The translations under genes and the position numbers were made by a program. A stretch of DNA of 64,000 bases from Zhongshania aquimaris (GTDB taxonomy: Bacteria; Pseudomonadota; Gammaproteobacteria; Pseudomonadales; Spongiibacteraceae), in assembly GCF_019312595.1 (NCBI RefSeq), contig NZ_JAHWDQ010000003.1:186001-250000 (forward strand), written 5' to 3'. Positions within the stretch are counted from its first letter, which is position 1, and every line of letters begins with the position of its first letter. The notes below the pieces were generated by a model. That model was not told where the DNA came from. It saw only the letters and a list, made by a program, of their open reading frames with translations, and searched no databases. Below are positions 1-64,000 of this stretch, in pieces.

Positions 1-462
1 CACTCCGACATCGAGAGGTTCGCGTATTGGCTGGCGTAGCAAGGGGTTTATCGGTACACCAGAGATAGACCGGGTCTCAGTGCAATTCAGCGGGCCTTTG
101 CCGTCTAAAGGTCTGGCCGCACCGTCTAACACGCGGCCAAGCAGGCCGTCACCGACTGGAAAATCTGAGCCTTTTTCGATGGGTATGACGCGGGCATTGG
201 GCATTACGCCACGCAATTCGCCAGTCGGCATTAAGAGTATTTTATCGGTGGCAAAACCCACCACTTCGGTTTCCAGCCATTCGCCATCTGCTGCCTCGAC
301 CAAGCAATATCCACCGACGGGGGCCTTGCAGCCGACCGCTTCTAACATGGTGCCTACAACGCGTTTTAACTGACCTTCCACCACAGGGCGATCAGCACCG
401 CTTAAGCGCTGACGATACTGGGCGAACTTTCCGCTCAGTTCACTGTGTGGCGATGTAGTCAT
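1..462 (-). CDS. fliI: Flagellum-specific ATP synthase FliI (N-terminal part only)
   Basis: FliI is the cytoplasmic ATPase of the flagellar type III export apparatus. Only the first 154 residues are in the window; the gene runs off the left edge. Starting from ATG at 462, the reading frame gives the FliI beta-barrel domain, with segments such as VVEGQLKRVVGTMLEAVG and GLLGRVLDGAARPLDGKGPL, followed by the conserved PINPLLRQPI stretch just before the Walker A region, which lies outside the window. It follows fliH directly, in the usual fliEFGHI order. The identification is firm. The catalytic residues cannot be inspected. Confidence 0.93.
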   Translation of the reverse strand, partial: MTTSPHSELSGKFAQYRQRLSGADRPVVEGQLKRVVGTMLEAVGCKAPVGGYCLVEAADGEWLETEVVGFATDKILLMPTGELRGVMPNARVIPIEKGSDFPVGDGLLGRVLDGAARPLDGKGPLNCTETRSISGVPINPLLRQPIREPLDVGV

Positions 463-499
463 AGTTAATCCTTCGTTTTGGCGCTGGCTATTTGCCGCG

Positions 500-1219
500 C
501 TAGTGATCAAGCTCCGGCAAACTCATTCCCTGTTCACCGAGCATTTCTGCGCTAATTCGCTGAATACGAGTTTCTAATTCTTCATCAATACGTGAGCAAT
601 CATTACTAATGCGGCATCCACCGCGACTTACCGTTGGGTCTTCCAGCAGTATCCACGCAGAATCCAAGGCCTCACCCCGCTCTTCAGCAAGCTGGCGAAG
701 CACATCGACATCGGCGGGATTGAGGTAAATATTTAAATCGCCACTGCTGATCGGCAAGGCTTCGACCGCTTGATGAACCAGGTTTTCAATTAACTCAGGC
801 CGAACGCTCAATTCATGGCGCAATAGCTGACGGGCCACAGACAATGTCATGTTGAACAACTCGCGCTCTAACTCGCCATCTACCCATTTTTGCGGCTCGC
901 GCAATGCAGCCATCGCTAACTGCAATTGCTGGCTTTGCTCTGCCAAGATTCGCTTCGCCTCGGCTTGGCCTTCGGCCAAACCCTGTTGATAGCCCTGCTT
1001 TTTTGCGCTTTCGCGGGCAAGTTCCAGCTCATTGGCAAGCTCAACTTTCGCTGTAGATTCACTTTTAGACTTGCTGGTATTTGCCACTGCGCCACTCACC
1101 ACAGGTGGCACCCAGCTTTGATAGGCCGGTTTTTCAGGTGTGCAATCAACAACAGGCGCCTGTGGGGCAGCACTGTCGTTGATAACCCGAGGGCTAAATA
1201 CCTGAAAAACATCTGACAT
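500..1219 (-). CDS. fliH: Flagellar assembly protein FliH
   Basis: FliH regulates the FliI ATPase and links it to the C-ring. The 239-residue protein has a variable N-terminus, then a long charged helix (about residues 55-105, rich in Glu, Ala, Gln and Lys). The C-terminal part resembles V-ATPase subunit E and includes the FNMTLSVARQLLRHEL and SVRPELIENLVHQAVEALP segments typical of FliH. The start ATG is preceded by AAGGGAA. The gene sits between fliG (87-bp gap) and fliI (37-bp gap) in one transcription unit. Length and position match the family. Confidence 0.92.
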   Translation of the reverse strand: MSDVFQVFSPRVINDSAAPQAPVVDCTPEKPAYQSWVPPVVSGAVANTSKSKSESTAKVELANELELARESAKKQGYQQGLAEGQAEAKRILAEQSQQLQLAMAALREPQKWVDGELERELFNMTLSVARQLLRHELSVRPELIENLVHQAVEALPISSGDLNIYLNPADVDVLRQLAEERGEALDSAWILLEDPTVSRGGCRISNDCSRIDEELETRIQRISAEMLGEQGMSLPELDH

Positions 1220-1306
1220 TCTATTTTCCCTTGGCCAGTTCGTTCGAATTCACTTAACGTGGCAGACTATATTTAGGCATATACAAGCCTATGCTTGGCA
1301 TTCGCT

Positions 1307-2326
1307 CTAAACGTAGTCGTCGCCGCCGCGACCCAAATCAATTTGGCCTGCATCCGCGAGCTTTCTCGCCACCGCCAAAATATCTTTCTGAGCCGCTTCT
1401 ACATCGCTCAGTTTCATGGGGCCACGAGAGTCCATATCTTCAAGCAACATCTCTCGTGCGCGTTTCGACATATTGCCCAGAATTTTCTCGCGCACCTGTT
1501 CGTCGGCACCTTTCAATGCCAGAGGTAATACGTCTGAACCCACTTCACGCAACAGTAGTTGGATACCCTTATCCGGAATATTTACGAGGTTGCCGAACAC
1601 AAACATCAGGTCTTGAATACGCTCCGACAGAGTTTGGTTTTCCTTGGCAACCGCTTCTAAAATACGGGTTTCTGAATCTGGATCAAGACCGTTCATAATG
1701 CCGGCAACGGTCATGGCACCATCGATTTTGCGATTTTTAAATGTGGCGGTAACCGATAATTTCTTCTTAAGAACCGTTTGCAACTGGCGCATAGCGGACT
1801 GGGGAATGGTTTGCATATTCGCAATGCGCAATACAATATCGTCTTGAAGAGCAGGCGGCATTTGTTTTAAAACCGCCACAGCTTGCGCCTGATCCATATG
1901 CGCCATTGTTATGGCGATAATCTGAGGATGCTCATCTTGCATCATGTGCAGCAAGGCTTCTGGCTCTAACCAGCGCAGTGAACTCATTTCCTGGGTTTCT
2001 TCGTCGCCAAGTACACGGTCAGCCATGGTCGTGCCTTTTTGATCACCGAGCGTTGAGGTGAACAACTTCCGCACATAACCCTGCACACCGACACCCAGCG
2101 AGGTTTCTTGGTGTAAAGAGGTTCTAAACTCATCGACGACAGCTTCCGCCAGGCGATTGTCTACGCTACGAATTGAGGCCATGGCCGTGCCGATTCGCTC
2201 TACCTCATAAGGTTCAACGAACTTCAGTACTTTAGAAGCCTGCTCTTCACCAAGCATCAATAAAAATAGTGCGGCCTTCTCGCTGCCTTTGCTACCAGAA
2301 TTCATTGCCATCTCAGGATTTGCCAT
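1307..2326 (-). CDS. fliG: Flagellar motor switch protein FliG
   Basis: FliG forms the upper C-ring and is the rotor component that contacts the stator. The 339-residue length is normal for the family. The N-terminal FliF-binding domain begins with KAALFLLMLGEEQASKVL. The middle domain carries the conserved EHPQ motif at residues 132-135, and the C-terminal torque domain contains LPLALKGADEQVREKILGNM with its conserved charged residues. The start overlaps the end of fliF by 14 bases, which implies translational coupling. Confidence 0.97.
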   Translation of the reverse strand: MANPEMAMNSGSKGSEKAALFLLMLGEEQASKVLKFVEPYEVERIGTAMASIRSVDNRLAEAVVDEFRTSLHQETSLGVGVQGYVRKLFTSTLGDQKGTTMADRVLGDEETQEMSSLRWLEPEALLHMMQDEHPQIIAITMAHMDQAQAVAVLKQMPPALQDDIVLRIANMQTIPQSAMRQLQTVLKKKLSVTATFKNRKIDGAMTVAGIMNGLDPDSETRILEAVAKENQTLSERIQDLMFVFGNLVNIPDKGIQLLLREVGSDVLPLALKGADEQVREKILGNMSKRAREMLLEDMDSRGPMKLSDVEAAQKDILAVARKLADAGQIDLGRGGDDYV

Positions 2327-3947
2327 TTTCTTCCGCCACCCATTTTTTCATTACTTGAGCAACCCGTTGCGGATTTTCATCCACTACCGAGCGCACCTCT
2401 GTCATCTTGTCTTCAAAGCCCATACGACCGGCTATTGGAGGCGCACCTAGCGCAGCAATAGCAGGATGCAATACCTCACCGCTTAAGCTGCCGTCACCGC
2501 CGTTGGCTATAGAGCGCTGTGCTGAGTGCGCTCCGCTAACCTGTGCCTGCATTAAGGTACGCATACCTGGGCGCAATATGGCGAAGATAATAAACAGCAC
2601 ACCAACACCAATTAGTGACTGCTTAATTAAGTTAGCGAACCATGGCTGCTCCCAAAAGCCCGGTGCGGTCATGTCCATTTCCATTGTCTCTACTGGCCTA
2701 AAGTCTGCCGACACAACAGTCACACGATCACCGCGAGCGGCATCAAAACCGATGGCGTCACGCACCAGTAAATTCAATTTTTCAAGCTCTGTCGGTGACA
2801 CCTCTACCGTGACGGTTTCGCCCTCGTCATTTGTGCGCTGATGATTAGCCACCACGACGGCTACGGAAAGACGACGCACCATACCCGTCGGTGTAGACGA
2901 GTGGTTTAGAATACGTTCGATCTCATAGTTACGCACAATGGAGCGATTACCTGTATCAGCTTTAGCCGCTTCTTCCACACCACCGCTGCTTGGCGGTTGA
3001 TTGCTCAATGCGCCCGGTATACCGCTGGCGTTAGCGTTAACGTTACTGCCATCCATCTGCTCGTTAATTTGCTCGCTGCGAACCACTTTGCTTTCAGGGT
3101 TCCAGGTCTCACGACTCTCTTCAGCGCTAGAAAAATCAATATCCGCCGCTACCTTTACTCGCACTTGACCGGCATCTGCCAGCGGCCCCAACAACTCTTG
3201 AATATTTTGCTGGTAGGCTTCTTCAATCCGCTGACGGTAAGTAAATTGACGCGAACTAAGACCCAGATCATCTTTCTCACCCTGGTAAGACAGCTGCTGA
3301 CCTTGCTGATCAACCACCGTTACCTGCTCAGGTGATAAACCGGTGATGCTGGACGCCACCAGATTTACAATGGCGGCGACGTTTTGTTTATCGATCACGC
3401 TGCCGGGAAATACATCTAGCATAATTGACGCACTGGCGGCTTTGCGATCACGCACAAAGACAGACTGCTTTGGAATTGCCAAATGCGCACGCGCTTTGCG
3501 GACCTGATGCATACTTTCAATGGTGCGCGCCAGCTCTTGCTCTAGCGCGTAGTGGAATTTCTTTGACTGCATGAATTCGCTAACGCCAAAGCCCTGCTCT
3601 TGCTCTAGCATCGCCATACCCGATCCATCGCGCATAACGCCTTGTCCAGCCAGTTTGATACGCGCATCGTGCAACTGCGTCGAAGGCACCATAATAGAGC
3701 CGGTATTGTCCTGAATCTTATAAGGGATACCCGCAGCGTTTAGGGCGTCCACTACCCCAGCAGCGCGCTGAGGCTCTACATTGGCGTACAAAGTGCGGTA
3801 GTCACCGCCCTGCGACCACATCACCGCCGCGACCCCAACGGCAACACTGGCGGCAATACCCACCAGTATAAGTAGTTGACGCAGGACATCGTTTCCCGCC
3901 ATTTGCGCAAGCAAGTTTGCGGGCATGTTTCCCTTAGCTTCGGCCAT
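2313..3947 (-). CDS. fliF: Flagellar MS-ring protein FliF
   Basis: FliF builds the MS ring in the inner membrane, around which the export gate and C-ring assemble. The 544-residue protein has a first membrane span near residues 24-44 (LILVGIAASVAVGVAAVMW). Periplasmic ring-building motifs follow, including GIPYKIQDNTGSIMVP and EQELARTIESM. A second span lies near residue 455 (LIGVGVLFIIFAILR), and the C-terminal cytoplasmic tail that binds FliG closes the protein. It overlaps fliG and follows fliE in the expected order. Confidence 0.97.
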   Translation of the reverse strand: MAEAKGNMPANLLAQMAGNDVLRQLLILVGIAASVAVGVAAVMWSQGGDYRTLYANVEPQRAAGVVDALNAAGIPYKIQDNTGSIMVPSTQLHDARIKLAGQGVMRDGSGMAMLEQEQGFGVSEFMQSKKFHYALEQELARTIESMHQVRKARAHLAIPKQSVFVRDRKAASASIMLDVFPGSVIDKQNVAAIVNLVASSITGLSPEQVTVVDQQGQQLSYQGEKDDLGLSSRQFTYRQRIEEAYQQNIQELLGPLADAGQVRVKVAADIDFSSAEESRETWNPESKVVRSEQINEQMDGSNVNANASGIPGALSNQPPSSGGVEEAAKADTGNRSIVRNYEIERILNHSSTPTGMVRRLSVAVVVANHQRTNDEGETVTVEVSPTELEKLNLLVRDAIGFDAARGDRVTVVSADFRPVETMEMDMTAPGFWEQPWFANLIKQSLIGVGVLFIIFAILRPGMRTLMQAQVSGAHSAQRSIANGGDGSLSGEVLHPAIAALGAPPIAGRMGFEDKMTEVRSVVDENPQRVAQVMKKWVAEENGKS

Positions 3948-3986
3948 ACTGATTCTCCACCGACACTGTTAAGCTTAGAACTGTCA

Positions 3987-4334
3987 TTACATCGACATCC
4001 TCATCACTTCTTGATAGGCATCCACAAACTTATTCCGCACTTCAACAAGCGCCTTAAAACTCACTTCAGACTTTTGCATATTGACCATCACCTGGGTCAA
4101 GCTAACGTCTTGATCACCACGCTCAAACGCTGCTGCTGCCGCACCAGCCGTTTTCTGAGTCTCATTGACGGCTTCGATAGACTGCTTAAGCATAGAACCA
4201 AAATCGACCTTCGGCGCAGCGCCAACATTAATCGCGCCCAAATTACTCGGATCAAACTCAGGCTTGGCTATACCGGCTTGATCGCGGATTGAGCGAATTT
4301 GGTTAAGAATCGTATCTACTCTCATATCTGACAT
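3987..4334 (-). CDS. fliE: Flagellar hook-basal body adaptor FliE
   Basis: FliE joins the MS ring to the proximal rod. The 115-residue protein has the characteristic DFGSMLKQSIEAVNETQK and LTQVMVNMQKSEVSFKALVEVRNK segments and ends in the standard YQEVMRM. A clear AAGGAG ribosome site precedes the ATG. The gene lies 11 bp after the FleR/FlrC-like regulator gene and probably shares its sigma-54 transcript, because no separate promoter was recognised in the short gap. Confidence 0.95.
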   Translation of the reverse strand: MSDMRVDTILNQIRSIRDQAGIAKPEFDPSNLGAINVGAAPKVDFGSMLKQSIEAVNETQKTAGAAAAAFERGDQDVSLTQVMVNMQKSEVSFKALVEVRNKFVDAYQEVMRMSM

Positions 4335-4345
4335 GTCGAGGCTCC

Positions 4346-5338
4346 TTAACCGGCGATATAACTTTGTTCACGCAGACGCGCCAATTTATAGCGCAAGGTG
4401 CGTGGGCTGATTCCAAGGATCTCCGCCGCTTCCTTCTTTGAGCGACCTGCGCGCAATGCATCGCTAATCACACGACGCTCCTGATCACGCATATACCCAT
4501 CTAACACACCGTTAGTTTCGCAAGACGGAAGATCAGCGATGTTGCGACTAGCTAATTCAAAGCGCTCATCAAAATCACTGATAAAGCTCAAACCTGTTTC
4601 AAACTGTATATCTCGTTCACTAATCATTTCTTGCTGGCGAAGAATCAGGCCACGCTGAATGACGTTATCAAGCTCCCTGACATTACCTGGCCAAGCGTAG
4701 GCAAATAGTTTTTGAATTGCTTCGTCTGTCAGTATCGCAGCGGGATCACGGACACTGCTATCGCGACTTAAGAAGTGATGGGCCAAGGGCAGAATGTCGC
4801 GGCGACGTTCCGCCAAACTGGGCACCAACAAGGGAAAAACGTTTAAACGATAGAACAAATCTTCTCTGAATTCGCCCTCGCGAACCGCACAGCGCACGTC
4901 GCGGTTGCTAGTCGCAATAACCCGCACATCGAGCTTTAAGGTCTTGCGGCTACCCAAGCGCTCAAGCTCGCGCTCCTGTAATACCCGCAACAGTTTGCTC
5001 TGCAAGCCAAGATCCATCTCGGAAATTTCGTCCAACAACAGTGTGCCGCCCTGAGCCTGCTCAAACTTACCAGTGTGACTATTGATCGCACCTGTAAAAG
5101 CGCCCTTCTCGTAGCCAAACAACATGGCTTCTAACATATTCTCTGGAATTGCCGCACAGTTTAAGGCGACAAAAGGCGCCTCGGCGCGGCGAGACTGGCT
5201 GTGAATAAAGCGCGCGTAAACTTCCTTACCCGCGCCACTCTGACCACTAATCAATACCGTCGCATCCGTTCTGGCAACGCGAGTCGCCAGTTCCTTGACA
5301 GCAATCGAGGCCTTATCGGCGACTATTAAATCAGCCAT
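4346..5338 (-). CDS. Sigma-54 activator of FleR/FlrC type lacking a receiver domain
   Basis: This is an AAA+ enhancer-binding protein that should activate sigma-54 flagellar promoters. The 330-residue protein starts almost directly in the ATPase domain: Walker A GQSGAGKE at 32-39, the sigma-54-contacting GAFTGA loop at 79-84, Walker B GTLLLDE near 99-105, and a C-terminal Fis-type helix-turn-helix (ALRAGRSKKEAAEILGI). Known FleR and FlrC proteins are about 130-140 residues longer because they carry an N-terminal receiver with a phospho-acceptor Asp; that part is missing here. ATG at 5338 is chosen over GTG at 5344 because GGGAGG lies at the right distance. The site just in front of fliE is that of fleR in Pseudomonas. 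No fleS kinase gene precedes it. Confidence 0.88.
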   Translation of the reverse strand: MADLIVADKASIAVKELATRVARTDATVLISGQSGAGKEVYARFIHSQSRRAEAPFVALNCAAIPENMLEAMLFGYEKGAFTGAINSHTGKFEQAQGGTLLLDEISEMDLGLQSKLLRVLQERELERLGSRKTLKLDVRVIATSNRDVRCAVREGEFREDLFYRLNVFPLLVPSLAERRRDILPLAHHFLSRDSSVRDPAAILTDEAIQKLFAYAWPGNVRELDNVIQRGLILRQQEMISERDIQFETGLSFISDFDERFELASRNIADLPSCETNGVLDGYMRDQERRVISDALRAGRSKKEAAEILGISPRTLRYKLARLREQSYIAG

Positions 5339-5516
5339 TAGCACGACCTCCCATTTCCATTTTGTTATGCGCAGATAGGCTTTTCGCTATTGAAAGCTCA
5401 GCAACAAGTCGGCTTGACGCATAGGCTAATTCTTGACGACAGGATTCCAAACAACGGCTCTGATGCATATCGCCATTATTCTGAAAAGATTTATTTTTGT
5501 GTTTATCATTTGTCAT
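5331..5516 (-). CDS. Small ORF at the fleS position, possible fleS remnant
   Basis: This 61-residue reading frame overlaps the start of the FleR-like gene by 8 bases and contains that gene's ribosome site, so the two look translationally coupled. It lies 37 bp downstream of a consensus sigma-54 promoter. The peptide is helical in its middle (RQELAYASSRLVAELSIAKS) and has no recognised domain or signal peptide. That stretch loosely resembles the coiled-coil segment that precedes the PAS domain in FleS/FlrB kinases, but the resemblance is weak and not proven. It may be a real small gene, a leader peptide, or the 5' stump of a deleted fleS. Confidence 0.45.
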   Translation of the reverse strand: MTNDKHKNKSFQNNGDMHQSRCLESCRQELAYASSRLVAELSIAKSLSAHNKMEMGGRANG

Positions 5517-5829
5517 CGTCGTAGACCTACATCAGTTACCTGCAGAGACTAAAGCAATGCTCATGCCATTATATTTTTACTAATAAATACAATAACTTAT
5601 TTGCTTTAATAGAAAATACGACGGTTTTTTGGCGGGTGTTTTTTGGCATAAATTTTAGCGGAATTTATAATTATTTTAGTATCTAATTTGTCTATACGTA
5701 TAAACATCCGGCGGGAACTAAAACGGATATTTTAAAATGAGCCAATACAAATTAAGGCATCACTTGGTTCATGATTTACAAGAATGCAGTGTCTTTCCGA
5801 AAGATTACAGACCATGAGGTAAAGCTGAA
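5517..5829. other. Intergenic region, AT-rich
   Basis: Apart from the sigma-54 site on the minus strand, this 313-bp stretch is AT-rich and shows no gene I can support. It contains the palindrome TATACGTATA at 5693-5702 and a 26-codon open frame on the plus strand from 5737 without a convincing ribosome site. It marks one junction between the flagellar genes and the inserted metabolic operon. Confidence 0.6.
5554..5568 (-). promoter_or_regulatory. Sigma-54 (RpoN) promoter for the FleR-like/fliEFGHI operon
   Basis: On the minus strand the sequence reads TGGCATG-N4-TTGC, matching the -24/-12 consensus with correct spacing. Transcription would start about 25 bp before the small ORF and read into the regulator gene and fliE. 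In Pseudomonas and Vibrio the fleSR/flrBC operon is driven by RpoN with FleQ/FlrA, which fits this position. Confidence 0.8.
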
Positions 5830-7065
5830 TCACCCGAAATAGCGCTGCTGAACTCCCCTAAAACGCGCTAACAGCTCCTCGGTTCTTTGCGTGCTTGATA
5901 CCACGCAACTCTCTACGGGTAAAACACTAGCCAGTTCCGATTTCTTAACTAGCTTAGTAGCGAACGTGGTAGTCGCCTGACTAAGTAGATTCCGGTACGT
6001 CAAATTGCCCGCAGCAAAGCCCTGTGTATCAAGCCAATTGTGATAACTTGGGTCTGTACTGCTTAAAATCAAACGGACTTTGTTATCACTATCTACCTTA
6101 GTTCGCGCTGGCGTGTAGCTTATCGGGCGATACAGAAAGTCCATGCTGTTCATAAACGCACCACCAAGCGACACCATCCAAAAGCCATCGTGAGTATCAA
6201 ATTCGACAATCAATGCCTCGTCTTCCGCAATCGCCCAGCACATGTGGGCAGCCAATCGGCCGCGCTTTTTATCGTCTAGGGTATTGGCAGATTGATCTGG
6301 CGGAAACGCATTTATACAGCCTGGATCGACAATGCCACCGCTGTATTGATAGGGATGATCCGGCCAGTCCCGCATCATTCCAGACAAAAAATCCCCCGCC
6401 CACTGCATCGATTCAATCATTCGCTGCGGCGTCGGCAAGGGTCTAGGTGCATCCATATCGAGGCGTTCGATTGACAATGTTGTTGGCGTCTCGTCCCAGC
6501 TGTCAAAGCCCTGACGAATAAATAATTTCCTCGTCGCCGAGGTGGTCGGCAGCCAATTTGGGCCCTGTCGTTCACCACCGATAAATAATACAAAGCTGCC
6601 GTCATCGTTTAACTGCAAGTCGCGGCCAAATAGGTTCACCTCCGGGATATCGCCAAACGGTTCGTGGAGACTGGGCCACCCTGTGTTTGGCTGAATTTCA
6701 GGACGTTGCCCCTGGAGGGTAAAATTTAAGAAGCGCGCGCTGCCAATCTGGCCACTGACTTTGTACACCTGCTCCCCGTCAATCCACGCTTGCTGATACG
6801 TTAAATCCGCGGCGTCACCGCCGAGTTTTCTGCTGGGCGTGCAAAACGCATGCAACATCGGGTATTTGCTATCTCGAGTTTCAAGAGCTAAGTCAAACGC
6901 TTGGCCGAGATTTTGGGTAAGAAAGCGAAAGGCATCAGCGCGCTGTATTGCGTTTGCTGGATTGTGATCCTTAAACGTCAAATCGCCGGCTGCTTGAAGT
7001 TGCTGACAAAAGACTGACCACGCCGCTCGAAGGTCTTGATCATCTGCACAATCACCAATTGCCAC
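5830..7065 (-). CDS. DUF1214-like protein of unknown function
   Basis: This 411-residue protein has no signal peptide or membrane span. The C-terminal half contains segments reminiscent of the DUF1214 family, such as FDTHDGFWMVSLGGAFMNSM, KVRLILSSTDPSYHNWLDT and GNLTYRNLL. No catalytic residues can be assigned. The start is a GTG preceded by GGAGAG, 22 bp after the TIM-barrel gene, so it is the last gene of the TetR-led operon. Such proteins are often found near catabolic genes for steroids or other hydrophobic compounds, which is context only. Confidence 0.6.
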   Translation of the reverse strand: MAIGDCADDQDLRAAWSVFCQQLQAAGDLTFKDHNPANAIQRADAFRFLTQNLGQAFDLALETRDSKYPMLHAFCTPSRKLGGDAADLTYQQAWIDGEQVYKVSGQIGSARFLNFTLQGQRPEIQPNTGWPSLHEPFGDIPEVNLFGRDLQLNDDGSFVLFIGGERQGPNWLPTTSATRKLFIRQGFDSWDETPTTLSIERLDMDAPRPLPTPQRMIESMQWAGDFLSGMMRDWPDHPYQYSGGIVDPGCINAFPPDQSANTLDDKKRGRLAAHMCWAIAEDEALIVEFDTHDGFWMVSLGGAFMNSMDFLYRPISYTPARTKVDSDNKVRLILSSTDPSYHNWLDTQGFAAGNLTYRNLLSQATTTFATKLVKKSELASVLPVESCVVSSTQRTEELLARFRGVQQRYFG

Positions 7066-7087
7066 TAGCCACTCTCCATTACGTTGT

Positions 7088-7906
7088 TTACCGAATTAAC
7101 AGGTCGTTTAGCAAGCAGGTCAAATGTTTGGCACTTCGCGCTACCGCCTGCGAAGCGCCCTCATCAATAATGCGCGGACCCAAGAGTTCTATATCGAAAC
7201 CACCCGAGTAACCCGCCTTAAGTATTTCTGCGATTAGCGCCTTTATAGGGATTACACCATCACCAGGCACGGCGCGTGCCGGCAGGGAGCGGTCACCGTA
7301 ACAGTAATCGGATAATTGAACCAAATGACAGCGCGGCATGGCTCGCTGCAATAGCACAGGCAAGTTTGCTTCTGCCCAGCAAAAAAACAATTCAACACAG
7401 ACACCGATATTGGCCATTTCAGCGAGAGTAACCGTATCAGCTAATGAATGAGCTATATGTAAATCAGCGTACAGACTTGAGGCGTTTTCTATCGCTAATT
7501 TTATGCCACAGGACTTCGCGCGCTCTGCGCAGGGCGCAATAGCGCTACTAAAACAATCTGCGGCACTACTCCACTCAAGATCGCCGTGGCCGCCGGTCAA
7601 CAAATAAATTGAATCCGCCCGCAGCTCTGCGGCAATATCAATCAATTGGAATAATTTGTCGCGATCTTGCTGCCAGATTTGCTTGTCAGGTGTGAGATGA
7701 CCACTGCGAAACACATGAGCAATACTCTGCACTGTCAGCCCCGTATCGGCTATTACCTCGATCGCCGTAGTGACATTATCTGCGACTTGCAAAGCTGGGC
7801 TGATGAAACCTACACGCTGCGCGCCTAGTTCATGGCAGTGGCGTATGTAGTCACCAACAGGCATATCCGCAAAACACATCTGGTGTATTGATAAGCGTTC
7901 ATGCAT
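7088..7906 (-). CDS. Sugar phosphate isomerase/epimerase-like TIM-barrel protein
   Basis: The protein belongs to the xylose-isomerase-like TIM-barrel superfamily, which covers metal-dependent isomerases, epimerases and dehydratases. ATG at 7906 gives 272 residues beginning MHERLSIHQMCF; the frame is open further upstream only from a TTG. Expected strand motifs are visible: RLSIHQMCF at the N-terminus, LAIENASS (a likely metal-binding Glu), CHLVQLSDY and FDIELLGPR near the end. It is the third enzyme gene of a four-enzyme operon. The substrate is unknown and is unlikely to be a simple sugar given the neighbours. Confidence 0.75.
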   Translation of the reverse strand: MHERLSIHQMCFADMPVGDYIRHCHELGAQRVGFISPALQVADNVTTAIEVIADTGLTVQSIAHVFRSGHLTPDKQIWQQDRDKLFQLIDIAAELRADSIYLLTGGHGDLEWSSAADCFSSAIAPCAERAKSCGIKLAIENASSLYADLHIAHSLADTVTLAEMANIGVCVELFFCWAEANLPVLLQRAMPRCHLVQLSDYCYGDRSLPARAVPGDGVIPIKALIAEILKAGYSGGFDIELLGPRIIDEGASQAVARSAKHLTCLLNDLLIR

Positions 7907-7944
7907 GAAATGGCGGTCTCCCAAAAGTCTCAGCAATCGCAATA

Positions 7945-9105
7945 CTAGCTGCGATCCTCGATATCGATACCAAAACGATTGCGATAAGCTGCAAATTCAT
8001 CGTGCAATTGTGCAACGTCACCATCGATCAAATCGGTGGAATACACAAATTTTCCGTGTCGATCGCCTTTATTATTCTTCAAGTAATCACGCATTGCAGA
8101 CTCGGCTTTGGCACTAAGTGAATAACCAGAAAATTCGTAAAAACCTCGTATGGTGCCGATTTGGTCTTTGACAAAATCTTGATAGCGAACGTGGTGAATA
8201 CGGGGATCGTCGATCATTGGGTTATCGAGAATTGCCTGAAATCCAGCGCGACCTAGTCGAGTATGTAGGCGCGATTGCGCCGCCAAGTCAACGCTGCCGG
8301 TCAGCCCCTCTGTTAAGTCCGCCGCCATCTTTATACGTGATGCAATACTCTGAACCGGATCGCGATGAATATAAAGCACCGTTGCATCTGGATAACAGTC
8401 AAAAAAGGCGGAAAAACGCGGCGCGTGAAAGCCCTTAAGTACCCAGGGTTTCTTGGGTCTACCGTGCTGAATCGCCTGCAACATCATTTTGTGCAAACGA
8501 TACTGGGCCGCCGGATCTGCCTTCAGCCCCCCGACTACCATACCCATTGGCACTCGCCACCACGCGGTGGGTGTCAGCACCCGAAAGTCGAATGCCCACG
8601 TGCGTTCGTCTTCAGGTAGTCCGTTACCTAACATGTCGTTATATGGGTGACTATGTAACCAGGTCGGAAGACGAGTATTAATTTCCCGCCATTCTGAATC
8701 CGCCTGAGCTCGGCGCGGATCTGTTTCTGTCGCTAAGCCAGGAGGTGGTGACGGGTGCATTAACTCCCAAAAACGGAGGGCGCGCGCGTCGGGGTCTACC
8801 GAAAGTAGCGCGTGCAGCAATGTTGTGCCAGAACGAGGCTCGCCAGTGACAAACATTGGCCGCTCAATGCGCTCTTCATCTAGCTTGTAATTGCGATGAT
8901 CAGCAAAAAAACGCAGACGATCAGTGAGTAGCCAGTGGATATTATCCGCAGCTAATTTTACGCCGGCTTCGTCCAAGTTGGCGTCGCGGATTATTCCCAC
9001 AACTTGATCGACCCGCTCGCAGAAACTGTCGTCACCCCAATCACTCAGCCCGGTAATTTCCTGCGCAGCAGCCAGCAAGGCAGCGCTATCTAAAACCATG
9101 GTCAT
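7945..9105 (-). CDS. Sulfotransferase family protein
   Basis: This is a PAPS-dependent sulfotransferase fold protein of 386 residues. The 5'-phosphosulfate-binding loop TGEPRSGTTL lies at residues 87-96, and a 3'-phosphate site of the type YIHRDPVQSIAS lies in the middle of the protein. No signal peptide is present. The gene begins 3 bp after the LLM oxidoreductase stop, so both are surely co-transcribed. Bacterial members near catabolic genes are common, but the acceptor (an alcohol, sterol or lipid) cannot be told from sequence. Confidence 0.85.
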   Translation of the reverse strand: MTMVLDSAALLAAAQEITGLSDWGDDSFCERVDQVVGIIRDANLDEAGVKLAADNIHWLLTDRLRFFADHRNYKLDEERIERPMFVTGEPRSGTTLLHALLSVDPDARALRFWELMHPSPPPGLATETDPRRAQADSEWREINTRLPTWLHSHPYNDMLGNGLPEDERTWAFDFRVLTPTAWWRVPMGMVVGGLKADPAAQYRLHKMMLQAIQHGRPKKPWVLKGFHAPRFSAFFDCYPDATVLYIHRDPVQSIASRIKMAADLTEGLTGSVDLAAQSRLHTRLGRAGFQAILDNPMIDDPRIHHVRYQDFVKDQIGTIRGFYEFSGYSLSAKAESAMRDYLKNNKGDRHGKFVYSTDLIDGDVAQLHDEFAAYRNRFGIDIEDRS

Positions 9106-9108
9106 GGC

Positions 9109-10227
9109 CTACTGCCCCGTTAATCTAAGTAGTTCATCTTCCGCTTCGCGAACTTTCTGCGCAGACAATGCGCCAAATTTAAGCCCAGCCATACCGCCGT
9201 AATCGAGAATTTTAGGTACGCGAAGTCCGGCATCACAGTATGATTTAACTATAGCGGCGACCTCCTTCGGTGTGCCGTGGGGCACCATCGCTAAAATCGC
9301 CTTTGGATCGACTTTATCGAGAAAATCGAGCACCCGTTCGCGTGTTAGCGTCGCGGGATCAATATCTTGGAACCCTCGCCAGGAATCACCCATTGGGTGG
9401 GAGTGGCCGAGCTTGTGCAATTCTGCAGCGGATATTTGCAAGAGCAAGGATTTAATTAGGGGCGCAGCCAAGATTTCTGCCAGCTCATCGTCATCGCCAA
9501 TCAAACAGGTAATGATAAATGCCGGAACTATTGCCATGGGGTCCCGACCAGCCCGTTCTGCAGACTGGCGAATTACCGCAAGCTTGGCGGCGTAATCCTC
9601 TGGTGTCCACGCCCCTGCTGGCCACCAGCCGTCTGCAAAGCGCCCTACAATATCCAGCATGCGAGGGCCACTTGCACCTATCCAAATTGGCGGGCAACGA
9701 CCATTGAATAGTTCAGTATCCATGCGAGCATGCTGAAGTTTAAAAAACTTACCGTCATAATCCAGCAGGCCCTCGCTTTCCCATAACAAACGAATTACCT
9801 GTACTGCCTCTTCAAATCGACCAACGGGTTTAGAAAAGTCAAAACCATAAGGCACCGTATTTTCTAATTCTCCGCTACCCAAACCAAGAATGAATCGGCC
9901 ATTTGATAAGTGATCTAAGGTCAGTGCGGTTTGTGCAAGCATGGACGGGTGACGTCGTACGGTGTCGACAACACTCGTTGCAATAGGCACATTTTTGGTC
10001 AACGCCGCTGTCGCACCTGCCACTGCCATGGCATCAAGATGACGGTGTGGTGACGGAGAGATGGTAGCAAGATCGGTAAACTCTGGCGTCCAGATAGAGT
10101 CTGGCCAAAAACTGACCATATGATCCGGCAGCCAAACAGAGTGGTATCGCCCGCTATCCAAATCTGCCATTTTGCTAAAATCTAGTGGCAGGGTCGTGCG
10201 CAAAAATGCCGCCGGTTGTACTTTCAT
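9109..10227 (-). CDS. LLM-class flavin-dependent oxidoreductase
   Basis: The protein is a luciferase-like monooxygenase fold enzyme of 372 residues using FMN or F420. Characteristic segments are YHSVWLPDHMVSFWP near the N-terminus, DTVRRHPSMLAQTALTLDHL and RFILGLGSGELENTVPYGF, then CPPIWIGASGPRMLDIVGRFADGWWP. These are the hallmarks of the F420-dependent methylene-tetrahydromethanopterin-reductase-like subgroup. It is the first enzyme gene after the TetR regulator and is tightly linked to the sulfotransferase. The substrate is unknown. Confidence 0.85.
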   Translation of the reverse strand: MKVQPAAFLRTTLPLDFSKMADLDSGRYHSVWLPDHMVSFWPDSIWTPEFTDLATISPSPHRHLDAMAVAGATAALTKNVPIATSVVDTVRRHPSMLAQTALTLDHLSNGRFILGLGSGELENTVPYGFDFSKPVGRFEEAVQVIRLLWESEGLLDYDGKFFKLQHARMDTELFNGRCPPIWIGASGPRMLDIVGRFADGWWPAGAWTPEDYAAKLAVIRQSAERAGRDPMAIVPAFIITCLIGDDDELAEILAAPLIKSLLLQISAAELHKLGHSHPMGDSWRGFQDIDPATLTRERVLDFLDKVDPKAILAMVPHGTPKEVAAIVKSYCDAGLRVPKILDYGGMAGLKFGALSAQKVREAEDELLRLTGQ

Positions 10228-10296
10228 TCTGATACCTCATTTTGTATTACTTATTTTTATTGATAACTTAACTAAGCTTTTTTAAGGTGAATCTGC

Positions 10297-10881
10297 CTAG
10301 CTTGAATAGGCATCCATAATAGGAGCAATTACGAGCTTATTATAAAGCTCGGCTAGTTCATCCACGCTAATACGCTTTTCTTCACTAAGCCACCACGACA
10401 ACATTTCTAGGGTACCAACCGCTGAAAGTCGAACCCCAATATCGGCCACCGCCAAATTCAATTCTTGTTTTTTTCCTGCGGCCACTTCACGCGACAGGCG
10501 CACAAATTCATCCCGCATCGTGTGCGCTGCACCGCCATTTAGCAGTGTCGACCAAGTAGCGTCATTGTCTGCCACGTAGCGACAAAGGGCGCGCGCCCCC
10601 TCTTTCGAGTTAGCCGCATTCATCACACCAACAGACAGAACAATAAGTCGCTTAATCTCATCGGCAGCAATAGCGTTGAGTAATTCCGCCTTACCAGTGT
10701 AATGGCGGAAAAAGGTTTTATAGCCAATTCCCGCACTGACGGCGATCTCTCTGATCGTGATCTCATCTAACGGCTTGCTATCAAGCAACAGCAGAAATGC
10801 ACTGTAAATCGCTTCGCGAGTTTGAATAACACGTGAATCACTGGTCGTTGAGTAATGGGGCTGGTATGACGTTTGCGACAT
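10297..10881 (-). CDS. TetR/AcrR family transcriptional regulator
   Basis: A TetR-type repressor of 194 residues, counted from ATG at 10881, which has AAGGGA in front. The frame stays open 26 codons further upstream, but that part looks non-coding. The helix-turn-helix is clear: TREAIYSAFLLLLDSKPLDEITIREIAVSAGIGYKTFFRHY (shown here only as its start, with the recognition helix at GIGYKTFFRHY). It lies 69 bp before the LLM gene on the same strand, so it probably controls its own operon through the dyad at 10973-10993. Confidence 0.88.
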   Translation of the reverse strand: MSQTSYQPHYSTTSDSRVIQTREAIYSAFLLLLDSKPLDEITIREIAVSAGIGYKTFFRHYTGKAELLNAIAADEIKRLIVLSVGVMNAANSKEGARALCRYVADNDATWSTLLNGGAAHTMRDEFVRLSREVAAGKKQELNLAVADIGVRLSAVGTLEMLSWWLSEEKRISVDELAELYNKLVIAPIMDAYSS

Positions 10882-11279
10882 GTATCCCTTGTTCCTGTTT
10901 GATCTTCCATAGGCTAAATCGAGAAAATCATTTAAAAGAGTCATTGTCAGCAAGCGCATTCAAAAAGCGACTTATGACCCACAATGGGTCATATTATGCA
11001 AATCGAGCGGATTGTCAACGTAAATCAAATATCGAGGTGAAGCTGAACCTGCTTCGGAAAGCACATTGTGACCGTAATAGGTGAAGGCATGGCGGGAAAT
11101 TAATCAAAGGCTGACTTCTAGCCCATGACTTACTATCGAAAAGTGGAGTTTATGGGGTAGCGCTAAGAAATTAAGCACCAGCAATAGTATTACTGCGCAA
11201 TCAAAGTTAAGCGAACGGAAAGCACGTTTCAGTCGGGTCAGAATTGAAGTGTCTTAAGCTACTATTCTCGGGAGATAGC
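10882..11279. other. Intergenic region between the inserted operon and the FleQ-like gene
   Basis: Besides the inverted repeat at 10973-10993, no gene, strong hairpin or repeat was found in this 398-bp stretch. It forms the second junction between the metabolic operon and the flagellar locus. No transposon ends or direct repeats were recognised. Confidence 0.55.
10973..10993. promoter_or_regulatory. Candidate operator for the TetR regulator
   Basis: A perfect 9-bp inverted repeat, TATGACCCA-CAA-TGGGTCATA, lies about 92 bp upstream of the TetR start codon. Size and symmetry suit a TetR dimer. The assignment is inference from position and shape. Confidence 0.6.
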
Positions 11280-12386
11280 TTACAACACGCCAAGCTTCTT
11301 CATTTTTTCTGCCAGCGTAGTGCGCTGTAAACCAAGCAGCTGTGCTGCGCGGGTTATTACGCCCTCTTCCTTGCGCAGTGCTTCAGTGATAAACCACTGT
11401 TCGATATCCTGTAGATAGGATTTTAGGTCAATACCTTCAGCAGGCAGCGGCGGCTTGCTGCTGTCGCCCACCGACAGCGCCACTTCGAAATCCGCCTCGC
11501 AGGGGCGTGACATCAGTGACGTAATTAAGACGTCTTGATCTTCGCGCTCATCTTCAACCGTTAGATCAATCATTCCCATGGTTCGAAACTGCTTAGGGAG
11601 ATCATTCATACCTATCAGTTTGCCAGCATGAGTAATGGCTAGGCGCTCCATTAAGTTCTCGAGCTCGCGAATATTGCCAGGCCAGCCATACAATTTTAGG
11701 GCGCGCATCGCGCTTGAAGAGAAGCGCGGCGTACGCATACCTTTGGCTTCTAATTTTTCCATAAAGATCGACATCAATGTTGCCACGTCTTCGGTGTGCT
11801 CTCTTAGCGCCGGTACCTCGATGGGGAATACATCTAAACGATAAAATAAATCCTGACGGAAGGTGCCCGCCTCGACCATTTGTTCAAGGTTGCGGTGAGT
11901 CGCAGCCAATATACGGACATTGCATTTTTTGGTTTCGTTGCTTCCAACCCGCTCAAAGCAGCGCTCTTGCAATACCCGCAGTAGCTTAACCTGCATAGGT
12001 AGGCTCATATCGCCGATTTCATCCAGAAACAGGGTGCCGCCCTCTGCGAGCTCAAAACGCCCCTGGCGTGTAGCAATAGCGCCAGTGAAAGCCCCCTTTT
12101 CGTGACCAAACAGCTCACTTTCTAATAAGTCAGCCGGAATTGCACCGCAGTTAACCGGGATAAATGCTTTTGCTGCCCGTGAAGATGCTTCATGAATACG
12201 ACGGGCTACGACTTCTTTGCCGCTACCAGATTCGCCGCGAATAAGTACTAAAGTGTCAAAGCTCGATACCTGAGAAATCAACTCATCAAGATCGCGCATT
12301 GCTTTTGACTCCAGGGACTTTTTGGCAATTAAATCATAGCCATCTGAGATTAATTTTTTATTCTGTTGCATTGAAATCTCACTCAT
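11280..12386 (-). CDS. fleQ: FleQ-type flagellar master regulator without N-terminal receiver-like domain
   Basis: This sigma-54 activator is very similar in its AAA+ core to FleQ. Walker A GESGSGKE is at 51-58, GAFTGA at 98-103 and Walker B TLFLDE near 118-123, with the VERLAI-like ENLMERLAITHAGKLIG stretch and a C-terminal Fis-type helix-turn-helix (AAQLLGLQRTTLAEKM). Length is 368 residues against about 490 for Pseudomonas FleQ. The difference is the missing N-terminal FleQ domain. A TGA codon lies in frame directly before the ATG, so no upstream extension is possible. The first segment of the c-di-GMP site in Pseudomonas FleQ (LFRS) appears as LIAK by my alignment. The gene lies next to the fliDST genes as in Pseudomonas. 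Confidence 0.88.
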   Translation of the reverse strand: MSEISMQQNKKLISDGYDLIAKKSLESKAMRDLDELISQVSSFDTLVLIRGESGSGKEVVARRIHEASSRAAKAFIPVNCGAIPADLLESELFGHEKGAFTGAIATRQGRFELAEGGTLFLDEIGDMSLPMQVKLLRVLQERCFERVGSNETKKCNVRILAATHRNLEQMVEAGTFRQDLFYRLDVFPIEVPALREHTEDVATLMSIFMEKLEAKGMRTPRFSSSAMRALKLYGWPGNIRELENLMERLAITHAGKLIGMNDLPKQFRTMGMIDLTVEDEREDQDVLITSLMSRPCEADFEVALSVGDSSKPPLPAEGIDLKSYLQDIEQWFITEALRKEEGVITRAAQLLGLQRTTLAEKMKKLGVL

Positions 12387-12582
12387 TCAATGAAAGTAGC
12401 GCACAACAGTTGTAACTAAGTATTCGTTTGTTGTGACGGCTTAGATAACGATGAGGAAATCTCGCCACATCGTCAATAGGACTATTGTGCAGAATTTACG
12501 GGAGGGAAGAGAATACGTGAATGTCCTAGGTTCTATAACGCGATACTACACAAACTAAGTGAGTAGCTTGTGCATGCCTCTT

Positions 12583-12924
12583 TTAGCTATTGCTTAAATA
12601 GCGACCAACATTGCGGATATTGCGGCAGGACTGATTGGCCTCGTGAGCCAAACTACCACGTTGGCGATACAGCATTTCACTCACAAGCTGATCGACGGCT
12701 AGAATATTTTCTATTGCACTGGCAACGTCACTGCTCTCTGCAGGGGAGCAAGGCGTTGCAAAAAACTCATCCATAAGCACTCGGCGCCGTCGCTGTTCGC
12801 TAAGCGCGGCCAGCCAGTCATTGCTCTCTGCCAGCTCTCTTATATACTCGGTAAGCTCCACAAGCGCCTGTAGGCTTTGCTGTCTAGCGGTCAATGCAGT
12901 GCTTATATTTTTTATATTATTCAT
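12583..12924 (-). CDS. FliT-like flagellar chaperone (by position)
   Basis: A 113-residue, mostly helical protein with no signal peptide. Its position between fliS and the fleQ gene is that of the second fliS/fliT-like gene of Pseudomonas. The helical heptad-like pattern (ALTARQQSLQALVELTEYIRE at the start) and small size fit a FliT-type chaperone for the cap protein. No sequence motif proves it, so the call rests on context. Confidence 0.6.
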   Translation of the reverse strand: MNNIKNISTALTARQQSLQALVELTEYIRELAESNDWLAALSEQRRRRVLMDEFFATPCSPAESSDVASAIENILAVDQLVSEMLYRQRGSLAHEANQSCRNIRNVGRYLSNS

Positions 12925-13001
12925 TAGTCACCTTAGAGATGCCCCACCCGCAGTCTGCGCACCGCGGACAGAGCAAAAACCTACACCTAAAAGAAATACC
13001 G

Positions 13002-13436
13002 TTACATTGTGAGCGCCGCTAAACTCTCGCCCTTGCCAGTGTTCTGTAAACCGTCGGGAATGGCATCCCATGCTTCTTTCAATTCACGCAATAAGGAGGA
13101 GACTTCGTCTAAACCGGTGACGTCGTTATTGATGTTTGCCAATAAGAGACGACGATTCATATAGTCGTATAAGCTCTCTAAGTTATCGCTCATTTTAGCG
13201 TCAATATTATGATCTAAGCTCATTCGCAAGCCGTCGATTATCGACATAGTGCGGTTTACTGCATTTATCTTCTGAGGCACTTCATGGCGCTGCATATGAC
13301 CTTTGGCAATTGCAAGCCGATCAAGCGCACCATCCATTAACAGTTGAATTAAGCGGTGTGGACTCGCTGCCGACACCCTGGATTGGGCCCCTACTGATGC
13401 GTATGCTTGAGTCGCTCTACCTGCTGAATAACTCAT
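13002..13436 (-). CDS. fliS: Flagellin export chaperone FliS
   Basis: FliS binds the C-terminus of unpolymerised flagellin in the cytoplasm. The 144-residue protein has the family features: Y-rich N-terminus (YSAGRATQAYASV), SPHRLIQLLMDGALDRLAIAKG, and LRMSLDH followed by LESLYDYMNRRLLLANI. It lies between fliD and the fliT-like gene, about 100 bp after fliD. Confidence 0.95.
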   Translation of the reverse strand: MSYSAGRATQAYASVGAQSRVSAASPHRLIQLLMDGALDRLAIAKGHMQRHEVPQKINAVNRTMSIIDGLRMSLDHNIDAKMSDNLESLYDYMNRRLLLANINNDVTGLDEVSSLLRELKEAWDAIPDGLQNTGKGESLAALTM

Positions 13437-13536
13437 AATCTTTCCTCTTGATAAGCCCCTTTGCTTATCCTAATTGACGACTTTTCAGCGGATTTCTTTA
13501 GTCTTTTATCGAGGTATTTATACGTATAAAAGCCTT

Positions 13537-14937
13537 CTACTTACCATTTTTAAACACGGTACCGGGCAAGTTTGCCAGCTGCTGAGTGAGAAAGTCGCCG
13601 GTTGAATTAAGCTGCCCCAGCAGGCTATCTAGTGCGCTAAACTGAGCTTGGTAGCGAGCTTCGATTCCAACGATACGGGCATTCAAGGCTTCTCGTTGCT
13701 CATTAATCCGCTTGACTTGACTGGTAAGGCCGTCGGTGCGATTCGTCAAAATACCGCCGCTTGCGGTGAGGTCGCCAATTAAGCTATCGAGACGAACTGC
13801 ATAGCCGGATTCGCTAGAAAATATTCCGCTTAATTTATCAAAATCATCGGCTACGACATCAGCAAACACTGTAGTGTCGATAACCAATTTGTTTTTATCA
13901 CCGGTGGTGATGCCTATTTCCGCTAGCGAGTCGAGCTCAGTCCCCAAGCCGCTCACTATCGTTCCCATTTCTTGGCGCAATTGATTGGCTACACTGCGCG
14001 TTGCTGAATCGCCCTGCAATAATCCCGCGGTTTTAGATTCCGGGTTGTAGGCAGTCAGGTCGTTTATGGTGGTCATCAGGGTATTATAATTGTTTACAAA
14101 ACCCTCGATCGCACTCTTAACCGATTTAGTATCTACTTGCACTTTAAGGCTAAAGCTTTCACCTGGCAGCGCTTTTTTCAGGTCTAAACTTACGCCCTCG
14201 ATCATGCCTTCAATTTTGGTATCTGCACTGGTTTTGGTGAAACCGTCAACGATGACAATGGAATCTAAGGCCTCTGCTTTCTCAACCATTGAACTAAGTT
14301 GTGAACCTAGATTGGTATCGTATGCGAGCTGGCTCAAGTCACCATTAGCTCCGGCGGTGACAGAAATATTAATGGCATTCTCAACACCGGTTCTTGTTGC
14401 AGAAAAAACCAGGTGGGCGCCGTCTTGATCATTAATAATTGACGCGCTTACACCACTGTTAGCCGCTGAGGAATTCACCGCGTCACGTATTTCCGCCAGG
14501 CTATCCGCCCCCTCGGCGACAGCGACTGAAAATGATTCACCATTGATAGTGAAGTTTAACTCCCCACTGCCGACACTGGTGGTGCTATCGGTATACGCTT
14601 GCGACGCTATTTTATGGCTTGTCGCCAATTGTTCTACTTTAACTGAATAGGTGCCAGGCGCTGCTGTTGCGGTGGTCGTTGCGGAAAACACCGTGGGATC
14701 GCCAACGGTCGCACTACGTTTGGTAAAGCTTTCAGGGTTTTTAAGTGTACTGAGGCTAGCTTTGAAGTTTGTTAGGGCAGATTTAAGGGATCCAAACGCC
14801 GATAGACGCGCCTGAATTAATGATTCCTTGGAGTTTAATCTTGTTTCCACTGGGCTGCGTTCGGCAGCAACAAGCTGTGAGACGATACTATTAATATCGA
14901 GCCCTGAACCAATTCCCGATGCGGTTAAAGATGCCAT
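13537..14937 (-). CDS. fliD: Flagellar cap protein FliD
   Basis: FliD caps the filament tip and folds incoming flagellin. The 466-residue protein starts with the conserved ASLTASGIGSGLDINSIVSQ. It carries a flagellin-IN-type repeat in the middle (GTYSVKVEQLATSHKIAS region) and ends with a coiled C-terminal domain containing RYQAQFSALDSLLGQLNS. It precedes fliS in the usual order. No dedicated sigma-54 or sigma-28 site was recognised in front of it. Confidence 0.95.
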   Translation of the reverse strand: MASLTASGIGSGLDINSIVSQLVAAERSPVETRLNSKESLIQARLSAFGSLKSALTNFKASLSTLKNPESFTKRSATVGDPTVFSATTTATAAPGTYSVKVEQLATSHKIASQAYTDSTTSVGSGELNFTINGESFSVAVAEGADSLAEIRDAVNSSAANSGVSASIINDQDGAHLVFSATRTGVENAINISVTAGANGDLSQLAYDTNLGSQLSSMVEKAEALDSIVIVDGFTKTSADTKIEGMIEGVSLDLKKALPGESFSLKVQVDTKSVKSAIEGFVNNYNTLMTTINDLTAYNPESKTAGLLQGDSATRSVANQLRQEMGTIVSGLGTELDSLAEIGITTGDKNKLVIDTTVFADVVADDFDKLSGIFSSESGYAVRLDSLIGDLTASGGILTNRTDGLTSQVKRINEQREALNARIVGIEARYQAQFSALDSLLGQLNSTGDFLTQQLANLPGTVFKNGK

Positions 14938-15105
14938 ATCATTTACCTACCCGCTTTTAGCAACAATATATTATGAAGAGATACTGCCGCTTCGCTATAA
15001 TCACATGTACTTACTAACATGCAATATAAGCTGCTCTGTGTTTAAAAAGCCTTAAGCTCAAATCTGCATGTCCGATTCGGCTTTACAATGCAGATATCAC
15101 GCCAA

Positions 15106-15603
15106 TCAGGCTTGGTCTTCAATTAAGCTGCCCGTCCCCTCAATAAAAACCCGCGCAATATTGAGAAGCTCCTCCGGTGGTATCTGCCGAATGACTTCGC
15201 CAGACTCAGCGTGAATTACTTTTAAGACTGTACGTCCAGTGTCTTCATCTATCGAAAACTCTAGGTCTCGCTCGCGATCTTTAAGTATTTCATTGAGCTT
15301 TGCTACCGCTTGTTCGGTACGCTCTATATTGCCCGGCGAGCTCAATTCCGTCACCAAGGCAGCCGCCATACGACTCAACTGTTCAGGCTGATTCGCCTCG
15401 GAACTTTTATCTGCGGTCGGCTTATTAGCAGCAGAGAGCGGCAATTTGGCGCCGACATCTGCACCCTTGGGCAAAGAACTGCCGCCCTGAAACTGATTAG
15501 ACGCGGCCGCTACCTGACCAACAGTCATCGCACTGTTCGCGGTTCTAACAGGCGCTTTGACTAAGCTGCTCGCGACTGCTTGGGTATGTAAACTAGTATC
15601 CAT
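15106..15603 (-). CDS. flaG: FlaG family protein
   Basis: FlaG influences filament length in polar flagella. The start is placed at ATG 15603, with AAAGG in front, giving 165 residues. The C-terminal FlaG domain is clear: LEFSIDEDTGRTVLKVIHAE followed by GEVIRQIPPEELLNIARV. The N-terminal 90 residues are low-complexity (Ala, Ser, Gln, Asn). Its place between flagellin and fliD matches Pseudomonas. Confidence 0.92.
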   Translation of the reverse strand: MDTSLHTQAVASSLVKAPVRTANSAMTVGQVAAASNQFQGGSSLPKGADVGAKLPLSAANKPTADKSSEANQPEQLSRMAAALVTELSSPGNIERTEQAVAKLNEILKDRERDLEFSIDEDTGRTVLKVIHAESGEVIRQIPPEELLNIARVFIEGTGSLIEDQA

Positions 15604-15703
15604 AACGTAACCTTTCACCCTTTCAAACAGCTATTCGGAAAACACGAATAGGGCCTATTGGCCCTTAAGTCTCTCCCTTTAACTCCCTTTCCGGGCCGAA
15701 AAT

Positions 15704-15724
15704 CCCGCGCTCACTGAGCGCGGG
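15704..15724 (-). terminator. Hairpin terminator after flagellin
   Basis: A 9-bp GC-rich stem, CCCGCGCTC/GAGCGCGGG with a 3-nt loop, lies 19 bp after the flagellin stop. It is followed on the minus strand by ATTTTC. This fits a strong terminator, or one allowing partial read-through into flaG. Confidence 0.7.
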
Positions 15725-15742
15725 AGGTCATCGGGTTGTTGC

Positions 15743-17137
15743 TTATTGCAGCAGACTTAAGGCAGCCTGTGGAAGCGAGTTAGCCTGGGCTAGGATGGCG
15801 GTGCCAGCCTGTTGCAGGATTTGCGCTTTAGTCAGGTTTGCCGTTTCAGCAGCGAAGTCAGCGTCTAGAATCCGGCCACGTGATGCAGACAGGTTTTCAG
15901 AGATTGTCTGCAAGTTAGTGATCGTTGATTCAAAGCGGTTTTGAACTGCACCGAACTCGCTGCGCAGTGTACTGACCGAACTAAGCGCTGAGTCGATACG
16001 CTGTATCGCGTCATTCGAGTTCGCTACCGAAGATACTGATACCGAAGACAAAGTCGTTGTGTCTTTCGCAACGGTGCCGTCAGCTATCCCGATGGTAGTG
16101 CCGCCTACAACGGTGATGGTGTCTGAAGATGACAAGGTCACCGAGCCGTAGCTTGTGTCGTCACCTACACCGCCAACTGTACTAGTTTCGTCAAGGGCAA
16201 TTTCACGACCATCTGCGGAGGTGAAGATAACATCTGTACCCGATACCGACGCCGTTACACCAGTTTCAACCGATTTCTGGTTAACTGTGTTAACAAAGGA
16301 GTTGATATCAACAGCGGTAGATACGTCAGTGGCTGCGTCGAACACGTCTACACCGTTGATGGTTAGCGCGTAGGTGTCAGTCGCTGAGCCACCAATATCG
16401 GTAAAGGCTAGCGTGCTCTCGTTGCTTGCCGTTGCGCTCAAGCCAAATACACCGGCTGAGTTAATTGCATCGGCTTTAGCGAATGCGCTCGCTGCGGTTT
16501 GGCCAGCGCCATTACCTGCTGTAGACGCGTCGATTACAACTGCATCACCATCTCCCACCGCAATACTCAAAGTATTGGCAGGAAGCGCTGCTGCTGTAGC
16601 TGTACCAGTTGCGCTAGCAATTTGACCAATCTGGTTAGATTTAACACCAGTGGCTAAGTTAACGCTGATGGTTTCACCGACGTTAGCACCTACCTGGAAG
16701 CTTGCGCTACCGAAGCTACCGTCGAGAAGCTTGGTTCCGTTAAAGGAAGTTTGGCTGCCGATACGGTCGATCTCAGCTAGACGTTGCTGTACTTCTGAGT
16801 CCAGTGCCGCGCGGTCAGAGGCAGAGTATGTTGAGTTAGCTGACTGAACCGCTAGCTCGCGAATACGCTGTAAGTTGTTAGTAATTTCGTCGATGGCCGC
16901 TTCACCAGTTTGGGCTAGTGAGATACCGTCGTTGGCATTACGAACCGCTTGGTTCAAACCGTTAATTTGGGTTGTGAAGCGTGTAGTGATCGCCAAACCA
17001 GCAGCGTCATCTTTTGCGCTATTAATACGCAGGCCAGTAGAAAGGCGCTGCAATGAAGTGTTCAATGTTTCTTGCGACTTTTGCAGGTTACGCTGTGCAT
17101 TCAGTGACGCAACATTGGTGTTGATACTTAGGGCCAT
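15743..17137 (-). CDS. fliC: Flagellin FliC
   Basis: This is the major filament subunit. ATG at 17137 (ribosome site AAAGGAGA) gives 464 residues beginning [18 protein letters not shown], the standard flagellin start. The 19 codons further upstream are not part of the family. The D0/D1 ends are well conserved ([18 protein letters not shown] near the start; the C-terminus ends [18 protein letters not shown]). The middle roughly 180 residues form a variable surface domain rich in Ala, Ser, Thr, Val and Asp. Only one flagellin gene is seen in the window. Its own sigma-28 promoter lies about 220 bp upstream. Confidence 0.97.
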
Positions 17138-17354
17138 GGTAAATCTCCTTTCCACTCTATGCGGTATAAAGACTAAGTGTCTTTGATTAAGCACCAGCCT
17201 AAATGGCTGTATTTTGCTTTCACCCCATATAACGGAGATTTCAGGGAGATCTTTAAGTTTATTTAGTAAGTAGATGTACGCACTTGGATCCGTAATGCCC
17301 TTCGTAAATCAAGGATTTATGCGGTTTTCGCCGGAAAAATCGCACGCTTTAGTA

Positions 17355-17381
17355 ATATCGACCTAAGATTTTAAAACTAAA
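17355..17381 (-). promoter_or_regulatory. Sigma-28 (FliA) promoter for flagellin
   Basis: The minus strand reads TTTAGTTT-N11-GTCGATAT. Spacing is exactly that of the FliA consensus (TAAAGTTT-N11-GCCGATAA), and the -10 octamer GTCGATAT is identical to the one in front of flgA. It lies about 220 bp before the flagellin ATG, leaving a long leader. Confidence 0.65.
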
Positions 17382-17436
17382 ATTAAAGTGCTATTAAAAG
17401 TTGCTTGAGGAAGAGTACAAAGGAAGGGAAGTATTT

Positions 17437-17467
17437 GATGCCAGCTCGAATCCTTCGAACCAGCATC
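17437..17467 (-). terminator. Stem-loop after flgL
   Basis: As minus-strand RNA, two 14-nt arms (GATGCTGGTTCGAA and TTCGAGCTGGCATC) pair completely if three G-U pairs are allowed, with a GGA loop. The stem begins 7 bp after the flgL stop. The following sequence is not U-rich, so it may act as an RNA-stabilising 3' hairpin rather than as an intrinsic terminator. Confidence 0.4.
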
Positions 17468-17473
17468 GATGGT

Positions 17474-18667
17474 TTAGATGTAATTAAATAACGACAAGCC
17501 CTGGGTCTTAGCAAATGCCTGTTGGGCAGCCTGCAATGCCGCCTGCTGCTGGCTAAATCTCGAGATTGCTTCCGCGTAGTCTAAATCGTTAATCAAACTC
17601 AGATTTTCAGATATTTGCAAACTGGCACCTGAATTTATATCGATTTGACGCTGCAAGGACTCCATTCTCGCGCCAATACTGGACTGCTTCTGTATAAGAT
17701 GGTCAATCGCACGGTCAAAACTGCTAAGGGCAGTGTTTATTTCATTGTGCTGATCGGCTCTTTCAGTCGGGTTTTTACGTGGCGTTTCTAGAGACAGCGC
17801 TAGCGCCTCGACCATAGAAAACAGGTCTTGCCGCTTTGAGGGCGCAAGCGTGAATTCATCTCCGGCTGCCGGCGTGCCTTTTATATTTACCGACATACCC
17901 GCGACCTGGATGTCGCCACCACTGAGGTAGTCGCCGGAATCGATAACCGCACCACCACTATCCAAAATATCGTATTGGGTTTCGCTATTAAAACGAACAC
18001 TCACGGTGTCGTAGTTGAATGCTTGGACGTTTGCAACGCTGCCAGCATTAATAATGCCGGTTCCGGTATTACCATCAGCGGCACTGGCGATAAATTGGCC
18101 ATTACCATTGAGAATACCCATATACACATCTGAGCCAGGATCACCATCTGCCATACGACGAGAGGGTCCAATCTGTAATTGGCGCTGGCCATCGTCACCG
18201 TTGTAGCTATAGCCATTAGCGGTTTTTGAGAATGGTGCACTGCCCTCCTGGTATCCCGCAAAAATGAAATGGCCGCTACTGTCTTTAGTATTGGCATAGG
18301 CCAGTAAATTATCTAATTGCTGGCGCAGCTCAGAGGCTATGGATAGGCGGGATTCGTTACTCTGGGAATCATTATTCGCCTGGACTGTCAGCTCACGGAT
18401 TCGCTGGACGACGTCGATGCTGCTGCCGACCACGCTTTCTTCAAGACGCAGGCGACTGTCTAGTAATTCCGAATTGCGCATATATTGTTCGGTTTGTTCC
18501 TGCGCGCGGCTTAGCTCCAAACTCCGCACCGCACCGACCGGGTCATCGGATGGAGTGAGAATACGCTTGCCAGTCGACAACTGCTGCTGCGTCGCCGCCA
18601 GCTTCGATTGCTGGTTCAGCATGCTGTTCACACTGTTGGTATACATTTGACTTGTCGAAATTCTCAT
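17474..18667 (-). CDS. flgL: Hook-filament junction protein FlgL
   Basis: FlgL (HAP3) joins the hook to the filament. The 397-residue protein begins MRISTSQMYTNSVNSML and has a flagellin-like N-terminus (QQLSTGKRILTPSDDPVGAV). The C-terminus is flagellin-like too (SLINDLDYAEAISRFSQQQ, then ALQAAQQAFAKTQGLSLFNYI, given in parts). It follows flgK by 58 bp and is probably co-transcribed with it. Confidence 0.96.
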   Translation of the reverse strand: MRISTSQMYTNSVNSMLNQQSKLAATQQQLSTGKRILTPSDDPVGAVRSLELSRAQEQTEQYMRNSELLDSRLRLEESVVGSSIDVVQRIRELTVQANNDSQSNESRLSIASELRQQLDNLLAYANTKDSSGHFIFAGYQEGSAPFSKTANGYSYNGDDGQRQLQIGPSRRMADGDPGSDVYMGILNGNGQFIASAADGNTGTGIINAGSVANVQAFNYDTVSVRFNSETQYDILDSGGAVIDSGDYLSGGDIQVAGMSVNIKGTPAAGDEFTLAPSKRQDLFSMVEALALSLETPRKNPTERADQHNEINTALSSFDRAIDHLIQKQSSIGARMESLQRQIDINSGASLQISENLSLINDLDYAEAISRFSQQQAALQAAQQAFAKTQGLSLFNYI

Positions 18668-18725
18668 CGAATTACTCTCTTTAGCTACAACGCTATGCCG
18701 TGCAGACGCGCCGTGTCAAAACGAC

Positions 18726-20615
18726 TTAACGAAATGCCCCCATCAGGGCCTGAAACAAATCATTGGCGACGCCGGCGGCCTGGGCGGCGGCTTGATAGGC
18801 CTGTTGAAACTTCAATAAGTTAGCCGCCTCTTCGTCTAAATTCACACCCGATATTGCCTGTTGGTTACTGCGAGTTTGATTAAGCAAATTTTCTTGAGAT
18901 TGTTGGTTAATCTGCGCACTGCGAGTTGCTACAGCAATATTCCCAACCAAACCATTCACGGTATCTTGAATACTCGCGCTACCGCCATTAAGTACCTTGC
19001 TACTTTCTGCCTCCGCCATTTTTAAAAGGTTGCGGTTGTCGCCCAGGGCATTTGTGTTGGCACCGATCGTGAAGCTATCGCCCGCTTGTGGTGATCCGGT
19101 TATCACGACTTTATTGCCGTTGATAGTGATGTCTGAACCCGATGCATAGCTAAAGCTACCGGCACCGTTTATTTGATAGGTCGTTGCCGATAAAAACTGT
19201 ATATCGACCGTATCCATCAAGTTGGGATGGCTGCTATCAAGCACATCGGTTTCTGAAATTTTACCTGAGCCAATATTATTAAGATCGGCTGTACTGCGCG
19301 TTGCTGCTGCTGCGGCAATGCCGGCAGGATCAGTCATCACCACTTTTAAGTTCTCAGCTGCGCCTCGTGTTGGACGCAATAAAAACTGATCTCCCACTGC
19401 GGCCGCCGACGTTAAGCTTAACGATACGCCGCCGACCACAAAAGGATCTGCCACGCTGCCGCTGCCGGTCACACCAGTCAATTCGGCACCACTACTTTCG
19501 TCAAAGAAGCGCCAACCGCTGCCATCTAAACGAATCAAGGTATTGCTGCCATTGAGCGCAGATACATCGGTTATTTGAGCCGTTATTTCCGCAGCGCTGC
19601 TATTATTTCTACTACGGAAGACGTCAGGATCTGGTACTGAAAATATCGCGCCACCCTGAGCGCCTTTTAAATCCATACCGCCGCTATTAATAGAATTTAG
19701 CGTATCTGCGATTGCGATGGTAATTCGACCGAGTTCATTGTGCGTGTCATTGAGTACACCATCACGGAAACTTAAGGTTCCACCCAAACTACCGCCGCGC
19801 AAACTGCCGCTAATCACCGCCGTACTGCCGCCGACATCCATTGCGATTTCAGTGCGCCCAGGCTCGAAGGGGTTAGTCACCGCGCGCATCGTAATTGCGC
19901 GTTCACCTAATACCAGCGCTTCGCCATTACCGATAAATACGCTGACGCTGCCGTCGGCTTGCTCTACTGACGTCGTGCCAATGAGTTCATTCAACTCTAG
20001 CAGCGCCTGATCGCGTTGATCGAGCAAATCATTGGCATCTGTACCGAACTGCCCCTGTGTTTTACTGATCATTAAATTGATATCAGCTATCTGCTTACTG
20101 AGATCATTAATGTCACTTATCGACGCATTTATGCGGGTATTCACTTCGCGATCCAAGGTGTCCATTTGCGAAGACATATCTGCAAAGCGATCACCCAAGC
20201 CCTGCGCCTCAGCCAACATCAATTGCCTGGCAGAGATAGATGAAGGATTGTCGGCAACGTCCTGCAGGCTATTATAAAAGCGGGATAAAGACGCACTCAG
20301 ACCAAGTTCGGTATCTGCCAGTGCGTTATCTACCTGGGTCGTCAATTGGTAATAGGCATCGGCCTGCGCGAAAGCAGATTGTGAGCTGCGTAGCTGATCC
20401 ACTGTAAAACTACTGTAAACACGGCTTACCGACGACACTTTGACACCGGAGCCAATAGTTAAATTTCCGGACTGGGAAGGCACACGGGTAGCAAAATCCA
20501 CTTTCTGGCGGCTGTATCCTTCAGTGTCGGCGTTGGCAATATTGTGACTGGTGGTTGCCAAGGCGCGCTGGTAAGACACCAGTCCCGACAAAGCATTACC
20601 TAGCATATCACCCAT
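18726..20615 (-). CDS. flgK: Hook-filament junction protein FlgK
   Basis: FlgK (HAP1) sits between the hook and FlgL. The 629-residue protein has the rod/hook N-terminal motif GLVSYQRALATTSHNIANAD. It has the FlgK helical segment (ISDINDLSKQIADINLMISK) and a conserved C-terminus (NLDEEAANLLKFQQAYQAAA). It follows flgJ with a 10-bp gap. A sigma-28-like -10 sequence overlaps the end of flgJ. Confidence 0.96.
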   Translation of the reverse strand: MGDMLGNALSGLVSYQRALATTSHNIANADTEGYSRQKVDFATRVPSQSGNLTIGSGVKVSSVSRVYSSFTVDQLRSSQSAFAQADAYYQLTTQVDNALADTELGLSASLSRFYNSLQDVADNPSSISARQLMLAEAQGLGDRFADMSSQMDTLDREVNTRINASISDINDLSKQIADINLMISKTQGQFGTDANDLLDQRDQALLELNELIGTTSVEQADGSVSVFIGNGEALVLGERAITMRAVTNPFEPGRTEIAMDVGGSTAVISGSLRGGSLGGTLSFRDGVLNDTHNELGRITIAIADTLNSINSGGMDLKGAQGGAIFSVPDPDVFRSRNNSSAAEITAQITDVSALNGSNTLIRLDGSGWRFFDESSGAELTGVTGSGSVADPFVVGGVSLSLTSAAAVGDQFLLRPTRGAAENLKVVMTDPAGIAAAAATRSTADLNNIGSGKISETDVLDSSHPNLMDTVDIQFLSATTYQINGAGSFSYASGSDITINGNKVVITGSPQAGDSFTIGANTNALGDNRNLLKMAEAESSKVLNGGSASIQDTVNGLVGNIAVATRSAQINQQSQENLLNQTRSNQQAISGVNLDEEAANLLKFQQAYQAAAQAAGVANDLFQALMGAFR

Positions 20616-20625
20616 GATTTACCCC

Positions 20626-21048
20626 TTATTTACTGAACGACTTATCGGCCGTCAGACTAAAATCCTGAATACTTTTCTCAATACCACCGAGCTGTTGCAA
20701 ACGACTACGCAGCGCCGCGCCCTCTCCGCTGAGCGCCTGTGGAGCTTGCTCTGCCGGACCAACTAATTGGGTCACAATGGCCTCTGCCATACCAATGCCA
20801 CCTTGATCTGACAGCGTTACCGACAACTGGCTATCGAGCATTTCTTCGTACATACCCACGCTGCTATCACTAAACAATCCGCTTTCCTGAACGCCGGCGC
20901 GCATACTCTTTAGCATCATTTGCAAGAATAAGGCTTCGAACTGTTTGGCAACTGGCTTTACTGCCTCTTCCGGCGATAACTCAGCATCGCGGCGTAGCGA
21001 CGCCAAACCGGAGAAGTCGTGATAGTTACTCGCTGCCTTAACGTCCAT
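20626..21048 (-). CDS. flgJ: Single-domain FlgJ (rod-capping domain only)
   Basis: In most gammaproteobacteria FlgJ is a roughly 300-residue dual-domain protein: an N-terminal rod-cap/scaffold and a C-terminal beta-N-acetylglucosaminidase that opens the peptidoglycan for the rod. This protein has 140 residues. It contains the N-terminal domain (VAKQFEALFLQMMLKSMRAG, then MYEEMLDSQLSVTLSDQGGIG) and stops after about 40 more residues without any glucosaminidase motif. The next gene follows 10 bp later, so no split second part exists here. It sits in its normal place between flgI and flgK. Confidence 0.92.
   Translation of the reverse strand: MDVKAASNYHDFSGLASLRRDAELSPEEAVKPVAKQFEALFLQMMLKSMRAGVQESGLFSDSSVGMYEEMLDSQLSVTLSDQGGIGMAEAIVTQLVGPAEQAPQALSGEGAALRSRLQQLGGIEKSIQDFSLTADKSFSK
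20642..20668 (-). promoter_or_regulatory. Possible sigma-28 promoter for flgKL
   Basis: The minus strand reads TCAGGATT-N11-GCCGATAA inside the last codons of flgJ, about 27 bp before flgK. The -10 octamer is a perfect consensus, but the -35 matches at only five of eight positions. flgKL is a late operon in many species, which supports the idea. Confidence 0.35.
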
Positions 21049-21076
21049 GGTATTTCACCGTCGCCTTTATATAACG

Positions 21077-22210
21077 TCAAATAACCAGCAGCTCGGCACG
21101 CAGTGCGCCGGCCTGATCTAAAGCTTCAAGAATGGCCACCAAATCGCTTGGCGAAGCGCCAACATTGTTAATTGCCTTAACGATGTCTTCGAGGGTGACG
21201 CCTGCATCGAGCAAGAACATCCGCGAACCGCTCTCTTGTACGTTGATATCTGATTTTTGCGCTGCTACGGTTTCGCCGCCGCGGGAGAATGCGCCAGGTT
21301 GAGACACCTCAACGCTCTCGGAGATCGATACCGTCAGGGAGCCGTGACTTACCGCCGCTGGCATAACCCGCACATTGCCACCTATAACGATGGTGCCAGT
21401 GCGCGAATTAACGACCACACGCGCGCCCGCTTCGGATGGCGTAATTTCCAGGCTTTCAAGCATCGAGATAAAAGTAACACTGCGATCCGCGTTGCTTGGG
21501 CCCTGTACTTTTACCGTCGCTGAATCCATGGCGCTGGCGGTTCCTTCACCGAATTTCGCGTTTATTTCTTCCGCCAGGCGTCGCGCCGTGGTGAAGTCGG
21601 ATTTTTTCAAATTCAGCATAATCTCACCGTTAGCTGACATCATACTCGGCGCTGGGCGCTCGACAATCGCACCGTTTGGTATACGCCCAGCACTGGGTAT
21701 ATTCACGGTAACCCGCGAGCCGTCTGCGCCAGAAACACCTAAACCACCGACTAAAAGACTACCCTGCGCCACCGCGTAAACCTGACCGTCAGCGCCCATC
21801 ATTGGCGCCATTAGCAGGCTGCCGCCACGCAAGCTGGCGGCGTTGCCGATCGACGACACAGTGACATCAATTGTCTGACCCGGTTTGGCAAACGCGGGTA
21901 AACTCGCGTGCACGGTCACGGCCGCTACGTTCTTTAGCTGCGGATTAACATTGTCTGGCACACGGACACCAAAGCCGGTCAACATATTGCGAATACTTTG
22001 AATGGTAAATGGCGCTTGACTGGTTTGGTCACCAGTACCACTTAAGCCAACCACTAAGCCGTAACCCACTAACTGGTTCTCACGCACACCAGCCACATTC
22101 ACCAGGTCTTTTACGCGCTCAGCCTGTGCGGCAGGAATCTGACAAGACAGCACAACCGTGATCGCGATCAATGCGTTGCGAAGAGATGTTAGTTTAATAA
22201 ATGCCGACAT
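21077..22210 (-). CDS. flgI: Flagellar P-ring protein FlgI
   Basis: FlgI forms the periplasmic P-ring bushing. The start is ATG 22210, with GAGG in front; the frame extends to a TTG at 22225 that overlaps flgH. This gives 377 residues with a cleavable signal peptide ending near PAAQA. Conserved segments are [29 protein letters not shown] and MLTGFGV, and the C-terminus has [18 protein letters not shown]. It lies directly after flgH. Confidence 0.96.
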
Positions 22211-22221
22211 GACGGTGTACC

Positions 22222-22926
22222 TCAAAAGGGCGACAGTACGGACTGGAACACCCGTCCCAGCCAGCCCATAGAATTTGCATCTGCCAAGGCGCCTTTGCCG
22301 CTGTAGGTAATACGCGCATCGGCCACCTTGTAGGATGGCACTGCATTGTCGGCGCCGATATCTTCAGGGCGAACAATGCCTTTTATGCGGATAAACTCTT
22401 CACCCTGGTTAATCGTTACCCACTTCTCGCCCCGCACGCGCAAACTGCCATTACGCAGTACTTCAGACACGGTGACGGTAATACTGCCCGTCAAGCTATT
22501 GCTTTGACTGCTGGTGCCCTTACCCGCAAAATCCTGGTCGGATGACACGCCGGAGGAAAGAATCGGTACACCGTTGTGGGTGACGCCACGACCTAACAAG
22601 GTCACGGTTGGCACCGAAATATTGCTCTCTTTACCGGTAGCTGTGCTGGAAGATTTAGACGCATCGGTCTTCTCTTCAAGGGTCACGGTGATGATGTCGC
22701 CGACTTGTCGAGCGCGACGGTCCAAAAACAAACTCATGCCGTAACCAGAACGATAGATCGACCCCATATTGCTGCCGTCATCAACGGCTGCAGCGGGTGC
22801 CGCAGATTCATAATCAGCACTTTGGTCGCGCGCCGGCGCAGAGGAGCAGGCAGACACAAGACTAACTACCGCCACCATCATCAAGGCGCTTAAGTGCTGT
22901 ATGTTTATTGCTATCGTTTCGCTCAT
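22222..22926 (-). CDS. flgH: Flagellar L-ring lipoprotein FlgH
   Basis: FlgH forms the outer-membrane L ring. The 234-residue protein has a lipoprotein signal with lipobox VSAC. It has the conserved [20 protein letters not shown] segment and a C-terminal part with [20 protein letters not shown] and GIVRPEDI. The stop precedes the flgI ATG by 11 bp. Confidence 0.96.
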
Positions 22927-22999
22927 ATCAGTATTCCGCGATGTCTATAAATAAAGACTATCCCTTCAGTCCATTCGAAAATGACCTAGAGATACGCTC

Positions 23000-23785
23000 T
23001 TACAAATTATTGTTTACGTACTGCATCATCTGGTCACTAGTGGCTATGGCCTTTGAATTCATTTCATAGGCACGCTGGGTCTCAATCATATTCACCAGCT
23101 CTTCCACCACGTTAACATTCGAGCCCTCTAAAGCGCCTTGCTGGATAGTACCTAGACCACTAAGGCCTGGCGTGCCGGTTTGCGGTGCGCCGCTTGAGGC
23201 GGACTCCATGTATAGGTTCTCACCGCGGGCCTGCAAGCCAGAGGCGTTAACAAAGTCCGCGAGCTGGAAGCTGCCCAATTGCACCGGCGAAGCATTGCCA
23301 GCTAATACCGCGCTGATCACCCCATCTGAGCCGACGGTGACGCTCAATGCACCCTGTGGCACGGTGATACCCGGATCGACAATATTGCCGGTATTGGTCA
23401 CGATTTGGCCCTGGTCATCCAGTTGAAATGAACCATCACGGGTGTAGGCTGCGGTGCCGTCGGGCATTTGTATTTGGAAAAAACCGCGCCCATTAATGGC
23501 CACATCCATGGAGTTATTAGTTTGCGTCATCGTGCCTTGTTGAAAGATCTTTTCAGTAGACACCACCCTCACCCCAGTACCCACATGCATGCCACTTGGC
23601 GAGCGCGTTGACTGCGAGGTTTGGCCGCCCACTTGGCGCATATTCTGGTAAAGCAAATCTTCGAACGACGCACGGTCACGTTTAAAGCCCGTGGTGTTCG
23701 CGTTAGCTAAGTTGTTACTCACAACCTGCATTTTAGTTTGCTGCGCATCAAGACCGGTTTTAGCAACCCAAAGTGATGAATTCAT
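23000..23785 (-). CDS. flgG: Distal rod protein FlgG
   Basis: FlgG forms the distal rod. The 261 residues are normal for the family. It begins [20 protein letters not shown] with the rod motif [20 protein letters not shown] and ends with the conserved [20 protein letters not shown] and [14 protein letters not shown]. It lies 21 bp after flgF. Confidence 0.97.
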
Positions 23786-23806
23786 AATAACTACCTCTAG
23801 TACCTG

Positions 23807-24550
23807 TTATTCCAAACGCAGCAAACGGCTGCCTGTTTCTGCCATTGAGTCAGCGGCACTCATGACCTTTACTTGCATTTCAAACTGTCTAGCCAATGCG
23901 ATCATGGTTACCATGGCATCGACGGTATTGACGTTTGATGATTCCAAACTGCCTGAGCTAATTCGAATCTCTGCAGAGGTCTCCGCGACGCCGCCATTGC
24001 GCATACGCATCAAACCATCATCACCTTTTTCAAGGTCGGCCGGTGCCGCGTCTACCAGACGAATTCTGTCGACCGTGGCCACTGACTCAGCGCCTTGGCC
24101 AAGCGGTACAATCGATACCGTGCCGTCGTCGCCTATCATTAAACTTTCATGCTCTGGAATTGCAACGGGGCCACCATCACCCATCACCGGCTGACCGGCG
24201 CCATTCAAAAGCATGCCGTCCGCGCTAATACGAAAATCACCGCGGCGGCTATAGGCTTCTGTACCATCGCTGGCCTGCACCGCAAACCAGCCTTTATCAC
24301 CGCGAATAGATACGTCTAAATCTCGGCCGGTGGTTGTCACTACACCGGTTGAAAAATCACTCGCCTGCCCTTCTAACACGGGATTAAAGCGGGTGGCCAA
24401 ACCTGGACCCTCGACCTGGCGGGAAAGTAAATTTTGAAAGTCACCACGAAAGCCAGCCGTGCTGACGTTCGCCAGGTTATTGGCGTTCACGGCTTGCGCT
24501 TGCTGGGTGTTTTTAGCACCCATCATGCCTACAAAAAGTAACTTATCCAT
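23807..24550 (-). CDS. flgF: Proximal rod protein FlgF
   Basis: FlgF is a proximal rod subunit. The 247-residue protein carries the rod motif QAVNANNLANVSTAGFRGDF near the start and the C-terminal SSNVNTVDAMVTMIALARQF. Order and spacing between flgE (33 bp) and flgG are typical. Confidence 0.95.
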   Translation of the reverse strand: MDKLLFVGMMGAKNTQQAQAVNANNLANVSTAGFRGDFQNLLSRQVEGPGLATRFNPVLEGQASDFSTGVVTTTGRDLDVSIRGDKGWFAVQASDGTEAYSRRGDFRISADGMLLNGAGQPVMGDGGPVAIPEHESLMIGDDGTVSIVPLGQGAESVATVDRIRLVDAAPADLEKGDDGLMRMRNGGVAETSAEIRISSGSLESSNVNTVDAMVTMIALARQFEMQVKVMSAADSMAETGSRLLRLE

Positions 24551-24583
24551 AAATCCTCCCGCTCAGTTCGCGTCGTTTAGCGA

Positions 24584-25801
24584 CTATCGGATGTTGATAA
24601 TGGCTTGTGTCATCGCATCTGCGGTCGAGATCATTTGCGTATTCGCCTGGAAGTTGCGCTGCGCAGTGATCATCTCAACCAGCTGTGACGTCAGGTCGAC
24701 GTTGGAGCTTTCCAAGGCGCCAGACTGCAGCAGACCAAAGTTTGATGACCCGGCCTCACCAACTCGCGGGCTGCCGGAGGCAAACGTTTCTGCCCAGGAA
24801 GTATCGCCTTGCTGCTGCAAACCATTGGGATTAGAAAAGCTCGCCATTGCGACTTTGCCCAATTGCTTAGACTGACCGTTGGTGAAACGCGCAGAGACAA
24901 TACCGGTGTTATCAACTTCAATACCGGTTAAGCGCCCTGTGGTAAAACCATCTTGCTGTAAGTTGTTTACCCCAAACTCTTTGCCGTATTGCGTAGAGGC
25001 GGTGAAGTCGAAGCTCAGGTCCATGGCAGCTGCGCCAGTACCTGGATCATAGGACGGATAGGTAATAAGTCCTGATGCTGGCGTCTGAAGCTCACCGGCA
25101 TTACTGAAGCTAACCGTGTTAAACCCGCCTACCGCGTTGTTATCAACATACAATTGTTGGTTCCAGGTGTTGGCGGCAGCATCTTTAACAAAGTACAAGG
25201 TCGCCGTGTGTTGGGTACCCAAGGAATCGTATACCGTCATCGAGGTCGCGTGGTTGTAGCTGGTGGGCAAACTCGGGTCGAAGGGAGTCGCGGCAGGCGT
25301 AGGAGCATTGGCCGGCAAATTTACGCCAATCTGGGCGCGCTCTGTGCTTTTCGGTGCATTTTCAGAAACCTGTAATTGCAAATCACTCAAAGAGCCAGTC
25401 GAGAAGTTACCGTCACCAGAAGGCGGAAACACCTGCAGGCGCTCTAAATTATTGTTAACGACGAAACCGTCGCGATCGACACTGAAGGAACCTGCACGAG
25501 TGTAAGTCACGCCGCTAGTCCCTTTCATGGTGAAAAAGCCTTCGCCAGAAATCGCGAGATCTAAATTATTATCGGTAAAGTCGATATTGCCCTGCGAGAA
25601 CTCCTGAGTAATGGTATTCAAGCGAACACCTGCCCCTGGCGTAGTCTTGGTGACGTCATTATTTGACGTTGCATAAACGTCAGCGAATGCCGCTCGCGAA
25701 CCTTTAAAACCAGCGGTATTGACGTTGGCAATATTGTTCGCGGTGACATCAAGGTGTGCCGATGCGGCGTTTAATCCACTCAGTGCAATGCGAAAGCTCA
25801 T
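24584..25801 (-). CDS. flgE: Flagellar hook protein FlgE
   Basis: FlgE is the hook subunit. The 405-residue length is typical. It begins MSFRIALSGLNAASAHLDVT with ANNIANVNTAGFKGSRAAFA. It has the hook D1/D2 core (ATSMTVYDSLGTQHTATLYF) and ends SSNVDLTSQLVEMITAQRNF followed by TQMISTADAMTQAIINIR. It follows flgD by 55 bp. Confidence 0.97.
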   Translation of the reverse strand: MSFRIALSGLNAASAHLDVTANNIANVNTAGFKGSRAAFADVYATSNNDVTKTTPGAGVRLNTITQEFSQGNIDFTDNNLDLAISGEGFFTMKGTSGVTYTRAGSFSVDRDGFVVNNNLERLQVFPPSGDGNFSTGSLSDLQLQVSENAPKSTERAQIGVNLPANAPTPAATPFDPSLPTSYNHATSMTVYDSLGTQHTATLYFVKDAAANTWNQQLYVDNNAVGGFNTVSFSNAGELQTPASGLITYPSYDPGTGAAAMDLSFDFTASTQYGKEFGVNNLQQDGFTTGRLTGIEVDNTGIVSARFTNGQSKQLGKVAMASFSNPNGLQQQGDTSWAETFASGSPRVGEAGSSNFGLLQSGALESSNVDLTSQLVEMITAQRNFQANTQMISTADAMTQAIINIR

Positions 25802-25856
25802 GGGCTTACTCCTGGTCTAATGACTTCTGTTATTTGCGAAACGATGCTATTACCGC

Positions 25857-26522
25857 TCAGCTAATTTCTATAATTTGCGACATGCTAACGCTACCCAAAC
25901 CCTGGACTTGCACCTGTGGTGTTCCACCCGATGCCGGCACCTTCACACTCAGCACTTCGCTGCGCATTTCGGTAGACACGGCTTCCAAGGTATTGCCATT
26001 TAAATAATTAGCGCGAATTTGGTATGTGCCCGGCGGCATACGCTCACCATTCAAACCGACGCCATTCCATTCAAAGGCAACAGTGCCTGCGCGCTGCGGC
26101 CCCAAGGGAACTTTGCCAATAACCTCACCCGTCGGCGCCAGAATATCGATATCTAAAGCGGTGGTACTGGTCGCCAAATTAACTTGCCCCTGTACATTGC
26201 CACTTGACGGCAGCGCAGCGACATCCGTTTCTACCAGCACGTCTTTGCCGATCAACGACGACGCATCTAGCAGTTGCGCGGAATATAAAGACTGAGTTAA
26301 ACCCGCTAAATTTGTGTTCATTTCGCTGATGCCACTAACCGAGGTTAGCTGCGCCATTTGGCTAATAAACTCGGTGTTGTCGGTGGGCTTAAACGGATCC
26401 TGACTTTTTAATTGCTGAAGCATTAGCTTCATAAAATCATTCTGATCCAGCGACGACGCATCTTTCTTGGCCTTGCTTGCCGCAGTCTGTCGTTGCAGGT
26501 CTTCTATTGTGCGAAGTTCCAT
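25857..26522 (-). CDS. flgD: Hook-capping scaffold FlgD
   Basis: FlgD caps the growing hook. The 221-residue protein has the conserved N-terminal QNDFMKLMLQQLKSQDPFKP and DNTEFISQMAQLTSVSGI. A C-terminal FlgD Ig-like/Tudor part includes AGTVAFEWNGVGLNGERMPP. It lies between flgC and flgE as usual. Confidence 0.97.
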   Translation of the reverse strand: MELRTIEDLQRQTAASKAKKDASSLDQNDFMKLMLQQLKSQDPFKPTDNTEFISQMAQLTSVSGISEMNTNLAGLTQSLYSAQLLDASSLIGKDVLVETDVAALPSSGNVQGQVNLATSTTALDIDILAPTGEVIGKVPLGPQRAGTVAFEWNGVGLNGERMPPGTYQIRANYLNGNTLEAVSTEMRSEVLSVKVPASGGTPQVQVQGLGSVSMSQIIEIS

Positions 26523-26532
26523 AATTTACGTC

Positions 26533-26934
26533 CTACTGCTGACCGAGCTGCAAAGCGCGCAGCATGAGAGTTTTAGTGGTAGAGAAAACTTCCGCGTTGT
26601 TTTGATAAGCCCTTGACGCCGACATCATGTTTGCCATTTCTTCCATCGTGTTGACATTGGAACTGTAGATGTAGCCATCCGCATCCGCCTGGGGATGACC
26701 AGGTTCGTAGCGTTTTGCCACCGCCGCGTCACTTTGTACGATACCCGTCACTGCAACACCGGCAACTTCGCGCTGCTGATTCATAACGGTAGAGAAAATG
26801 GGTTGCCGAGAGCGGTAAGCGGTATCTTCGCTGCCACTGACAGTTTCGGCGTTCGCCATATTACTGGCGACCGTATTCAATCTAAGCATTTGCGCATTCA
26901 TCGCTGATGCGGCGACACTCAAAGGATTAGCCAT
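26533..26934 (-). CDS. flgC: Proximal rod protein FlgC
   Basis: FlgC is a proximal rod subunit. The 133-residue protein has the rod motif LNTVASNMANAETVSGSEDT and the C-terminal SSNVNTMEEMANMMSASRAY. The gene starts 3 bp after flgB, so the two are tightly coupled. Confidence 0.97.
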   Translation of the reverse strand: MANPLSVAASAMNAQMLRLNTVASNMANAETVSGSEDTAYRSRQPIFSTVMNQQREVAGVAVTGIVQSDAAVAKRYEPGHPQADADGYIYSSNVNTMEEMANMMSASRAYQNNAEVFSTTKTLMLRALQLGQQ

Positions 26935-26937
26935 GAC

Positions 26938-27354
26938 TTATCGTCCTCCTTGTAATACAGACTTCATGCCACTAAAGCGGCTGCTCAAGAACGACAGCGT
27001 GGCTTGGTAGCGCATCGCGTTGTCCGCGAACTCTGCTTGTTCTAAATGGGTGTCAACCGTGTTCCCATCTTCCGATGGCTGGGTGGGAACACGGTATTGA
27101 AGATCCATTGGCAAACCGTCAGTCGCGGCGCCCATACCTTGCATGTGCCCGCTATTTGTCGTCCGCATTGCTAACTGCATCGAATTACCACTCGCTGCCG
27201 ATTGCGATAAAACCGCTTTAAAATCTATGTCTTGCGCTTTGTAGCCGGGGGTATCGGCGTTTGCTATATTGGTAGCCAGCACTTCATTGCGCTTATCGCG
27301 CACCTGCAATGCTTGCTCATGTATCCCTAGCGCTTTATCAAAATTTATAGACAT
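26938..27354 (-). CDS. flgB: Proximal rod protein FlgB
   Basis: FlgB is a proximal rod subunit and the first gene of the flgBCDEFGHIJKL series. The 138-residue protein has the rod motif EVLATNIANADTPGYKAQDI and ends with ATLSFLSSRFSGMKSVLQGG. It is preceded by a consensus sigma-54 site about 100 bp upstream. Confidence 0.97.
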   Translation of the reverse strand: MSINFDKALGIHEQALQVRDKRNEVLATNIANADTPGYKAQDIDFKAVLSQSAASGNSMQLAMRTTNSGHMQGMGAATDGLPMDLQYRVPTQPSEDGNTVDTHLEQAEFADNAMRYQATLSFLSSRFSGMKSVLQGGR

Positions 27355-27373
27355 TTTTTTAACCTGCTTTTTC

Positions 27374-27400
27374 TAAAGTTTTTATGGCGGCTGTCGATAT
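27374..27400 (+). promoter_or_regulatory. Sigma-28 promoter directed at flgA
   Basis: The plus strand reads TAAAGTTT-N11-GTCGATAT, a perfect -35 octamer with exact spacing and one deviation in the -10 core. It lies about 270 bp before the flgA start and points toward it. The site faces the flgB sigma-54 promoter. Confidence 0.65.
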
Positions 27401-27453
27401 AGTTTGTAGGCCTGCCATTTGCCGGCTTTTTACGCCGCGCACTAACGAACAAG

Positions 27454-27468
27454 GCAAGGCTCGTGCCA
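27454..27468 (-). promoter_or_regulatory. Sigma-54 (RpoN) promoter for flgB operon
   Basis: The minus strand reads TGGCACG-N4-TTGC, a full consensus -24/-12 element about 100 bp before flgB. Class II/III hook-basal-body operons are RpoN-dependent in Pseudomonas and Vibrio, which fits. Confidence 0.85.
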
Positions 27469-27671
27469 TATTTTTTTTCCTTTAAAATACAAAGTGTTAA
27501 AATCTGCACAACTCGGCTTTGCCAAAAAAACGGCGCTCTTTTTCCCGCATAGGCAAAATTCCGGCAGCCGGCATCCTCCGTATAAACCCCTATCTATCAA
27601 GCACAAAAAAACCACAACACTGGCATAGGCATTGCAAGTTTTTGGAAAACGACAAAACTTTGACGTGTTTT

Positions 27672-28388
27672 ATGGCTATGAATAAAAAAGGAAAATACAT
27701 TTATTTTTTACTAGCGAACATTCTACTGATGTTCACTAGTCAGCCGCTTTTCGCCGCCGCGAACGAGAATCACGCGCGAATCGCGGAGACGGCGCGCGCC
27801 TATATTGCAGCGCGTCACCCGTGGCAGAAAATGAAGACCAAGATAACGGTGCAAACGTTAGATCCACGAACCAAGCTCGCCCAGTGCCCGGCCAAACTTG
27901 AGGCTTTTTTATCAACTGGCGCAAAGATTAAACGCCGGACCACCGTTGGCGTGCGATGCAATGGCAACAAGCCATGGAAGATTTACTTGCCAGTGACGGT
28001 TGAGGCCTTTGCCAATGTGATGGTTGCCCGTCACCCTATTGCGCCCAACACCACTATTAGCGAGCGCGACATAAGCTGGAGCCAGCGCGATATCTCGGCG
28101 CTGGGCTATGGTTACTTACAATCACTTGGCGATCGTGGTGGCTACACTAGCAGACGCAGTATTGCCCAAGGCGCAGTGCTTACCCCAAATATGGTCACTG
28201 CCAGCAGCATCGTGAATAAAGGCCAGCGCGTACAGTTAAATAGCAACACGGGACCGGTAAGCGTCAGCATGATGGGAATTGCACTGCAAAATGGCGCCCT
28301 GGGCTCGCGAATAATGGTTAAAAACCTCAATTCGGGTAAGCAACTTGAGGGTGTGGTAGCGTCAGAAAATGTTGTATTGCTTAACTAA
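27672..28388 (+). CDS. flgA: P-ring assembly chaperone FlgA
   Basis: FlgA is the periplasmic chaperone needed for P-ring assembly. The start is placed at ATG 27672 (a second ATG is at 27678), because a signal peptide follows immediately (YIYFLLANILLMFTSQPLFA). This gives 238 residues. The SAF-type C-terminal domain is visible: VMVARHPIAPNTTISERDIS, GYTSRRSIAQGAVLTPNMV and GQRVQLNSNTGPVSVSM. The start has no clear Shine-Dalgarno sequence. It lies divergently from flgB; the cheV and cheR genes found beside it in Pseudomonas are absent here. Confidence 0.9.
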   Translation: MAMNKKGKYIYFLLANILLMFTSQPLFAAANENHARIAETARAYIAARHPWQKMKTKITVQTLDPRTKLAQCPAKLEAFLSTGAKIKRRTTVGVRCNGNKPWKIYLPVTVEAFANVMVARHPIAPNTTISERDISWSQRDISALGYGYLQSLGDRGGYTSRRSIAQGAVLTPNMVTASSIVNKGQRVQLNSNTGPVSVSMMGIALQNGALGSRIMVKNLNSGKQLEGVVASENVVLLN

Positions 28389-28412
28389 AGTTTTTGGCAC
28401 GGCTGCCGATAT
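28386..28412 (+). promoter_or_regulatory. Sigma-28 promoter for flgMN
   Basis: The plus strand reads TAAAGTTT-N11-GCCGATAT, matching the FliA consensus at every position but the last. The TAA stop codon of flgA is the first part of the -35 element. It lies about 37 bp before flgM, so the anti-sigma factor gene is under sigma-28 control, as expected. Confidence 0.85.
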
Positions 28413-28448
28413 ACGTAGCGTAAGCCTATTAAATGAGAGGATTCTGAC

Positions 28449-28751
28449 ATGGTCGACCGATTAGACGGCTCTTCACTGAGCCAGCTCCGCAAGCTAGAGG
28501 GCGGACGCACTGGCGGCAGTAAATCAGAAAGTGTAGCGCCAAATACTGCGGCAAACGTAACCAGCAATCAGCCATCTATAGCGGAAACGCCGCTAATGGA
28601 GCGCACCCGCGTGGAAGTGAATAGCAGCGACGGCATTGATCGCCAAAAAGTAGATGCCATTAAAACGGCTATTCGCAACGGCGAATTTAATATCGACGCC
28701 CAAAAAGTCGCGGAAGCCTTGGTAAATATGGAAACTCTAACAGGCGCCTAA
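28449..28751 (+). CDS. flgM: Anti-sigma-28 factor FlgM
   Basis: FlgM holds FliA inactive until it is exported through the finished hook. The 100-residue protein has the C-terminal FliA-binding region typical of FlgM (IDRQKVDAIKTAIRNGEFNI, then DAQKVAEALVNME). The start has a GAGG ribosome site. It is followed by flgN after 5 bp. Confidence 0.93.
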   Translation: MVDRLDGSSLSQLRKLEGGRTGGSKSESVAPNTAANVTSNQPSIAETPLMERTRVEVNSSDGIDRQKVDAIKTAIRNGEFNIDAQKVAEALVNMETLTGA

Positions 28752-28756
28752 TAACG

Positions 28757-29185
28757 ATGAATGAACTTAGCGATGTACTTCAACATATTCACGATAATGC
28801 CAGCGCATTAGAATCGTTGTTAATTAGCGAGGCAGCCAGCTTGAAACTAGCTAACTCCGCTGAACAAATTGAAGCCATTGCCATTCAAAAAATGGACTTA
28901 GTTCAAACACTGGATCAGCTCGCCCTGCGCCGTCGCCAGTTACTCGAAGAATCGAGTAGCGCTGCTCAGCACAGCAGTGCACCTGACTGGCAAGAGACAC
29001 TTGCCATATTGTCTCGCTGCCAAATGTTAAATAATCAGACCGGCGCAGACATCGCCGTGCAAGCTCGCTATAAACAGCGCGCCCTTGAAATTCTCGGCAG
29101 CAGCGCACACGGTGACACGCCTCTATACAGCGCCAAGGGCGCGGCACAGTATGCCGCCCCCAAACAGGCTCTGGGCAAAGCTTAG
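28757..29185 (+). CDS. flgN: Flagellar export chaperone FlgN
   Basis: FlgN is the chaperone for FlgK and FlgL. The 142-residue helical protein fits the family in size and contains the pattern AIQKMDLVQTLDQLALRRRQ and CQMLNNQTGADIAVQARYKQ, the latter being the conserved C-terminal N..G..I motif region. It forms an operon with flgM and ends the flagellar locus. Confidence 0.85.
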   Translation: MNELSDVLQHIHDNASALESLLISEAASLKLANSAEQIEAIAIQKMDLVQTLDQLALRRRQLLEESSSAAQHSSAPDWQETLAILSRCQMLNNQTGADIAVQARYKQRALEILGSSAHGDTPLYSAKGAAQYAAPKQALGKA

Positions 29186-29207
29186 CAATACCGCATTTTA
29201 CTTGGCG

Positions 29208-29810
29208 TTAATCCGCGTCGAGATCTAGCTCCATGTACAGATGATTGTCCAGAATTTTGTTATAGCTCTTATTTCTTACCCGCACTTTAAATCCCATCTG
29301 CTCATACAAGCGCAGCGCATTGCTGTTTTGCTCGGCCACATCCAAGCTGAGATAGCGGTAATGTCCACCGCGCGCTTTAGCCGCCATAAAGTTGATCATT
29401 TGCGCAGCAACGCCTTTGCCGCGACAATCCTCACGAACCGCGATATGACAAAGGTATAAACAAGCTTTACGCGGAGCCTTTACTAGCCGAAGCTCAAAAA
29501 TCAGTCCTTTGACAATACCGCGCAAACCATAGTGACGAAAAATAGCGCGCGCGTTCGCCAAAAATGTGCCGCCGTGACTGGACGCATCGAAACTAGCTAT
29601 ACTGCCAACCACATCACCTTCAAGTTCATATACATGGTGGTGGCGGTGACTAAACATTGTTGCACCGTGCGCAAACTCGGCAACCAAGAAATCGCCAATC
29701 GTCGGACCGTGCTTGCGACTGAATATATATTCAAAAGCGACTGGCCCCGATGAATATATCAGCGGGCCTGCCTGTATGCTGTCGCTACTTTGTGCTATTC
29801 GTATAGCCAT
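29208..29810 (-). CDS. GNAT family N-acetyltransferase
   Basis: A RimI-like acetyltransferase fold protein of 200 residues. The acetyl-CoA loop region is seen as IAVREDCRGKGVAAQMINFM, followed by LSLDVAEQNSNALRLYEQMG and FKVRVRN, the usual C-terminal GNAT strand order. The acceptor is unknown. It is transcribed toward flgN and stands alone. Confidence 0.85.
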   Translation of the reverse strand: MAIRIAQSSDSIQAGPLIYSSGPVAFEYIFSRKHGPTIGDFLVAEFAHGATMFSHRHHHVYELEGDVVGSIASFDASSHGGTFLANARAIFRHYGLRGIVKGLIFELRLVKAPRKACLYLCHIAVREDCRGKGVAAQMINFMAAKARGGHYRYLSLDVAEQNSNALRLYEQMGFKVRVRNKSYNKILDNHLYMELDLDAD

Positions 29811-29941
29811 AAATTGCCCCTAACCATTGCTAGTGAATCGCCGTGTTTTTAGCACAACCCCATATTCAACTACTGCTTAAAAAATACCGAACAGTGGTAT
29901 TAAAATTTTTCTAAAACCTCTATGCTCAAACAACGCTAAGG

Positions 29942-29996
29942 CAAATTTTCTAACAAATACTGCCACAGCCCTCCGGTATTCAATGTAGAAAATTTG
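29942..29996. repeat. Inverted repeat upstream of zwf
   Basis: The arms CAAATTTTCTAACA (29942-29955) and TGTAGAAAATTTG (29984-29996) are complementary except for one bulged base, separated by 28 nt. The right arm ends 30 bp before the zwf start. It may be a leader hairpin or a regulator half-site pair. It does not match the HexR consensus well. Confidence 0.45.
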
Positions 29997-30025
29997 TCAC
30001 CAGCCTCATTTTACGTATATAGAGA

Positions 30026-31492
30026 ATGGCGATGAGCAACACTCAATCTTCACAACTTATTATCTTTGGCGGTACCGGCGATCTCGCTTTGAGAAAACTG
30101 CAGCCCGCCCTATATAAACTGCAGCGCGAAGGTTTAATAGATGATGTGCGCGCCATCATCGCCCTCGGCCGTGGCGAAAGCAGCGACGAAGAATACCGCG
30201 CCGCAGTGAAAGAGAAAATGCGTGAATTTCTGCCTCCCCATTTTTGGGATGAGCAGCACTGGCAAATATTCTCTGCCAAGCTACATTTCATCAGCCTAGA
30301 CGTAAACAGCCTAAAGGATTACCACAGCTTAGCGGAGGCGATTCACAGGCACCCCGATAGCAAGGCCGTTTTCTATCTGGCGACTTCCTCCACACTATAC
30401 AACAGCATTTGTCGTAATTTACACAGCATCGGTGTAGTCAGCGCAGAATCAAGGGTCGTATTGGAAAAACCCCTTGGCAACGATCTCGCAAGTTGCACAG
30501 AGATTAATCACGAAGTCTTGCAGGTCTTCCCTGAGAGGAACATCTTTCGGATCGATCACTACTTAGGCAAAGAAACCGTTCAAAACTTACTGGTACTCCG
30601 TTTCGGCAACGCCCTCTTTGGCCCGCTCTGGAATAGCCAGTATATCGACAATATTCAAATTACCGTCGCAGAAGATATTGGTGTTGAGGGCCGCGGTGAC
30701 TTCTATGCTAAAACTGGTGCGCTGCGAGATATGGTGCAAAACCACATTCTGCAATTGCTCTGCTTAGTTGCCATGGAACCTCCCGCCAATTTGCGGGCGG
30801 ATACCATTCGCGATGAAAAGGTAAAAGTACTCCAGGCACTGCGACCGATCACCGCTGACAATGTAAAAGCTAAAACCGTGCGGGGGCAATATACTGCAGG
30901 CGCAGTCAACGCCTCTCCAGTAGCGGCATTTTTAGATGAAACAGGATTTGAAGATAGTAACAACACCGAGACATTTGTTGCCTTGCAAGCCGATGTTCAC
31001 AACTGGCGATGGGAGGGCACGCCCTTCTATCTCCGCACCGGCAAACGTTTAGCGCGGCGTTACTCAGAAATTATTGTCGAGTTAAAAAAGCATCCATTCA
31101 GCCTGTTTGAGGGAGACCCCAACGACCTGCCGAATAAATTAGTTATACGCTTACAACCAGAGGAAAACATTACCCTGTACAAGGTGAATAAAAAGCCAGG
31201 GCTCGGCAGACAATTAAAATTAGAACAGGTGGAGTTAAACCTAGACGCCGACCTACACGATGAATTACATGCACATGAAGCCTACGAACGATTGCTGTTG
31301 GATGTACTGGAAGGCGATCAAACACTGTTTATGCGACGCGATGAAGTCGAAGCCTGCTGGGCCTGGGTAGACAGTATTATTGATGCTTGGCACAACGCCG
31401 GTATAAAAACCAAGCCTTACTCGGCAGGAACGATGGGGCCAAATGCGTCCCTCGCCCTGCCTGAAAAATATGGTAGGAGCTGGCATGAATAA
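30026..31492 (+). CDS. zwf: Glucose-6-phosphate 1-dehydrogenase
   Basis: Zwf oxidises glucose-6-phosphate to 6-phosphogluconolactone with NAD(P)+, feeding the Entner-Doudoroff and pentose phosphate routes. The 488-residue protein has the nucleotide-binding FGGTGDLALRKLQPALYKL at the N-terminus. It has the active-site motif RIDHYLGKETVQNLLVLRFG and the PFYLRTGKRL stretch. ATG at 30026 is used; ATG at 30032 is equally possible. It is the first gene of zwf-pgl-edd. Confidence 0.97.
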   Translation: MAMSNTQSSQLIIFGGTGDLALRKLQPALYKLQREGLIDDVRAIIALGRGESSDEEYRAAVKEKMREFLPPHFWDEQHWQIFSAKLHFISLDVNSLKDYHSLAEAIHRHPDSKAVFYLATSSTLYNSICRNLHSIGVVSAESRVVLEKPLGNDLASCTEINHEVLQVFPERNIFRIDHYLGKETVQNLLVLRFGNALFGPLWNSQYIDNIQITVAEDIGVEGRGDFYAKTGALRDMVQNHILQLLCLVAMEPPANLRADTIRDEKVKVLQALRPITADNVKAKTVRGQYTAGAVNASPVAAFLDETGFEDSNNTETFVALQADVHNWRWEGTPFYLRTGKRLARRYSEIIVELKKHPFSLFEGDPNDLPNKLVIRLQPEENITLYKVNKKPGLGRQLKLEQVELNLDADLHDELHAHEAYERLLLDVLEGDQTLFMRRDEVEACWAWVDSIIDAWHNAGIKTKPYSAGTMGPNASLALPEKYGRSWHE

Positions 31493-32177
31493 AAAACCAA
31501 AATTAATTTTGCTGCCAAATCGCGAAGAAATGGACCAGCTACTTAGCCGCGATATTGCCAATACGCTGCGCACTGCCATACACAATCACGGGCATGCGAG
31601 CTTGGCGGTATCGGGTGGGTCAACACCGAAAAATATGCTGAGCCTACTAGGTAAAGAGGAGCTAGATTGGTCAGCCGTACACGCATTGCTAGTGGACGAA
31701 CGCTGGGTAGCTCTTGACCACAGCAATAGCAATGACGCCATGTTGCGGAGTACGCTGCTAAAGGAAGCCACTGCGTGTCATTATCTTCCATTGAAGAACG
31801 AGGCCGATAACGCGGTTGATGGCCAGTTTATTCTTGAAGAACAACTCGATGAATTAAATTGGCCGCTAAGCATTGTGCACCTTGGTATGGGTGACGACGG
31901 CCACACCGCCTCATGGTTTCACGATGCCCCCGAATATCAACAGCTGTGCTCAGCGCACACCCAGCATTGCTTTGCCGTGCATCCTGGCGCCGCGCCCTAC
32001 CCCAGAATTACGTTATCTCCGTCAGCGGTCTTTAACAGCGAAAAAATAGTTATACACATTAGCGGCAAAGCCAAGCGCGATGTTCTTGAAGAAGCCTTGG
32101 CTCAAAACGCCGATTATCCAATTTCTATGGTCTTGCACCAGCAGCAAGTGCCAGTCGATATTTACTGGGCCCCATAA
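31485..32177 (+). CDS. pgl: 6-phosphogluconolactonase
   Basis: Pgl (DevB type) hydrolyses 6-phosphogluconolactone to 6-phosphogluconate. The start is ATG 31485 with GGAG in front, overlapping the end of zwf by 8 bases; the frame is open to 31443 but that would overlap zwf deeply. The 230-residue protein shows the family motifs LAVSGGSTPKNML, VDERWV and HLGMGDDGHTASWF. It is translationally coupled to zwf on one side and to edd on the other. Confidence 0.93.
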   Translation: MNKKPKLILLPNREEMDQLLSRDIANTLRTAIHNHGHASLAVSGGSTPKNMLSLLGKEELDWSAVHALLVDERWVALDHSNSNDAMLRSTLLKEATACHYLPLKNEADNAVDGQFILEEQLDELNWPLSIVHLGMGDDGHTASWFHDAPEYQQLCSAHTQHCFAVHPGAAPYPRITLSPSAVFNSEKIVIHISGKAKRDVLEEALAQNADYPISMVLHQQQVPVDIYWAP

Positions 32178-34012
32178 TGACATCTACCAAGCAAATACCC
32201 TTACATCCGATTGTTGCTAAGGTTACCGAGCGTATTCGCCTGCGCAGTGTCGCTAGCCGCAAAGCCTATCTAGATAAATGCCAAAGCATGCGCCGCAAGG
32301 GGACGCAGCGCGGACAGCTCTCATGCAGCAATTTAGCACATGGCTTTGCTGCCTGTAGCCAAGACGATAAACAGCGTATCCGCCTTGAAGAGGCTGCTAA
32401 TATCGGCATTGTCAGCGCCTACAACGATATGCTGTCGGCCCATAAACCACTGGAAAACTACCCAGACATTATCCGCAAAGCGGTTACCGAGCTCGGCTGC
32501 ACCGCGCAATTTGCGGGCGGCACACCGGCGATGTGTGACGGCGTCACCCAAGGTGCTGAGGGTATGGAATTAAGTCTGTTTAGTCGCGACACAATCGCAA
32601 TGAGTACCGCCATCGCGCTGACCCACAATATGTTTGATGGCGTCCTTTGCTTAGGTGTATGTGACAAAATTGTCCCAGGGTTATTAATGGGCGCCCTCAG
32701 TTTTGGTCATTTACCACTGATAATGGTACCTGCAGGCCCAATGTCCACGGGACTAAGCAATGACGACAAAGCCAACATTCGACAACTGTATGCCGAAGGC
32801 AAAGTGGGCCGTGAAGAATTATTAGAGGCTGAGGCCAGCGCCTACCATGGAGAGGGGACGTGCACGTTTTACGGTACGGCAAATAGTAATCAAATGCTGA
32901 TGGAAGCCATGGGACTGCATGTGCCAGGCACGGCGTTTGTCCCGCCCAATGGTGCTTTAAGACAAGAACTTACCCGCGCTGCCGCCCAACAAGTATGCAA
33001 AATCACCGCCTTAACACCGAATTACACGCCCCTATGCGACGTTGTCGATGAACGGAGTTTGGTGAACGCTATCGTCACATTATTAGCCACAGGGGGCTCA
33101 ACCAATCACAGTATTCACTGGATCGCGATTGCAAGGGCAGCCGGCATCATTATCGACTGGCAGGATTATGCCGAGCTGTCTGATGCCACTCCCCTACTGT
33201 GTCGAATTTATCCAAACGGCAAAGCCGACGTGAATCATTTTCACGCCGCCGGCGGCACGGGATATGTGATCGCAGAATTAATTGCTGCTGGCCTGCTACA
33301 TGCCGACGTCAACACGGTGTGGGGTAAGGGCTTACAATGTTATAGCCAAGCACCAAGCCTAAACGGCGGCGCAATTAACTGGCAAGAAAGCCCAACCGCC
33401 AGTGCTGATTTAGACGTTCTGCGCCCAGCCAATAAACCCTTTGATCCACACGGTGGGATGAAATTACTGACGGGCAAACTTGGCCGAAGTATTATCAAAG
33501 TGTCAGCTGTAAAGCCTGAACATCGATATATTGAGGCCCCCGCCCTGGTATTTGAGAATCAAGAAGATTTAAAACTCGCCTTTGATAAGGGTGAGCTAGA
33601 GCGAGATTTTGTTGCTGTAGTGCGTTTCCAAGGGCCTAAGGCCAACGGAATGCCAGAGCTACACAAACTGACACCTTACCTTGGCATTTTGCAGGAGCGC
33701 GGATTTAAAGTGGCTCTGGTCACAGATGGTCGTATGTCTGGCGCCTCGGGTAAAATTCCGGCAGCGATCCACCTCTACCCTGAAGCCTTAGCTGGTGGCC
33801 CAATCGCAAAAATTCAAAATGGCGACATGCTTATTCTAGATGCGGAAAAAGAGACACTAGAGATATTACTGTCAGTAGAAGAATTGTCGCAACGCGAGGC
33901 GGCTGACTTTCACCCAGCACCGGCAAGTGACAATTACGGCCGCGACCTTTTCGCCGGACTGCGCGCCAATGTCGGCACAGCAGAGGAAGGTGCTGCCACC
34001 TTCCTAAATTGA
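32177..34012 (+). CDS. edd: Phosphogluconate dehydratase
   Basis: Edd converts 6-phosphogluconate to 2-keto-3-deoxy-6-phosphogluconate using a 4Fe-4S cluster. The 611-residue protein is full length with the IlvD/Edd motifs [29 protein letters not shown] and [20 protein letters not shown]. The start codon overlaps the pgl stop (TAATG). Together with zwf, pgl and eda, the Entner-Doudoroff pathway is complete in the window. Confidence 0.97.
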
Positions 34013-34016
34013 CCTA

Positions 34017-34637
34017 CTAGCTTGCATAAAGATCTTTAAGCATCGCCAAGAATCCGGCGAGGTCTTTATTCAAGGCGTCTTCGCTGGGAACAATCCAGCT
34101 GCCACCAACACAGGCCACCGACTCTAAAGCCAAATACTCCTGATAATTGGATGGAGAAATACCGCCAGTTGGACAAAAAGTAACATCAGGAAAAGGCGCC
34201 GACAAAGCTTTTATTAGTGCCACACCGCCAATGGCAGCCGCGGGAAAGCACTTAAACACCCTATGTTCTTCATTCATAGCGGCCATTAATTCGCTGGCTG
34301 TCGCAATACCGGGAATGTAAGGGGTAAGGGTTTTTCTCGCTAAAATTGATAACTCAGCGGAAAACCCAGGGCTAATGACAAAATCCGCTTCATCAGCTGC
34401 GCGCAACATTTGCCGCCGATTCACCACTGTTCCCACGCCAATTTTGGCGAAGGGCATGATGTCTTTAAATATTTTCACCATTTGCCACGCCTGAGGGTGG
34501 CGCAAGGTAACTTCTACTGTAGGCACTTTCGCTTCGGCAAACAGTTCAGCGCAGGCCTGTGCGTGATCCAAGTTTTGGAAGTGCGCGACCGGCATGACCG
34601 GCGCGGCGCGATGTAGAATTCTCAATGCGTCGTTCAT
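34017..34637 (-). CDS. eda: KDPG aldolase
   Basis: Eda cleaves 2-keto-3-deoxy-6-phosphogluconate to pyruvate and glyceraldehyde-3-phosphate. The 206-residue protein has the Schiff-base lysine region HRVFKCFPAAAIGG and the GVGTVVNRRQM and FCPTGGIS segments. Unlike in many relatives, it is convergent with edd, with only 4 bp between the stop codons, so it has a separate promoter and may be affected by overlapping transcription. Confidence 0.95.
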   Translation of the reverse strand: MNDALRILHRAAPVMPVAHFQNLDHAQACAELFAEAKVPTVEVTLRHPQAWQMVKIFKDIMPFAKIGVGTVVNRRQMLRAADEADFVISPGFSAELSILARKTLTPYIPGIATASELMAAMNEEHRVFKCFPAAAIGGVALIKALSAPFPDVTFCPTGGISPSNYQEYLALESVACVGGSWIVPSEDALNKDLAGFLAMLKDLYAS

Positions 34638-34756
34638 AAGCTACTCCTGATGAGCGCTTCCACTCTTAATTTATAATTCCTGAAAGTAGGCAGCACTGGT
34701 TTATTACTCGCCCCACTCTACACGGCACTAGGTGCAATTTTCAAAGAAATTGAGAC

Positions 34757-35908
34757 TTAATCGAGGGTGCGTTTGTAGCGAAGCATGGCGATAAATACCA
34801 CCACAACCATAAATGCTGCAATTGCGGCTAAATCGATTCTCAAATCATTAAACTGCGCGCCTTTTAACATAATGCCCCGCACTACCCGCAAAAAATGCGT
34901 TAAGGGCAGCACCTCTCCAATCACCTGCGCCCACATGGGCATACCGCGAAATGGGAACATAAAACCCGACAACAGCATCGATGGCAAAAAGAAAAACACC
35001 GTTAATTGCATAGCCTGAATTTGCGTTTTTGCAATGGTTGAAAAAGTAAAACCGAGTGCCAAATTGGCAACAATAAACAGCGCCACACTCACTAACAACA
35101 GACTGATACTACCTACGAACGGAACCGCAAATAGCCAATGTGCCACTAATAACACTATGACTGTCTGCACTGCGCCGACACCTAAGAAAGGTAGGATTTT
35201 ACCAACCATCACTTCAAACGGTGATCCCGGCATAGCGAGGAGGTTTTCCATGGTACCGCGCTCGGTTTCCCGCGTCATGGCCACACCGGTAATCATCACC
35301 AAGGTCATTGTTAAAATAACGCCGAGCAAACCGGGGACAATATTGTATTGGGTGATACCCTCGGGGTTGTATCTCGGGTGAAGCACTAAATCAACGGATC
35401 CAAGCTCCGACTTTAAATAGGATAGCGCCCCAGTAAAATCCTTGATTAGCGCTCTATTTACGATGGTATTCATGCGAGCAAGGGCGTTTGACGCAGCAAC
35501 CGGATCACTTGCATCGGCCGCGACCAGCAACTGAGGTCGTTCTCCGCGGATAAGCCGCTCGGTAAATCCGCTGGGAATTTCGATGACAAATACCACCTCA
35601 CCGCTGGCAAGTAAATGCTCCCCGTCTCTCGCATCGGATATATTGGTACTTACATCGAAATATTCAGAATTAACTAAACCCGCAATAAGGCTGCGCACTT
35701 GTGGTGTAAATTCTTCAGCGTGCACCGCGGTAGGCAAGTGTTTTGGATCCGTATTTATCGCATAACCAAATAGCACCAGCTCCAAAATTGGAATTGCTAA
35801 CATCACCGCAAATGTCAGTCGATCACGCCGCATCTGGATAAGTTCTTTTATAAACACGGCATTTATTCTAGCGAAATTTAGGCTTTTACGATGTCGCTTA
35901 CTGTTCAT
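34757..35908 (-). CDS. ABC transporter permease (ABC-2 type)
   Basis: This inner-membrane permease belongs to an export ABC system of the YhhJ/YbhSR kind. The 383-residue protein has one N-terminal span (VMLAIPILELVLFGYAI), a long periplasmic segment of about 120 residues, and five C-terminal spans. The ABC-2 signature is in the region MTRETERGTMENLLAMPGSP. Its start overlaps the ATPase gene by 4 bases. With only one permease gene present, the transporter is probably a homodimer. Confidence 0.9.
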   Translation of the reverse strand: MNSKRHRKSLNFARINAVFIKELIQMRRDRLTFAVMLAIPILELVLFGYAINTDPKHLPTAVHAEEFTPQVRSLIAGLVNSEYFDVSTNISDARDGEHLLASGEVVFVIEIPSGFTERLIRGERPQLLVAADASDPVAASNALARMNTIVNRALIKDFTGALSYLKSELGSVDLVLHPRYNPEGITQYNIVPGLLGVILTMTLVMITGVAMTRETERGTMENLLAMPGSPFEVMVGKILPFLGVGAVQTVIVLLVAHWLFAVPFVGSISLLLVSVALFIVANLALGFTFSTIAKTQIQAMQLTVFFFLPSMLLSGFMFPFRGMPMWAQVIGEVLPLTHFLRVVRGIMLKGAQFNDLRIDLAAIAAFMVVVVFIAMLRYKRTLD

Positions 35909-36834
35909 GTGTGACTCCGCCGATCAGCGCCGGTCTGCTCCATCAAGGCAATAAATACATCTTCTAAGCTCGGACGAATTTCCTGCCAGTGATAGCCATC
36001 CATCGCGACAGAATTCACCGCCCGCTCCAGCAGCGATCGATCGTGCCCGCAAATATGTAAACCGGCGGCAAAATAGGCGGCATACTCAACCCCTGGCAAT
36101 TTTTTAATTCGCGGTTCTAAAGCCCTTACACCCACCCCCTCAGCACGGAAACTGATCAGACCAGATTGATCGATAATGTCGGGCACGGTGCCTTCGGTAA
36201 TTAAGTTGCCATGGGCAAGATACACAATGTGATCACAGCGCTCCGCCTCATCCATATAGTGCGTAGACACCAATACTGTCATACCGTTATTTGACAGCCG
36301 GTGAATTTGATCCCAAAAATCGCGGCGGGCCTGAGGGTCTACACCAGCTGTAGGCTCATCTAAAAGAAGTAATTCTGGTTTATGCATCGTAACTGCAGCC
36401 AAGGCCAAACGCTGCTTCCAACCACCAGACAAGGCGTCTGCCAATTGATGCTGGCGATGCGCTAAACCCAAAACCTCTAATGTATCGTTAACAGAGCGAC
36501 GACGATTTTTAAGCTCGTAAATTCTGGCCACGAACTCAAGATTTTCGCGCACAGTTAACTCGTTCCAAAACGAGAATCTCTGCGTCATATACCCAGTGTG
36601 GCGACGAATTAACTCGGCGTCTTTGCGCAAATCAAGCCCTAGACAGTTCCCCTCCCCCTCGGTCGCCTTGAGGAGTCCGCAAAGCATTCTTATGGTGGTG
36701 GTTTTACCTGAACCATTCGGGCCAAGAAATCCCCAGACTTGTCCTTTAGGCAGATGTAAATCTACTTTGTTTACCGCTATTTTATTGCCAAAGTGCTTAC
36801 TCAAACCGCTCACATCGATAGCCAGCTCAGTCAT
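35905..36834 (-). CDS. ABC transporter ATP-binding protein
   Basis: The ATPase of the export system. ATG at 36834 gives 309 residues beginning MTELAIDVSGLSKHFG; the longer frame reads through the end of the HlyD gene and is rejected. Walker A GPNGSGKTT is at 38-46. The signature LSGGWKQRLAL and Walker B LLLLDEPTAGVD are intact, followed by a C-terminal extension of about 90 residues typical of drug-export ATPases. It overlaps the HlyD gene by 8 bases. Confidence 0.95.
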   Translation of the reverse strand: MTELAIDVSGLSKHFGNKIAVNKVDLHLPKGQVWGFLGPNGSGKTTTIRMLCGLLKATEGEGNCLGLDLRKDAELIRRHTGYMTQRFSFWNELTVRENLEFVARIYELKNRRRSVNDTLEVLGLAHRQHQLADALSGGWKQRLALAAVTMHKPELLLLDEPTAGVDPQARRDFWDQIHRLSNNGMTVLVSTHYMDEAERCDHIVYLAHGNLITEGTVPDIIDQSGLISFRAEGVGVRALEPRIKKLPGVEYAAYFAAGLHICGHDRSLLERAVNSVAMDGYHWQEIRPSLEDVFIALMEQTGADRRSHT

Positions 36835-37789
36835 GACTCGCTGCCTGCAAAAACACATCGACCGGCTGGCCTGCATGCAAGCCACTTGCTGAGGGCAATC
36901 TAGCTTCAATAAGAAAAACCAGCTTTTGTCGCGACGCAACGCTGTAAATCACCGGCGGAGTGTATTCTGTTTGGCTGGCAACATAGGTAACTGTGGCACT
37001 CACTGGCTCAGCTACGCCGTCCTGCTTTATGCTCAACTGGACTCCCGCAGAAAAACGAGGTAACTCACTTTGCGGCACAAAAAAGCGTACTTTTAAGGCA
37101 TCGTTCGGAAGTAAGGCTAAGGCAGGTGAACCTGCCGATATTTGTTCACCTTTGCGAAAATAGACCTGTTCAACACGGCCAGCTCGAGGCGCAAGCACCG
37201 TCCGCTGTTCCAAACGCCACTGTGCGCGATCAACGTTTGCCTGGGTCGTTTTAAATGCTGCCAGTGCGGCCGACACAGCGTTTTCGCGGGATGCCAATTT
37301 CGCGAGTCGGATTTGGGCGTCAATATTATCGAGCCGCGCGTCGGCGGCATTAAACTCCGTAATCGCTTTATCTACCGTCGCCTGTGCAGTAAGCCCTTTT
37401 TTGCGCAGCGACTCTATACGACGCCTCTCCACATCGGCTAAGGATCTTGCAGCGACTGCCTCTTTACGCTGTGCATCTAAGCGATTAATTTCGTCAGGCC
37501 GGGCGCCGGTGGCTAAATCACGGTAGTGCGCCTCTGCCTGCGCAGCTCGCATTTTCACTTCATCTAAATCAAAGCGCTGCCGATCTTTATCAAGCTCGAA
37601 GAGTACTTGACCTGTTTCAACAACATCGCCCTGATTTACGCTGCTGGCAACTATCCAACCTGACTCTAGAGCGCTAATGTAAATATACTCAGCTTCGACA
37701 TAACCACTAATACCATCGAGTTGAGACGCTTCATCGCAGCCAAAAATGAACAATAGCGGGATTACACTCATATACTTTAGCCACGACAT
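36827..37789 (-). CDS. HlyD-type membrane fusion lipoprotein
   Basis: This periplasmic adaptor links the ABC exporter to the outer membrane. ATG at 37789 has AAGGA at good spacing and places a lipoprotein signal at the N-terminus (VIPLLFIFGC); the frame is open 15 codons further upstream. The 320-residue protein has the biotinyl-lipoyl half-motif (SGWIVASSVNQGDVVETGQV) and a long coiled-coil hairpin. The return half-motif (LAPRAGRVEQVYFRKGEQIS) follows. No outer-membrane channel gene is next to it, so a TolC homologue elsewhere is presumably used. Confidence 0.9.
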   Translation of the reverse strand: MSWLKYMSVIPLLFIFGCDEASQLDGISGYVEAEYIYISALESGWIVASSVNQGDVVETGQVLFELDKDRQRFDLDEVKMRAAQAEAHYRDLATGARPDEINRLDAQRKEAVAARSLADVERRRIESLRKKGLTAQATVDKAITEFNAADARLDNIDAQIRLAKLASRENAVSAALAAFKTTQANVDRAQWRLEQRTVLAPRAGRVEQVYFRKGEQISAGSPALALLPNDALKVRFFVPQSELPRFSAGVQLSIKQDGVAEPVSATVTYVASQTEYTPPVIYSVASRQKLVFLIEARLPSASGLHAGQPVDVFLQAASHD

Positions 37790-37919
37790 ACCTATTTCCT
37801 TATTCAAACGCCAGGATTCAAGCATCGACTTCACATATTATAAAAACGTTAAACGCGATTGGAATTGACGCAGAGCTTTGTTCCCGTTTTATTATTTTGT
37901 TTCTACGAGCAAATAAGTA

Positions 37920-37959
37920 AAACTTACATTAAATCACTAATAAAGAATAATGTAAGTTT
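37920..37959. repeat. 12-bp inverted repeat
   Basis: Perfect arms AAACTTACATTA and TAATGTAAGTTT are separated by 16 nt, about 130 bp upstream of the HlyD start and just before the terminator of the repeat-protein gene. It could be an operator for the export operon or an extra hairpin. The sequence does not say which. Confidence 0.5.
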
Positions 37960-37970
37960 GGCAAAACTAA

Positions 37971-38002
37971 AAAGGGCCAGACCGTTGCCGGTCTGGCCCT
38001 TT
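37971..38002 (-). terminator. Strong intrinsic terminator after the repeat-protein gene
   Basis: A 14-bp perfect stem (AAAGGGCCAGACCG/CGGTCTGGCCCTTT) with a TTGC loop lies 39 bp after the stop of the minus-strand gene. On that strand it is followed by TTAGTTTT. It may work in both directions. Confidence 0.85.
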
Positions 38003-38040
38003 AAGCTATCTGAGATTGTGGGGAAAACCCACACCTTCAT

Positions 38041-39447
38041 TTAGATAGGTAGTGGCAGTGCATCAAGACCTGGGATTGGAAGTGCATCCAAACCTGGCAG
38101 TGCATCAAGACCTGGGATTGGAAGCGCATCCAAGCCTGGCAAGCCACCGGCACCGCCGCCAGCACCTGGGATTGGCAGCGCGTCTAGGCCAGGAATTGGC
38201 AGAGCGTCAAGACCTGGAAGTCCGCCGTCAGCCAGCGCCATCAAGTTTTCCTGCAAATGGCCAGCTAACACCTCGAACTGACCAGGAATCAACATCGCAG
38301 CAGCCTGAATCGCATCTTGATCAGCAGTTGGCAACAGATCGATAACATCGGTCAACTTATCAGTTACACCGTCAAAGCCGCCAAGATCATCCAGCGCGGT
38401 ATCCACTGCGAAGGTCAGTTGACCTAGCTTCTCTGCACCAGCCGCCAAATCAAATGGAAGTGCATCTAAACCAGGAACACCAGCCGCACCGCCGCCAGCA
38501 CCAGGAATTGGCAGAGCATCTAAACCGGGGATTGGCAATGCGTCTAAGCCTGGAAGCCCACCAGCAGCAAGCATATCAAGACCTGGGATTGGCAGTGCGT
38601 CTAAACCTGGAATCGGTAAGCCGCCAAAGCTTGGAATTCCACCGTCAGCGCCGCCGGGAATTGGCAAACCGCCCAATATATCTAGACCAGGCAATGCGTC
38701 CAAGCCAGGGATAGGAGCGCCGCCACCGAGTGCGGTCAGGTTAGAAGTCAAATGGTCGACAGTAGCACGAAGCTGATCACCAACAAAGAATGACCCTGCA
38801 TTGATTGTGTCGATATCAGCAGTCGAAAACGCGACAACTAAATCGGTTACTTTGTCAGTAACTCCGTTCGCACCAACAACATCATTCAATGCCGTGTCGA
38901 CTGTGAGTGTTAATTGGCTTAATTGTTCTACACCCGGAGCACCACCGCCGCCGCCACTTAAGCCTGGAATCGGCAGAGCATCAAGACCTGGAATTGGCAA
39001 TGCATCTAGACCGGGAACTCCGCCGCCTGCGCCGCCGCCACCTAAGCCAGGAATTGGCAGTGCGTCAAGGCCGGGGATTGGCAATGCGTCTAAACCAGGT
39101 AATCCACCGCCAGCCAAGGAATCCAAACCAGGAATCGGCAATGCGTCTAGACCGGGCAGTCCGCCCGCGCCGCCGCCACCGGCACCTGGAATTGGCAGAG
39201 CGTCAAGACCGGGGATTGGCAATGCATCCAAACCTGGCAGTGAATCCAAGCCAGGAATACCACCACCAGACAGCGCGCCAAGTTGGTTATCAATCTCAAC
39301 GAACTGAATAACGACTGCGTCTAAAGGGGTACCCGCCACCGCACCGGCAAGCGGAGAGATAACGACCGCAAATGGACCCGCTTGCACCGCACCTGCGGTG
39401 GCCATCAGCGAAGCCATAAGGGTCTTCTTAAAAGGTGAGTTCATCAT
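38041..39447 (-). CDS. Exported PGLDALPI-repeat protein, unknown function
   Basis: I do not recognise this 468-residue protein. It has a signal peptide (KKTLMASLMATAGAVQA). From residue 64 on it is dominated by an octapeptide with consensus PGLDALPI; about 22 PGLD copies occur in three blocks (roughly 64-172, 244-333 and 410-468), separated by Gly-rich linkers such as GAGGGGAGG. Two homologous modules of about 70 residues interrupt the blocks, at 173-241 and 338-407. Both share QLT-VDTAL, GVTDK-TD, and a final helix ending in L-AL. It has no Cys, no membrane span and no sorting signal I can name. Base usage is skewed by the repeats. It is likely surface or matrix material. Confidence 0.85.
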   Translation of the reverse strand: MMNSPFKKTLMASLMATAGAVQAGPFAVVISPLAGAVAGTPLDAVVIQFVEIDNQLGALSGGGIPGLDSLPGLDALPIPGLDALPIPGAGGGGAGGLPGLDALPIPGLDSLAGGGLPGLDALPIPGLDALPIPGLGGGGAGGGVPGLDALPIPGLDALPIPGLSGGGGGAPGVEQLSQLTLTVDTALNDVVGANGVTDKVTDLVVAFSTADIDTINAGSFFVGDQLRATVDHLTSNLTALGGGAPIPGLDALPGLDILGGLPIPGGADGGIPSFGGLPIPGLDALPIPGLDMLAAGGLPGLDALPIPGLDALPIPGAGGGAAGVPGLDALPFDLAAGAEKLGQLTFAVDTALDDLGGFDGVTDKLTDVIDLLPTADQDAIQAAAMLIPGQFEVLAGHLQENLMALADGGLPGLDALPIPGLDALPIPGAGGGAGGLPGLDALPIPGLDALPGLDALPIPGLDALPLPI

Positions 39448-40005
39448 ATATGCGCGCTCTTGTAGAATGTTTTTATCATTTAGCGTCTTAAACTTTAATT
39501 AACTGACGCTTATCCTGAGCTGCGATGGTACGGGTTTATACCTATACAAAAGCGTGCCGCAGTTCACACTTTTTGACTTCCCCTGAATGCAGTGACCACA
39601 TTGAGGGCAAACATTGCACCATTCACTAGCAAAATAGATTCAGATTGTCTTGTCACGACACCAACATAACCAGCTATATCCCAGCAAATATAAGCGAATA
39701 GTCCCCCGCTATCGGTATGTAAAAAATGTCGCTCGCTCTGCCCTGCAGCCATTTGCCCATAGCATCAGCGCAATGAGAGCTCCCTGCCTAATAATAGATC
39801 GCTCTGCCGTACAAATGGCAAGTATCTTCAAGTATGCCGTGCAATAGAAGACACTATGGCCGCTAACCGAGAGATGTAGTTGAGTGATGCCGCAATGCAT
39901 TTCCGGCCGAAGCAAAGTCCAAATAACAAGTGAGATGTGCTTAAATAACTTATAAACAAGCTAACTAAAAACAGAAATCTCCAGTCCCAATGACGAGCTT
40001 TAGCT
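39448..40005. other. Intergenic region between the repeat protein and epoxide hydrolase genes
   Basis: This 558-bp stretch must contain the promoters of two divergent genes, but I could not pick out a confident promoter, operator or small gene in it. Short open frames are present on both strands without ribosome sites or family resemblance. Confidence 0.5.
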
Positions 40006-41145
40006 ATGGATCGAGCCATTAAACCATTTCGAGTTGACATTCCTCAGTCACAACTAGACGACCTAAAGGCCAGACTTGCCAACACCCGCTGGCCCGACGC
40101 TGAGACCGTCGATGATTGGAGCCAAGGAGCACCGTTAAGCGCAGTAAAATCGCTATGCCAATACTGGCAGCACAGCTATGACTGGCGCCGATGTGAGCAG
40201 GAATTAAATGCCCACCCCCAGTTCACCACCGAAATAGACGGATTAGACATACACTTCTTGCATATTCGCTCGCCCCACGACAATGCTCTGCCCATGCTCA
40301 TGACCCACGGTTGGCCCGGTTCCGTACTCGAGTTTATGCGGGTGATTGGCCCACTGACAAACCCCACTGCCCACGGCGGCAGTGCCAAAGATGCGTTTCA
40401 CTTGGTGATTCCCTCCCTACCGGGCTACGGGTTCTCTGGTAAACCCAGCGCGACAGGCTGGGGACTAGAACGCATTGCACAGGCGTGGATCACGCTTATG
40501 GCTCGCTTGGGTTACTCCAAATATGTTGCCCAAGGCGGAGACTGGGGATCCGGTGTCACCACCGCTATCGCTCGTATAGAACCACCTGAATGCCTAGCAA
40601 TCCATATCAATATGGCATTAGCACAGCCAACCGCCGATGATATGGCTTCGCTGACAGAGCGCGACAAAAATGCATTGGCGGATGTTAAGCATTATTTCGA
40701 CAATGACTCCGGCTACGCAATGATTCAAAAATCTCGGCCGCAATCATTAGGCTATGGTCTAGCGGACTCTCCCGTCGCACAAGCAGCGTGGATATATGAG
40801 AAATTTCATGGCTGGACAGACAACAAAGGCCGGCCTGAGGATGCACTTTCCAGAGATCAAATGCTCGACGACATCAGTATCTACTGGCTCACAAACAGTG
40901 GCGCGTCGTCTGCCAGACTCTACTGGGAAAGCTTCCACAGTCTACTTGCAGAACCCATCACCATGCCTTGTGGTGTTTCAATATTTCCGAAGGAATTATT
41001 CAGACCTGCACGCCAGTGGGTTGAGCGACTTTATCAAAACTTGATTCACTGGAACAATGTTGAAAAAGGCGGCCATTTCGCCGCTTTTGAGCAAGCAGAA
41101 ATTTTTGTAAATGAGGTGCGCGCTTGTTTTGCGAAAATTCGATAG
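40006..41145 (+). CDS. Epoxide hydrolase (EHN domain, alpha/beta fold)
   Basis: The enzyme hydrolyses epoxides to diols. The 379-residue protein has the N-terminal epoxide-hydrolase domain (IKPFRVDIPQSQLDDLKARL and NTRWPDAE). The oxyanion-hole motif HGWPGS is at 101-106, the nucleophile Asp179 in GGDWGS, and the catalytic His357 in GGHFAAFEQ. This matches microsomal-type bacterial epoxide hydrolases. It has no signal peptide. It may serve in degradation of hydrophobic compounds together with the neighbouring lipase, which is inference. Confidence 0.93.
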   Translation: MDRAIKPFRVDIPQSQLDDLKARLANTRWPDAETVDDWSQGAPLSAVKSLCQYWQHSYDWRRCEQELNAHPQFTTEIDGLDIHFLHIRSPHDNALPMLMTHGWPGSVLEFMRVIGPLTNPTAHGGSAKDAFHLVIPSLPGYGFSGKPSATGWGLERIAQAWITLMARLGYSKYVAQGGDWGSGVTTAIARIEPPECLAIHINMALAQPTADDMASLTERDKNALADVKHYFDNDSGYAMIQKSRPQSLGYGLADSPVAQAAWIYEKFHGWTDNKGRPEDALSRDQMLDDISIYWLTNSGASSARLYWESFHSLLAEPITMPCGVSIFPKELFRPARQWVERLYQNLIHWNNVEKGGHFAAFEQAEIFVNEVRACFAKIR

Positions 41146-41157
41146 TGACGATCAATC

Positions 41158-41173
41158 GGGCTCCTAAGAGCCC
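41158..41173. terminator. Terminator between convergent genes
   Basis: The stem GGGCTC-CTAA-GAGCCC is followed by TATTAGCCTTTT and then a second short hairpin (GCCTT/AAGGC). It lies between the epoxide hydrolase and the convergent lipase gene and could serve both. Confidence 0.55.
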
Positions 41174-41200
41174 TATTAGCCTTTTAAATAAGGCAAACGC

Positions 41201-42136
41201 CTACCAATGTTTGGCAATAAACTCGCACAATTTGTTTAGTGCAACTTTGCTTTCAGGCAAAATCGACATCAGCTGCATGTCATGACATTGCCCAGGCCAA
41301 ATATCAATTTCTACTGTAACCCCTGCTTCCCGCGCTTTTTCGGCGCCCACAATCGCCACATCTCTCAGCAACTCGGTCTCGCTCGCAGTGAAGTACATCG
41401 GCGGGTAGCCACTAAAAGACGCAAGTAAGGGCGACACAGCAGGGTCAGTGGTATTGTGTCCGTCTAGATATAAACTCCGAAAAAACAAAAACGAACTTAA
41501 ACGGAACATGGGATCTCGACCCTCATTTTGAAAAAGGGACGCCCCCGACAAAGTCCAATCCCCAGCGGGTGAAAATAGACTCGCCGACGTCGGCATGGGT
41601 AAATTTTCTTCCCTTATTTTGGCAAGAATCGATAATACCAGCCCGCCACCTGCTGAATCACCCAACAAAGCGATATGATCGGCTGCCACTCCCTTATCTA
41701 GCAGCATTTTGTAACTCTCGAAACAATCTTCTATGGCCGCTGGATGCGGGTGCTCAGGAGCCAAACGATAGTCTGGCAGCACACCGATGGCACCAAGGTT
41801 GTTACAGATACCTGCCAGCATCGACCGATAAGTATTTGGCGAACGCAAGCAGTAAGCGCCACCATGAAATAACAAAACGTGTTTTGCCTTGATAGGATCA
41901 TCGCTAAAATCGATAGTTTGTAAAACATCTGTCTGGCAGTGAGATAAATCTACCTGACTGATACGGCAAAGCCTCTCCGCATTTCCCACAAGACGTTCGT
42001 CAAGCTTTGCAAAACGTCGCCGAAGTGCCATCAGTTGTCCGTGGTTTCTTATAGGACGCCGGATTAGCCTCAGTACAAAATTCAGGAGCCGGCTGCGAAT
42101 ACTTTGCTTCATCAATACGTCCTTATAAGCGTCCAT
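41201..42136 (-). CDS. Alpha/beta hydrolase of the hormone-sensitive lipase family
   Basis: This 311-residue esterase/lipase has the HSL motif HGGAY at 91-95, DYRLAPEHP at 122-130 and the nucleophile elbow GDSAGGG with Ser161. The catalytic Asp is probably in SETELLRD and the His in GQCHDMQ near the C-terminus. An N-terminal basic stretch (residues 10-45) resembles that of membrane-associated members. It lies 41 bp after a TetR gene on the same strand and is probably regulated by it. Confidence 0.92.
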   Translation of the reverse strand: MDAYKDVLMKQSIRSRLLNFVLRLIRRPIRNHGQLMALRRRFAKLDERLVGNAERLCRISQVDLSHCQTDVLQTIDFSDDPIKAKHVLLFHGGAYCLRSPNTYRSMLAGICNNLGAIGVLPDYRLAPEHPHPAAIEDCFESYKMLLDKGVAADHIALLGDSAGGGLVLSILAKIREENLPMPTSASLFSPAGDWTLSGASLFQNEGRDPMFRLSSFLFFRSLYLDGHNTTDPAVSPLLASFSGYPPMYFTASETELLRDVAIVGAEKAREAGVTVEIDIWPGQCHDMQLMSILPESKVALNKLCEFIAKHW

Positions 42137-42177
42137 TAAAAAATCAATTTATTACAGGAATTACCTCAAGCGAAAAT

Positions 42178-42810
42178 TCAAGGTGCTATGTATTCAGCGA
42201 CAAATGAATTAATCGTTTTTTGAGCAGTTTTTGACGTCGCTCCGCAAAAGCGCATATGAGCGATGGTATGCGCCATGCCCAAGATAATACGCGCTGCGTC
42301 TGAGGCTTGCAGGCTAGGTTTGATGGAATTATCAGCGCGTCCTTCCAGAAGTAGCTTGCGCAATGCAACTATCGTGGCAGTGTAAAACTCTTTGTATAGC
42401 TCCCAAATAGGTCCCTTGGTGGAGCCGCTCCACTCGAGCCAAATTGTTACATAATTCCTATCCGTATCGACCGACTTGGCAAATGAAGACAGCATGTCTT
42501 CAACACGCAGATGCACGGGGGCCTCCACATCTGTGCGGACTATAACAAAGCCCTCTAGTAAAAAGCGGCGCACTTCTTTAATCACTTCCGACTGAAGATC
42601 GTCAATAGTAGGAAAATAGTGGAATACGGTAGGACTAGCAACGCCGGCAAGTTTGGCGATATCGGCATGAGTTGCTTTTTCAATACCCTGCTTAGCAAAC
42701 ACGTCGACCGCACACATCAAGATTTGTTGACGCCGCGCCTCTGGCGACATGCGTTTTGCCCGTGTTTTGACCAAAGTATTGTCCTCCGCTGATTTTATTT
42801 TCCTTGCCAC
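42178..42810 (-). CDS. TetR family transcriptional regulator
   Basis: A 210-residue TetR-type repressor. The DNA-binding domain is clear: RRQQILMCAVDVFAKQGIEK, ATHADIAKLAGVASPTVFHY and FPTIDDL. The ligand-binding part is variable. It precedes the lipase gene on the same strand (41-bp gap). The likely operator is the short dyad at 42923-42936. Confidence 0.93.
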   Translation of the reverse strand: MARKIKSAEDNTLVKTRAKRMSPEARRQQILMCAVDVFAKQGIEKATHADIAKLAGVASPTVFHYFPTIDDLQSEVIKEVRRFLLEGFVIVRTDVEAPVHLRVEDMLSSFAKSVDTDRNYVTIWLEWSGSTKGPIWELYKEFYTATIVALRKLLLEGRADNSIKPSLQASDAARIILGMAHTIAHMRFCGATSKTAQKTINSFVAEYIAP

Positions 42811-42922
42811 ACCCTCACCTCTTTATATTCCGCTGGACGATGCCGGCAACAAGATCTTACAAAGGCATCACCCGTGAAAATAACTATGACATCCAACATC
42901 GACAGTGTCTGATTTTATAGCA

Positions 42923-42936
42923 TAAACAAGCGTTTA
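42923..42936. promoter_or_regulatory. Candidate operator of the lipase-linked TetR
   Basis: TAAAC-AAGC-GTTTA, a short dyad 113 bp upstream of the TetR start, resembles the AAAC-N4-GTTT type sites bound by PsrA-like TetR proteins. The arms are short, so chance is possible. Confidence 0.35.
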
Positions 42937-43192
42937 CACATTCACTAATTACCCTGCCCAGCAACGTCGATACAAACAAGCCGCAATAATAGCGCATTTT
43001 TATGCCTGCGCCCCACATTGTTAACAGTGCAATAATTGAGACAGCCGGAATGATGTTTTCTGAGAAATGTTAGAATCTGGCGGTTAGCATCAAATGAACA
43101 CCTCGAATATTAGGAGCTTGGATGTGAGTGCTGAATTTGGGGTACTGTCGCCTTGTAGTGCGATGTTTACGTAATGGAGGGAACGGGATGCG

Positions 43193-43330
43193 CTAGGCTT
43201 CTAAATTAAAACGATTGAACGCGTCGGCGACCTGCTTGCCGAGATATACCATCAAAACGCAAATACTCAAGATCAAACACAAAAGAAGTATTCGCCATAA
43301 AAAATCAAATATGATGGCTTTGGAATTCAA
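43193..43330 (-). CDS. Possible small single-span membrane protein (TTG start)
   Basis: From a TTG codon the frame encodes 45 residues with one strongly hydrophobic segment (FLWRILLLCLILSICVLMVY) followed by a polar tail GKQVADAFNRFNLEA. A TGA lies three codons before the TTG, so no longer version exists. There is no good Shine-Dalgarno sequence and no ATG. It could be a true small membrane protein or a decayed gene end. The call is tentative. Confidence 0.3.
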   Translation of the reverse strand: MNSKAIIFDFLWRILLLCLILSICVLMVYLGKQVADAFNRFNLEA

Positions 43331-43391
43331 CGATAATCAAATTTACCGCGAGCATCTATGCTACATTCCCCGCCTAGACGATTAGTTTTTA

Positions 43392-43413
43392 AATTGCGCT
43401 TTCAAGCGCAATT
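43392..43413. repeat. 22-bp palindrome
   Basis: AATTGCGC-TTTCAA-GCGCAATT is a perfect 8-bp inverted repeat; two more bases pair across the loop. It lies about 170 bp downstream of the TpsB-like gene. It lacks a T-run on the minus strand, so it is an uncertain terminator and may instead be a binding site. Confidence 0.5.
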
Positions 43414-43585
43414 CACCTACTCCCTACCAGTGGTTGGACAGCCATAAGCAAGCCTCAATTAATATGCGGATAGTAAGTATGGGAAAAGTATCCCATCAAA
43501 ATCCCATGACCGCAGATACCAGAGAGACACGTAAAAAGCGGTTTACGAAAGCAGCTCTAAACACGGACTGATTAAAAAATCAGAT

Positions 43586-45271
43586 TTAGAAAGTGAGGGA
43601 TAGACGCCAGTAAAAATCAACTTCAAGCTGCGACAAGGAATCCTCATCCAAATTGTCATCATAAACCGGCTTGGCAGCGACTATTTCAGTGACAAAATAT
43701 TTACCTAGCTCAGCCTTTACACTAAGTCCAGCATCGGCAATTGCGCGCGTATTGCCGGCCTCACCAGCGGCATTTTCGAACCATGCTTGGCCATGCTCCA
43801 CATAGACTGCCGGCGTAACGGTCATGCCAAATAATGGCAAGCCATTACTTTCAAAGGCTAACTTAGTATAACTACCTGAATCACCTACCAATACACCGGG
43901 CAAATACGCGTTTAGCCCCGCCGCGCCCCCCAAGAAAAACTGTTGCTGCAGGGGCAGTTGCTCGTCATTCGAGAATTGCGCGATGACGTCTGCCTTCAGT
44001 GTGACCCAATCACTCACCGCCATTTTGAGGCCGAAGCGAGGTTTAAACAACAAATACTCACCGGTCCGACGGCCAGTAGCGACCACACCTTCACGGGTAT
44101 CTGTGCTTAGCGTTCCAGCATCTGACTCTAAGCCAGCCTCGACGAAACCCTGAGCGGTGATTTGACTGCCCACGCCAAACAGACGAATTAACTGATTATA
44201 TTTTAGGCCAAGTTCCAGGCTTGTTTGGGGCTCATCAAGTACGTTGCCGAACCCCTCTATATCAATCACGCTATCTACTTTTTCCAAACGCTGAGAGACC
44301 GTGAAACGATGCAGCGCATCACTACTGACCACCTGTTCACCGGTAAGAGCAATCGTCGTTGCCTCAGCAACCAAACGCAACCCGACCTGCTCAGTTGTCC
44401 CTCCGCCAATACTTAAGCCCAAACCACCTGTCAACTCGCAAACCAAGGGAATCGTGCACAACAGACTATCGATAGCGCTCGGGCCAGCTACTAAGCCATC
44501 AGCATCACGTTCGTATTCTATATAGCGCGCCTCAATACCATATAGGCCAAAGCTACTGGGATAATTTAGCTTAAATGTATAGCCGTTATAGTATTGACCA
44601 CCGCTCACTTCACCGAACTCCGTCAGTGCACGGTCATAGGAAAGCGAGGCTTCCACGCCACTCTCAAAATCGTGTTTTAAGCCTGCATTGGCAAAGTAAC
44701 GGCCCAAGAACCGATTACCGAAATTATTGGCGCTTAGACTTAGATCCGTACTATCGTGGTCTTCTTTTTTTGCTTCTGTTAGCACGATAGTAAATGCAGT
44801 TGGATCCTCTGAAAGCTGGTAGGTAACCGCGTAGTTTAAACCGGCACGATCACTTTTTAGATTGGCTAAGACCCGCTTGGTATCAAATTCAGTGCGTGTT
44901 AAATCCTGATCACCTATTAATCCCGAAAAATAGGGAGATATACTTTCTGGCGCCTTTATTGCCGATAAATGACCATTTATAACGTGGGCATAAATAACGT
45001 TATCGCGATGCGCAAAATACACCGTAACCAGTAAATGGCCCAACTGGTAATAGGCTTGATTTAAGGCATTAACGGCCTGTGCAGGCGTTTTAGCCACGCC
45101 CATAATCAAGTCAATTTGTTCACGAGTGAGGTAGCGATTTCCAGAAATTCGCAGATCGTAGCCGCCAACTTTCACATCAATAATTGAATCCGATTGCGCC
45201 GCAGCGTATTGCTCAATACGCTCTGCGGTTGACGCCTGCGGCGGGATTACGGGTGGTAAATCGATAGCCAT
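43586..45271 (-). CDS. Divergent TpsB/ShlB-type outer-membrane transporter without signal peptide
   Basis: The protein has the layout of two-partner-secretion transporters. An N-terminal proline-rich linker (LPPVIPPQAS) is followed by a POTRA_2-like domain (about 31-104, GYDLRISGNRYLTREQI) and a second POTRA-like part to about 168. A beta-barrel ending in Phe561 completes it. The loop-6 region reads FFLGGAAGLNAYLPG at 446-460, where most members have V/I-R-G-Y/F; the conserved Arg is Asn here. No signal peptide precedes the domain: a TAG lies seven codons before the ATG, and the ATG has GGAG at correct spacing. It follows an OmpA-like gene by 35 bp. No TpsA gene with a secretion domain is adjacent. 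Confidence 0.8.
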   Translation of the reverse strand: MAIDLPPVIPPQASTAERIEQYAAAQSDSIIDVKVGGYDLRISGNRYLTREQIDLIMGVAKTPAQAVNALNQAYYQLGHLLVTVYFAHRDNVIYAHVINGHLSAIKAPESISPYFSGLIGDQDLTRTEFDTKRVLANLKSDRAGLNYAVTYQLSEDPTAFTIVLTEAKKEDHDSTDLSLSANNFGNRFLGRYFANAGLKHDFESGVEASLSYDRALTEFGEVSGGQYYNGYTFKLNYPSSFGLYGIEARYIEYERDADGLVAGPSAIDSLLCTIPLVCELTGGLGLSIGGGTTEQVGLRLVAEATTIALTGEQVVSSDALHRFTVSQRLEKVDSVIDIEGFGNVLDEPQTSLELGLKYNQLIRLFGVGSQITAQGFVEAGLESDAGTLSTDTREGVVATGRRTGEYLLFKPRFGLKMAVSDWVTLKADVIAQFSNDEQLPLQQQFFLGGAAGLNAYLPGVLVGDSGSYTKLAFESNGLPLFGMTVTPAVYVEHGQAWFENAAGEAGNTRAIADAGLSVKAELGKYFVTEIVAAKPVYDDNLDEDSLSQLEVDFYWRLSLTF

Positions 45272-45306
45272 GCTTACTCCAAATTTCTATTATCTTGGCT
45301 CGAGAT

Positions 45307-46299
45307 TCAGCGCTGAGTCCGCCCGTCAAGTGAACGCAGTTCTACTCGCCGGTTGTGCGTACGCGCTTTGCTGAGGGCACTGCCTTTAAGTCCGTCGATG
45401 GAAATCAGAGGCTGTGACTCACCGTAACCCTTAACCACTAACAATTTTGCGGGAACACCTTCTGCCACCAAATATGTCTTAACAGCTTGCGCGCGCCGTT
45501 CTGACAGTAATTGGTTGTCAGCGAGACTACCAACATCATCGGTATGTCCCGCGAGTTCAATTTTTCTGAGCGGTATAAATTTTATAATCCTCGCCACTTT
45601 GCTCAAGGTAGCGGCAGACGACTCAGTGAGTACCGCCGTGCCCGCCGCGAAGGTAACTCCCTGCAACGCAAGCGGTTTAGCGGGATCAAAGTGGCAGCCA
45701 GAAGGCAAGACAATGGCCCCCGCTGGAGTACCTAAACAGCGGTCCTCGCTGTCGCAAACGCTATCTTTATCTCTATCGATACAAGCACCCGGCTTGTCGC
45801 CTGATAACACCGCCAACACATCAGGATTAGAGGCAGTTAGCCGATCTTTTGTGTTATCAACGTCCGGCGACGCTGGCTGCCCATTTGACCCTGGTAAAGA
45901 CAGTGTTAATACGGTCGGGTTAATATCTCCCATTGCCGTATCTTGCAAAAACTCCAGCACTGCGCCTTGTGAACCATCAACAGCGCCTGTTAGGCCTGAC
46001 AAATCGCCAACGCCAGCACCGCCCGCCACAGGAGCGCCCAGCAGCAATATATCTTGACCGCTAAGGTTAACGCCGAGTAGAGCATCAGAGCCAAGCAGCT
46101 CAATACTTAGCAAGTCCATGCCACCGCTATCGGCGCTTAGTAAGTTAATGTCCGCTAATACGTCATTCACCGGTGCGGTGAGTGACGCCCCCAAAAGCTC
46201 GACATTTACTAATTGTGCACGCGCAGTTAATGACATAGCTGAAACTATGGGCACCAGAGCTAGCATTAAAAACCGTGTCACTAAAACCAAGTTAATCAC
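45307..46299 (-). CDS. OmpA-family protein with unusual N-terminal region
   Basis: This 330-residue exported protein begins with a signal peptide ending near LTARA. The N-terminal 140 residues form a Leu/Gly/Ser/Asp-rich region with repeated LLG units (VELLGASL, IELLGSDALLGVNLSG, DILLLGAP) that I cannot assign. A short calcium-binding-like segment DRDKDSVCDSEDRC (175-188) is typical of thrombospondin-3 linkers before OmpA domains. The C-terminal OmpA peptidoglycan-binding domain (about 213-325) is clear: IELAGHTDDVGSLADNQLLS and RAQAVKTYLVAEGV. It lies directly upstream of the TpsB-like gene in an apparent operon. Confidence 0.88.
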   Translation of the reverse strand: MINLVLVTRFLMLALVPIVSAMSLTARAQLVNVELLGASLTAPVNDVLADINLLSADSGGMDLLSIELLGSDALLGVNLSGQDILLLGAPVAGGAGVGDLSGLTGAVDGSQGAVLEFLQDTAMGDINPTVLTLSLPGSNGQPASPDVDNTKDRLTASNPDVLAVLSGDKPGACIDRDKDSVCDSEDRCLGTPAGAIVLPSGCHFDPAKPLALQGVTFAAGTAVLTESSAATLSKVARIIKFIPLRKIELAGHTDDVGSLADNQLLSERRAQAVKTYLVAEGVPAKLLVVKGYGESQPLISIDGLKGSALSKARTHNRRVELRSLDGRTQR

Positions 46300-46419
46300 T
46301 CATGCGCAGGCATTTATAAAAATGATTATAGACATTAACGAAATCAATTCATTACACCGCAATGTTATTCACCACCTACAAGAGGTGTTACTGACGCCAG
46401 ATTACCACTAAATAGCAAA

Positions 46420-46447
46420 AAGCCAGCCGATAAAACAGGGCTGGCTT
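46420..46447 (-). terminator. Intrinsic terminator
   Basis: The stem AAGCCAGCC/GGCTGGCTT with an 10-nt loop is followed by TTTGC on the minus strand. It lies about 110 bp after the SnoaL-like gene and probably ends that transcript before the OmpA/TpsB operon promoter. Confidence 0.65.
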
Positions 46448-46557
46448 CGCAGATTTTACACAAGTATCAAACACATAAAATATAATTAATAGGCACAAAG
46501 ACCCATTTTTTAGAACGAGCTTGCTTGTCGCGAGATATTAACGGTGTAAAGAGAGTC

Positions 46558-46962
46558 TCAGCTAAGCTGCTGCTGGACTGCGTCAAAATCCCAGTAAGCC
46601 TTGAGGGAGGTGATTTTACCGTCTCCATTTGCGGTATAAACCACCACCATATCAAGCTCCATTTTAATATCACCCGGCAAGTTATTGACCATTTTCACGA
46701 CGTTGGCGCACTCATCTCCCGCTGGATGCGACGACATAATAGTAAACTCTATATCACCCGCGGCTATCACCATATCCCAAAAATCAGCGATCGCTGCCTT
46801 GCCTATATGGCCAAGTCCCGATGGATCTAAAGGTGATTTCCCAACGGGGTCTTGAACGCAGGCATCTTCTGCAAATAAATCAAGCCACGCCGCTTTGCTA
46901 CCTTGCTCGACGTATTGTCCAGACAAACGACTGGCGGCTAATGCTAATTGTGCATTTCCCAT
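46558..46962 (-). CDS. SnoaL-like/NTF2-fold protein
   Basis: A 134-residue cytoplasmic protein with the NTF2-like fold pattern: WLDLFAEDACVQDPVGKSPL near residue 27, GHIGKAAIADFWDMVIA, and C-terminal strands VVVYTANGDGKITSLKAYWD. Members include ketosteroid isomerases, polyketide cyclases and many unassigned proteins. The active-site residues are not diagnostic. It is downstream of the TonB receptor gene (105-bp gap) and may be co-transcribed with it. Confidence 0.8.
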   Translation of the reverse strand: MGNAQLALAASRLSGQYVEQGSKAAWLDLFAEDACVQDPVGKSPLDPSGLGHIGKAAIADFWDMVIAAGDIEFTIMSSHPAGDECANVVKMVNNLPGDIKMELDMVVVYTANGDGKITSLKAYWDFDAVQQQLS

Positions 46963-47067
46963 ATCAAACCTATTTTAGTCTTTACAATGATGAAACGCCG
47001 GTATGAATACCGGCGCATGAACTTGGCAGAACAGTGAACAGTGCACTGAGCTTAAAAAGCTCAGACC

Positions 47068-49218
47068 TTAGAAACTAAGCGTTACGTCTATTCCATAGCT
47101 TTTCGGCTCGCCAAAATAGGCGCTGCGATATGTACCCAGGCTGATTGAATGTATTTTGTACTCTTCACTGTCTAGGTTACGCCCCCACGCGGCAACTTCT
47201 AAGTTCGCTTTACCAATCGAAATCTCTGTGACGGCCAAACGAGCGTTAACTATGCCGTTATCATCCAGGAAAAAACCCTGTAAATCGTCATTAAACGCGG
47301 TGCCATAGCGCTCGTCACGCCAGTTGTAGTCCACCGACGCTTGAAGAACACCTATACTGATCGGCTTTTCGTAATCCAAGCCCACTGTGAATGATTGCTC
47401 CGGCGCATAAGGCATAACAGCCCGATCCGAGACATCCTGGCCAAATGTCGGCGCAGTTGGACGCTGATCAATATACTCAACAAAATCCGCATCGGTATAG
47501 CCGTAGGACGCTTGCAATGTTAAACCTTCGACCACGACTGCCATTAGGTCAAATTCAAAACCATCTACCTTAGCTTCACCCACATTAAACACATCTGTTA
47601 AGAAGATCGTCGCATTATTCGTTATTTGCTGAAGCTGCATATCGGTGTATTTTGCGTGGAACACGGCGGCATTAAAGCTGATTCGACGATCAAGCCAAGT
47701 CGACTTCAAACCCAGCTCATACGACAAGATATTCTCTTCATCAAAGGGTGGCTGAAAACCGGCTTCGGTACTACGCACATTAAAGCCGCCTGACTTGTAG
47801 CCGCTGACTACCTTACCGTAGGTGCTTAAGGTATCAGTCCATGCATAATCCAGGGTTAAACTGGGATTAAAATGGCTCCAGCTTTCACTCCCCGACTGCG
47901 CTCCACCAACAAAGGTAATACTGGTTTTATCGGCAGAGCGATCATCGGCGGTATAGCGCCCACCCAAGGTGATATCCAAGCGGTGGTCTAAGGCAGAAGG
48001 TGACCACGTCACCTGACCATAAATTGCCTGAGCTTCACTCTCTGAAATGACTTGGCGACCCTCTAAAGGAAATCCTGCAAACGTATCAGACTCAAGTTCA
48101 TTGCCCTTCTCTATGAAATAATACAGTCCCGCCACGTAATTAAATTCTGAGCCGTAGTCCCCAACCAACTGAAGCTCTTGCGAAAACTGCTCTTGATCAA
48201 CATCTACGTTTACGCGAAAACCCGGTGTACCCGCGTTGTAATCCTGGACTATTAATTCATTTAACTCGCGGTAAGCGCTAATTGATTTCAATACCCCAAC
48301 CGAGGTTTCTAAGCTCACAATCAAACTGTGGCCACTGATTTCTGTGTTACTCGGCAATACCCCACCAAACCACTGACCACTGCCGTTGCGACTGCCACTT
48401 GCTGGTACGGCGGGATTTGGCGACACGCCAGCAATAGGTTGATAATAATGCTGTGGTCCGTCTATTTCTGAAAAGTCGTAGGCATAATCTACCGAGATCG
48501 CGTCATTAACATCCCAGCGCAGTGCAAAACGTCCGGCGGACTTTTCTTCTTCACCAAAGTTTTTACCCGGACCGGCATTTTTGACCCAGCCCTCATGGGC
48601 CGAGCGCAAATAGGTTAATTTAGCCGCGACATCGCCGACTTTGCCCGTTTCTATTTTTGTGAGTGACTTCCAGTAACTCCGATTGCCACGACTCACGGTT
48701 TGACTAATCCCGGCCTCGTCTGCCGGCTTAGCGGTAATTAAATTAATCGCGCCGCCGGTGGTGTTTCGCCCGTATAAAGTGCCTTGCGGACCTCGCAACA
48801 CCTCTATTCTTTCAAGATCGGCGACATCACTGGTCAGCCCGATACTCCGCGCCATATAGATGCCATCTAAATACACACCTACCGCAGGGTCTTGAGTTGA
48901 TTGACTGTCGTTATTACCCACCCCTCGCATAAAAACAATCAGAGAACTGCGACTAATTGGAAATGGCGTAATTTCCACATTCGGTGCCAGACCGCTTATA
49001 TCACCTAAATCGCTCACGCCAAATCGCGCCAATTTTTCGGCGGAAAATGCCAAAATAGAGATGGGTGTGTTTTGTAAGGATTGCTCTCTCTTTTCAGCGG
49101 TGACCAACACCTCCTCTAAACTGAGCGCCTTGCCTGCGGTAGCCTCCGCGTGAGTCATAGACGTTGCAAAAGATGCCGCAACAGCCAAAGCTATTGCAGA
49201 TTTATATAGAGTGGTCAT
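47068..49218 (-). CDS. TonB-dependent receptor
   Basis: This outer-membrane receptor imports a ligand with energy from TonB. ATG at 49218 has GGGAG in front and is followed by a signal peptide (YKSAIALAVAASFATSMTHA); the frame is open six codons further. The 716-residue protein has a TonB-box-like region EEVLVTAEKREQSLQNTPIS and a plug with YLDGIYMARS and ERIEVLRGPQGTLYGRNTTG followed by GAINLITAKP. The long barrel ends in LSF. This subtype is common in degraders of sterols, terpenoids and other hydrophobic compounds; the ligand is unknown. No Fur site was recognised in front. Confidence 0.95.
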   Translation of the reverse strand: MTTLYKSAIALAVAASFATSMTHAEATAGKALSLEEVLVTAEKREQSLQNTPISILAFSAEKLARFGVSDLGDISGLAPNVEITPFPISRSSLIVFMRGVGNNDSQSTQDPAVGVYLDGIYMARSIGLTSDVADLERIEVLRGPQGTLYGRNTTGGAINLITAKPADEAGISQTVSRGNRSYWKSLTKIETGKVGDVAAKLTYLRSAHEGWVKNAGPGKNFGEEEKSAGRFALRWDVNDAISVDYAYDFSEIDGPQHYYQPIAGVSPNPAVPASGSRNGSGQWFGGVLPSNTEISGHSLIVSLETSVGVLKSISAYRELNELIVQDYNAGTPGFRVNVDVDQEQFSQELQLVGDYGSEFNYVAGLYYFIEKGNELESDTFAGFPLEGRQVISESEAQAIYGQVTWSPSALDHRLDITLGGRYTADDRSADKTSITFVGGAQSGSESWSHFNPSLTLDYAWTDTLSTYGKVVSGYKSGGFNVRSTEAGFQPPFDEENILSYELGLKSTWLDRRISFNAAVFHAKYTDMQLQQITNNATIFLTDVFNVGEAKVDGFEFDLMAVVVEGLTLQASYGYTDADFVEYIDQRPTAPTFGQDVSDRAVMPYAPEQSFTVGLDYEKPISIGVLQASVDYNWRDERYGTAFNDDLQGFFLDDNGIVNARLAVTEISIGKANLEVAAWGRNLDSEEYKIHSISLGTYRSAYFGEPKSYGIDVTLSF

Positions 49219-49460
49219 TTTTATCTCCCATGTCATACTGACGTAATTATTGTTATTTGAGTCTTTTCAAAGCCTTATTAGTATATTTAGCAGACTTTTT
49301 AGCAAACACCATAAATGCGCTGCGAATAATCGCAGCGAACTGGCGTTAGGGAACATCACCCATTCGGCGTAGGTCATAATCTGAGATGTGCAGTAGTGCA
49401 GATTGAGACAGCCGGCATCGCGGCCAAGCCATTGCGTAGAACAGGATATAAAATAATCAT

Positions 49461-50471
49461 ATGAACGACTTCGCTCCAACGGGGCTCTTACAAAATTGCC
49501 ACGCTCAAACGTTACTCTCGTCGACTAAATTACGTCGGCTGCGTATTTATCCTCGCGCCAAGGCGATGCTCAACGCGAGCAAGACCGTTATTTTAGATTG
49601 TGGTGATGGCCACCAATTGCTCGGTGAATTTGCTACCCAAGCAAAGCGAAGCAAAGGAATAGTTACGCTTATTCATGGCTGGGAAGGCAATTCACAATCT
49701 AGTTATATGCTATCGGCTGGGGGCACCTTTTTTAATGCCGGCTATGATGTGTTCCGCTTAAACCTACGAGATCATGGCCCCAGCCATCACCTAAATAAAG
49801 AGCTTTTCAATTCAGCGCGGCTAGACGAAGTAATCGGAGCTATTAAAGCGATTCACGCTACGTATCCCCATGAGTGGCAATTTCTGGCGGGGTTTTCACT
49901 GGGCGGAAATTTCGCATTGCGGGTCGCGGCAAAGGCAGCTGAAGCCGACTTAAATATTCAGCAGACGATTGGTATATGCCCTGTCGTAGACCCCGCAAAA
50001 ACGATGATAGCGCTAGAGACAGGTTGGTGGGGCTACGAAAAATACTTCGTCAGGAAGTGGCAAAAATCGCTACAAAAGAAGATCCGCCTCTATCCTGAGC
50101 TTGGTTATAAAGACAATTTACTCAAACTAAAAAGTCTGCGGGAAATGAACAAATACTTCATACCCAACCACACTCAATTTGCCACGCCAGAAGACTATTT
50201 TAAAGCCTATTGCATTGCCGATGACGTATTAGCAAGTCTCTCATCACCGGCGCATATTATTGCCGCCCAAGACGATCCAATCATTTTATCCGAAGACCTC
50301 AGCCGACTGGCCGCCAGCCAATATTTGCATATTGAAACTAAGCAGTATGGCGGCCATTGTGGCTTCGTTAAAAATTATCAACTGGACAGTTGGCTAGACG
50401 GTCGCCTACTAGAGCTTATTAATCTGTGCCGCTACCCCAGCGGGCAACCCGGAAAAAATGGCGCGTCCTGA
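49461..50471 (+). CDS. YheT-type alpha/beta hydrolase
   Basis: A 336-residue alpha/beta hydrolase. The N-terminus NDFAPTGLLQNCHAQTLL is typical of the YheT/ABHD1 group, which carries esterase activity. It has the oxyanion region LIHGWEGNSQSSYML and the nucleophile elbow GFSLGGNFALR. The C-terminal catalytic Asp and His lie in AAQDDPIILSEDL and YGGHCGFVKN. It has no signal peptide. It is monocistronic by position. Confidence 0.9.
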   Translation: MNDFAPTGLLQNCHAQTLLSSTKLRRLRIYPRAKAMLNASKTVILDCGDGHQLLGEFATQAKRSKGIVTLIHGWEGNSQSSYMLSAGGTFFNAGYDVFRLNLRDHGPSHHLNKELFNSARLDEVIGAIKAIHATYPHEWQFLAGFSLGGNFALRVAAKAAEADLNIQQTIGICPVVDPAKTMIALETGWWGYEKYFVRKWQKSLQKKIRLYPELGYKDNLLKLKSLREMNKYFIPNHTQFATPEDYFKAYCIADDVLASLSSPAHIIAAQDDPIILSEDLSRLAASQYLHIETKQYGGHCGFVKNYQLDSWLDGRLLELINLCRYPSGQPGKNGAS

Positions 50472-50499
50472 GCGCTGTGGCAAGCGGCAACGCCAGACC

Positions 50500-51375
50500 T
50501 TACAAATCCGCGTCTCGGGCACTGATTTGCTCCGCAATGGCCAAGACTCGGACGGCCTCCTCAACATGGAGCGCCTCTACTAAGCGACCATCAACCAAGA
50601 CCACGCCCTTACCCTCTGCTTCTGCGGCCTGCCAGGCTAAACGAATTTTTTCTGCTCGGGCAAGCGTGTCACTGGAGGGAGAAAACAACTGATTCGTCAC
50701 CGCAATCTGTTTGGGATGAATAAGCGTCTTACCATCAAAGCCTAACTCGACGCCCTGCTCACATGCGTTGTGCAGTCCGTTTTCATCGTCTAGATCTAAG
50801 TGAACCCCATCAAACACATCGATACCGTGAGCCCGGGCCGCAAGCACGCACATTCCCAGGGAGGTGAGCATACCTAGGCGCTGCGGAGTATGGGGGACAC
50901 GCAAGTCTTTCGCTAAGTCAGAGGTTCCCAACACGATAGCGTCCATACGTGAATGGGCACCCGCAATCTCACTGACCGCTAAAATGCCCCGCGGTGTTTC
51001 AGCCATTGCCCACAATTTGAGATTGGCATTAGCACCCGCCTGCTGCAAAACTTGAACAACAGCATGAATTTCTGCTGCCGACTCAACTTTAGGCAAGCAA
51101 AGCGCCGAAATAGGCGCATTGGCAAACGCTTCAATATCCTTGCGCCCCCACTCCGTGTCAAAGCCATTTATCCTTACCACCAGTTCGCGACGACCGTAGC
51201 CCCCTTCAGTTACTGCAGCCAATACTTGATTGCGAGCAACCGCTTTTTGTGCGGGCGATACCGCATCTTCTAGATCCAAAATAAGCACATCCGCATCTAG
51301 ACTGCGCGCCTTTTCCAGTGCACGGGCGTTCGAACCCGGCATATACAAGACTGAGCGACGAGGATTAGTGGCCAT
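50500..51375 (-). CDS. HpcH/HpaI aldolase / CitE-like lyase
   Basis: This enzyme is of the CitE superfamily, which cleaves or condenses CoA thioesters of hydroxy-dicarboxylates (citramalyl-, malyl- or beta-methylmalyl-CoA). ATG at 51375 gives 291 residues starting MATNPRRSVLYMPGSN; the frame is open five codons further. Family motifs are LILDLEDAVSPAQKAVAR, ALCLPKVESAAEIHAV and LWAMAETPRGILAVSEIA (metal Glu), with C-terminal GFDGKTLIHPKQIAVTNQLF. It is convergent with the YheT gene. Confidence 0.92.
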   Translation of the reverse strand: MATNPRRSVLYMPGSNARALEKARSLDADVLILDLEDAVSPAQKAVARNQVLAAVTEGGYGRRELVVRINGFDTEWGRKDIEAFANAPISALCLPKVESAAEIHAVVQVLQQAGANANLKLWAMAETPRGILAVSEIAGAHSRMDAIVLGTSDLAKDLRVPHTPQRLGMLTSLGMCVLAARAHGIDVFDGVHLDLDDENGLHNACEQGVELGFDGKTLIHPKQIAVTNQLFSPSSDTLARAEKIRLAWQAAEAEGKGVVLVDGRLVEALHVEEAVRVLAIAEQISARDADL

Positions 51376-51467
51376 GTATAGCATCTCCAAGGCAAAGCCG
51401 AAAGTTTAGCACAGCGGCAAGAGCGCAGACCCAATCTAAGCGGAGAGCAGCGAATTTTCGCCACACA

Positions 51468-51486
51468 TTAATTGCGAATAATTATC
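51468..51486. promoter_or_regulatory. Possible Fur box before the imelysin operon
   Basis: The 19-mer TTAATTGCGAATAATTATC matches the E. coli Fur consensus at 12 of 19 positions, with a perfect right half-site. It lies 66 bp before the first imelysin gene. Homologous operons in Pseudomonas are iron-regulated, which supports the guess. Confidence 0.4.
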
Positions 51487-51551
51487 AACTACAGGTAGAA
51501 TGACGACCCAGGCTTGATGCCTGCACTGTTAATTATCTGCGGAGACAATCC

Positions 51552-52817
51552 ATGCCAGCTCTGTTACGCCAAATCCTAAGTATCTTAGGGTTTATCGCTT
51601 TCACTCACACTGCGTTTGCAGCAACGCAGGCGATAAGCGAAAGTGATACACGCGCGGTCGCTATTCAATATACCGAGCTAGCACTCGCCATATACAGCGA
51701 CGCAGAAAAAAGTGGCCAGGCATTGCAAGACAGCATCAACGCCTTTTTAGCGGCACCAGACCACGCAAGCCTCATTGCAGCGCAAAATGCATGGAAGACC
51801 GCGCGTAAAGCCTATCAACAAAGTGAAGTATTTCGCTTCGCCAACCCAGTGGTTGACGACTGGGAGGGAAAGCTAAATAGCTGGCCGCTAGACGAAGGCT
51901 TAATAGATTACGTTGCCGGGGACTATTTTTATGCCTTGGGCAATATCGGTGGTGAGCTCAATATTATTGCCAACACCAGCTTAAATATTGGCAGCGACGT
52001 GATTGACGCAACAAAAATCGATGCTGAACTGCTGCGCAGTCTGCACGAACTAGGCGGTTCAGCGGCAAATGTCACCACAGGTTACCACGCCATCGAATTT
52101 CTACTTTGGGGCCAAGACCTGAACGGACACGAGCTCGGTGCGGGAGGGAGGCCCTATACCGATTATATCAGCGGCGAAGGCTGCACAAACCAGCACTGTG
52201 ATCGCCGCGCGGATTACCTCCGAGTCGTTACCGCCCTGCTAGTCGAAGATTTGCACTTTATGAGTCAGCAGTGGTCACCCCAAATTGCAGATAACTACCG
52301 CGCAGAATTACTGGCAATGAAAGACGAGGTAATCCTAGCGCGAATGTTTTACGGCATAGGATCACTATCTTTAGGTGAGTTAGGCGGTGAACGCATCAAG
52401 GTATCACTTGAGGCAAACTCCACCGAAGATGAACACGACTGCTTTAGCGATAACACCCACTGGTCTCACTATTACAATGGCTTAGGTATTCAAAATCTGT
52501 ATCTGGGTAAATACCGCCGGCTCGATGGCTCAGTACTCACCGGTCCCTCGTTGAGTAGTTTAGTCGCAAAGGCGAACCCCGCTGTCGACAAACAAACCCG
52601 CCAAGCGCTAAACAAAACCATGACCGCCTTAACCGTCTTAACAAATGCAGCGGAAGCAAAAGAAAAACCAATGAAATTCGACATGATGATTGCCGAGGGT
52701 AATAAGCGTGGCGAAGAAATACTCAGCAATATCCTCAGTGCTTTAGTTGACCAAACTCGCAGTATTGAACAAGCCGCCAGCGCGATAGGCATCGACCCCA
52801 ACGCAAGCGGACTGTAG
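51552..52817 (+). CDS. Imelysin family protein (M75-like), iron-linked
   Basis: Imelysin-like proteins are periplasmic or outer-membrane proteins tied to iron uptake; the peptidase role once proposed is doubtful. The 421-residue protein has a signal peptide (GFIAFTHTAFA). Helical repeats include AAQNAWKTARKAYQQSEVFR and SWPLDEGLIDYV. The family motif GxHxxE is seen as GYHAIEFLLWG at 177-187. The first operon gene, it is followed after 3 bp by the di-heme protein. The same order occurs in the Pseudomonas ICMP locus. Confidence 0.92.
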   Translation: MPALLRQILSILGFIAFTHTAFAATQAISESDTRAVAIQYTELALAIYSDAEKSGQALQDSINAFLAAPDHASLIAAQNAWKTARKAYQQSEVFRFANPVVDDWEGKLNSWPLDEGLIDYVAGDYFYALGNIGGELNIIANTSLNIGSDVIDATKIDAELLRSLHELGGSAANVTTGYHAIEFLLWGQDLNGHELGAGGRPYTDYISGEGCTNQHCDRRADYLRVVTALLVEDLHFMSQQWSPQIADNYRAELLAMKDEVILARMFYGIGSLSLGELGGERIKVSLEANSTEDEHDCFSDNTHWSHYYNGLGIQNLYLGKYRRLDGSVLTGPSLSSLVAKANPAVDKQTRQALNKTMTALTVLTNAAEAKEKPMKFDMMIAEGNKRGEEILSNILSALVDQTRSIEQAASAIGIDPNASGL

Positions 52818-52820
52818 TTC

Positions 52821-54260
52821 TTGCAAGCAAGACTGCGAGGCAACATTATCCACATTCGCGGGCCGCTTCTAGGCGGCCTAATCACTATCGCACTCGCGAC
52901 AAGCTCTGGCTGCGGCCAGGCAGATGCCCCTATAACAACGTCAAATAGCATCTCATCACACGCGTCTCCCCACCTTGCGCACACCGCCGCCCCGCTCGCC
53001 TATAACCTTGCCGGTGGAAGCTTTACCATCGCGAGTAGAGGCCGGCAAAGCTTACAGCGCCCGCAACCCAAATTAAGCGCTGAGCAGCAACTCGAGTGGG
53101 CGGTGGGCAAGAGCTTTGCGACGCAGGCCTGGGTCAGCGCGCCTGCGACAACGACAGCTAGAGATGGCTTAGGCCCATTGTTCAACGCCAACACCTGCAG
53201 TAGCTGCCACATTCGCAATGGTCAGGGTCGCTTGCCAGAAAACGGCTTAGGCCTAATTTTACGGCTGGGCACACAGTTCCCCACCTTTGGCGAGCAACTA
53301 CAAGATATGGCAAACCCCGGCAGTGAACCCGAGGGTCGAGTCACGTGGCGCGACATCACCCAGGACATTGTATTGCCAGACGGCAGCGAATACGCTTTAA
53401 CGAAGCGCAATTACGCGGTTGATGGTAACCAGAAATCGGCTTCTGCACGCCTCGCCCCCGCCCTAATCGGCATGGGCTTGCTCGCCGCCATCAAGACAGA
53501 CGATATCATTGCCAACAGTGACCCGACCGACATCAATCAAGACGGAATCTCTGGCGCCGTAAATTATATAGTACGGGGCAATGACGAACCTCCAGCGCTA
53601 GGACGCTTTGGTTGGAAGGCATCCCAAGAGAGCTTAATCGCGCAAGTTGCCCTCGCGTTTTTTGAAGATATGGGCATTACCTCTTCGCGGCATCCGCCGC
53701 TACCGTGCTCCGAAAGTGACTGCGGGAAGGCATCAAATGCCGAGATGGAAATTAGCGATAAATTGCTTAATGCCGTCACTGACTATATTGCAAACTTAGC
53801 GGTACCCGCTGCGGCGCACGACGAACTAAGTCTGCAGGGCAAGACCATTTTTAATCACATTGGCTGTAAGGCTTGTCACATACCGTCCTTTAATATTGAA
53901 GTACCCGCAAGCCCCTTTGCCACAGTCGCTGGTGGCGGCAATACCCAAGAAATAAACGTAATTACTGAAACCATCTATCCTTACAGCGATCTACTTCTGC
54001 ACGATATGGGGCCAGGCCTTGCAGACCAGTATTCGAGTGATAGCACCGCCGCCGCTGAATGGCGCACCGCCCCACTCTGGGGGCTTGGCATCCGCGCTGA
54101 GAATTCAGACAATGCGCGCTTATTACACGATGGTCGCGGACGATCCATTACAGAGGCTATCCTCTGGCACGGCGGCGAGGCTGCCGCAAGCAAGTCACGT
54201 TTCACACAACTTTCAGAATCAGAGCGCGCAGCGCTCTTACATTTTTTAAAGGCACTTTAA
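52821..54260 (+). CDS. Di-heme oxidoreductase family c-type cytochrome (lipoprotein)
   Basis: The protein belongs to the thiol-oxidoreductase/di-heme peroxidase-like family usually found between two imelysin genes. The 479 residues begin from a TTG codon just after the preceding stop. A lipoprotein-like signal follows (ITIALATSSGC). Two heme c sites are visible: CSSCHIRNGQG in the first half and CKACHIPSF in the second. Segments GLGPLFNANTC and RLLHDGRGRSITEAILWHGG are characteristic. Its substrate is unknown; a role in redox handling of iron at the cell surface is inference. Confidence 0.9.
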   Translation: MQARLRGNIIHIRGPLLGGLITIALATSSGCGQADAPITTSNSISSHASPHLAHTAAPLAYNLAGGSFTIASRGRQSLQRPQPKLSAEQQLEWAVGKSFATQAWVSAPATTTARDGLGPLFNANTCSSCHIRNGQGRLPENGLGLILRLGTQFPTFGEQLQDMANPGSEPEGRVTWRDITQDIVLPDGSEYALTKRNYAVDGNQKSASARLAPALIGMGLLAAIKTDDIIANSDPTDINQDGISGAVNYIVRGNDEPPALGRFGWKASQESLIAQVALAFFEDMGITSSRHPPLPCSESDCGKASNAEMEISDKLLNAVTDYIANLAVPAAAHDELSLQGKTIFNHIGCKACHIPSFNIEVPASPFATVAGGGNTQEINVITETIYPYSDLLLHDMGPGLADQYSSDSTAAAEWRTAPLWGLGIRAENSDNARLLHDGRGRSITEAILWHGGEAAASKSRFTQLSESERAALLHFLKAL

Positions 54261-55414
54261 TGATTTTTGCAGCGATTAAATTATCACTAAGAAAAAATTC
54301 AGCACGCGCATATATTATTGGCGCGAGCCTCGCTGCAATGTCGGCCTGCAGCCCTCCACCAAGCACTAAAGTGCTAATCGATACTGCCACGCTGAGTTTC
54401 CTCGATAGCTATAAATCTTTTAGTATTGCCAGCCAAGAGCTCGCCACTGCTACGGCAGAGTATTGCCAGTCACCCAACAATGCCCCCCAATTCGAGCTTG
54501 CCCGCACAAAATGGAAAGACGCCGCTAAGCAATGGTCAAGTATTCAAAACATACAGTTTGGTCCACTAATGGTGGACAACCAAGCATGGAAAATTCAGTT
54601 TTGGCCAGACAAGAAAAATCTTATCGCCCGCAAAGTTGAAAGCCTTTTAAAGGAAAATGGTCCAATAACACAGCAGCGCGTAGATGAGGCCAGCGTCGTT
54701 GTACAAGGTCTTTCTTCCCTAGAATATTTATTGTTTGACAATAAAGCCGGCACGCCACAGCGATATATCGACGAGCTTGGCCAACGTCGCTGTGAACTGC
54801 TAGTTGCTGTTAGCGAACACCTGCACACCGTCAGCGCCGAGCTATACAATAATTGGCGCATCGATGGCGGCAATTACCTTTCAACATTCAGTAAAACGGG
54901 AGACAAAAACCCTGAGTTCCCAGACGACAATGTCGCGATCGCCTATCTATTAGACACCTTAGTATCAGGTATTGAATTGATAAAACGAGACAAGCTTGAA
55001 CGACCGCTAGGGATAAGCGGCACCGGCCAAGAGACCGAAGCTAGACCAGCGCAAACCCAAGTTTACCAACTTGAATGGTGGCGCAGTCAGTACTCCAAGG
55101 ATGCCATCATCACCAACTTAATCGCTCTAAAGGGTATCTTTAATGCCAATGAGGGCTACGGCATTGACGACTATCTACGCGAGGTCAAACAACAGGGCGA
55201 ACTTAGTGACAACATTAACAAGGCATTCCAGCAAAGTATCGCTGCGGCATCGGCGATAGACGGCAGCTTGTTTGAGATAGCAAATAAACCTGAACGTCGC
55301 CAGGCGATACTCAGCCTTCATGCTGAATTAACGAACTTACTTGCTCTACTACGAAATGATTTACCGACGGTTCTAGGTGTCAGCCTCGGGTTTAACTCCA
55401 AGGATGGCGACTAA
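54260..55414 (+). CDS. Second imelysin family lipoprotein
   Basis: A paralogous imelysin of 384 residues. The start overlaps the stop of the di-heme gene (TAATG). A lipoprotein signal ends at Cys30 (MSAC). The helical bundle and segments FELARTKWKDAAKQWSSIQN and FGPL are typical. The GxHxxE motif is degenerate: GLSSLEYLLFD at 150-160, with Ser in place of His, so metal binding at this site is probably lost or altered. Confidence 0.9.
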   Translation: MIFAAIKLSLRKNSARAYIIGASLAAMSACSPPPSTKVLIDTATLSFLDSYKSFSIASQELATATAEYCQSPNNAPQFELARTKWKDAAKQWSSIQNIQFGPLMVDNQAWKIQFWPDKKNLIARKVESLLKENGPITQQRVDEASVVVQGLSSLEYLLFDNKAGTPQRYIDELGQRRCELLVAVSEHLHTVSAELYNNWRIDGGNYLSTFSKTGDKNPEFPDDNVAIAYLLDTLVSGIELIKRDKLERPLGISGTGQETEARPAQTQVYQLEWWRSQYSKDAIITNLIALKGIFNANEGYGIDDYLREVKQQGELSDNINKAFQQSIAAASAIDGSLFEIANKPERRQAILSLHAELTNLLALLRNDLPTVLGVSLGFNSKDGD

Positions 55415-55443
55415 GCACACCTAATTTTTTCGGTGGTATCGAA

Positions 55444-56559
55444 ATGCACAGACGTCATTTTTTAATCGCCAGTAGCGCGCTGCTATGCGCGCCTGCTGCA
55501 ATCATTGCCCGCCGAGAGCTGCGGGTAACCGAAAAGCAAGGCAATGAATTCAGTCCTGTTCTCAGTGCCGCTAGCGACAGCAGCGGCAACCGTATTGGCG
55601 TTTGGCAGGCAGACAGCTGGCAGTACTCACAGCCAATCCAACATCGCGGCCACGACAGTTTTTTCCATCGCCAACGTCAGGAATTATTGTTTTTCTCGCG
55701 CCGCCCCGGCCGCGAGCTATACGTTGTCGACGCCCGCAATGGCAGCGTATTACACGACATCCAAAGCGAAGACGGTTACCACTATTACGGCCACGGCTGC
55801 GTCAGCGCTGACGGACGCTATCTCTACACGACTGAAAATAATATCCATGACGACGGTGCCGGTTGTATTGGCGTTTACGATTGTGAACAGAATTATCGCT
55901 GCATTGGCCACATGGATTGCGAAGGTATTGGCCCCCACGACCTCGCCTTAATGCCCGATGGCGACACCCTAGTCATCGCCATCGGCGGCATTAAAACGCT
56001 GCCAAGTAGAGGCCGAACAACGCTGAACCCCGACAGCCTCGCACCGGCGTTACACTATTTAGATTTGAGCAGCCAGCGGGTAATCGAAAAGGTCCCCGCC
56101 CCCCACTTTCAACTCAGCTTGCGCCATTTAGATGTCAGTCCTGATGGCAGTGTCTTAGTAGGTGCGCAGTTTCAAGGTAAGCTGCCCTCAGAAAAACCCT
56201 TGGTCTATCTGCATCGACGCGGCCAAGCCCTATATGCTATGAACACAGCGGGGTTAGCACTGCATTTTCAGCGCGACTACATAGCCAGCGTATCGATTGA
56301 CGATCACGGCGAATGGGCGGTGACGAGCTGTCCGCGTGACAATATGGTCTGCTTGTGGAATATGCAAAGCCAAAGCTTGGCGCAGGTGTGGACAGTTCGC
56401 GACTGCGCCGGCGCCGTCTACGACGCCGCCTACCAACAATTTATTTTGAGCAATGGCGACGGTCAACTCCTGGCATTAGTGCCCGGTAAACGCACTCTGA
56501 CCCAGCTCGCTTACAGTGCGGGAACACACTGGGACAACCATTTGACCCTGCGCGTGTAA
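55444..56559 (+). CDS. DUF1513 protein (beta-propeller-like), exported
   Basis: The fourth gene of the conserved imelysin operon. The 371-residue protein begins with a Tat-like signal (HRRHFLIASSALLCAPAAII). Repeated segments such as GHGCVSADGRYLYTTEN, LMPDGDTLVIAIGG, LDVSPDGSVLVGAQF and DDHGEWAVTSCPRDNMVCLW indicate a beta-propeller like the rest of the DUF1513 family. Function is unknown. It follows the second imelysin by 29 bp. Confidence 0.9.
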   Translation: MHRRHFLIASSALLCAPAAIIARRELRVTEKQGNEFSPVLSAASDSSGNRIGVWQADSWQYSQPIQHRGHDSFFHRQRQELLFFSRRPGRELYVVDARNGSVLHDIQSEDGYHYYGHGCVSADGRYLYTTENNIHDDGAGCIGVYDCEQNYRCIGHMDCEGIGPHDLALMPDGDTLVIAIGGIKTLPSRGRTTLNPDSLAPALHYLDLSSQRVIEKVPAPHFQLSLRHLDVSPDGSVLVGAQFQGKLPSEKPLVYLHRRGQALYAMNTAGLALHFQRDYIASVSIDDHGEWAVTSCPRDNMVCLWNMQSQSLAQVWTVRDCAGAVYDAAYQQFILSNGDGQLLALVPGKRTLTQLAYSAGTHWDNHLTLRV

Positions 56560-56583
56560 ACACAGGGCGCACTCGGAGAACAC

Positions 56584-57972
56584 ATGAAACGCAGAACCCT
56601 TATCAAAACCGCTGCTGCTGGCTTAATCGGTGCCAATTTGCCAACACTGACACTCGCCATGAGTTCAGCAAACAAGGCTGGCAGTGAGCACTACGATTAT
56701 ATTTTAACGGCGGAGTCCGCCACGGCGCGCATTGCCAGCGGCGGAGACTCCGACATTCTGGGCTTTAACGGTCAATTTCCAGCTCCAGTGATACGAGCCA
56801 AACAGGGTAAACTTCTGCGTATCAAGTTTATTAACAAGCTCGACGAAGCCACCACCATACATTGGCACGGCATCCGAATCCTCAACAGCATGGACGGTGT
56901 ACCCAACCTCACACAGCCCCCTATTCCCCCCGGCGACAGTTTCCTGTACGAGTTCATCTGCCCAGATGCCGGTACCTTCTGGTACCACCCCCATATGAAC
57001 AGTGTCGAGCAACTCGGTAAGGGTTTAGTCGGGGCACTGATTGTTGAAGAAGATACACCGCAGGACTACCACGATGTCATTCTTGGTCTAAAAGACTGGC
57101 GACTGAAAAACGACGGCAGCTATTTGCCGCTGTCGATACCGAGGGAAGCCTTTCGCGATGGTACTCTCGGCACCGTAGCGACTGTGAATGGTATGCAGAA
57201 ACCCACAATAGAGGTCCCTGCCGGTGAGCGACTGCGCCTGCGCTTTCTCAATATGGATAACACCCGAGTGTTTAATTTAAGTATGCGCAGCAATGCCGCT
57301 TACATTATCGCGATCGACGGAAGTCCAATTGCCGCCCCACTTCCACTTGATGCTCACCCAACTGGTGCCGGTATGCGGCTCGATGCAGGTTTTATTTGCC
57401 CCGATGAAATTGGTGTTGAAATACCGATTTTCGATATGAAGGGTCGATTCGGAGTTGAAATCTGCCGTTTAAAAACGGTGGCACCCAAAACCAAGACGAC
57501 AAAAAAAGTCGGTATTCCCGCCCTGCCCATCAACCCGATACCCGCACCGAATTTGAGTGCAGCAGAGTCATTAAGCTTTGTATTTGAATGGGCTGGCGCC
57601 TTATCACCGAGCGACGCAAAAGGTCAGGTTGATCATAGCTTTTGGCTAATCAATCGCCGCGCATGGAGTGACCACAGCCATCAACATTTACCGGAGCCAC
57701 TCGCGACACTTAGCCTTGGCAAAAGCTATATTTTCGAACTCCACAACGCCACCCCCCACCACCATCCAATCCATCTGCACGGCTTAATATTTACAGTGCT
57801 TGAGTCTGACAAAAAGGACATCACTCCCTTTCATACCGACACCATATTATTAGAAAAGAACGAGCGGGCAAAAATTGCCTTTGTCGCCGATAACCCAGGT
57901 AAATGGATGTTCCACTGTCACGTTATAGAGCATATGAAAACCGGCTTAATGGGGTATATCACTATCGCGTAG
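56584..57972 (+). CDS. Multicopper oxidase, Tat-exported
   Basis: A laccase-like enzyme of 462 residues with a twin-arginine signal (KRRTLIKTAAAGLIGANLP). All copper motifs are present: HWHG at 93-96, WYHPH at 133-137, HPIHLHG, and HCHVIEHMKTGLM near the C-terminus. The position that is usually the axial Met of the type 1 copper appears to be Leu (GLM instead of GMM). No Met-rich copper-response region as in CueO is seen. It lies 24 bp after DUF1513, so it may belong to the iron operon and act as a ferroxidase. Other phenol or metal oxidase roles are possible. Confidence 0.93.
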   Translation: MKRRTLIKTAAAGLIGANLPTLTLAMSSANKAGSEHYDYILTAESATARIASGGDSDILGFNGQFPAPVIRAKQGKLLRIKFINKLDEATTIHWHGIRILNSMDGVPNLTQPPIPPGDSFLYEFICPDAGTFWYHPHMNSVEQLGKGLVGALIVEEDTPQDYHDVILGLKDWRLKNDGSYLPLSIPREAFRDGTLGTVATVNGMQKPTIEVPAGERLRLRFLNMDNTRVFNLSMRSNAAYIIAIDGSPIAAPLPLDAHPTGAGMRLDAGFICPDEIGVEIPIFDMKGRFGVEICRLKTVAPKTKTTKKVGIPALPINPIPAPNLSAAESLSFVFEWAGALSPSDAKGQVDHSFWLINRRAWSDHSHQHLPEPLATLSLGKSYIFELHNATPHHHPIHLHGLIFTVLESDKKDITPFHTDTILLEKNERAKIAFVADNPGKWMFHCHVIEHMKTGLMGYITIA

Positions 57973-58096
57973 GCTTGGAGTACAAAGGCGTGACACGTAA
58001 GCAGAATAGAGAGGTCTCCAAGTACTATGCACCTTGCGGCTTACGCGTTACTATCAATTTACCGTACCGTTATGCAAGGGCAAGATAAAAACTACA

Positions 58097-59620
58097 ATGC
58101 CGATTCTAAAGCGCGCGCTGTTAACAATCGCTGGCAATGTCATCGTCATTTTTGTCCTTGCCCTGCTCGCGCGCAACTACATTCTCAACCCCGACCTTCT
58201 AGCGATTGAGCGAGCGTCTGATCAGCGTGACATTCAGCGCTTCGAACAAGCCCTAGACCGATATCGGCTAAACTTAGAAGGTCGTATTAAACGGATTTAC
58301 GCTGCGGCAGGTGTATTAGAGTCTCTCGACAGCAGTATAAATTGGCAGCCAATTATTCAGCATCTTGCCAAGATTGGTGGTTACGAAGAGCTGGACTATT
58401 TCATTCTCGCCGACGACAGCGGCCAAAATGCGCTTCTTCAGGCGGGCGAATTTGTTGACCGAGACAATTCAGCACCCTCGCAAAAGGCCTTGAACGAGAT
58501 ACTCGCTCACATATTGCCTAAACTGGAACGTCATAACCTCGCCACTATTTCGGGACTATACAAATCAAAGGCCGATGGGCCTATCGCGTACGCTGCTGGC
58601 CACGCGAGCTGGAGTAGTAAAAAGCTACCCTCGGTTTATATCGCCGTTCGTCGCTTAAATCACACAATGATTCCAAGCTTTACGGAAGCTCTGGGACTAT
58701 CCGCCCAGGCTATTTCGGAACAAACACTCCAGGAGGAACTTAAATCAAACAACGTGGAATTAGGTGTACGCAGCAATGACGACACCCTGCTCACTCAAAT
58801 TCACGGCGATGACGGTGAGCCGCTCATTTCGCTGCGATTCAAAACCGCCCCCCGCGCGTTTGACGACAAAACCTTCAGCCCAACTCTCATGGTGGCCATG
58901 TTCGCCGTTGCTGCGTCATGGAGCATTGTTTTTATATACCTGTATTACAATATGATTACGCCGGTGCGGCGTATCTCTAACACTATGCAGATCATTCGCC
59001 AAACCAATAATTACAATAAACACTTAGTGTATAAAAACAATGACGACCTCGGACTGCTCGTCAAGGAATGCAACGAACTTCTAAAACATGTATCTCAACA
59101 CACAGAAAAATTGTCCATTTATTCCTATGAAGACGCATTGACCGGCATTGGCAATCGCCGCTACTTTCAAGAACAGCTGGAATTTAATCAACGTGTCGCA
59201 AAGCGCAAGGAAATGCCGCTCAGCGCCATCGTCTTTGATCTTGACTACTTTAAACAATACAACGACACCTACGGCCACGATGGCGGCGACATGGTGCTAA
59301 AACAATTCAGTAAAATTCTAAGTAAAACCTTCACCCGTGAAACCGATGTTATCGCCCGCACCGGTGGCGAAGAATTTATCGTTGTCCTACTCGACAGTAA
59401 TCAAGCGCTCGCCCTTCAACTAGCGCAGCGTGCCCTCATCGCCTTAGACAATCAAAATATTCCCCACTCAGGTAGTGCTATATCAGACCGGGTAACAGTC
59501 AGTGCCGGTGTGGCTACCCTAGCAATAAGTGAAACATCAAGTGCTGAAACCCTCATAACTCAAGCTGATGAGGCGCTGTACCGAGCTAAACACCAAGGAA
59601 GAAATCAAGTTAGTGAATAA
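58097..59620 (+). CDS. Membrane diguanylate cyclase (HAMP-GGDEF)
   Basis: This enzyme makes cyclic di-GMP. ATG at 58097 gives 507 residues; the frame is open to 58034. It has a first span near residues 8-25, a periplasmic sensor of about 240 residues of CHASE-like type, a second span near 264-285, a HAMP-like linker and a GGDEF domain. The active site is GGEEF at 423-427, and the inhibitory site RETD sits five residues before it. No EAL domain is present. It follows the multicopper oxidase by about 125 bp; flagellar activity could be a target of its product. Confidence 0.93.
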   Translation: MPILKRALLTIAGNVIVIFVLALLARNYILNPDLLAIERASDQRDIQRFEQALDRYRLNLEGRIKRIYAAAGVLESLDSSINWQPIIQHLAKIGGYEELDYFILADDSGQNALLQAGEFVDRDNSAPSQKALNEILAHILPKLERHNLATISGLYKSKADGPIAYAAGHASWSSKKLPSVYIAVRRLNHTMIPSFTEALGLSAQAISEQTLQEELKSNNVELGVRSNDDTLLTQIHGDDGEPLISLRFKTAPRAFDDKTFSPTLMVAMFAVAASWSIVFIYLYYNMITPVRRISNTMQIIRQTNNYNKHLVYKNNDDLGLLVKECNELLKHVSQHTEKLSIYSYEDALTGIGNRRYFQEQLEFNQRVAKRKEMPLSAIVFDLDYFKQYNDTYGHDGGDMVLKQFSKILSKTFTRETDVIARTGGEEFIVVLLDSNQALALQLAQRALIALDNQNIPHSGSAISDRVTVSAGVATLAISETSSAETLITQADEALYRAKHQGRNQVSE

Positions 59621-59857
59621 GTCATAGCACAGCAATACCCCTCTCTGACAAATAGCTCCCCGCCACCCAATATCCCTACTAGCAAGCCGCAGCTGATTAA
59701 GCTTAAGCAGATTTCTACCCTTAAGATATTGTAAAAATCCGAGATCGCTAGAACCGCGTATTTTAATCATCAACCGTCATACATTGCGCGACTATCAATC
59801 TGTGCAAAGCGCATTTTGGGCGGGACTTAAACAGCAACTAAAGGACGCAAGACCACG

Positions 59858-60499
59858 ATGATTATTAGTCAAGACGACATCGCGAAAATGGAAAAACGGT
59901 ATCGCGGTAAGTTTATCAATAGCGTGCTCGGCGCGAAGCCTGCCCTGCTGGTGGGCAGTCAAGATCAAACAGGAAATACCAATCTGGCAATCATGTCGTC
60001 TGTATTTCACTTAGGGGCCAGTCCGGCACTCATCGGGCTAATCATCCGCCCCAGTGAAAGTGCGAGACACACCCTTAACAACATACTGACTACCGGTCAC
60101 TACACCCTAAATCATGTAAATAGATTTGATATCGCGGCGGCACATCAAACTTCTGCACGCTACCCAGCGGAACAGAGCGAGTTTGCAGCCAGCGGTCTTT
60201 CACAAACATATCTTAGTGACTTTCTCGCACCGTTTGTCGCCGAATCTACTATTCGCCTTGGCCTCAAACTGGTAGAGCATCAATTGCTATCAATAAACAA
60301 CACGCATTTGATTATTGGTGAAATTAATTTAATAGAACTTAATGAGGATATATTGGCGGAAGATGGTTTTATTGATATTGCAAGCAATGGAACCATCGCC
60401 GCGACAGGCCTCGACAGCTATGCCGTGATTGAAAAAGTAATGCGTTTTAGCTACGCAAAAACTGATTCATGGCCGCAAGAAATTAACATGGAAAAATAG
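59858..60499 (+). CDS. Flavin reductase-like FMN-binding protein
   Basis: A 213-residue protein of the flavin reductase-like split-barrel family, which reduces or binds FMN, often for a partner monooxygenase. Segments GAKPALLVGSQDQTGNTNLA, GLIIRPSESARHTLNNILTT and YTLNHVN fit the family. No reductase-dependent partner gene is adjacent; a link with the LLM oxidoreductase far upstream would be speculation. Confidence 0.82.
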   Translation: MIISQDDIAKMEKRYRGKFINSVLGAKPALLVGSQDQTGNTNLAIMSSVFHLGASPALIGLIIRPSESARHTLNNILTTGHYTLNHVNRFDIAAAHQTSARYPAEQSEFAASGLSQTYLSDFLAPFVAESTIRLGLKLVEHQLLSINNTHLIIGEINLIELNEDILAEDGFIDIASNGTIAATGLDSYAVIEKVMRFSYAKTDSWPQEINMEK

Positions 60500-60503
60500 G
60501 TTT

Positions 60504-60524
60504 GGCGGGCATGAACTGCCCGCC
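60504..60524. terminator. Hairpin between convergent genes
   Basis: A perfect 8-bp stem GGCGGGCA/TGCCCGCC with a 5-nt loop lies between the flavin reductase and wax-ester synthase stops. On the minus strand it is followed by a region with TATTTTT. It probably works for both genes. Confidence 0.55.
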
Positions 60525-60550
60525 ACCGTTAAAACACCATTCGCAAATTC

Positions 60551-62239
60551 TCAGTTACTTAGTTTAATGGGGACCACGTTACCCTCGTCCTCATTTCGCG
60601 CTTTAGATGATGCGGGTTTTGCTGCCGCGGCGCTTTTTGCTTTTTTAACAATCGGCTTTTTGACCGGCGTTGTGAGCGAGGATTTTGCACTGCGCTTAGT
60701 TGCCGTTTTCTTTGTTGTGCTTGCTGCCGAAGCCCCCTGTACTCTAGATGAGGTTTTAGTCACGCTACTCGCCGCTGATTTGACCGCCTTTTTAGCAACT
60801 GCAGGTTGCTTCTTCTCAGACTGACTTGATTTCGCAGCGCTCAAAAGTTCAGTAAACGATTTTTCAATACACTCTCTATAAAAAGCAGGATCGGGCATCG
60901 CATCGCGATCACCCAGAATCGACATGGTCATAATTCCGTTGGAGCTAAAGATCAGATGGAATAAACCGACACCTGGCGTAAGTAAACCCAAACCGTAATA
61001 GCGAACCATCTGCGCTCCTGCCGAATAAAGCGGGAATGTTGGGCCGGCAACATTAGAGACAACCGAGCTAATACCCAGAGGTAAATGTCGAGTCCATTTA
61101 TTATTAGAATAGCTATTTACCAGCGGCTTTGTGAGCGCAGGCGACAACACACCCGCCAGTTTGAGCACGTCGACCAAGGGTGAGTTTTCACCAAACACCT
61201 TGGCTTCCTGTGAACTCGCATAAACCCCCTTAAGCCTTTCTAGAGGGTCAGCCACATTGGTATGTAATTCTACAAACACCGATCCGACCTGATTATTTTC
61301 ATCAGTCATACCGCGACGGGTACGCATATCCAGTGGAATTGACACGGACAAACTTTCATCGGGTAATTCATTGTGATGCTTTAAATAATGCCGCAAGCCA
61401 CCGGCAACAATGCAAAGTACAACATCGTTGATTTTTACATTGGCAACATCTTTTAAGAATTTAATATCTTGTAAAGGGAATTCTGCTGCTTCAAATACAC
61501 GATAAGGTCCCACCGGTGTGTTAAAGCGTGTTTTCGGCGAAGTAATAGACGGAATTGGAATTCGCTTTTGCGCCATTCCCACGGCCATTTTGCCCAAATC
61601 GCGCAAAACACCAACACCGCCGGCCAGCATTTTCACGCTGTTTTTAACATTATTTACCGCTGACGACGCGGTCAAATACATGGCGCCCGGAGAAACATCA
61701 ACATTTACGACTTGCTGCCCCTGCGGCACTGCAGCTGGATCTGGTTCAAGATCATGGATCACTGACATGATAGAGGAACCACCAGCACCGTCTACCAAGG
61801 AGTGGTGCATCTTCGTGTAGATAGCAAAACCGCCTTTAGGTACACCTGGGATATTGTCCAAACCCTCTATGATATAAGCCTCCCAAAGCGGCCTATTCAT
61901 ATCCAAGGGGCGCGCATGAAGACGCGCAACCAGGATACAAAGCTGGCGCCAATCACCTGGTTGCGGCAAGGCGATATGGCGAATATGGAATTCAACGTCA
62001 AAGTTGGCATCTTCCACCCAATACGGGCGATCGACATTGCCGGGCACTCTCAGCAAACGCGAACGGAAAATAGTGTGCTTGAGCAGACGACGCTCAAAAT
62101 TGGCAATAACTCCCTTAAACCGCACAAAACCACCGGGCGCTGTTGACGGGTCATAAATACCGAGACCACCAACATGCTGAGGGGTATTAGGGTGCTCTAG
62201 ATTAATAAATGCAGTATCCAAAATACCAAGCTGCTTCAT
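60551..62239 (-). CDS. Wax ester synthase/diacylglycerol acyltransferase with lysine-rich tail
   Basis: WS/DGAT enzymes make wax esters and triacylglycerols for storage. The acyltransferase core runs to about residue 465, with the catalytic HHSLVDG at 145-151, PLW at 117-119 and the conserved ND in VKINDVVLCIVAGGLRHYL. The last 96 residues (467-562) are unusual: Lys/Ala/Ser-rich stretches such as KKQPAVAKKAVKSAASSV and PVKKPIVKKAKSAAAAKPAS, like histone H1 or granule-bound phasin tails. Typical enzymes end at about 450-480 residues. It has its own promoter region of about 230 bp. Confidence 0.94.
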   Translation of the reverse strand: MKQLGILDTAFINLEHPNTPQHVGGLGIYDPSTAPGGFVRFKGVIANFERRLLKHTIFRSRLLRVPGNVDRPYWVEDANFDVEFHIRHIALPQPGDWRQLCILVARLHARPLDMNRPLWEAYIIEGLDNIPGVPKGGFAIYTKMHHSLVDGAGGSSIMSVIHDLEPDPAAVPQGQQVVNVDVSPGAMYLTASSAVNNVKNSVKMLAGGVGVLRDLGKMAVGMAQKRIPIPSITSPKTRFNTPVGPYRVFEAAEFPLQDIKFLKDVANVKINDVVLCIVAGGLRHYLKHHNELPDESLSVSIPLDMRTRRGMTDENNQVGSVFVELHTNVADPLERLKGVYASSQEAKVFGENSPLVDVLKLAGVLSPALTKPLVNSYSNNKWTRHLPLGISSVVSNVAGPTFPLYSAGAQMVRYYGLGLLTPGVGLFHLIFSSNGIMTMSILGDRDAMPDPAFYRECIEKSFTELLSAAKSSQSEKKQPAVAKKAVKSAASSVTKTSSRVQGASAASTTKKTATKRSAKSSLTTPVKKPIVKKAKSAAAAKPASSKARNEDEGNVVPIKLSN

Positions 62240-62469
62240 GCACCAAATCCTCTTATTGTAATCATTGCGTCAAGGGTCTGTTCACAGACCCTAGCTCACA
62301 GACCAGACAAAACGGGCTATTGAAGCATAGTACATGAATTTAATGAGGATCAAAGTAATTCAAATGAGATATCGCATTGGGGCACAGAAATGTTACTAGA
62401 TATACCTGCAAATTCGACTTGCACTCGTATTCAACAGGTATTAGAAGGCTTAACCAACGCGCAGCGTAC

Positions 62470-63420
62470 TTAAGGTTTCTCTATGCGTGCCTTGCGCTGA
62501 CGTGCTGGCGGCGGCGCACCAACGTGCTCTTCGTTTCTTAATCGCGCCAACTCAACCTGCTTTTGGCGATCGCGAAAGCGCTTTTTTTGGTCCTCTGTTA
62601 CCACATCAAAACACGCTGGGCAGGTCACACCTTCTTCGTAGTACTCACTAGCTTTATCCGCACTGTTTATTGGCCGGCGACAACCGTGGCAAAGATCATG
62701 TTCGCCGATTTGCAGACCATGGGTGACAGCGACGCGGTTATCAAAGACAAAGCACTCCCCCTGCCACAAGCTTTCCTGTTCGGGGATTTCTTCTAGGTAC
62801 TTTAGAATTCCGCCCTCTAAGTGGTAAACCTCGTCGAAACCCTCGTGCTTCATAAAGGCCGACGCCTTTTCACAGCGAATACCACCGGTGCAAAACATCG
62901 CCACTTTCTTGTGCTTTTGCGGGTCGTAGTGCTCGCGCACATATTCGGGAAACTCTCTAAAACTAGTCGTTTTAGGATCGACTGCGCCGCGAAAACTGCC
63001 AATTTCAACCTCGTAATCATTGCGGGTATCGATAAGGAATACTTCGGGGTCTGAAATCAAAGCGTTCCAATCTGCAGGCTTCACATAGCTGCCCACGACC
63101 TCATTGGGATCAATACCGTCGACCCCCATCGTGACAATTTCTTTCTTCAACTTCACCTTCATTCGGTAGAAAGGTTGGTTCGTGTCGAAGGACTCTTTGT
63201 GGCTGAGATTTGCTAGACGACTGTCTGCACGCAAGTAGTCGAGTACTGTATCAATGCCCTGGCGCGAGCCAGCAATCGTGCCATTTACACCTTCATTTGC
63301 CAGTAGCAGGGTGCCTTTGACACCAGCTTGAATACAAACCTCTAACAGCGGTTCGCGAATCTCGTGGTAATCAGGAATGCTAACAAACTTATATAATGCC
63401 GCGACAACGAACTGATCCAT
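62470..63420 (-). CDS. trhO: tRNA uridine(34) hydroxylase TrhO (rhodanese family)
   Basis: TrhO (YceA) hydroxylates uridine 34 of tRNAs in the oxygen-dependent route to 5-oxyacetyluridine. ATG at 63420 gives 316 residues beginning [12 protein letters not shown]; the frame is open far upstream, across the BolA gene, and that part is rejected. The UPF0176 N-terminal domain is followed by a rhodanese domain with catalytic Cys177 in [15 protein letters not shown]-terminal Cys cluster ([13 protein letters not shown]) completes it. It lies 7 bp after the bolA gene. Confidence 0.95.
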
Positions 63421-63427
63421 ATGCTTT

Positions 63428-63754
63428 TTAACCTTGTTCCTTTTTACTGCCACCCAAGCAATTTGGCGACTCGGGGGCCGGCGCCGCTCTGCTCTGCCAC
63501 TCCTCCGGACTGTAGGTGTGCATTGCCAGGGCATGAACCGGCCCGGCCAACTCCTCCGCAAGTAGTTGGTATACACTCTGCTGACGCGCAACTTTGCGCT
63601 TGGCACTGAACACCGAAGCGACGATCACTAACTTAAAATGGGTTTCAGAATTTGGCGGTACGCTGTGCATGTGGCTTTCGTTAACCACTTCGAGGTACTG
63701 CGGGTTTAAAGCCGCAGCCAGCTTACTGGTAATGCTTTCTTGAATAACCGACAT
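63428..63754 (-). CDS. BolA family protein
   Basis: BolA-like proteins partner monothiol glutaredoxins in iron-sulfur cluster handling and affect morphology and stress response. The 108-residue protein has the fold motifs [20 protein letters not shown] and [20 protein letters not shown] and ends with [14 protein letters not shown]. The His of the [10 protein letters not shown] region is conserved. The extra 15-20 residues at the C-terminus are not conserved. It is co-oriented with trhO and coupled to it. Confidence 0.94.
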
Positions 63755-63776
63755 AGGAACTCCGCGCGTATAAATC

Positions 63777-63795
63777 GGCGTGTATTATACACGCC
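63777..63795 (-). terminator. Hairpin overlapping the end of the partial gene
   Basis: GGCGTGTA-TTA-TACACGCC, an 8-bp perfect stem, contains the TAA stop of the upstream partial gene. On the minus strand it is followed by GATTTATA, only weakly U-rich, so it is a possible weak terminator before bolA. Confidence 0.4.
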
Positions 63796-64000
63796 TAGTC
63801 GACTTCTTGCCCTTTTCCGCCGCAGCGCGCATTGCCGCGAGATAGGCACGATTCGCCCACACACCCAGCATTTCTGGATCATCCAGCGCTTCTTCAGGTG
63901 TTTGATAATACGACAGTGCGATTTCCTTGTTTCCTCGAGGATACGTAAAAGGCGGCAAACCCAGCGCCTCAAAGTCACGCTTGCTATCGCTATCAATTTT
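63785..64000 (-). CDS. C-terminal end of an unidentified gene
   Basis: The minus-strand frame is open from the right edge for 71 codons to a TAA. It encodes a soluble tail with LGLPPFTYPRGNKEIALSYY, DDPEMLGVWANRAYLAAM and a basic end KGKKSTRRV. The composition and the clean stop inside a hairpin suggest a real coding end. I do not recognise the family. The gene continues beyond the window. Confidence 0.6.
   Translation of the reverse strand, partial: KIDSDSKRDFEALGLPPFTYPRGNKEIALSYYQTPEEALDDPEMLGVWANRAYLAAMRAAAEKGKKSTRRV

Follow-up and report, generated by a model that had tools for sequence, protein, structure and literature searches.

An acidic repeat protein, an OmpA-type protein and a TpsB-like protein

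The window, the 64,000-nucleotide stretch of Zhongshania aquimaris DNA that was analysed, carries on its reverse strand a gene for a protein in which three blocks of PGLD repeats alternate with two modules predicted to be helical. We refer to this protein as the exoprotein and to its gene also as the module gene. At a distance of ~4-6 kb lies a pair of genes (43589-46299) for an OmpA-type protein and a protein related to FhaC and ShlB, henceforth TpsB-like (Table 1).

Table 1. Features of the exoprotein gene and of the OmpA-type/TpsB-like pair in the window
Feature	Position	Strand	Basis
Exoprotein CDS	38041..39447	(-)	468 aa + stop; relatives in genus; module dN/dS
Probable Sec signal peptide, residues 1-23 (AVQA/G)	39379..39447	(-)	by eye; similar layout in relatives
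N-terminal segment, residues 24-62 (GPFAVVISPLAG...GTPLD...D-QL)	39262..39378	(-)	comparison with relatives
Repeat block 1: 9 PGLD units, Gly-rich linkers	38938..39258	(-)	repeat count
Predicted helical module 1, residues 175-243	38719..38925	(-)	module profile, E 7.2e-29
Repeat block 2: 7 PGLD units	38455..38712	(-)	repeat count
Predicted helical module 2, residues 340-408	38224..38430	(-)	module profile, E 3.9e-31
Repeat block 3: 6 PGLD units	38044..38220	(-)	C-terminal GLDALPLPI, as in close relatives
Intrinsic terminator	37971..38002	(-)	14-bp stem, 9 G-C pairs
FhaC/ShlB-like (TpsB-like) protein, 561 aa (stop excluded)	43589..45271	(-)	PF03865 3.5e-5; hhalign
OmpA-type protein, 330 aa (stop excluded), TSP3-like stretch by eye	45310..46299	(-)	PF00691 1.7e-20

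The leader of the exoprotein, judged by eye, consists of KK, a hydrophobic core and AVQA followed by G, and those of its relatives are alike. This leader and the 14-bp stem of the terminator agree with the earlier description of the product as exported, and constraint on the modules backs a real gene. The terminator scan gave three terminator-like sites where 3.1 were expected, the other two having only 6 pairs. Upstream, the strand of the gene showed no promoter-like site of consensus type. In composition the protein is acidic: Asp (44) and Glu (5) outnumber Lys (5) and Arg (1). It contains no Cys, and its repeat part has a mean Kyte-Doolittle value of +0.69, hydrophobic on average yet acidic. 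The N-terminal segment is present in most relatives and missing from two (G011 and G014), and the small repeat proteins described below have a shorter form of it (GPLAPVI...QL) behind their leader. Residues 43-60 had been taken for the end of a third module; hhalign gives this a probability of 0.2%, and these residues are part of the separate N-terminal segment.

PGLD repeats and helical modules

PGLD occurs 22 times in the exoprotein, at residues 65-153 (9), 247-325 (7) and 411-459 (6), which bears out the earlier estimate of about 22 units in three blocks; shuffling its residues 2000 times gave a mean of 0.19 and a maximum of 3. The full octapeptide PGLDALPI is present in 14 copies. Spacing is exactly 8 residues in 9 of the 21 successive PGLD pairs, and within blocks the spacings are 6, 8, 11 and 18-27, so that with PGLDALPI as the unit the repeats are neither of the elastin-like VPGXG type nor the uninterrupted G-X-Y of collagen-like proteins. 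At the DNA level no two of the 14 octapeptide units are identical (pairwise nucleotide identity 0.58-0.96), and this variety of synonymous codons means that the repeat is kept at the protein level. TRF also detected larger duplications of 42, 84 and 138 bp in the DNA of the gene.

The two modules, each of ~69 residues, are related to one another (alignment score 166 versus 27.8 +/- 5.5 in shuffles, z ~25). The limits given by a profile built from 14 modules (A1) differ by about two residues from those of the duplicated 70-residue module that the earlier note had recognised. Nine positions are invariant in this profile (T6, D10, D15, D24, T27, D37, L59, N62 and L63). For six pairs of modules dN/dS was 0.156, 0.116, 0.036, 0.069, 0.065 and 0.134, a seventh pair having no valid dS and four of the dS values (1.69-2.44) lying near saturation. 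By these ratios the module is under purifying selection, which supports a real gene. AlphaFold2 modelled the modules of the whole exoprotein as helical and the repeats as coil, with no strands, at a pLDDT of 34.8; a single-module model reached 57.5. The best of 19 Foldseek matches to the structure model had an E value of 2.9, with none at E<=0.001, and we use these models for nothing beyond the predicted helices of the modules.

Relatives of the exoprotein

Sequence searches of Pfam, NCBIfam, PHROGs and the PDB returned no fitting family for the exoprotein, in line with the earlier impression of a repeated architecture outside known families. Chance or low complexity probably accounts for weak matches such as those to DUF826 (E 0.22), an FtsZ chain (0.019) and acyl carrier proteins (0.044). 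Searching with the module profile yielded relatives across the genus (the Zhongshania/Spongiibacter group), 16 of whose 18 genomes have the module, and in a 293-genome sample of the order the profile matched 12 genomes, 11 of them of the genus and one outside it (G118, E 1.8e-4). When genome contigs were scanned with one pattern, six relatives were recovered among 116 pattern matches, from Zhongshania (4), Neomelitea and Spongiibacter. A phage origin was considered; none of 130 stretches in viral contigs that match the pattern encodes a relative. We found no literature naming the repeats PGLDALP, DNPLQPLLDQ or PTGTPLDALL.

The match outside the genus, P0002 of G118, is a lipoprotein that scores 16.4 bits against the module, its nearest relative (G573) scoring 11.6-12.3 bits. 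P0002 and its relatives contain GPTGTPLD units, a motif that the exoprotein of G009 also has, and such lipoproteins occur in 8 of 61 genomes of the family to which G118 belongs. They differ from the exoprotein in their lipobox-like start, their cysteines and their architecture, and in most relatives of P0002 no module was seen. P0002 is a possible distant relative of the module family by its profile score; this homology is unsure because the other six ORF rows score at most 2.2 bits. Its 14-kb locus (L053) gave no TpsB or OmpA profile match. The loci of these lipoproteins, which belong to a different family of the order from the window's and of which one is weakly module-like, are L048/L053 and L122-L131, and proteins of the P0002 type presumably carry the database label 'collagen-like triple helix repeat'.

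Small repeat proteins encoded at this locus (for example L052:6673-7179 and L096:2284-2817) share with the exoprotein a leader-like start, the GPLAPVI...QL beginning, units of the PGLDALPVDP type and hydrophobic last residues, for instance -IIPL or -LLPI. They differ from it in length, at 169-200 aa, and no helical module was seen in them.

Repeats turn over between species while charge composition is kept

The repeat units differ between species. PGLDALPI is found in the clade of the window's species, PGLDALPVDP in G002 and G010, DNPLQPLLDQLQG in Spongiibacter, DNPAAALEAIPVLGPILADAAA in G004 and GPTGTPLDALLAPLADAAGG in G009; GPTGTPLDALLAPL is a further example of replacement. We compared composition outside the modules and the first 62 residues in 15 proteins, the sixteenth (from G007) being cut by a contig end. 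Lys and Arg are absent from this region in 14 of the 15 and amount to one residue in G009, acidic residues number 10-39 per protein, and none of the 15 family proteins contains Cys. Hydropathy varies, from +0.26 to +0.71 in 13 proteins to -0.38 and -0.40 in those of G012 and G013. Repeats thus turn over between species while charge composition is kept. This weakens the proposal that PGLDALPI itself is the functional material: relatives in the genus swap the units and keep the helical module.

By eye, PGLD-type repeats also adjoin another kind of C-terminal region in G013 (L055:6632-8173) and in G001, where two genes with such repeats stand in tandem (L056:6791-7975 and 8395-9615) and give no module match. 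With this different neighbour the repeats appear to behave like interchangeable spacers.

OmpA-type and TpsB-like genes accompany the module gene in part of the genus

Gene context was absent from the earlier interpretation. In Spongiibacter and Neomelitea (L035 and L036) the module gene is followed by a gene for an OmpA-domain protein and then by one for a 567-aa FhaC/ShlB-like protein; the profile matches in L036 are PF00691 at 1.1e-19 and PF03865 at 3.4e-9. Among the 16 genomes with the module, which are related genomes rather than independent cases and several of which are draft assemblies, an OmpA-like gene adjoins the module gene in seven (G002, G004, G007, G009, G010, G012 and G013; in G010 by coordinates only). 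The TpsB-like gene comes next after the OmpA-like gene in five of these seven, the exceptions, G004 and G009, having TpsB paralogues only. The neighbour in G009 is merely OmpA-like, scoring 15 bits against a Pfam cut-off of 27.2, and the adjacent OmpA-type gene of G007 (L045:875-1840, G007:C4) contains one in-frame TAG. In two further genomes other genes intervene between the OmpA-like gene and the module gene, over 1.1 kb (G014) and 2.2 kb (G011). The remaining six show no linkage, the genes lying on different contigs (G003, G005, G016 and G017) or at least 295 kb apart (G006 and G008). G001 and G015 have the OmpA-type/TpsB-like pair without the module.

A tree of 19 TpsB-like proteins groups the window's own with those of the six unlinked genomes (94/97, slightly below the threshold of the tool), as would be expected had the exoprotein gene left the locus a single time. 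In G005 (L034) the module gene comes after ArfB-TetR-lipase-epoxide hydrolase, and in G008 (L091) the order is TonB receptor-SnoaL-OmpA-TpsB-small repeat protein-kinase-regulator-PepSY (several names in both by eye). Given these arrangements, two halves of which appear recombined in the window's genome, the closeness of the exoprotein gene to the OmpA/TpsB-like pair in the window is probably a secondary rearrangement. A link to the TpsB-like gene drawn from proximity in the window alone was rejected on the orders in G005 and G008, and the case for the locus rests instead on the other genomes. Compared with G005 and G008, both 38041-46299 of the window and L052 (G000:C1:281000-295000) look rearranged, the OmpA/TpsB-like genes standing apart from the small-repeat-protein-kinase-regulator-PepSY group. 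By eye, histidine kinase, response regulator and PepSY genes lie beside the locus in L035, L054, L091, L094, L095 and L097, and kinase and regulator only in L096.

Properties of the TpsB-like and OmpA-type proteins

The TpsB-like protein of the window scores 23.8 bits against PF03865 (ShlB; cut-off 22.7), a profile matched by all 11 of the TpsB-like relatives at E<=0.1. Aligned by hhalign with eight canonical TpsB proteins, the TpsB-like proteins gave 99.6% (E 5.8e-24) over 450 columns, spanning 33-553 and covering both the POTRA-like part and the barrel; Pfam returned no separate match to a POTRA profile. No credible PDB relative of the TpsB-like proteins was found by sequence, one search giving none and another three unrelated chains at E 0.21. 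By profile and alignment, the third gene of the locus is homologous to genes for TpsB channels. The proteins end in an aromatic residue, as many outer-membrane barrels do.

TpsB-like genes occur at more than 30 places, and in all 30 loci that were fetched and scored (L057-L086) the protein begins M-ID(L/F)PP, with 0-29 in-frame residues upstream; the start MAID(L/F)PP is near-invariant, and many starts have GGAG or GGA just upstream. Simple hydropathy and inspection of the N-terminus revealed no Sec signal peptide in any of the 30, which makes an outer-membrane position doubtful. Canonical TpsB proteins have a hydrophobic stretch in the first 75 residues in 8 of the 8 scored (2.16-2.82). This score separates imperfectly, 3 of the 30 TpsB-like proteins reaching 1.76-1.97 in the first 45 residues and the exoprotein leader 1.63.

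The OmpA-type protein of the window matches PF00691, the OmpA C-terminal domain, at 73.6 bits (cut-off 27.2). By eye, this protein, and not the exoprotein, contains a D-x-D-x-V-C-D stretch like a TSP3 repeat; Pfam TSP_3 gives 13.9 bits in the Spongiibacter OmpA-type relative, under the cut-off of 25, and is unlisted for the window protein.

Comparable gene sets outside the genus

A profile of the TpsB-like proteins matched 13 of 229 genomes in a class-wide sample, the window's own included. In G411, from another order of the class, a Gly-rich exoprotein gene is followed by an OmpA-type gene and by a TpsB-like gene whose product begins MAIDLPP. G383 and its congener G506, likewise from another order of the class, have the order TpsB-like, Gly/Asp-rich exoprotein, OmpA-type, the OmpA-type gene of G506 being overlapped by a longer frame on the other strand. 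These three exoproteins resemble the window's in composition and position, and no module was seen in them (the profile was run on the G506 locus only). The weaker matches in the other nine genomes, outside the genus, amount to ten loci (L132-L141) that look like ordinary TpsB genes, so the system is not extended by them: no ORF of at least 60 aa in the stretches fetched matched the OmpA profile, and 7 of the 10 loci have a neighbour of at least 956 aa.

Likeness to known secretion systems

In two-partner (type Vb) systems such as FHA/FhaC, ShlA/ShlB and CdrA/CdrB, of which CdrA is a TPS protein, a repetitive exoprotein is likewise secreted and accompanied by a member of the FhaC/ShlB family (PF03865). 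For CdrA a role as biofilm-matrix adhesin is described (PMC2847200, PMC6156197), and TpsA proteins as having an N-terminal TPS domain with NPNL/NPNG-type motifs (PMC5422565). In the exoprotein Pfam recognised no TPS domain at E<=1 and the NPN motif is absent, and by the TPS definition it is therefore not a TpsA; it may nevertheless work like one. TpsA forms a long beta-helix of repeats; the low-confidence model of the exoprotein (pLDDT 34.8) has helices and coil and no strands. A TpsA gene lies beside its TpsB gene; here only an OmpA-type gene stands between the two in 5 of 16 genomes, and 6 of 16 are unlinked. The locus differs from two-partner systems in having an OmpA-type gene in the set and TpsB-like proteins with no visible signal peptide, and the barrel motif of the latter reads LGG..GLSAYLPG..GDSG where the canonical consensus is RGY. 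FhaC is described as binding extended amphipathic segments at a POTRA groove, and the proteins secreted in such systems as long and rich in repeats (PMC5422565); by analogy uptake of extended segments would fit the exoprotein repeats in general. Two groups of TpsB are distinguished in PMC4104836, with no further domain profiles accompanying the TpsB barrel. The term 'ompa' is absent from the main text of that paper and of PMC5422565, and among the matches listed in the two-partner-secretion and OmpA literature no description of an exoprotein-OmpA-TpsB-like locus was found.

An OmpA-type partner beside a surface exoprotein also has a parallel in AtaA/TpgA of Acinetobacter, an adhesin with an OmpA-type peptidoglycan partner. 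The TpgA profile NF047726 scores 37.5 bits (E 1.5e-9) against the Spongiibacter OmpA-type protein, well short of the cut-off of 350. AtaA belongs to the trimeric autotransporters, whereas here the exoprotein is not an autotransporter and is accompanied by a TpsB-like protein.

A candidate surface or matrix protein and alternative explanations

The reading we favour, tentatively and with slightly less than even confidence, is that the protein is an acidic surface or matrix exoprotein of an OmpA-coupled, two-partner-like locus, with an inferred export route and function. The gene would descend from the first gene of an [exoprotein]-[OmpA-type protein]-[FhaC/ShlB-like protein] locus, an ancestral place that we infer. 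Its product would be a Sec-exported, acidic, low-complexity protein whose ~69-residue, predicted-helical modules are spaced by flexible Pro/Gly/Leu/Asp repeats. The TpsB-like protein would help it to the cell surface, and the OmpA-type protein would tie the assembly to peptidoglycan. There it might serve as a surface coat or as biofilm-matrix or adhesive material, with modules that bind or self-associate and repeats that act as negatively charged spacers. Somewhat more doubtful is the wider proposal of an undescribed two-partner-like export branch. It would combine a leaderless TpsB relative, recognisable by its near-invariant MAID(L/F)PP start, with an OmpA-type partner gene that is always present and with acidic, low-complexity exoproteins that change fast and in which small helical modules replace the TPS domain and beta-helix.

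The chief competitor, somewhat unlikely on present evidence, is that the exoprotein is exported to the surface, the periplasm or vesicles independently of the TpsB-like protein, its neighbours sharing regulation only. The six unlinked genomes and the lack of a TpsB orthologue in G004 and G009, which do have the exoprotein and an OmpA-like gene, speak for it, as do the two-component (kinase and regulator) and PepSY-like genes that by eye flank the locus. Two of the seven adjacent OmpA-like genes are also doubtful (G007 and G009), which lowers our confidence in the favoured reading and raises it in this one. Against it, genomes from another order of the class (G411, G383 and G506) again combine a low-complexity exoprotein with the two other genes in a comparable set.

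That the exoprotein is an amphiphilic, surface-active coat for contact with hydrocarbons, like a protein biosurfactant, seems improbable: its hydrophobic yet acidic, Cys-free repeat part would suit such a role, and the name of a relative, Z. aliphaticivorans, suggests that some members may degrade alkanes, but the orthologues of G012 and G013 have hydrophilic repeats. We give still less weight to the earlier suggestion of a matrix protein that binds Ca2+ or mineral through regularly spaced Asp. Each unit does carry one Asp and basic residues are few, yet the exoprotein has no site of the D-x-D-x-D type, and neither spacing nor units are kept in orthologues. A chance ORF or a decaying gene is very improbable. 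Repetitive DNA can yield long low-complexity ORFs, and frames on the other strand are open for up to 168 aa; against this stand module dN/dS well under 1, relatives throughout the genus, varied synonymous codons and the terminator.

Should the three genes of the locus function together, as in the favoured reading, type Vb secretion would come to include a substrate with no TPS domain, a leaderless channel-like protein and a peptidoglycan anchor. The locus would also offer a clear case of linker repeats exchanged between species with charge composition kept, and a family of exported proteins absent from the libraries searched would gain a name. The exoprotein itself may be a new type of material at the cell surface or in the matrix.

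Other genes in the window and its genome

Right after the exoprotein gene, at 34757-37834 (-), lie genes for an HlyD-type adaptor, an ABC ATPase and an ABC-2 permease. HlyD/ABC genes were considered as the exporter; they adjoin the exoprotein gene in the window, L033 and L034 and do not in L031 and L032. At 42178-42810 (-) the window encodes a regulator of TetR type with some likeness to the HapR/LuxR quorum family, its 95.6 bits lying far below the cut-off of 350. The window's genome has three more TpsB-like genes on G000:C1 (L087:4771-8183, L088:1840-6308 and L089:4385-6969), and each of them immediately follows an OmpA-type gene that has a variable part of its own, for example LAPLTDPLLGALQPITDP in L088. 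Near the small repeat protein of L052 (G000:C1) is a gene for an RHS-repeat protein with a Tle1-like phospholipase domain (9296-13999; PF05593 and PF09994).
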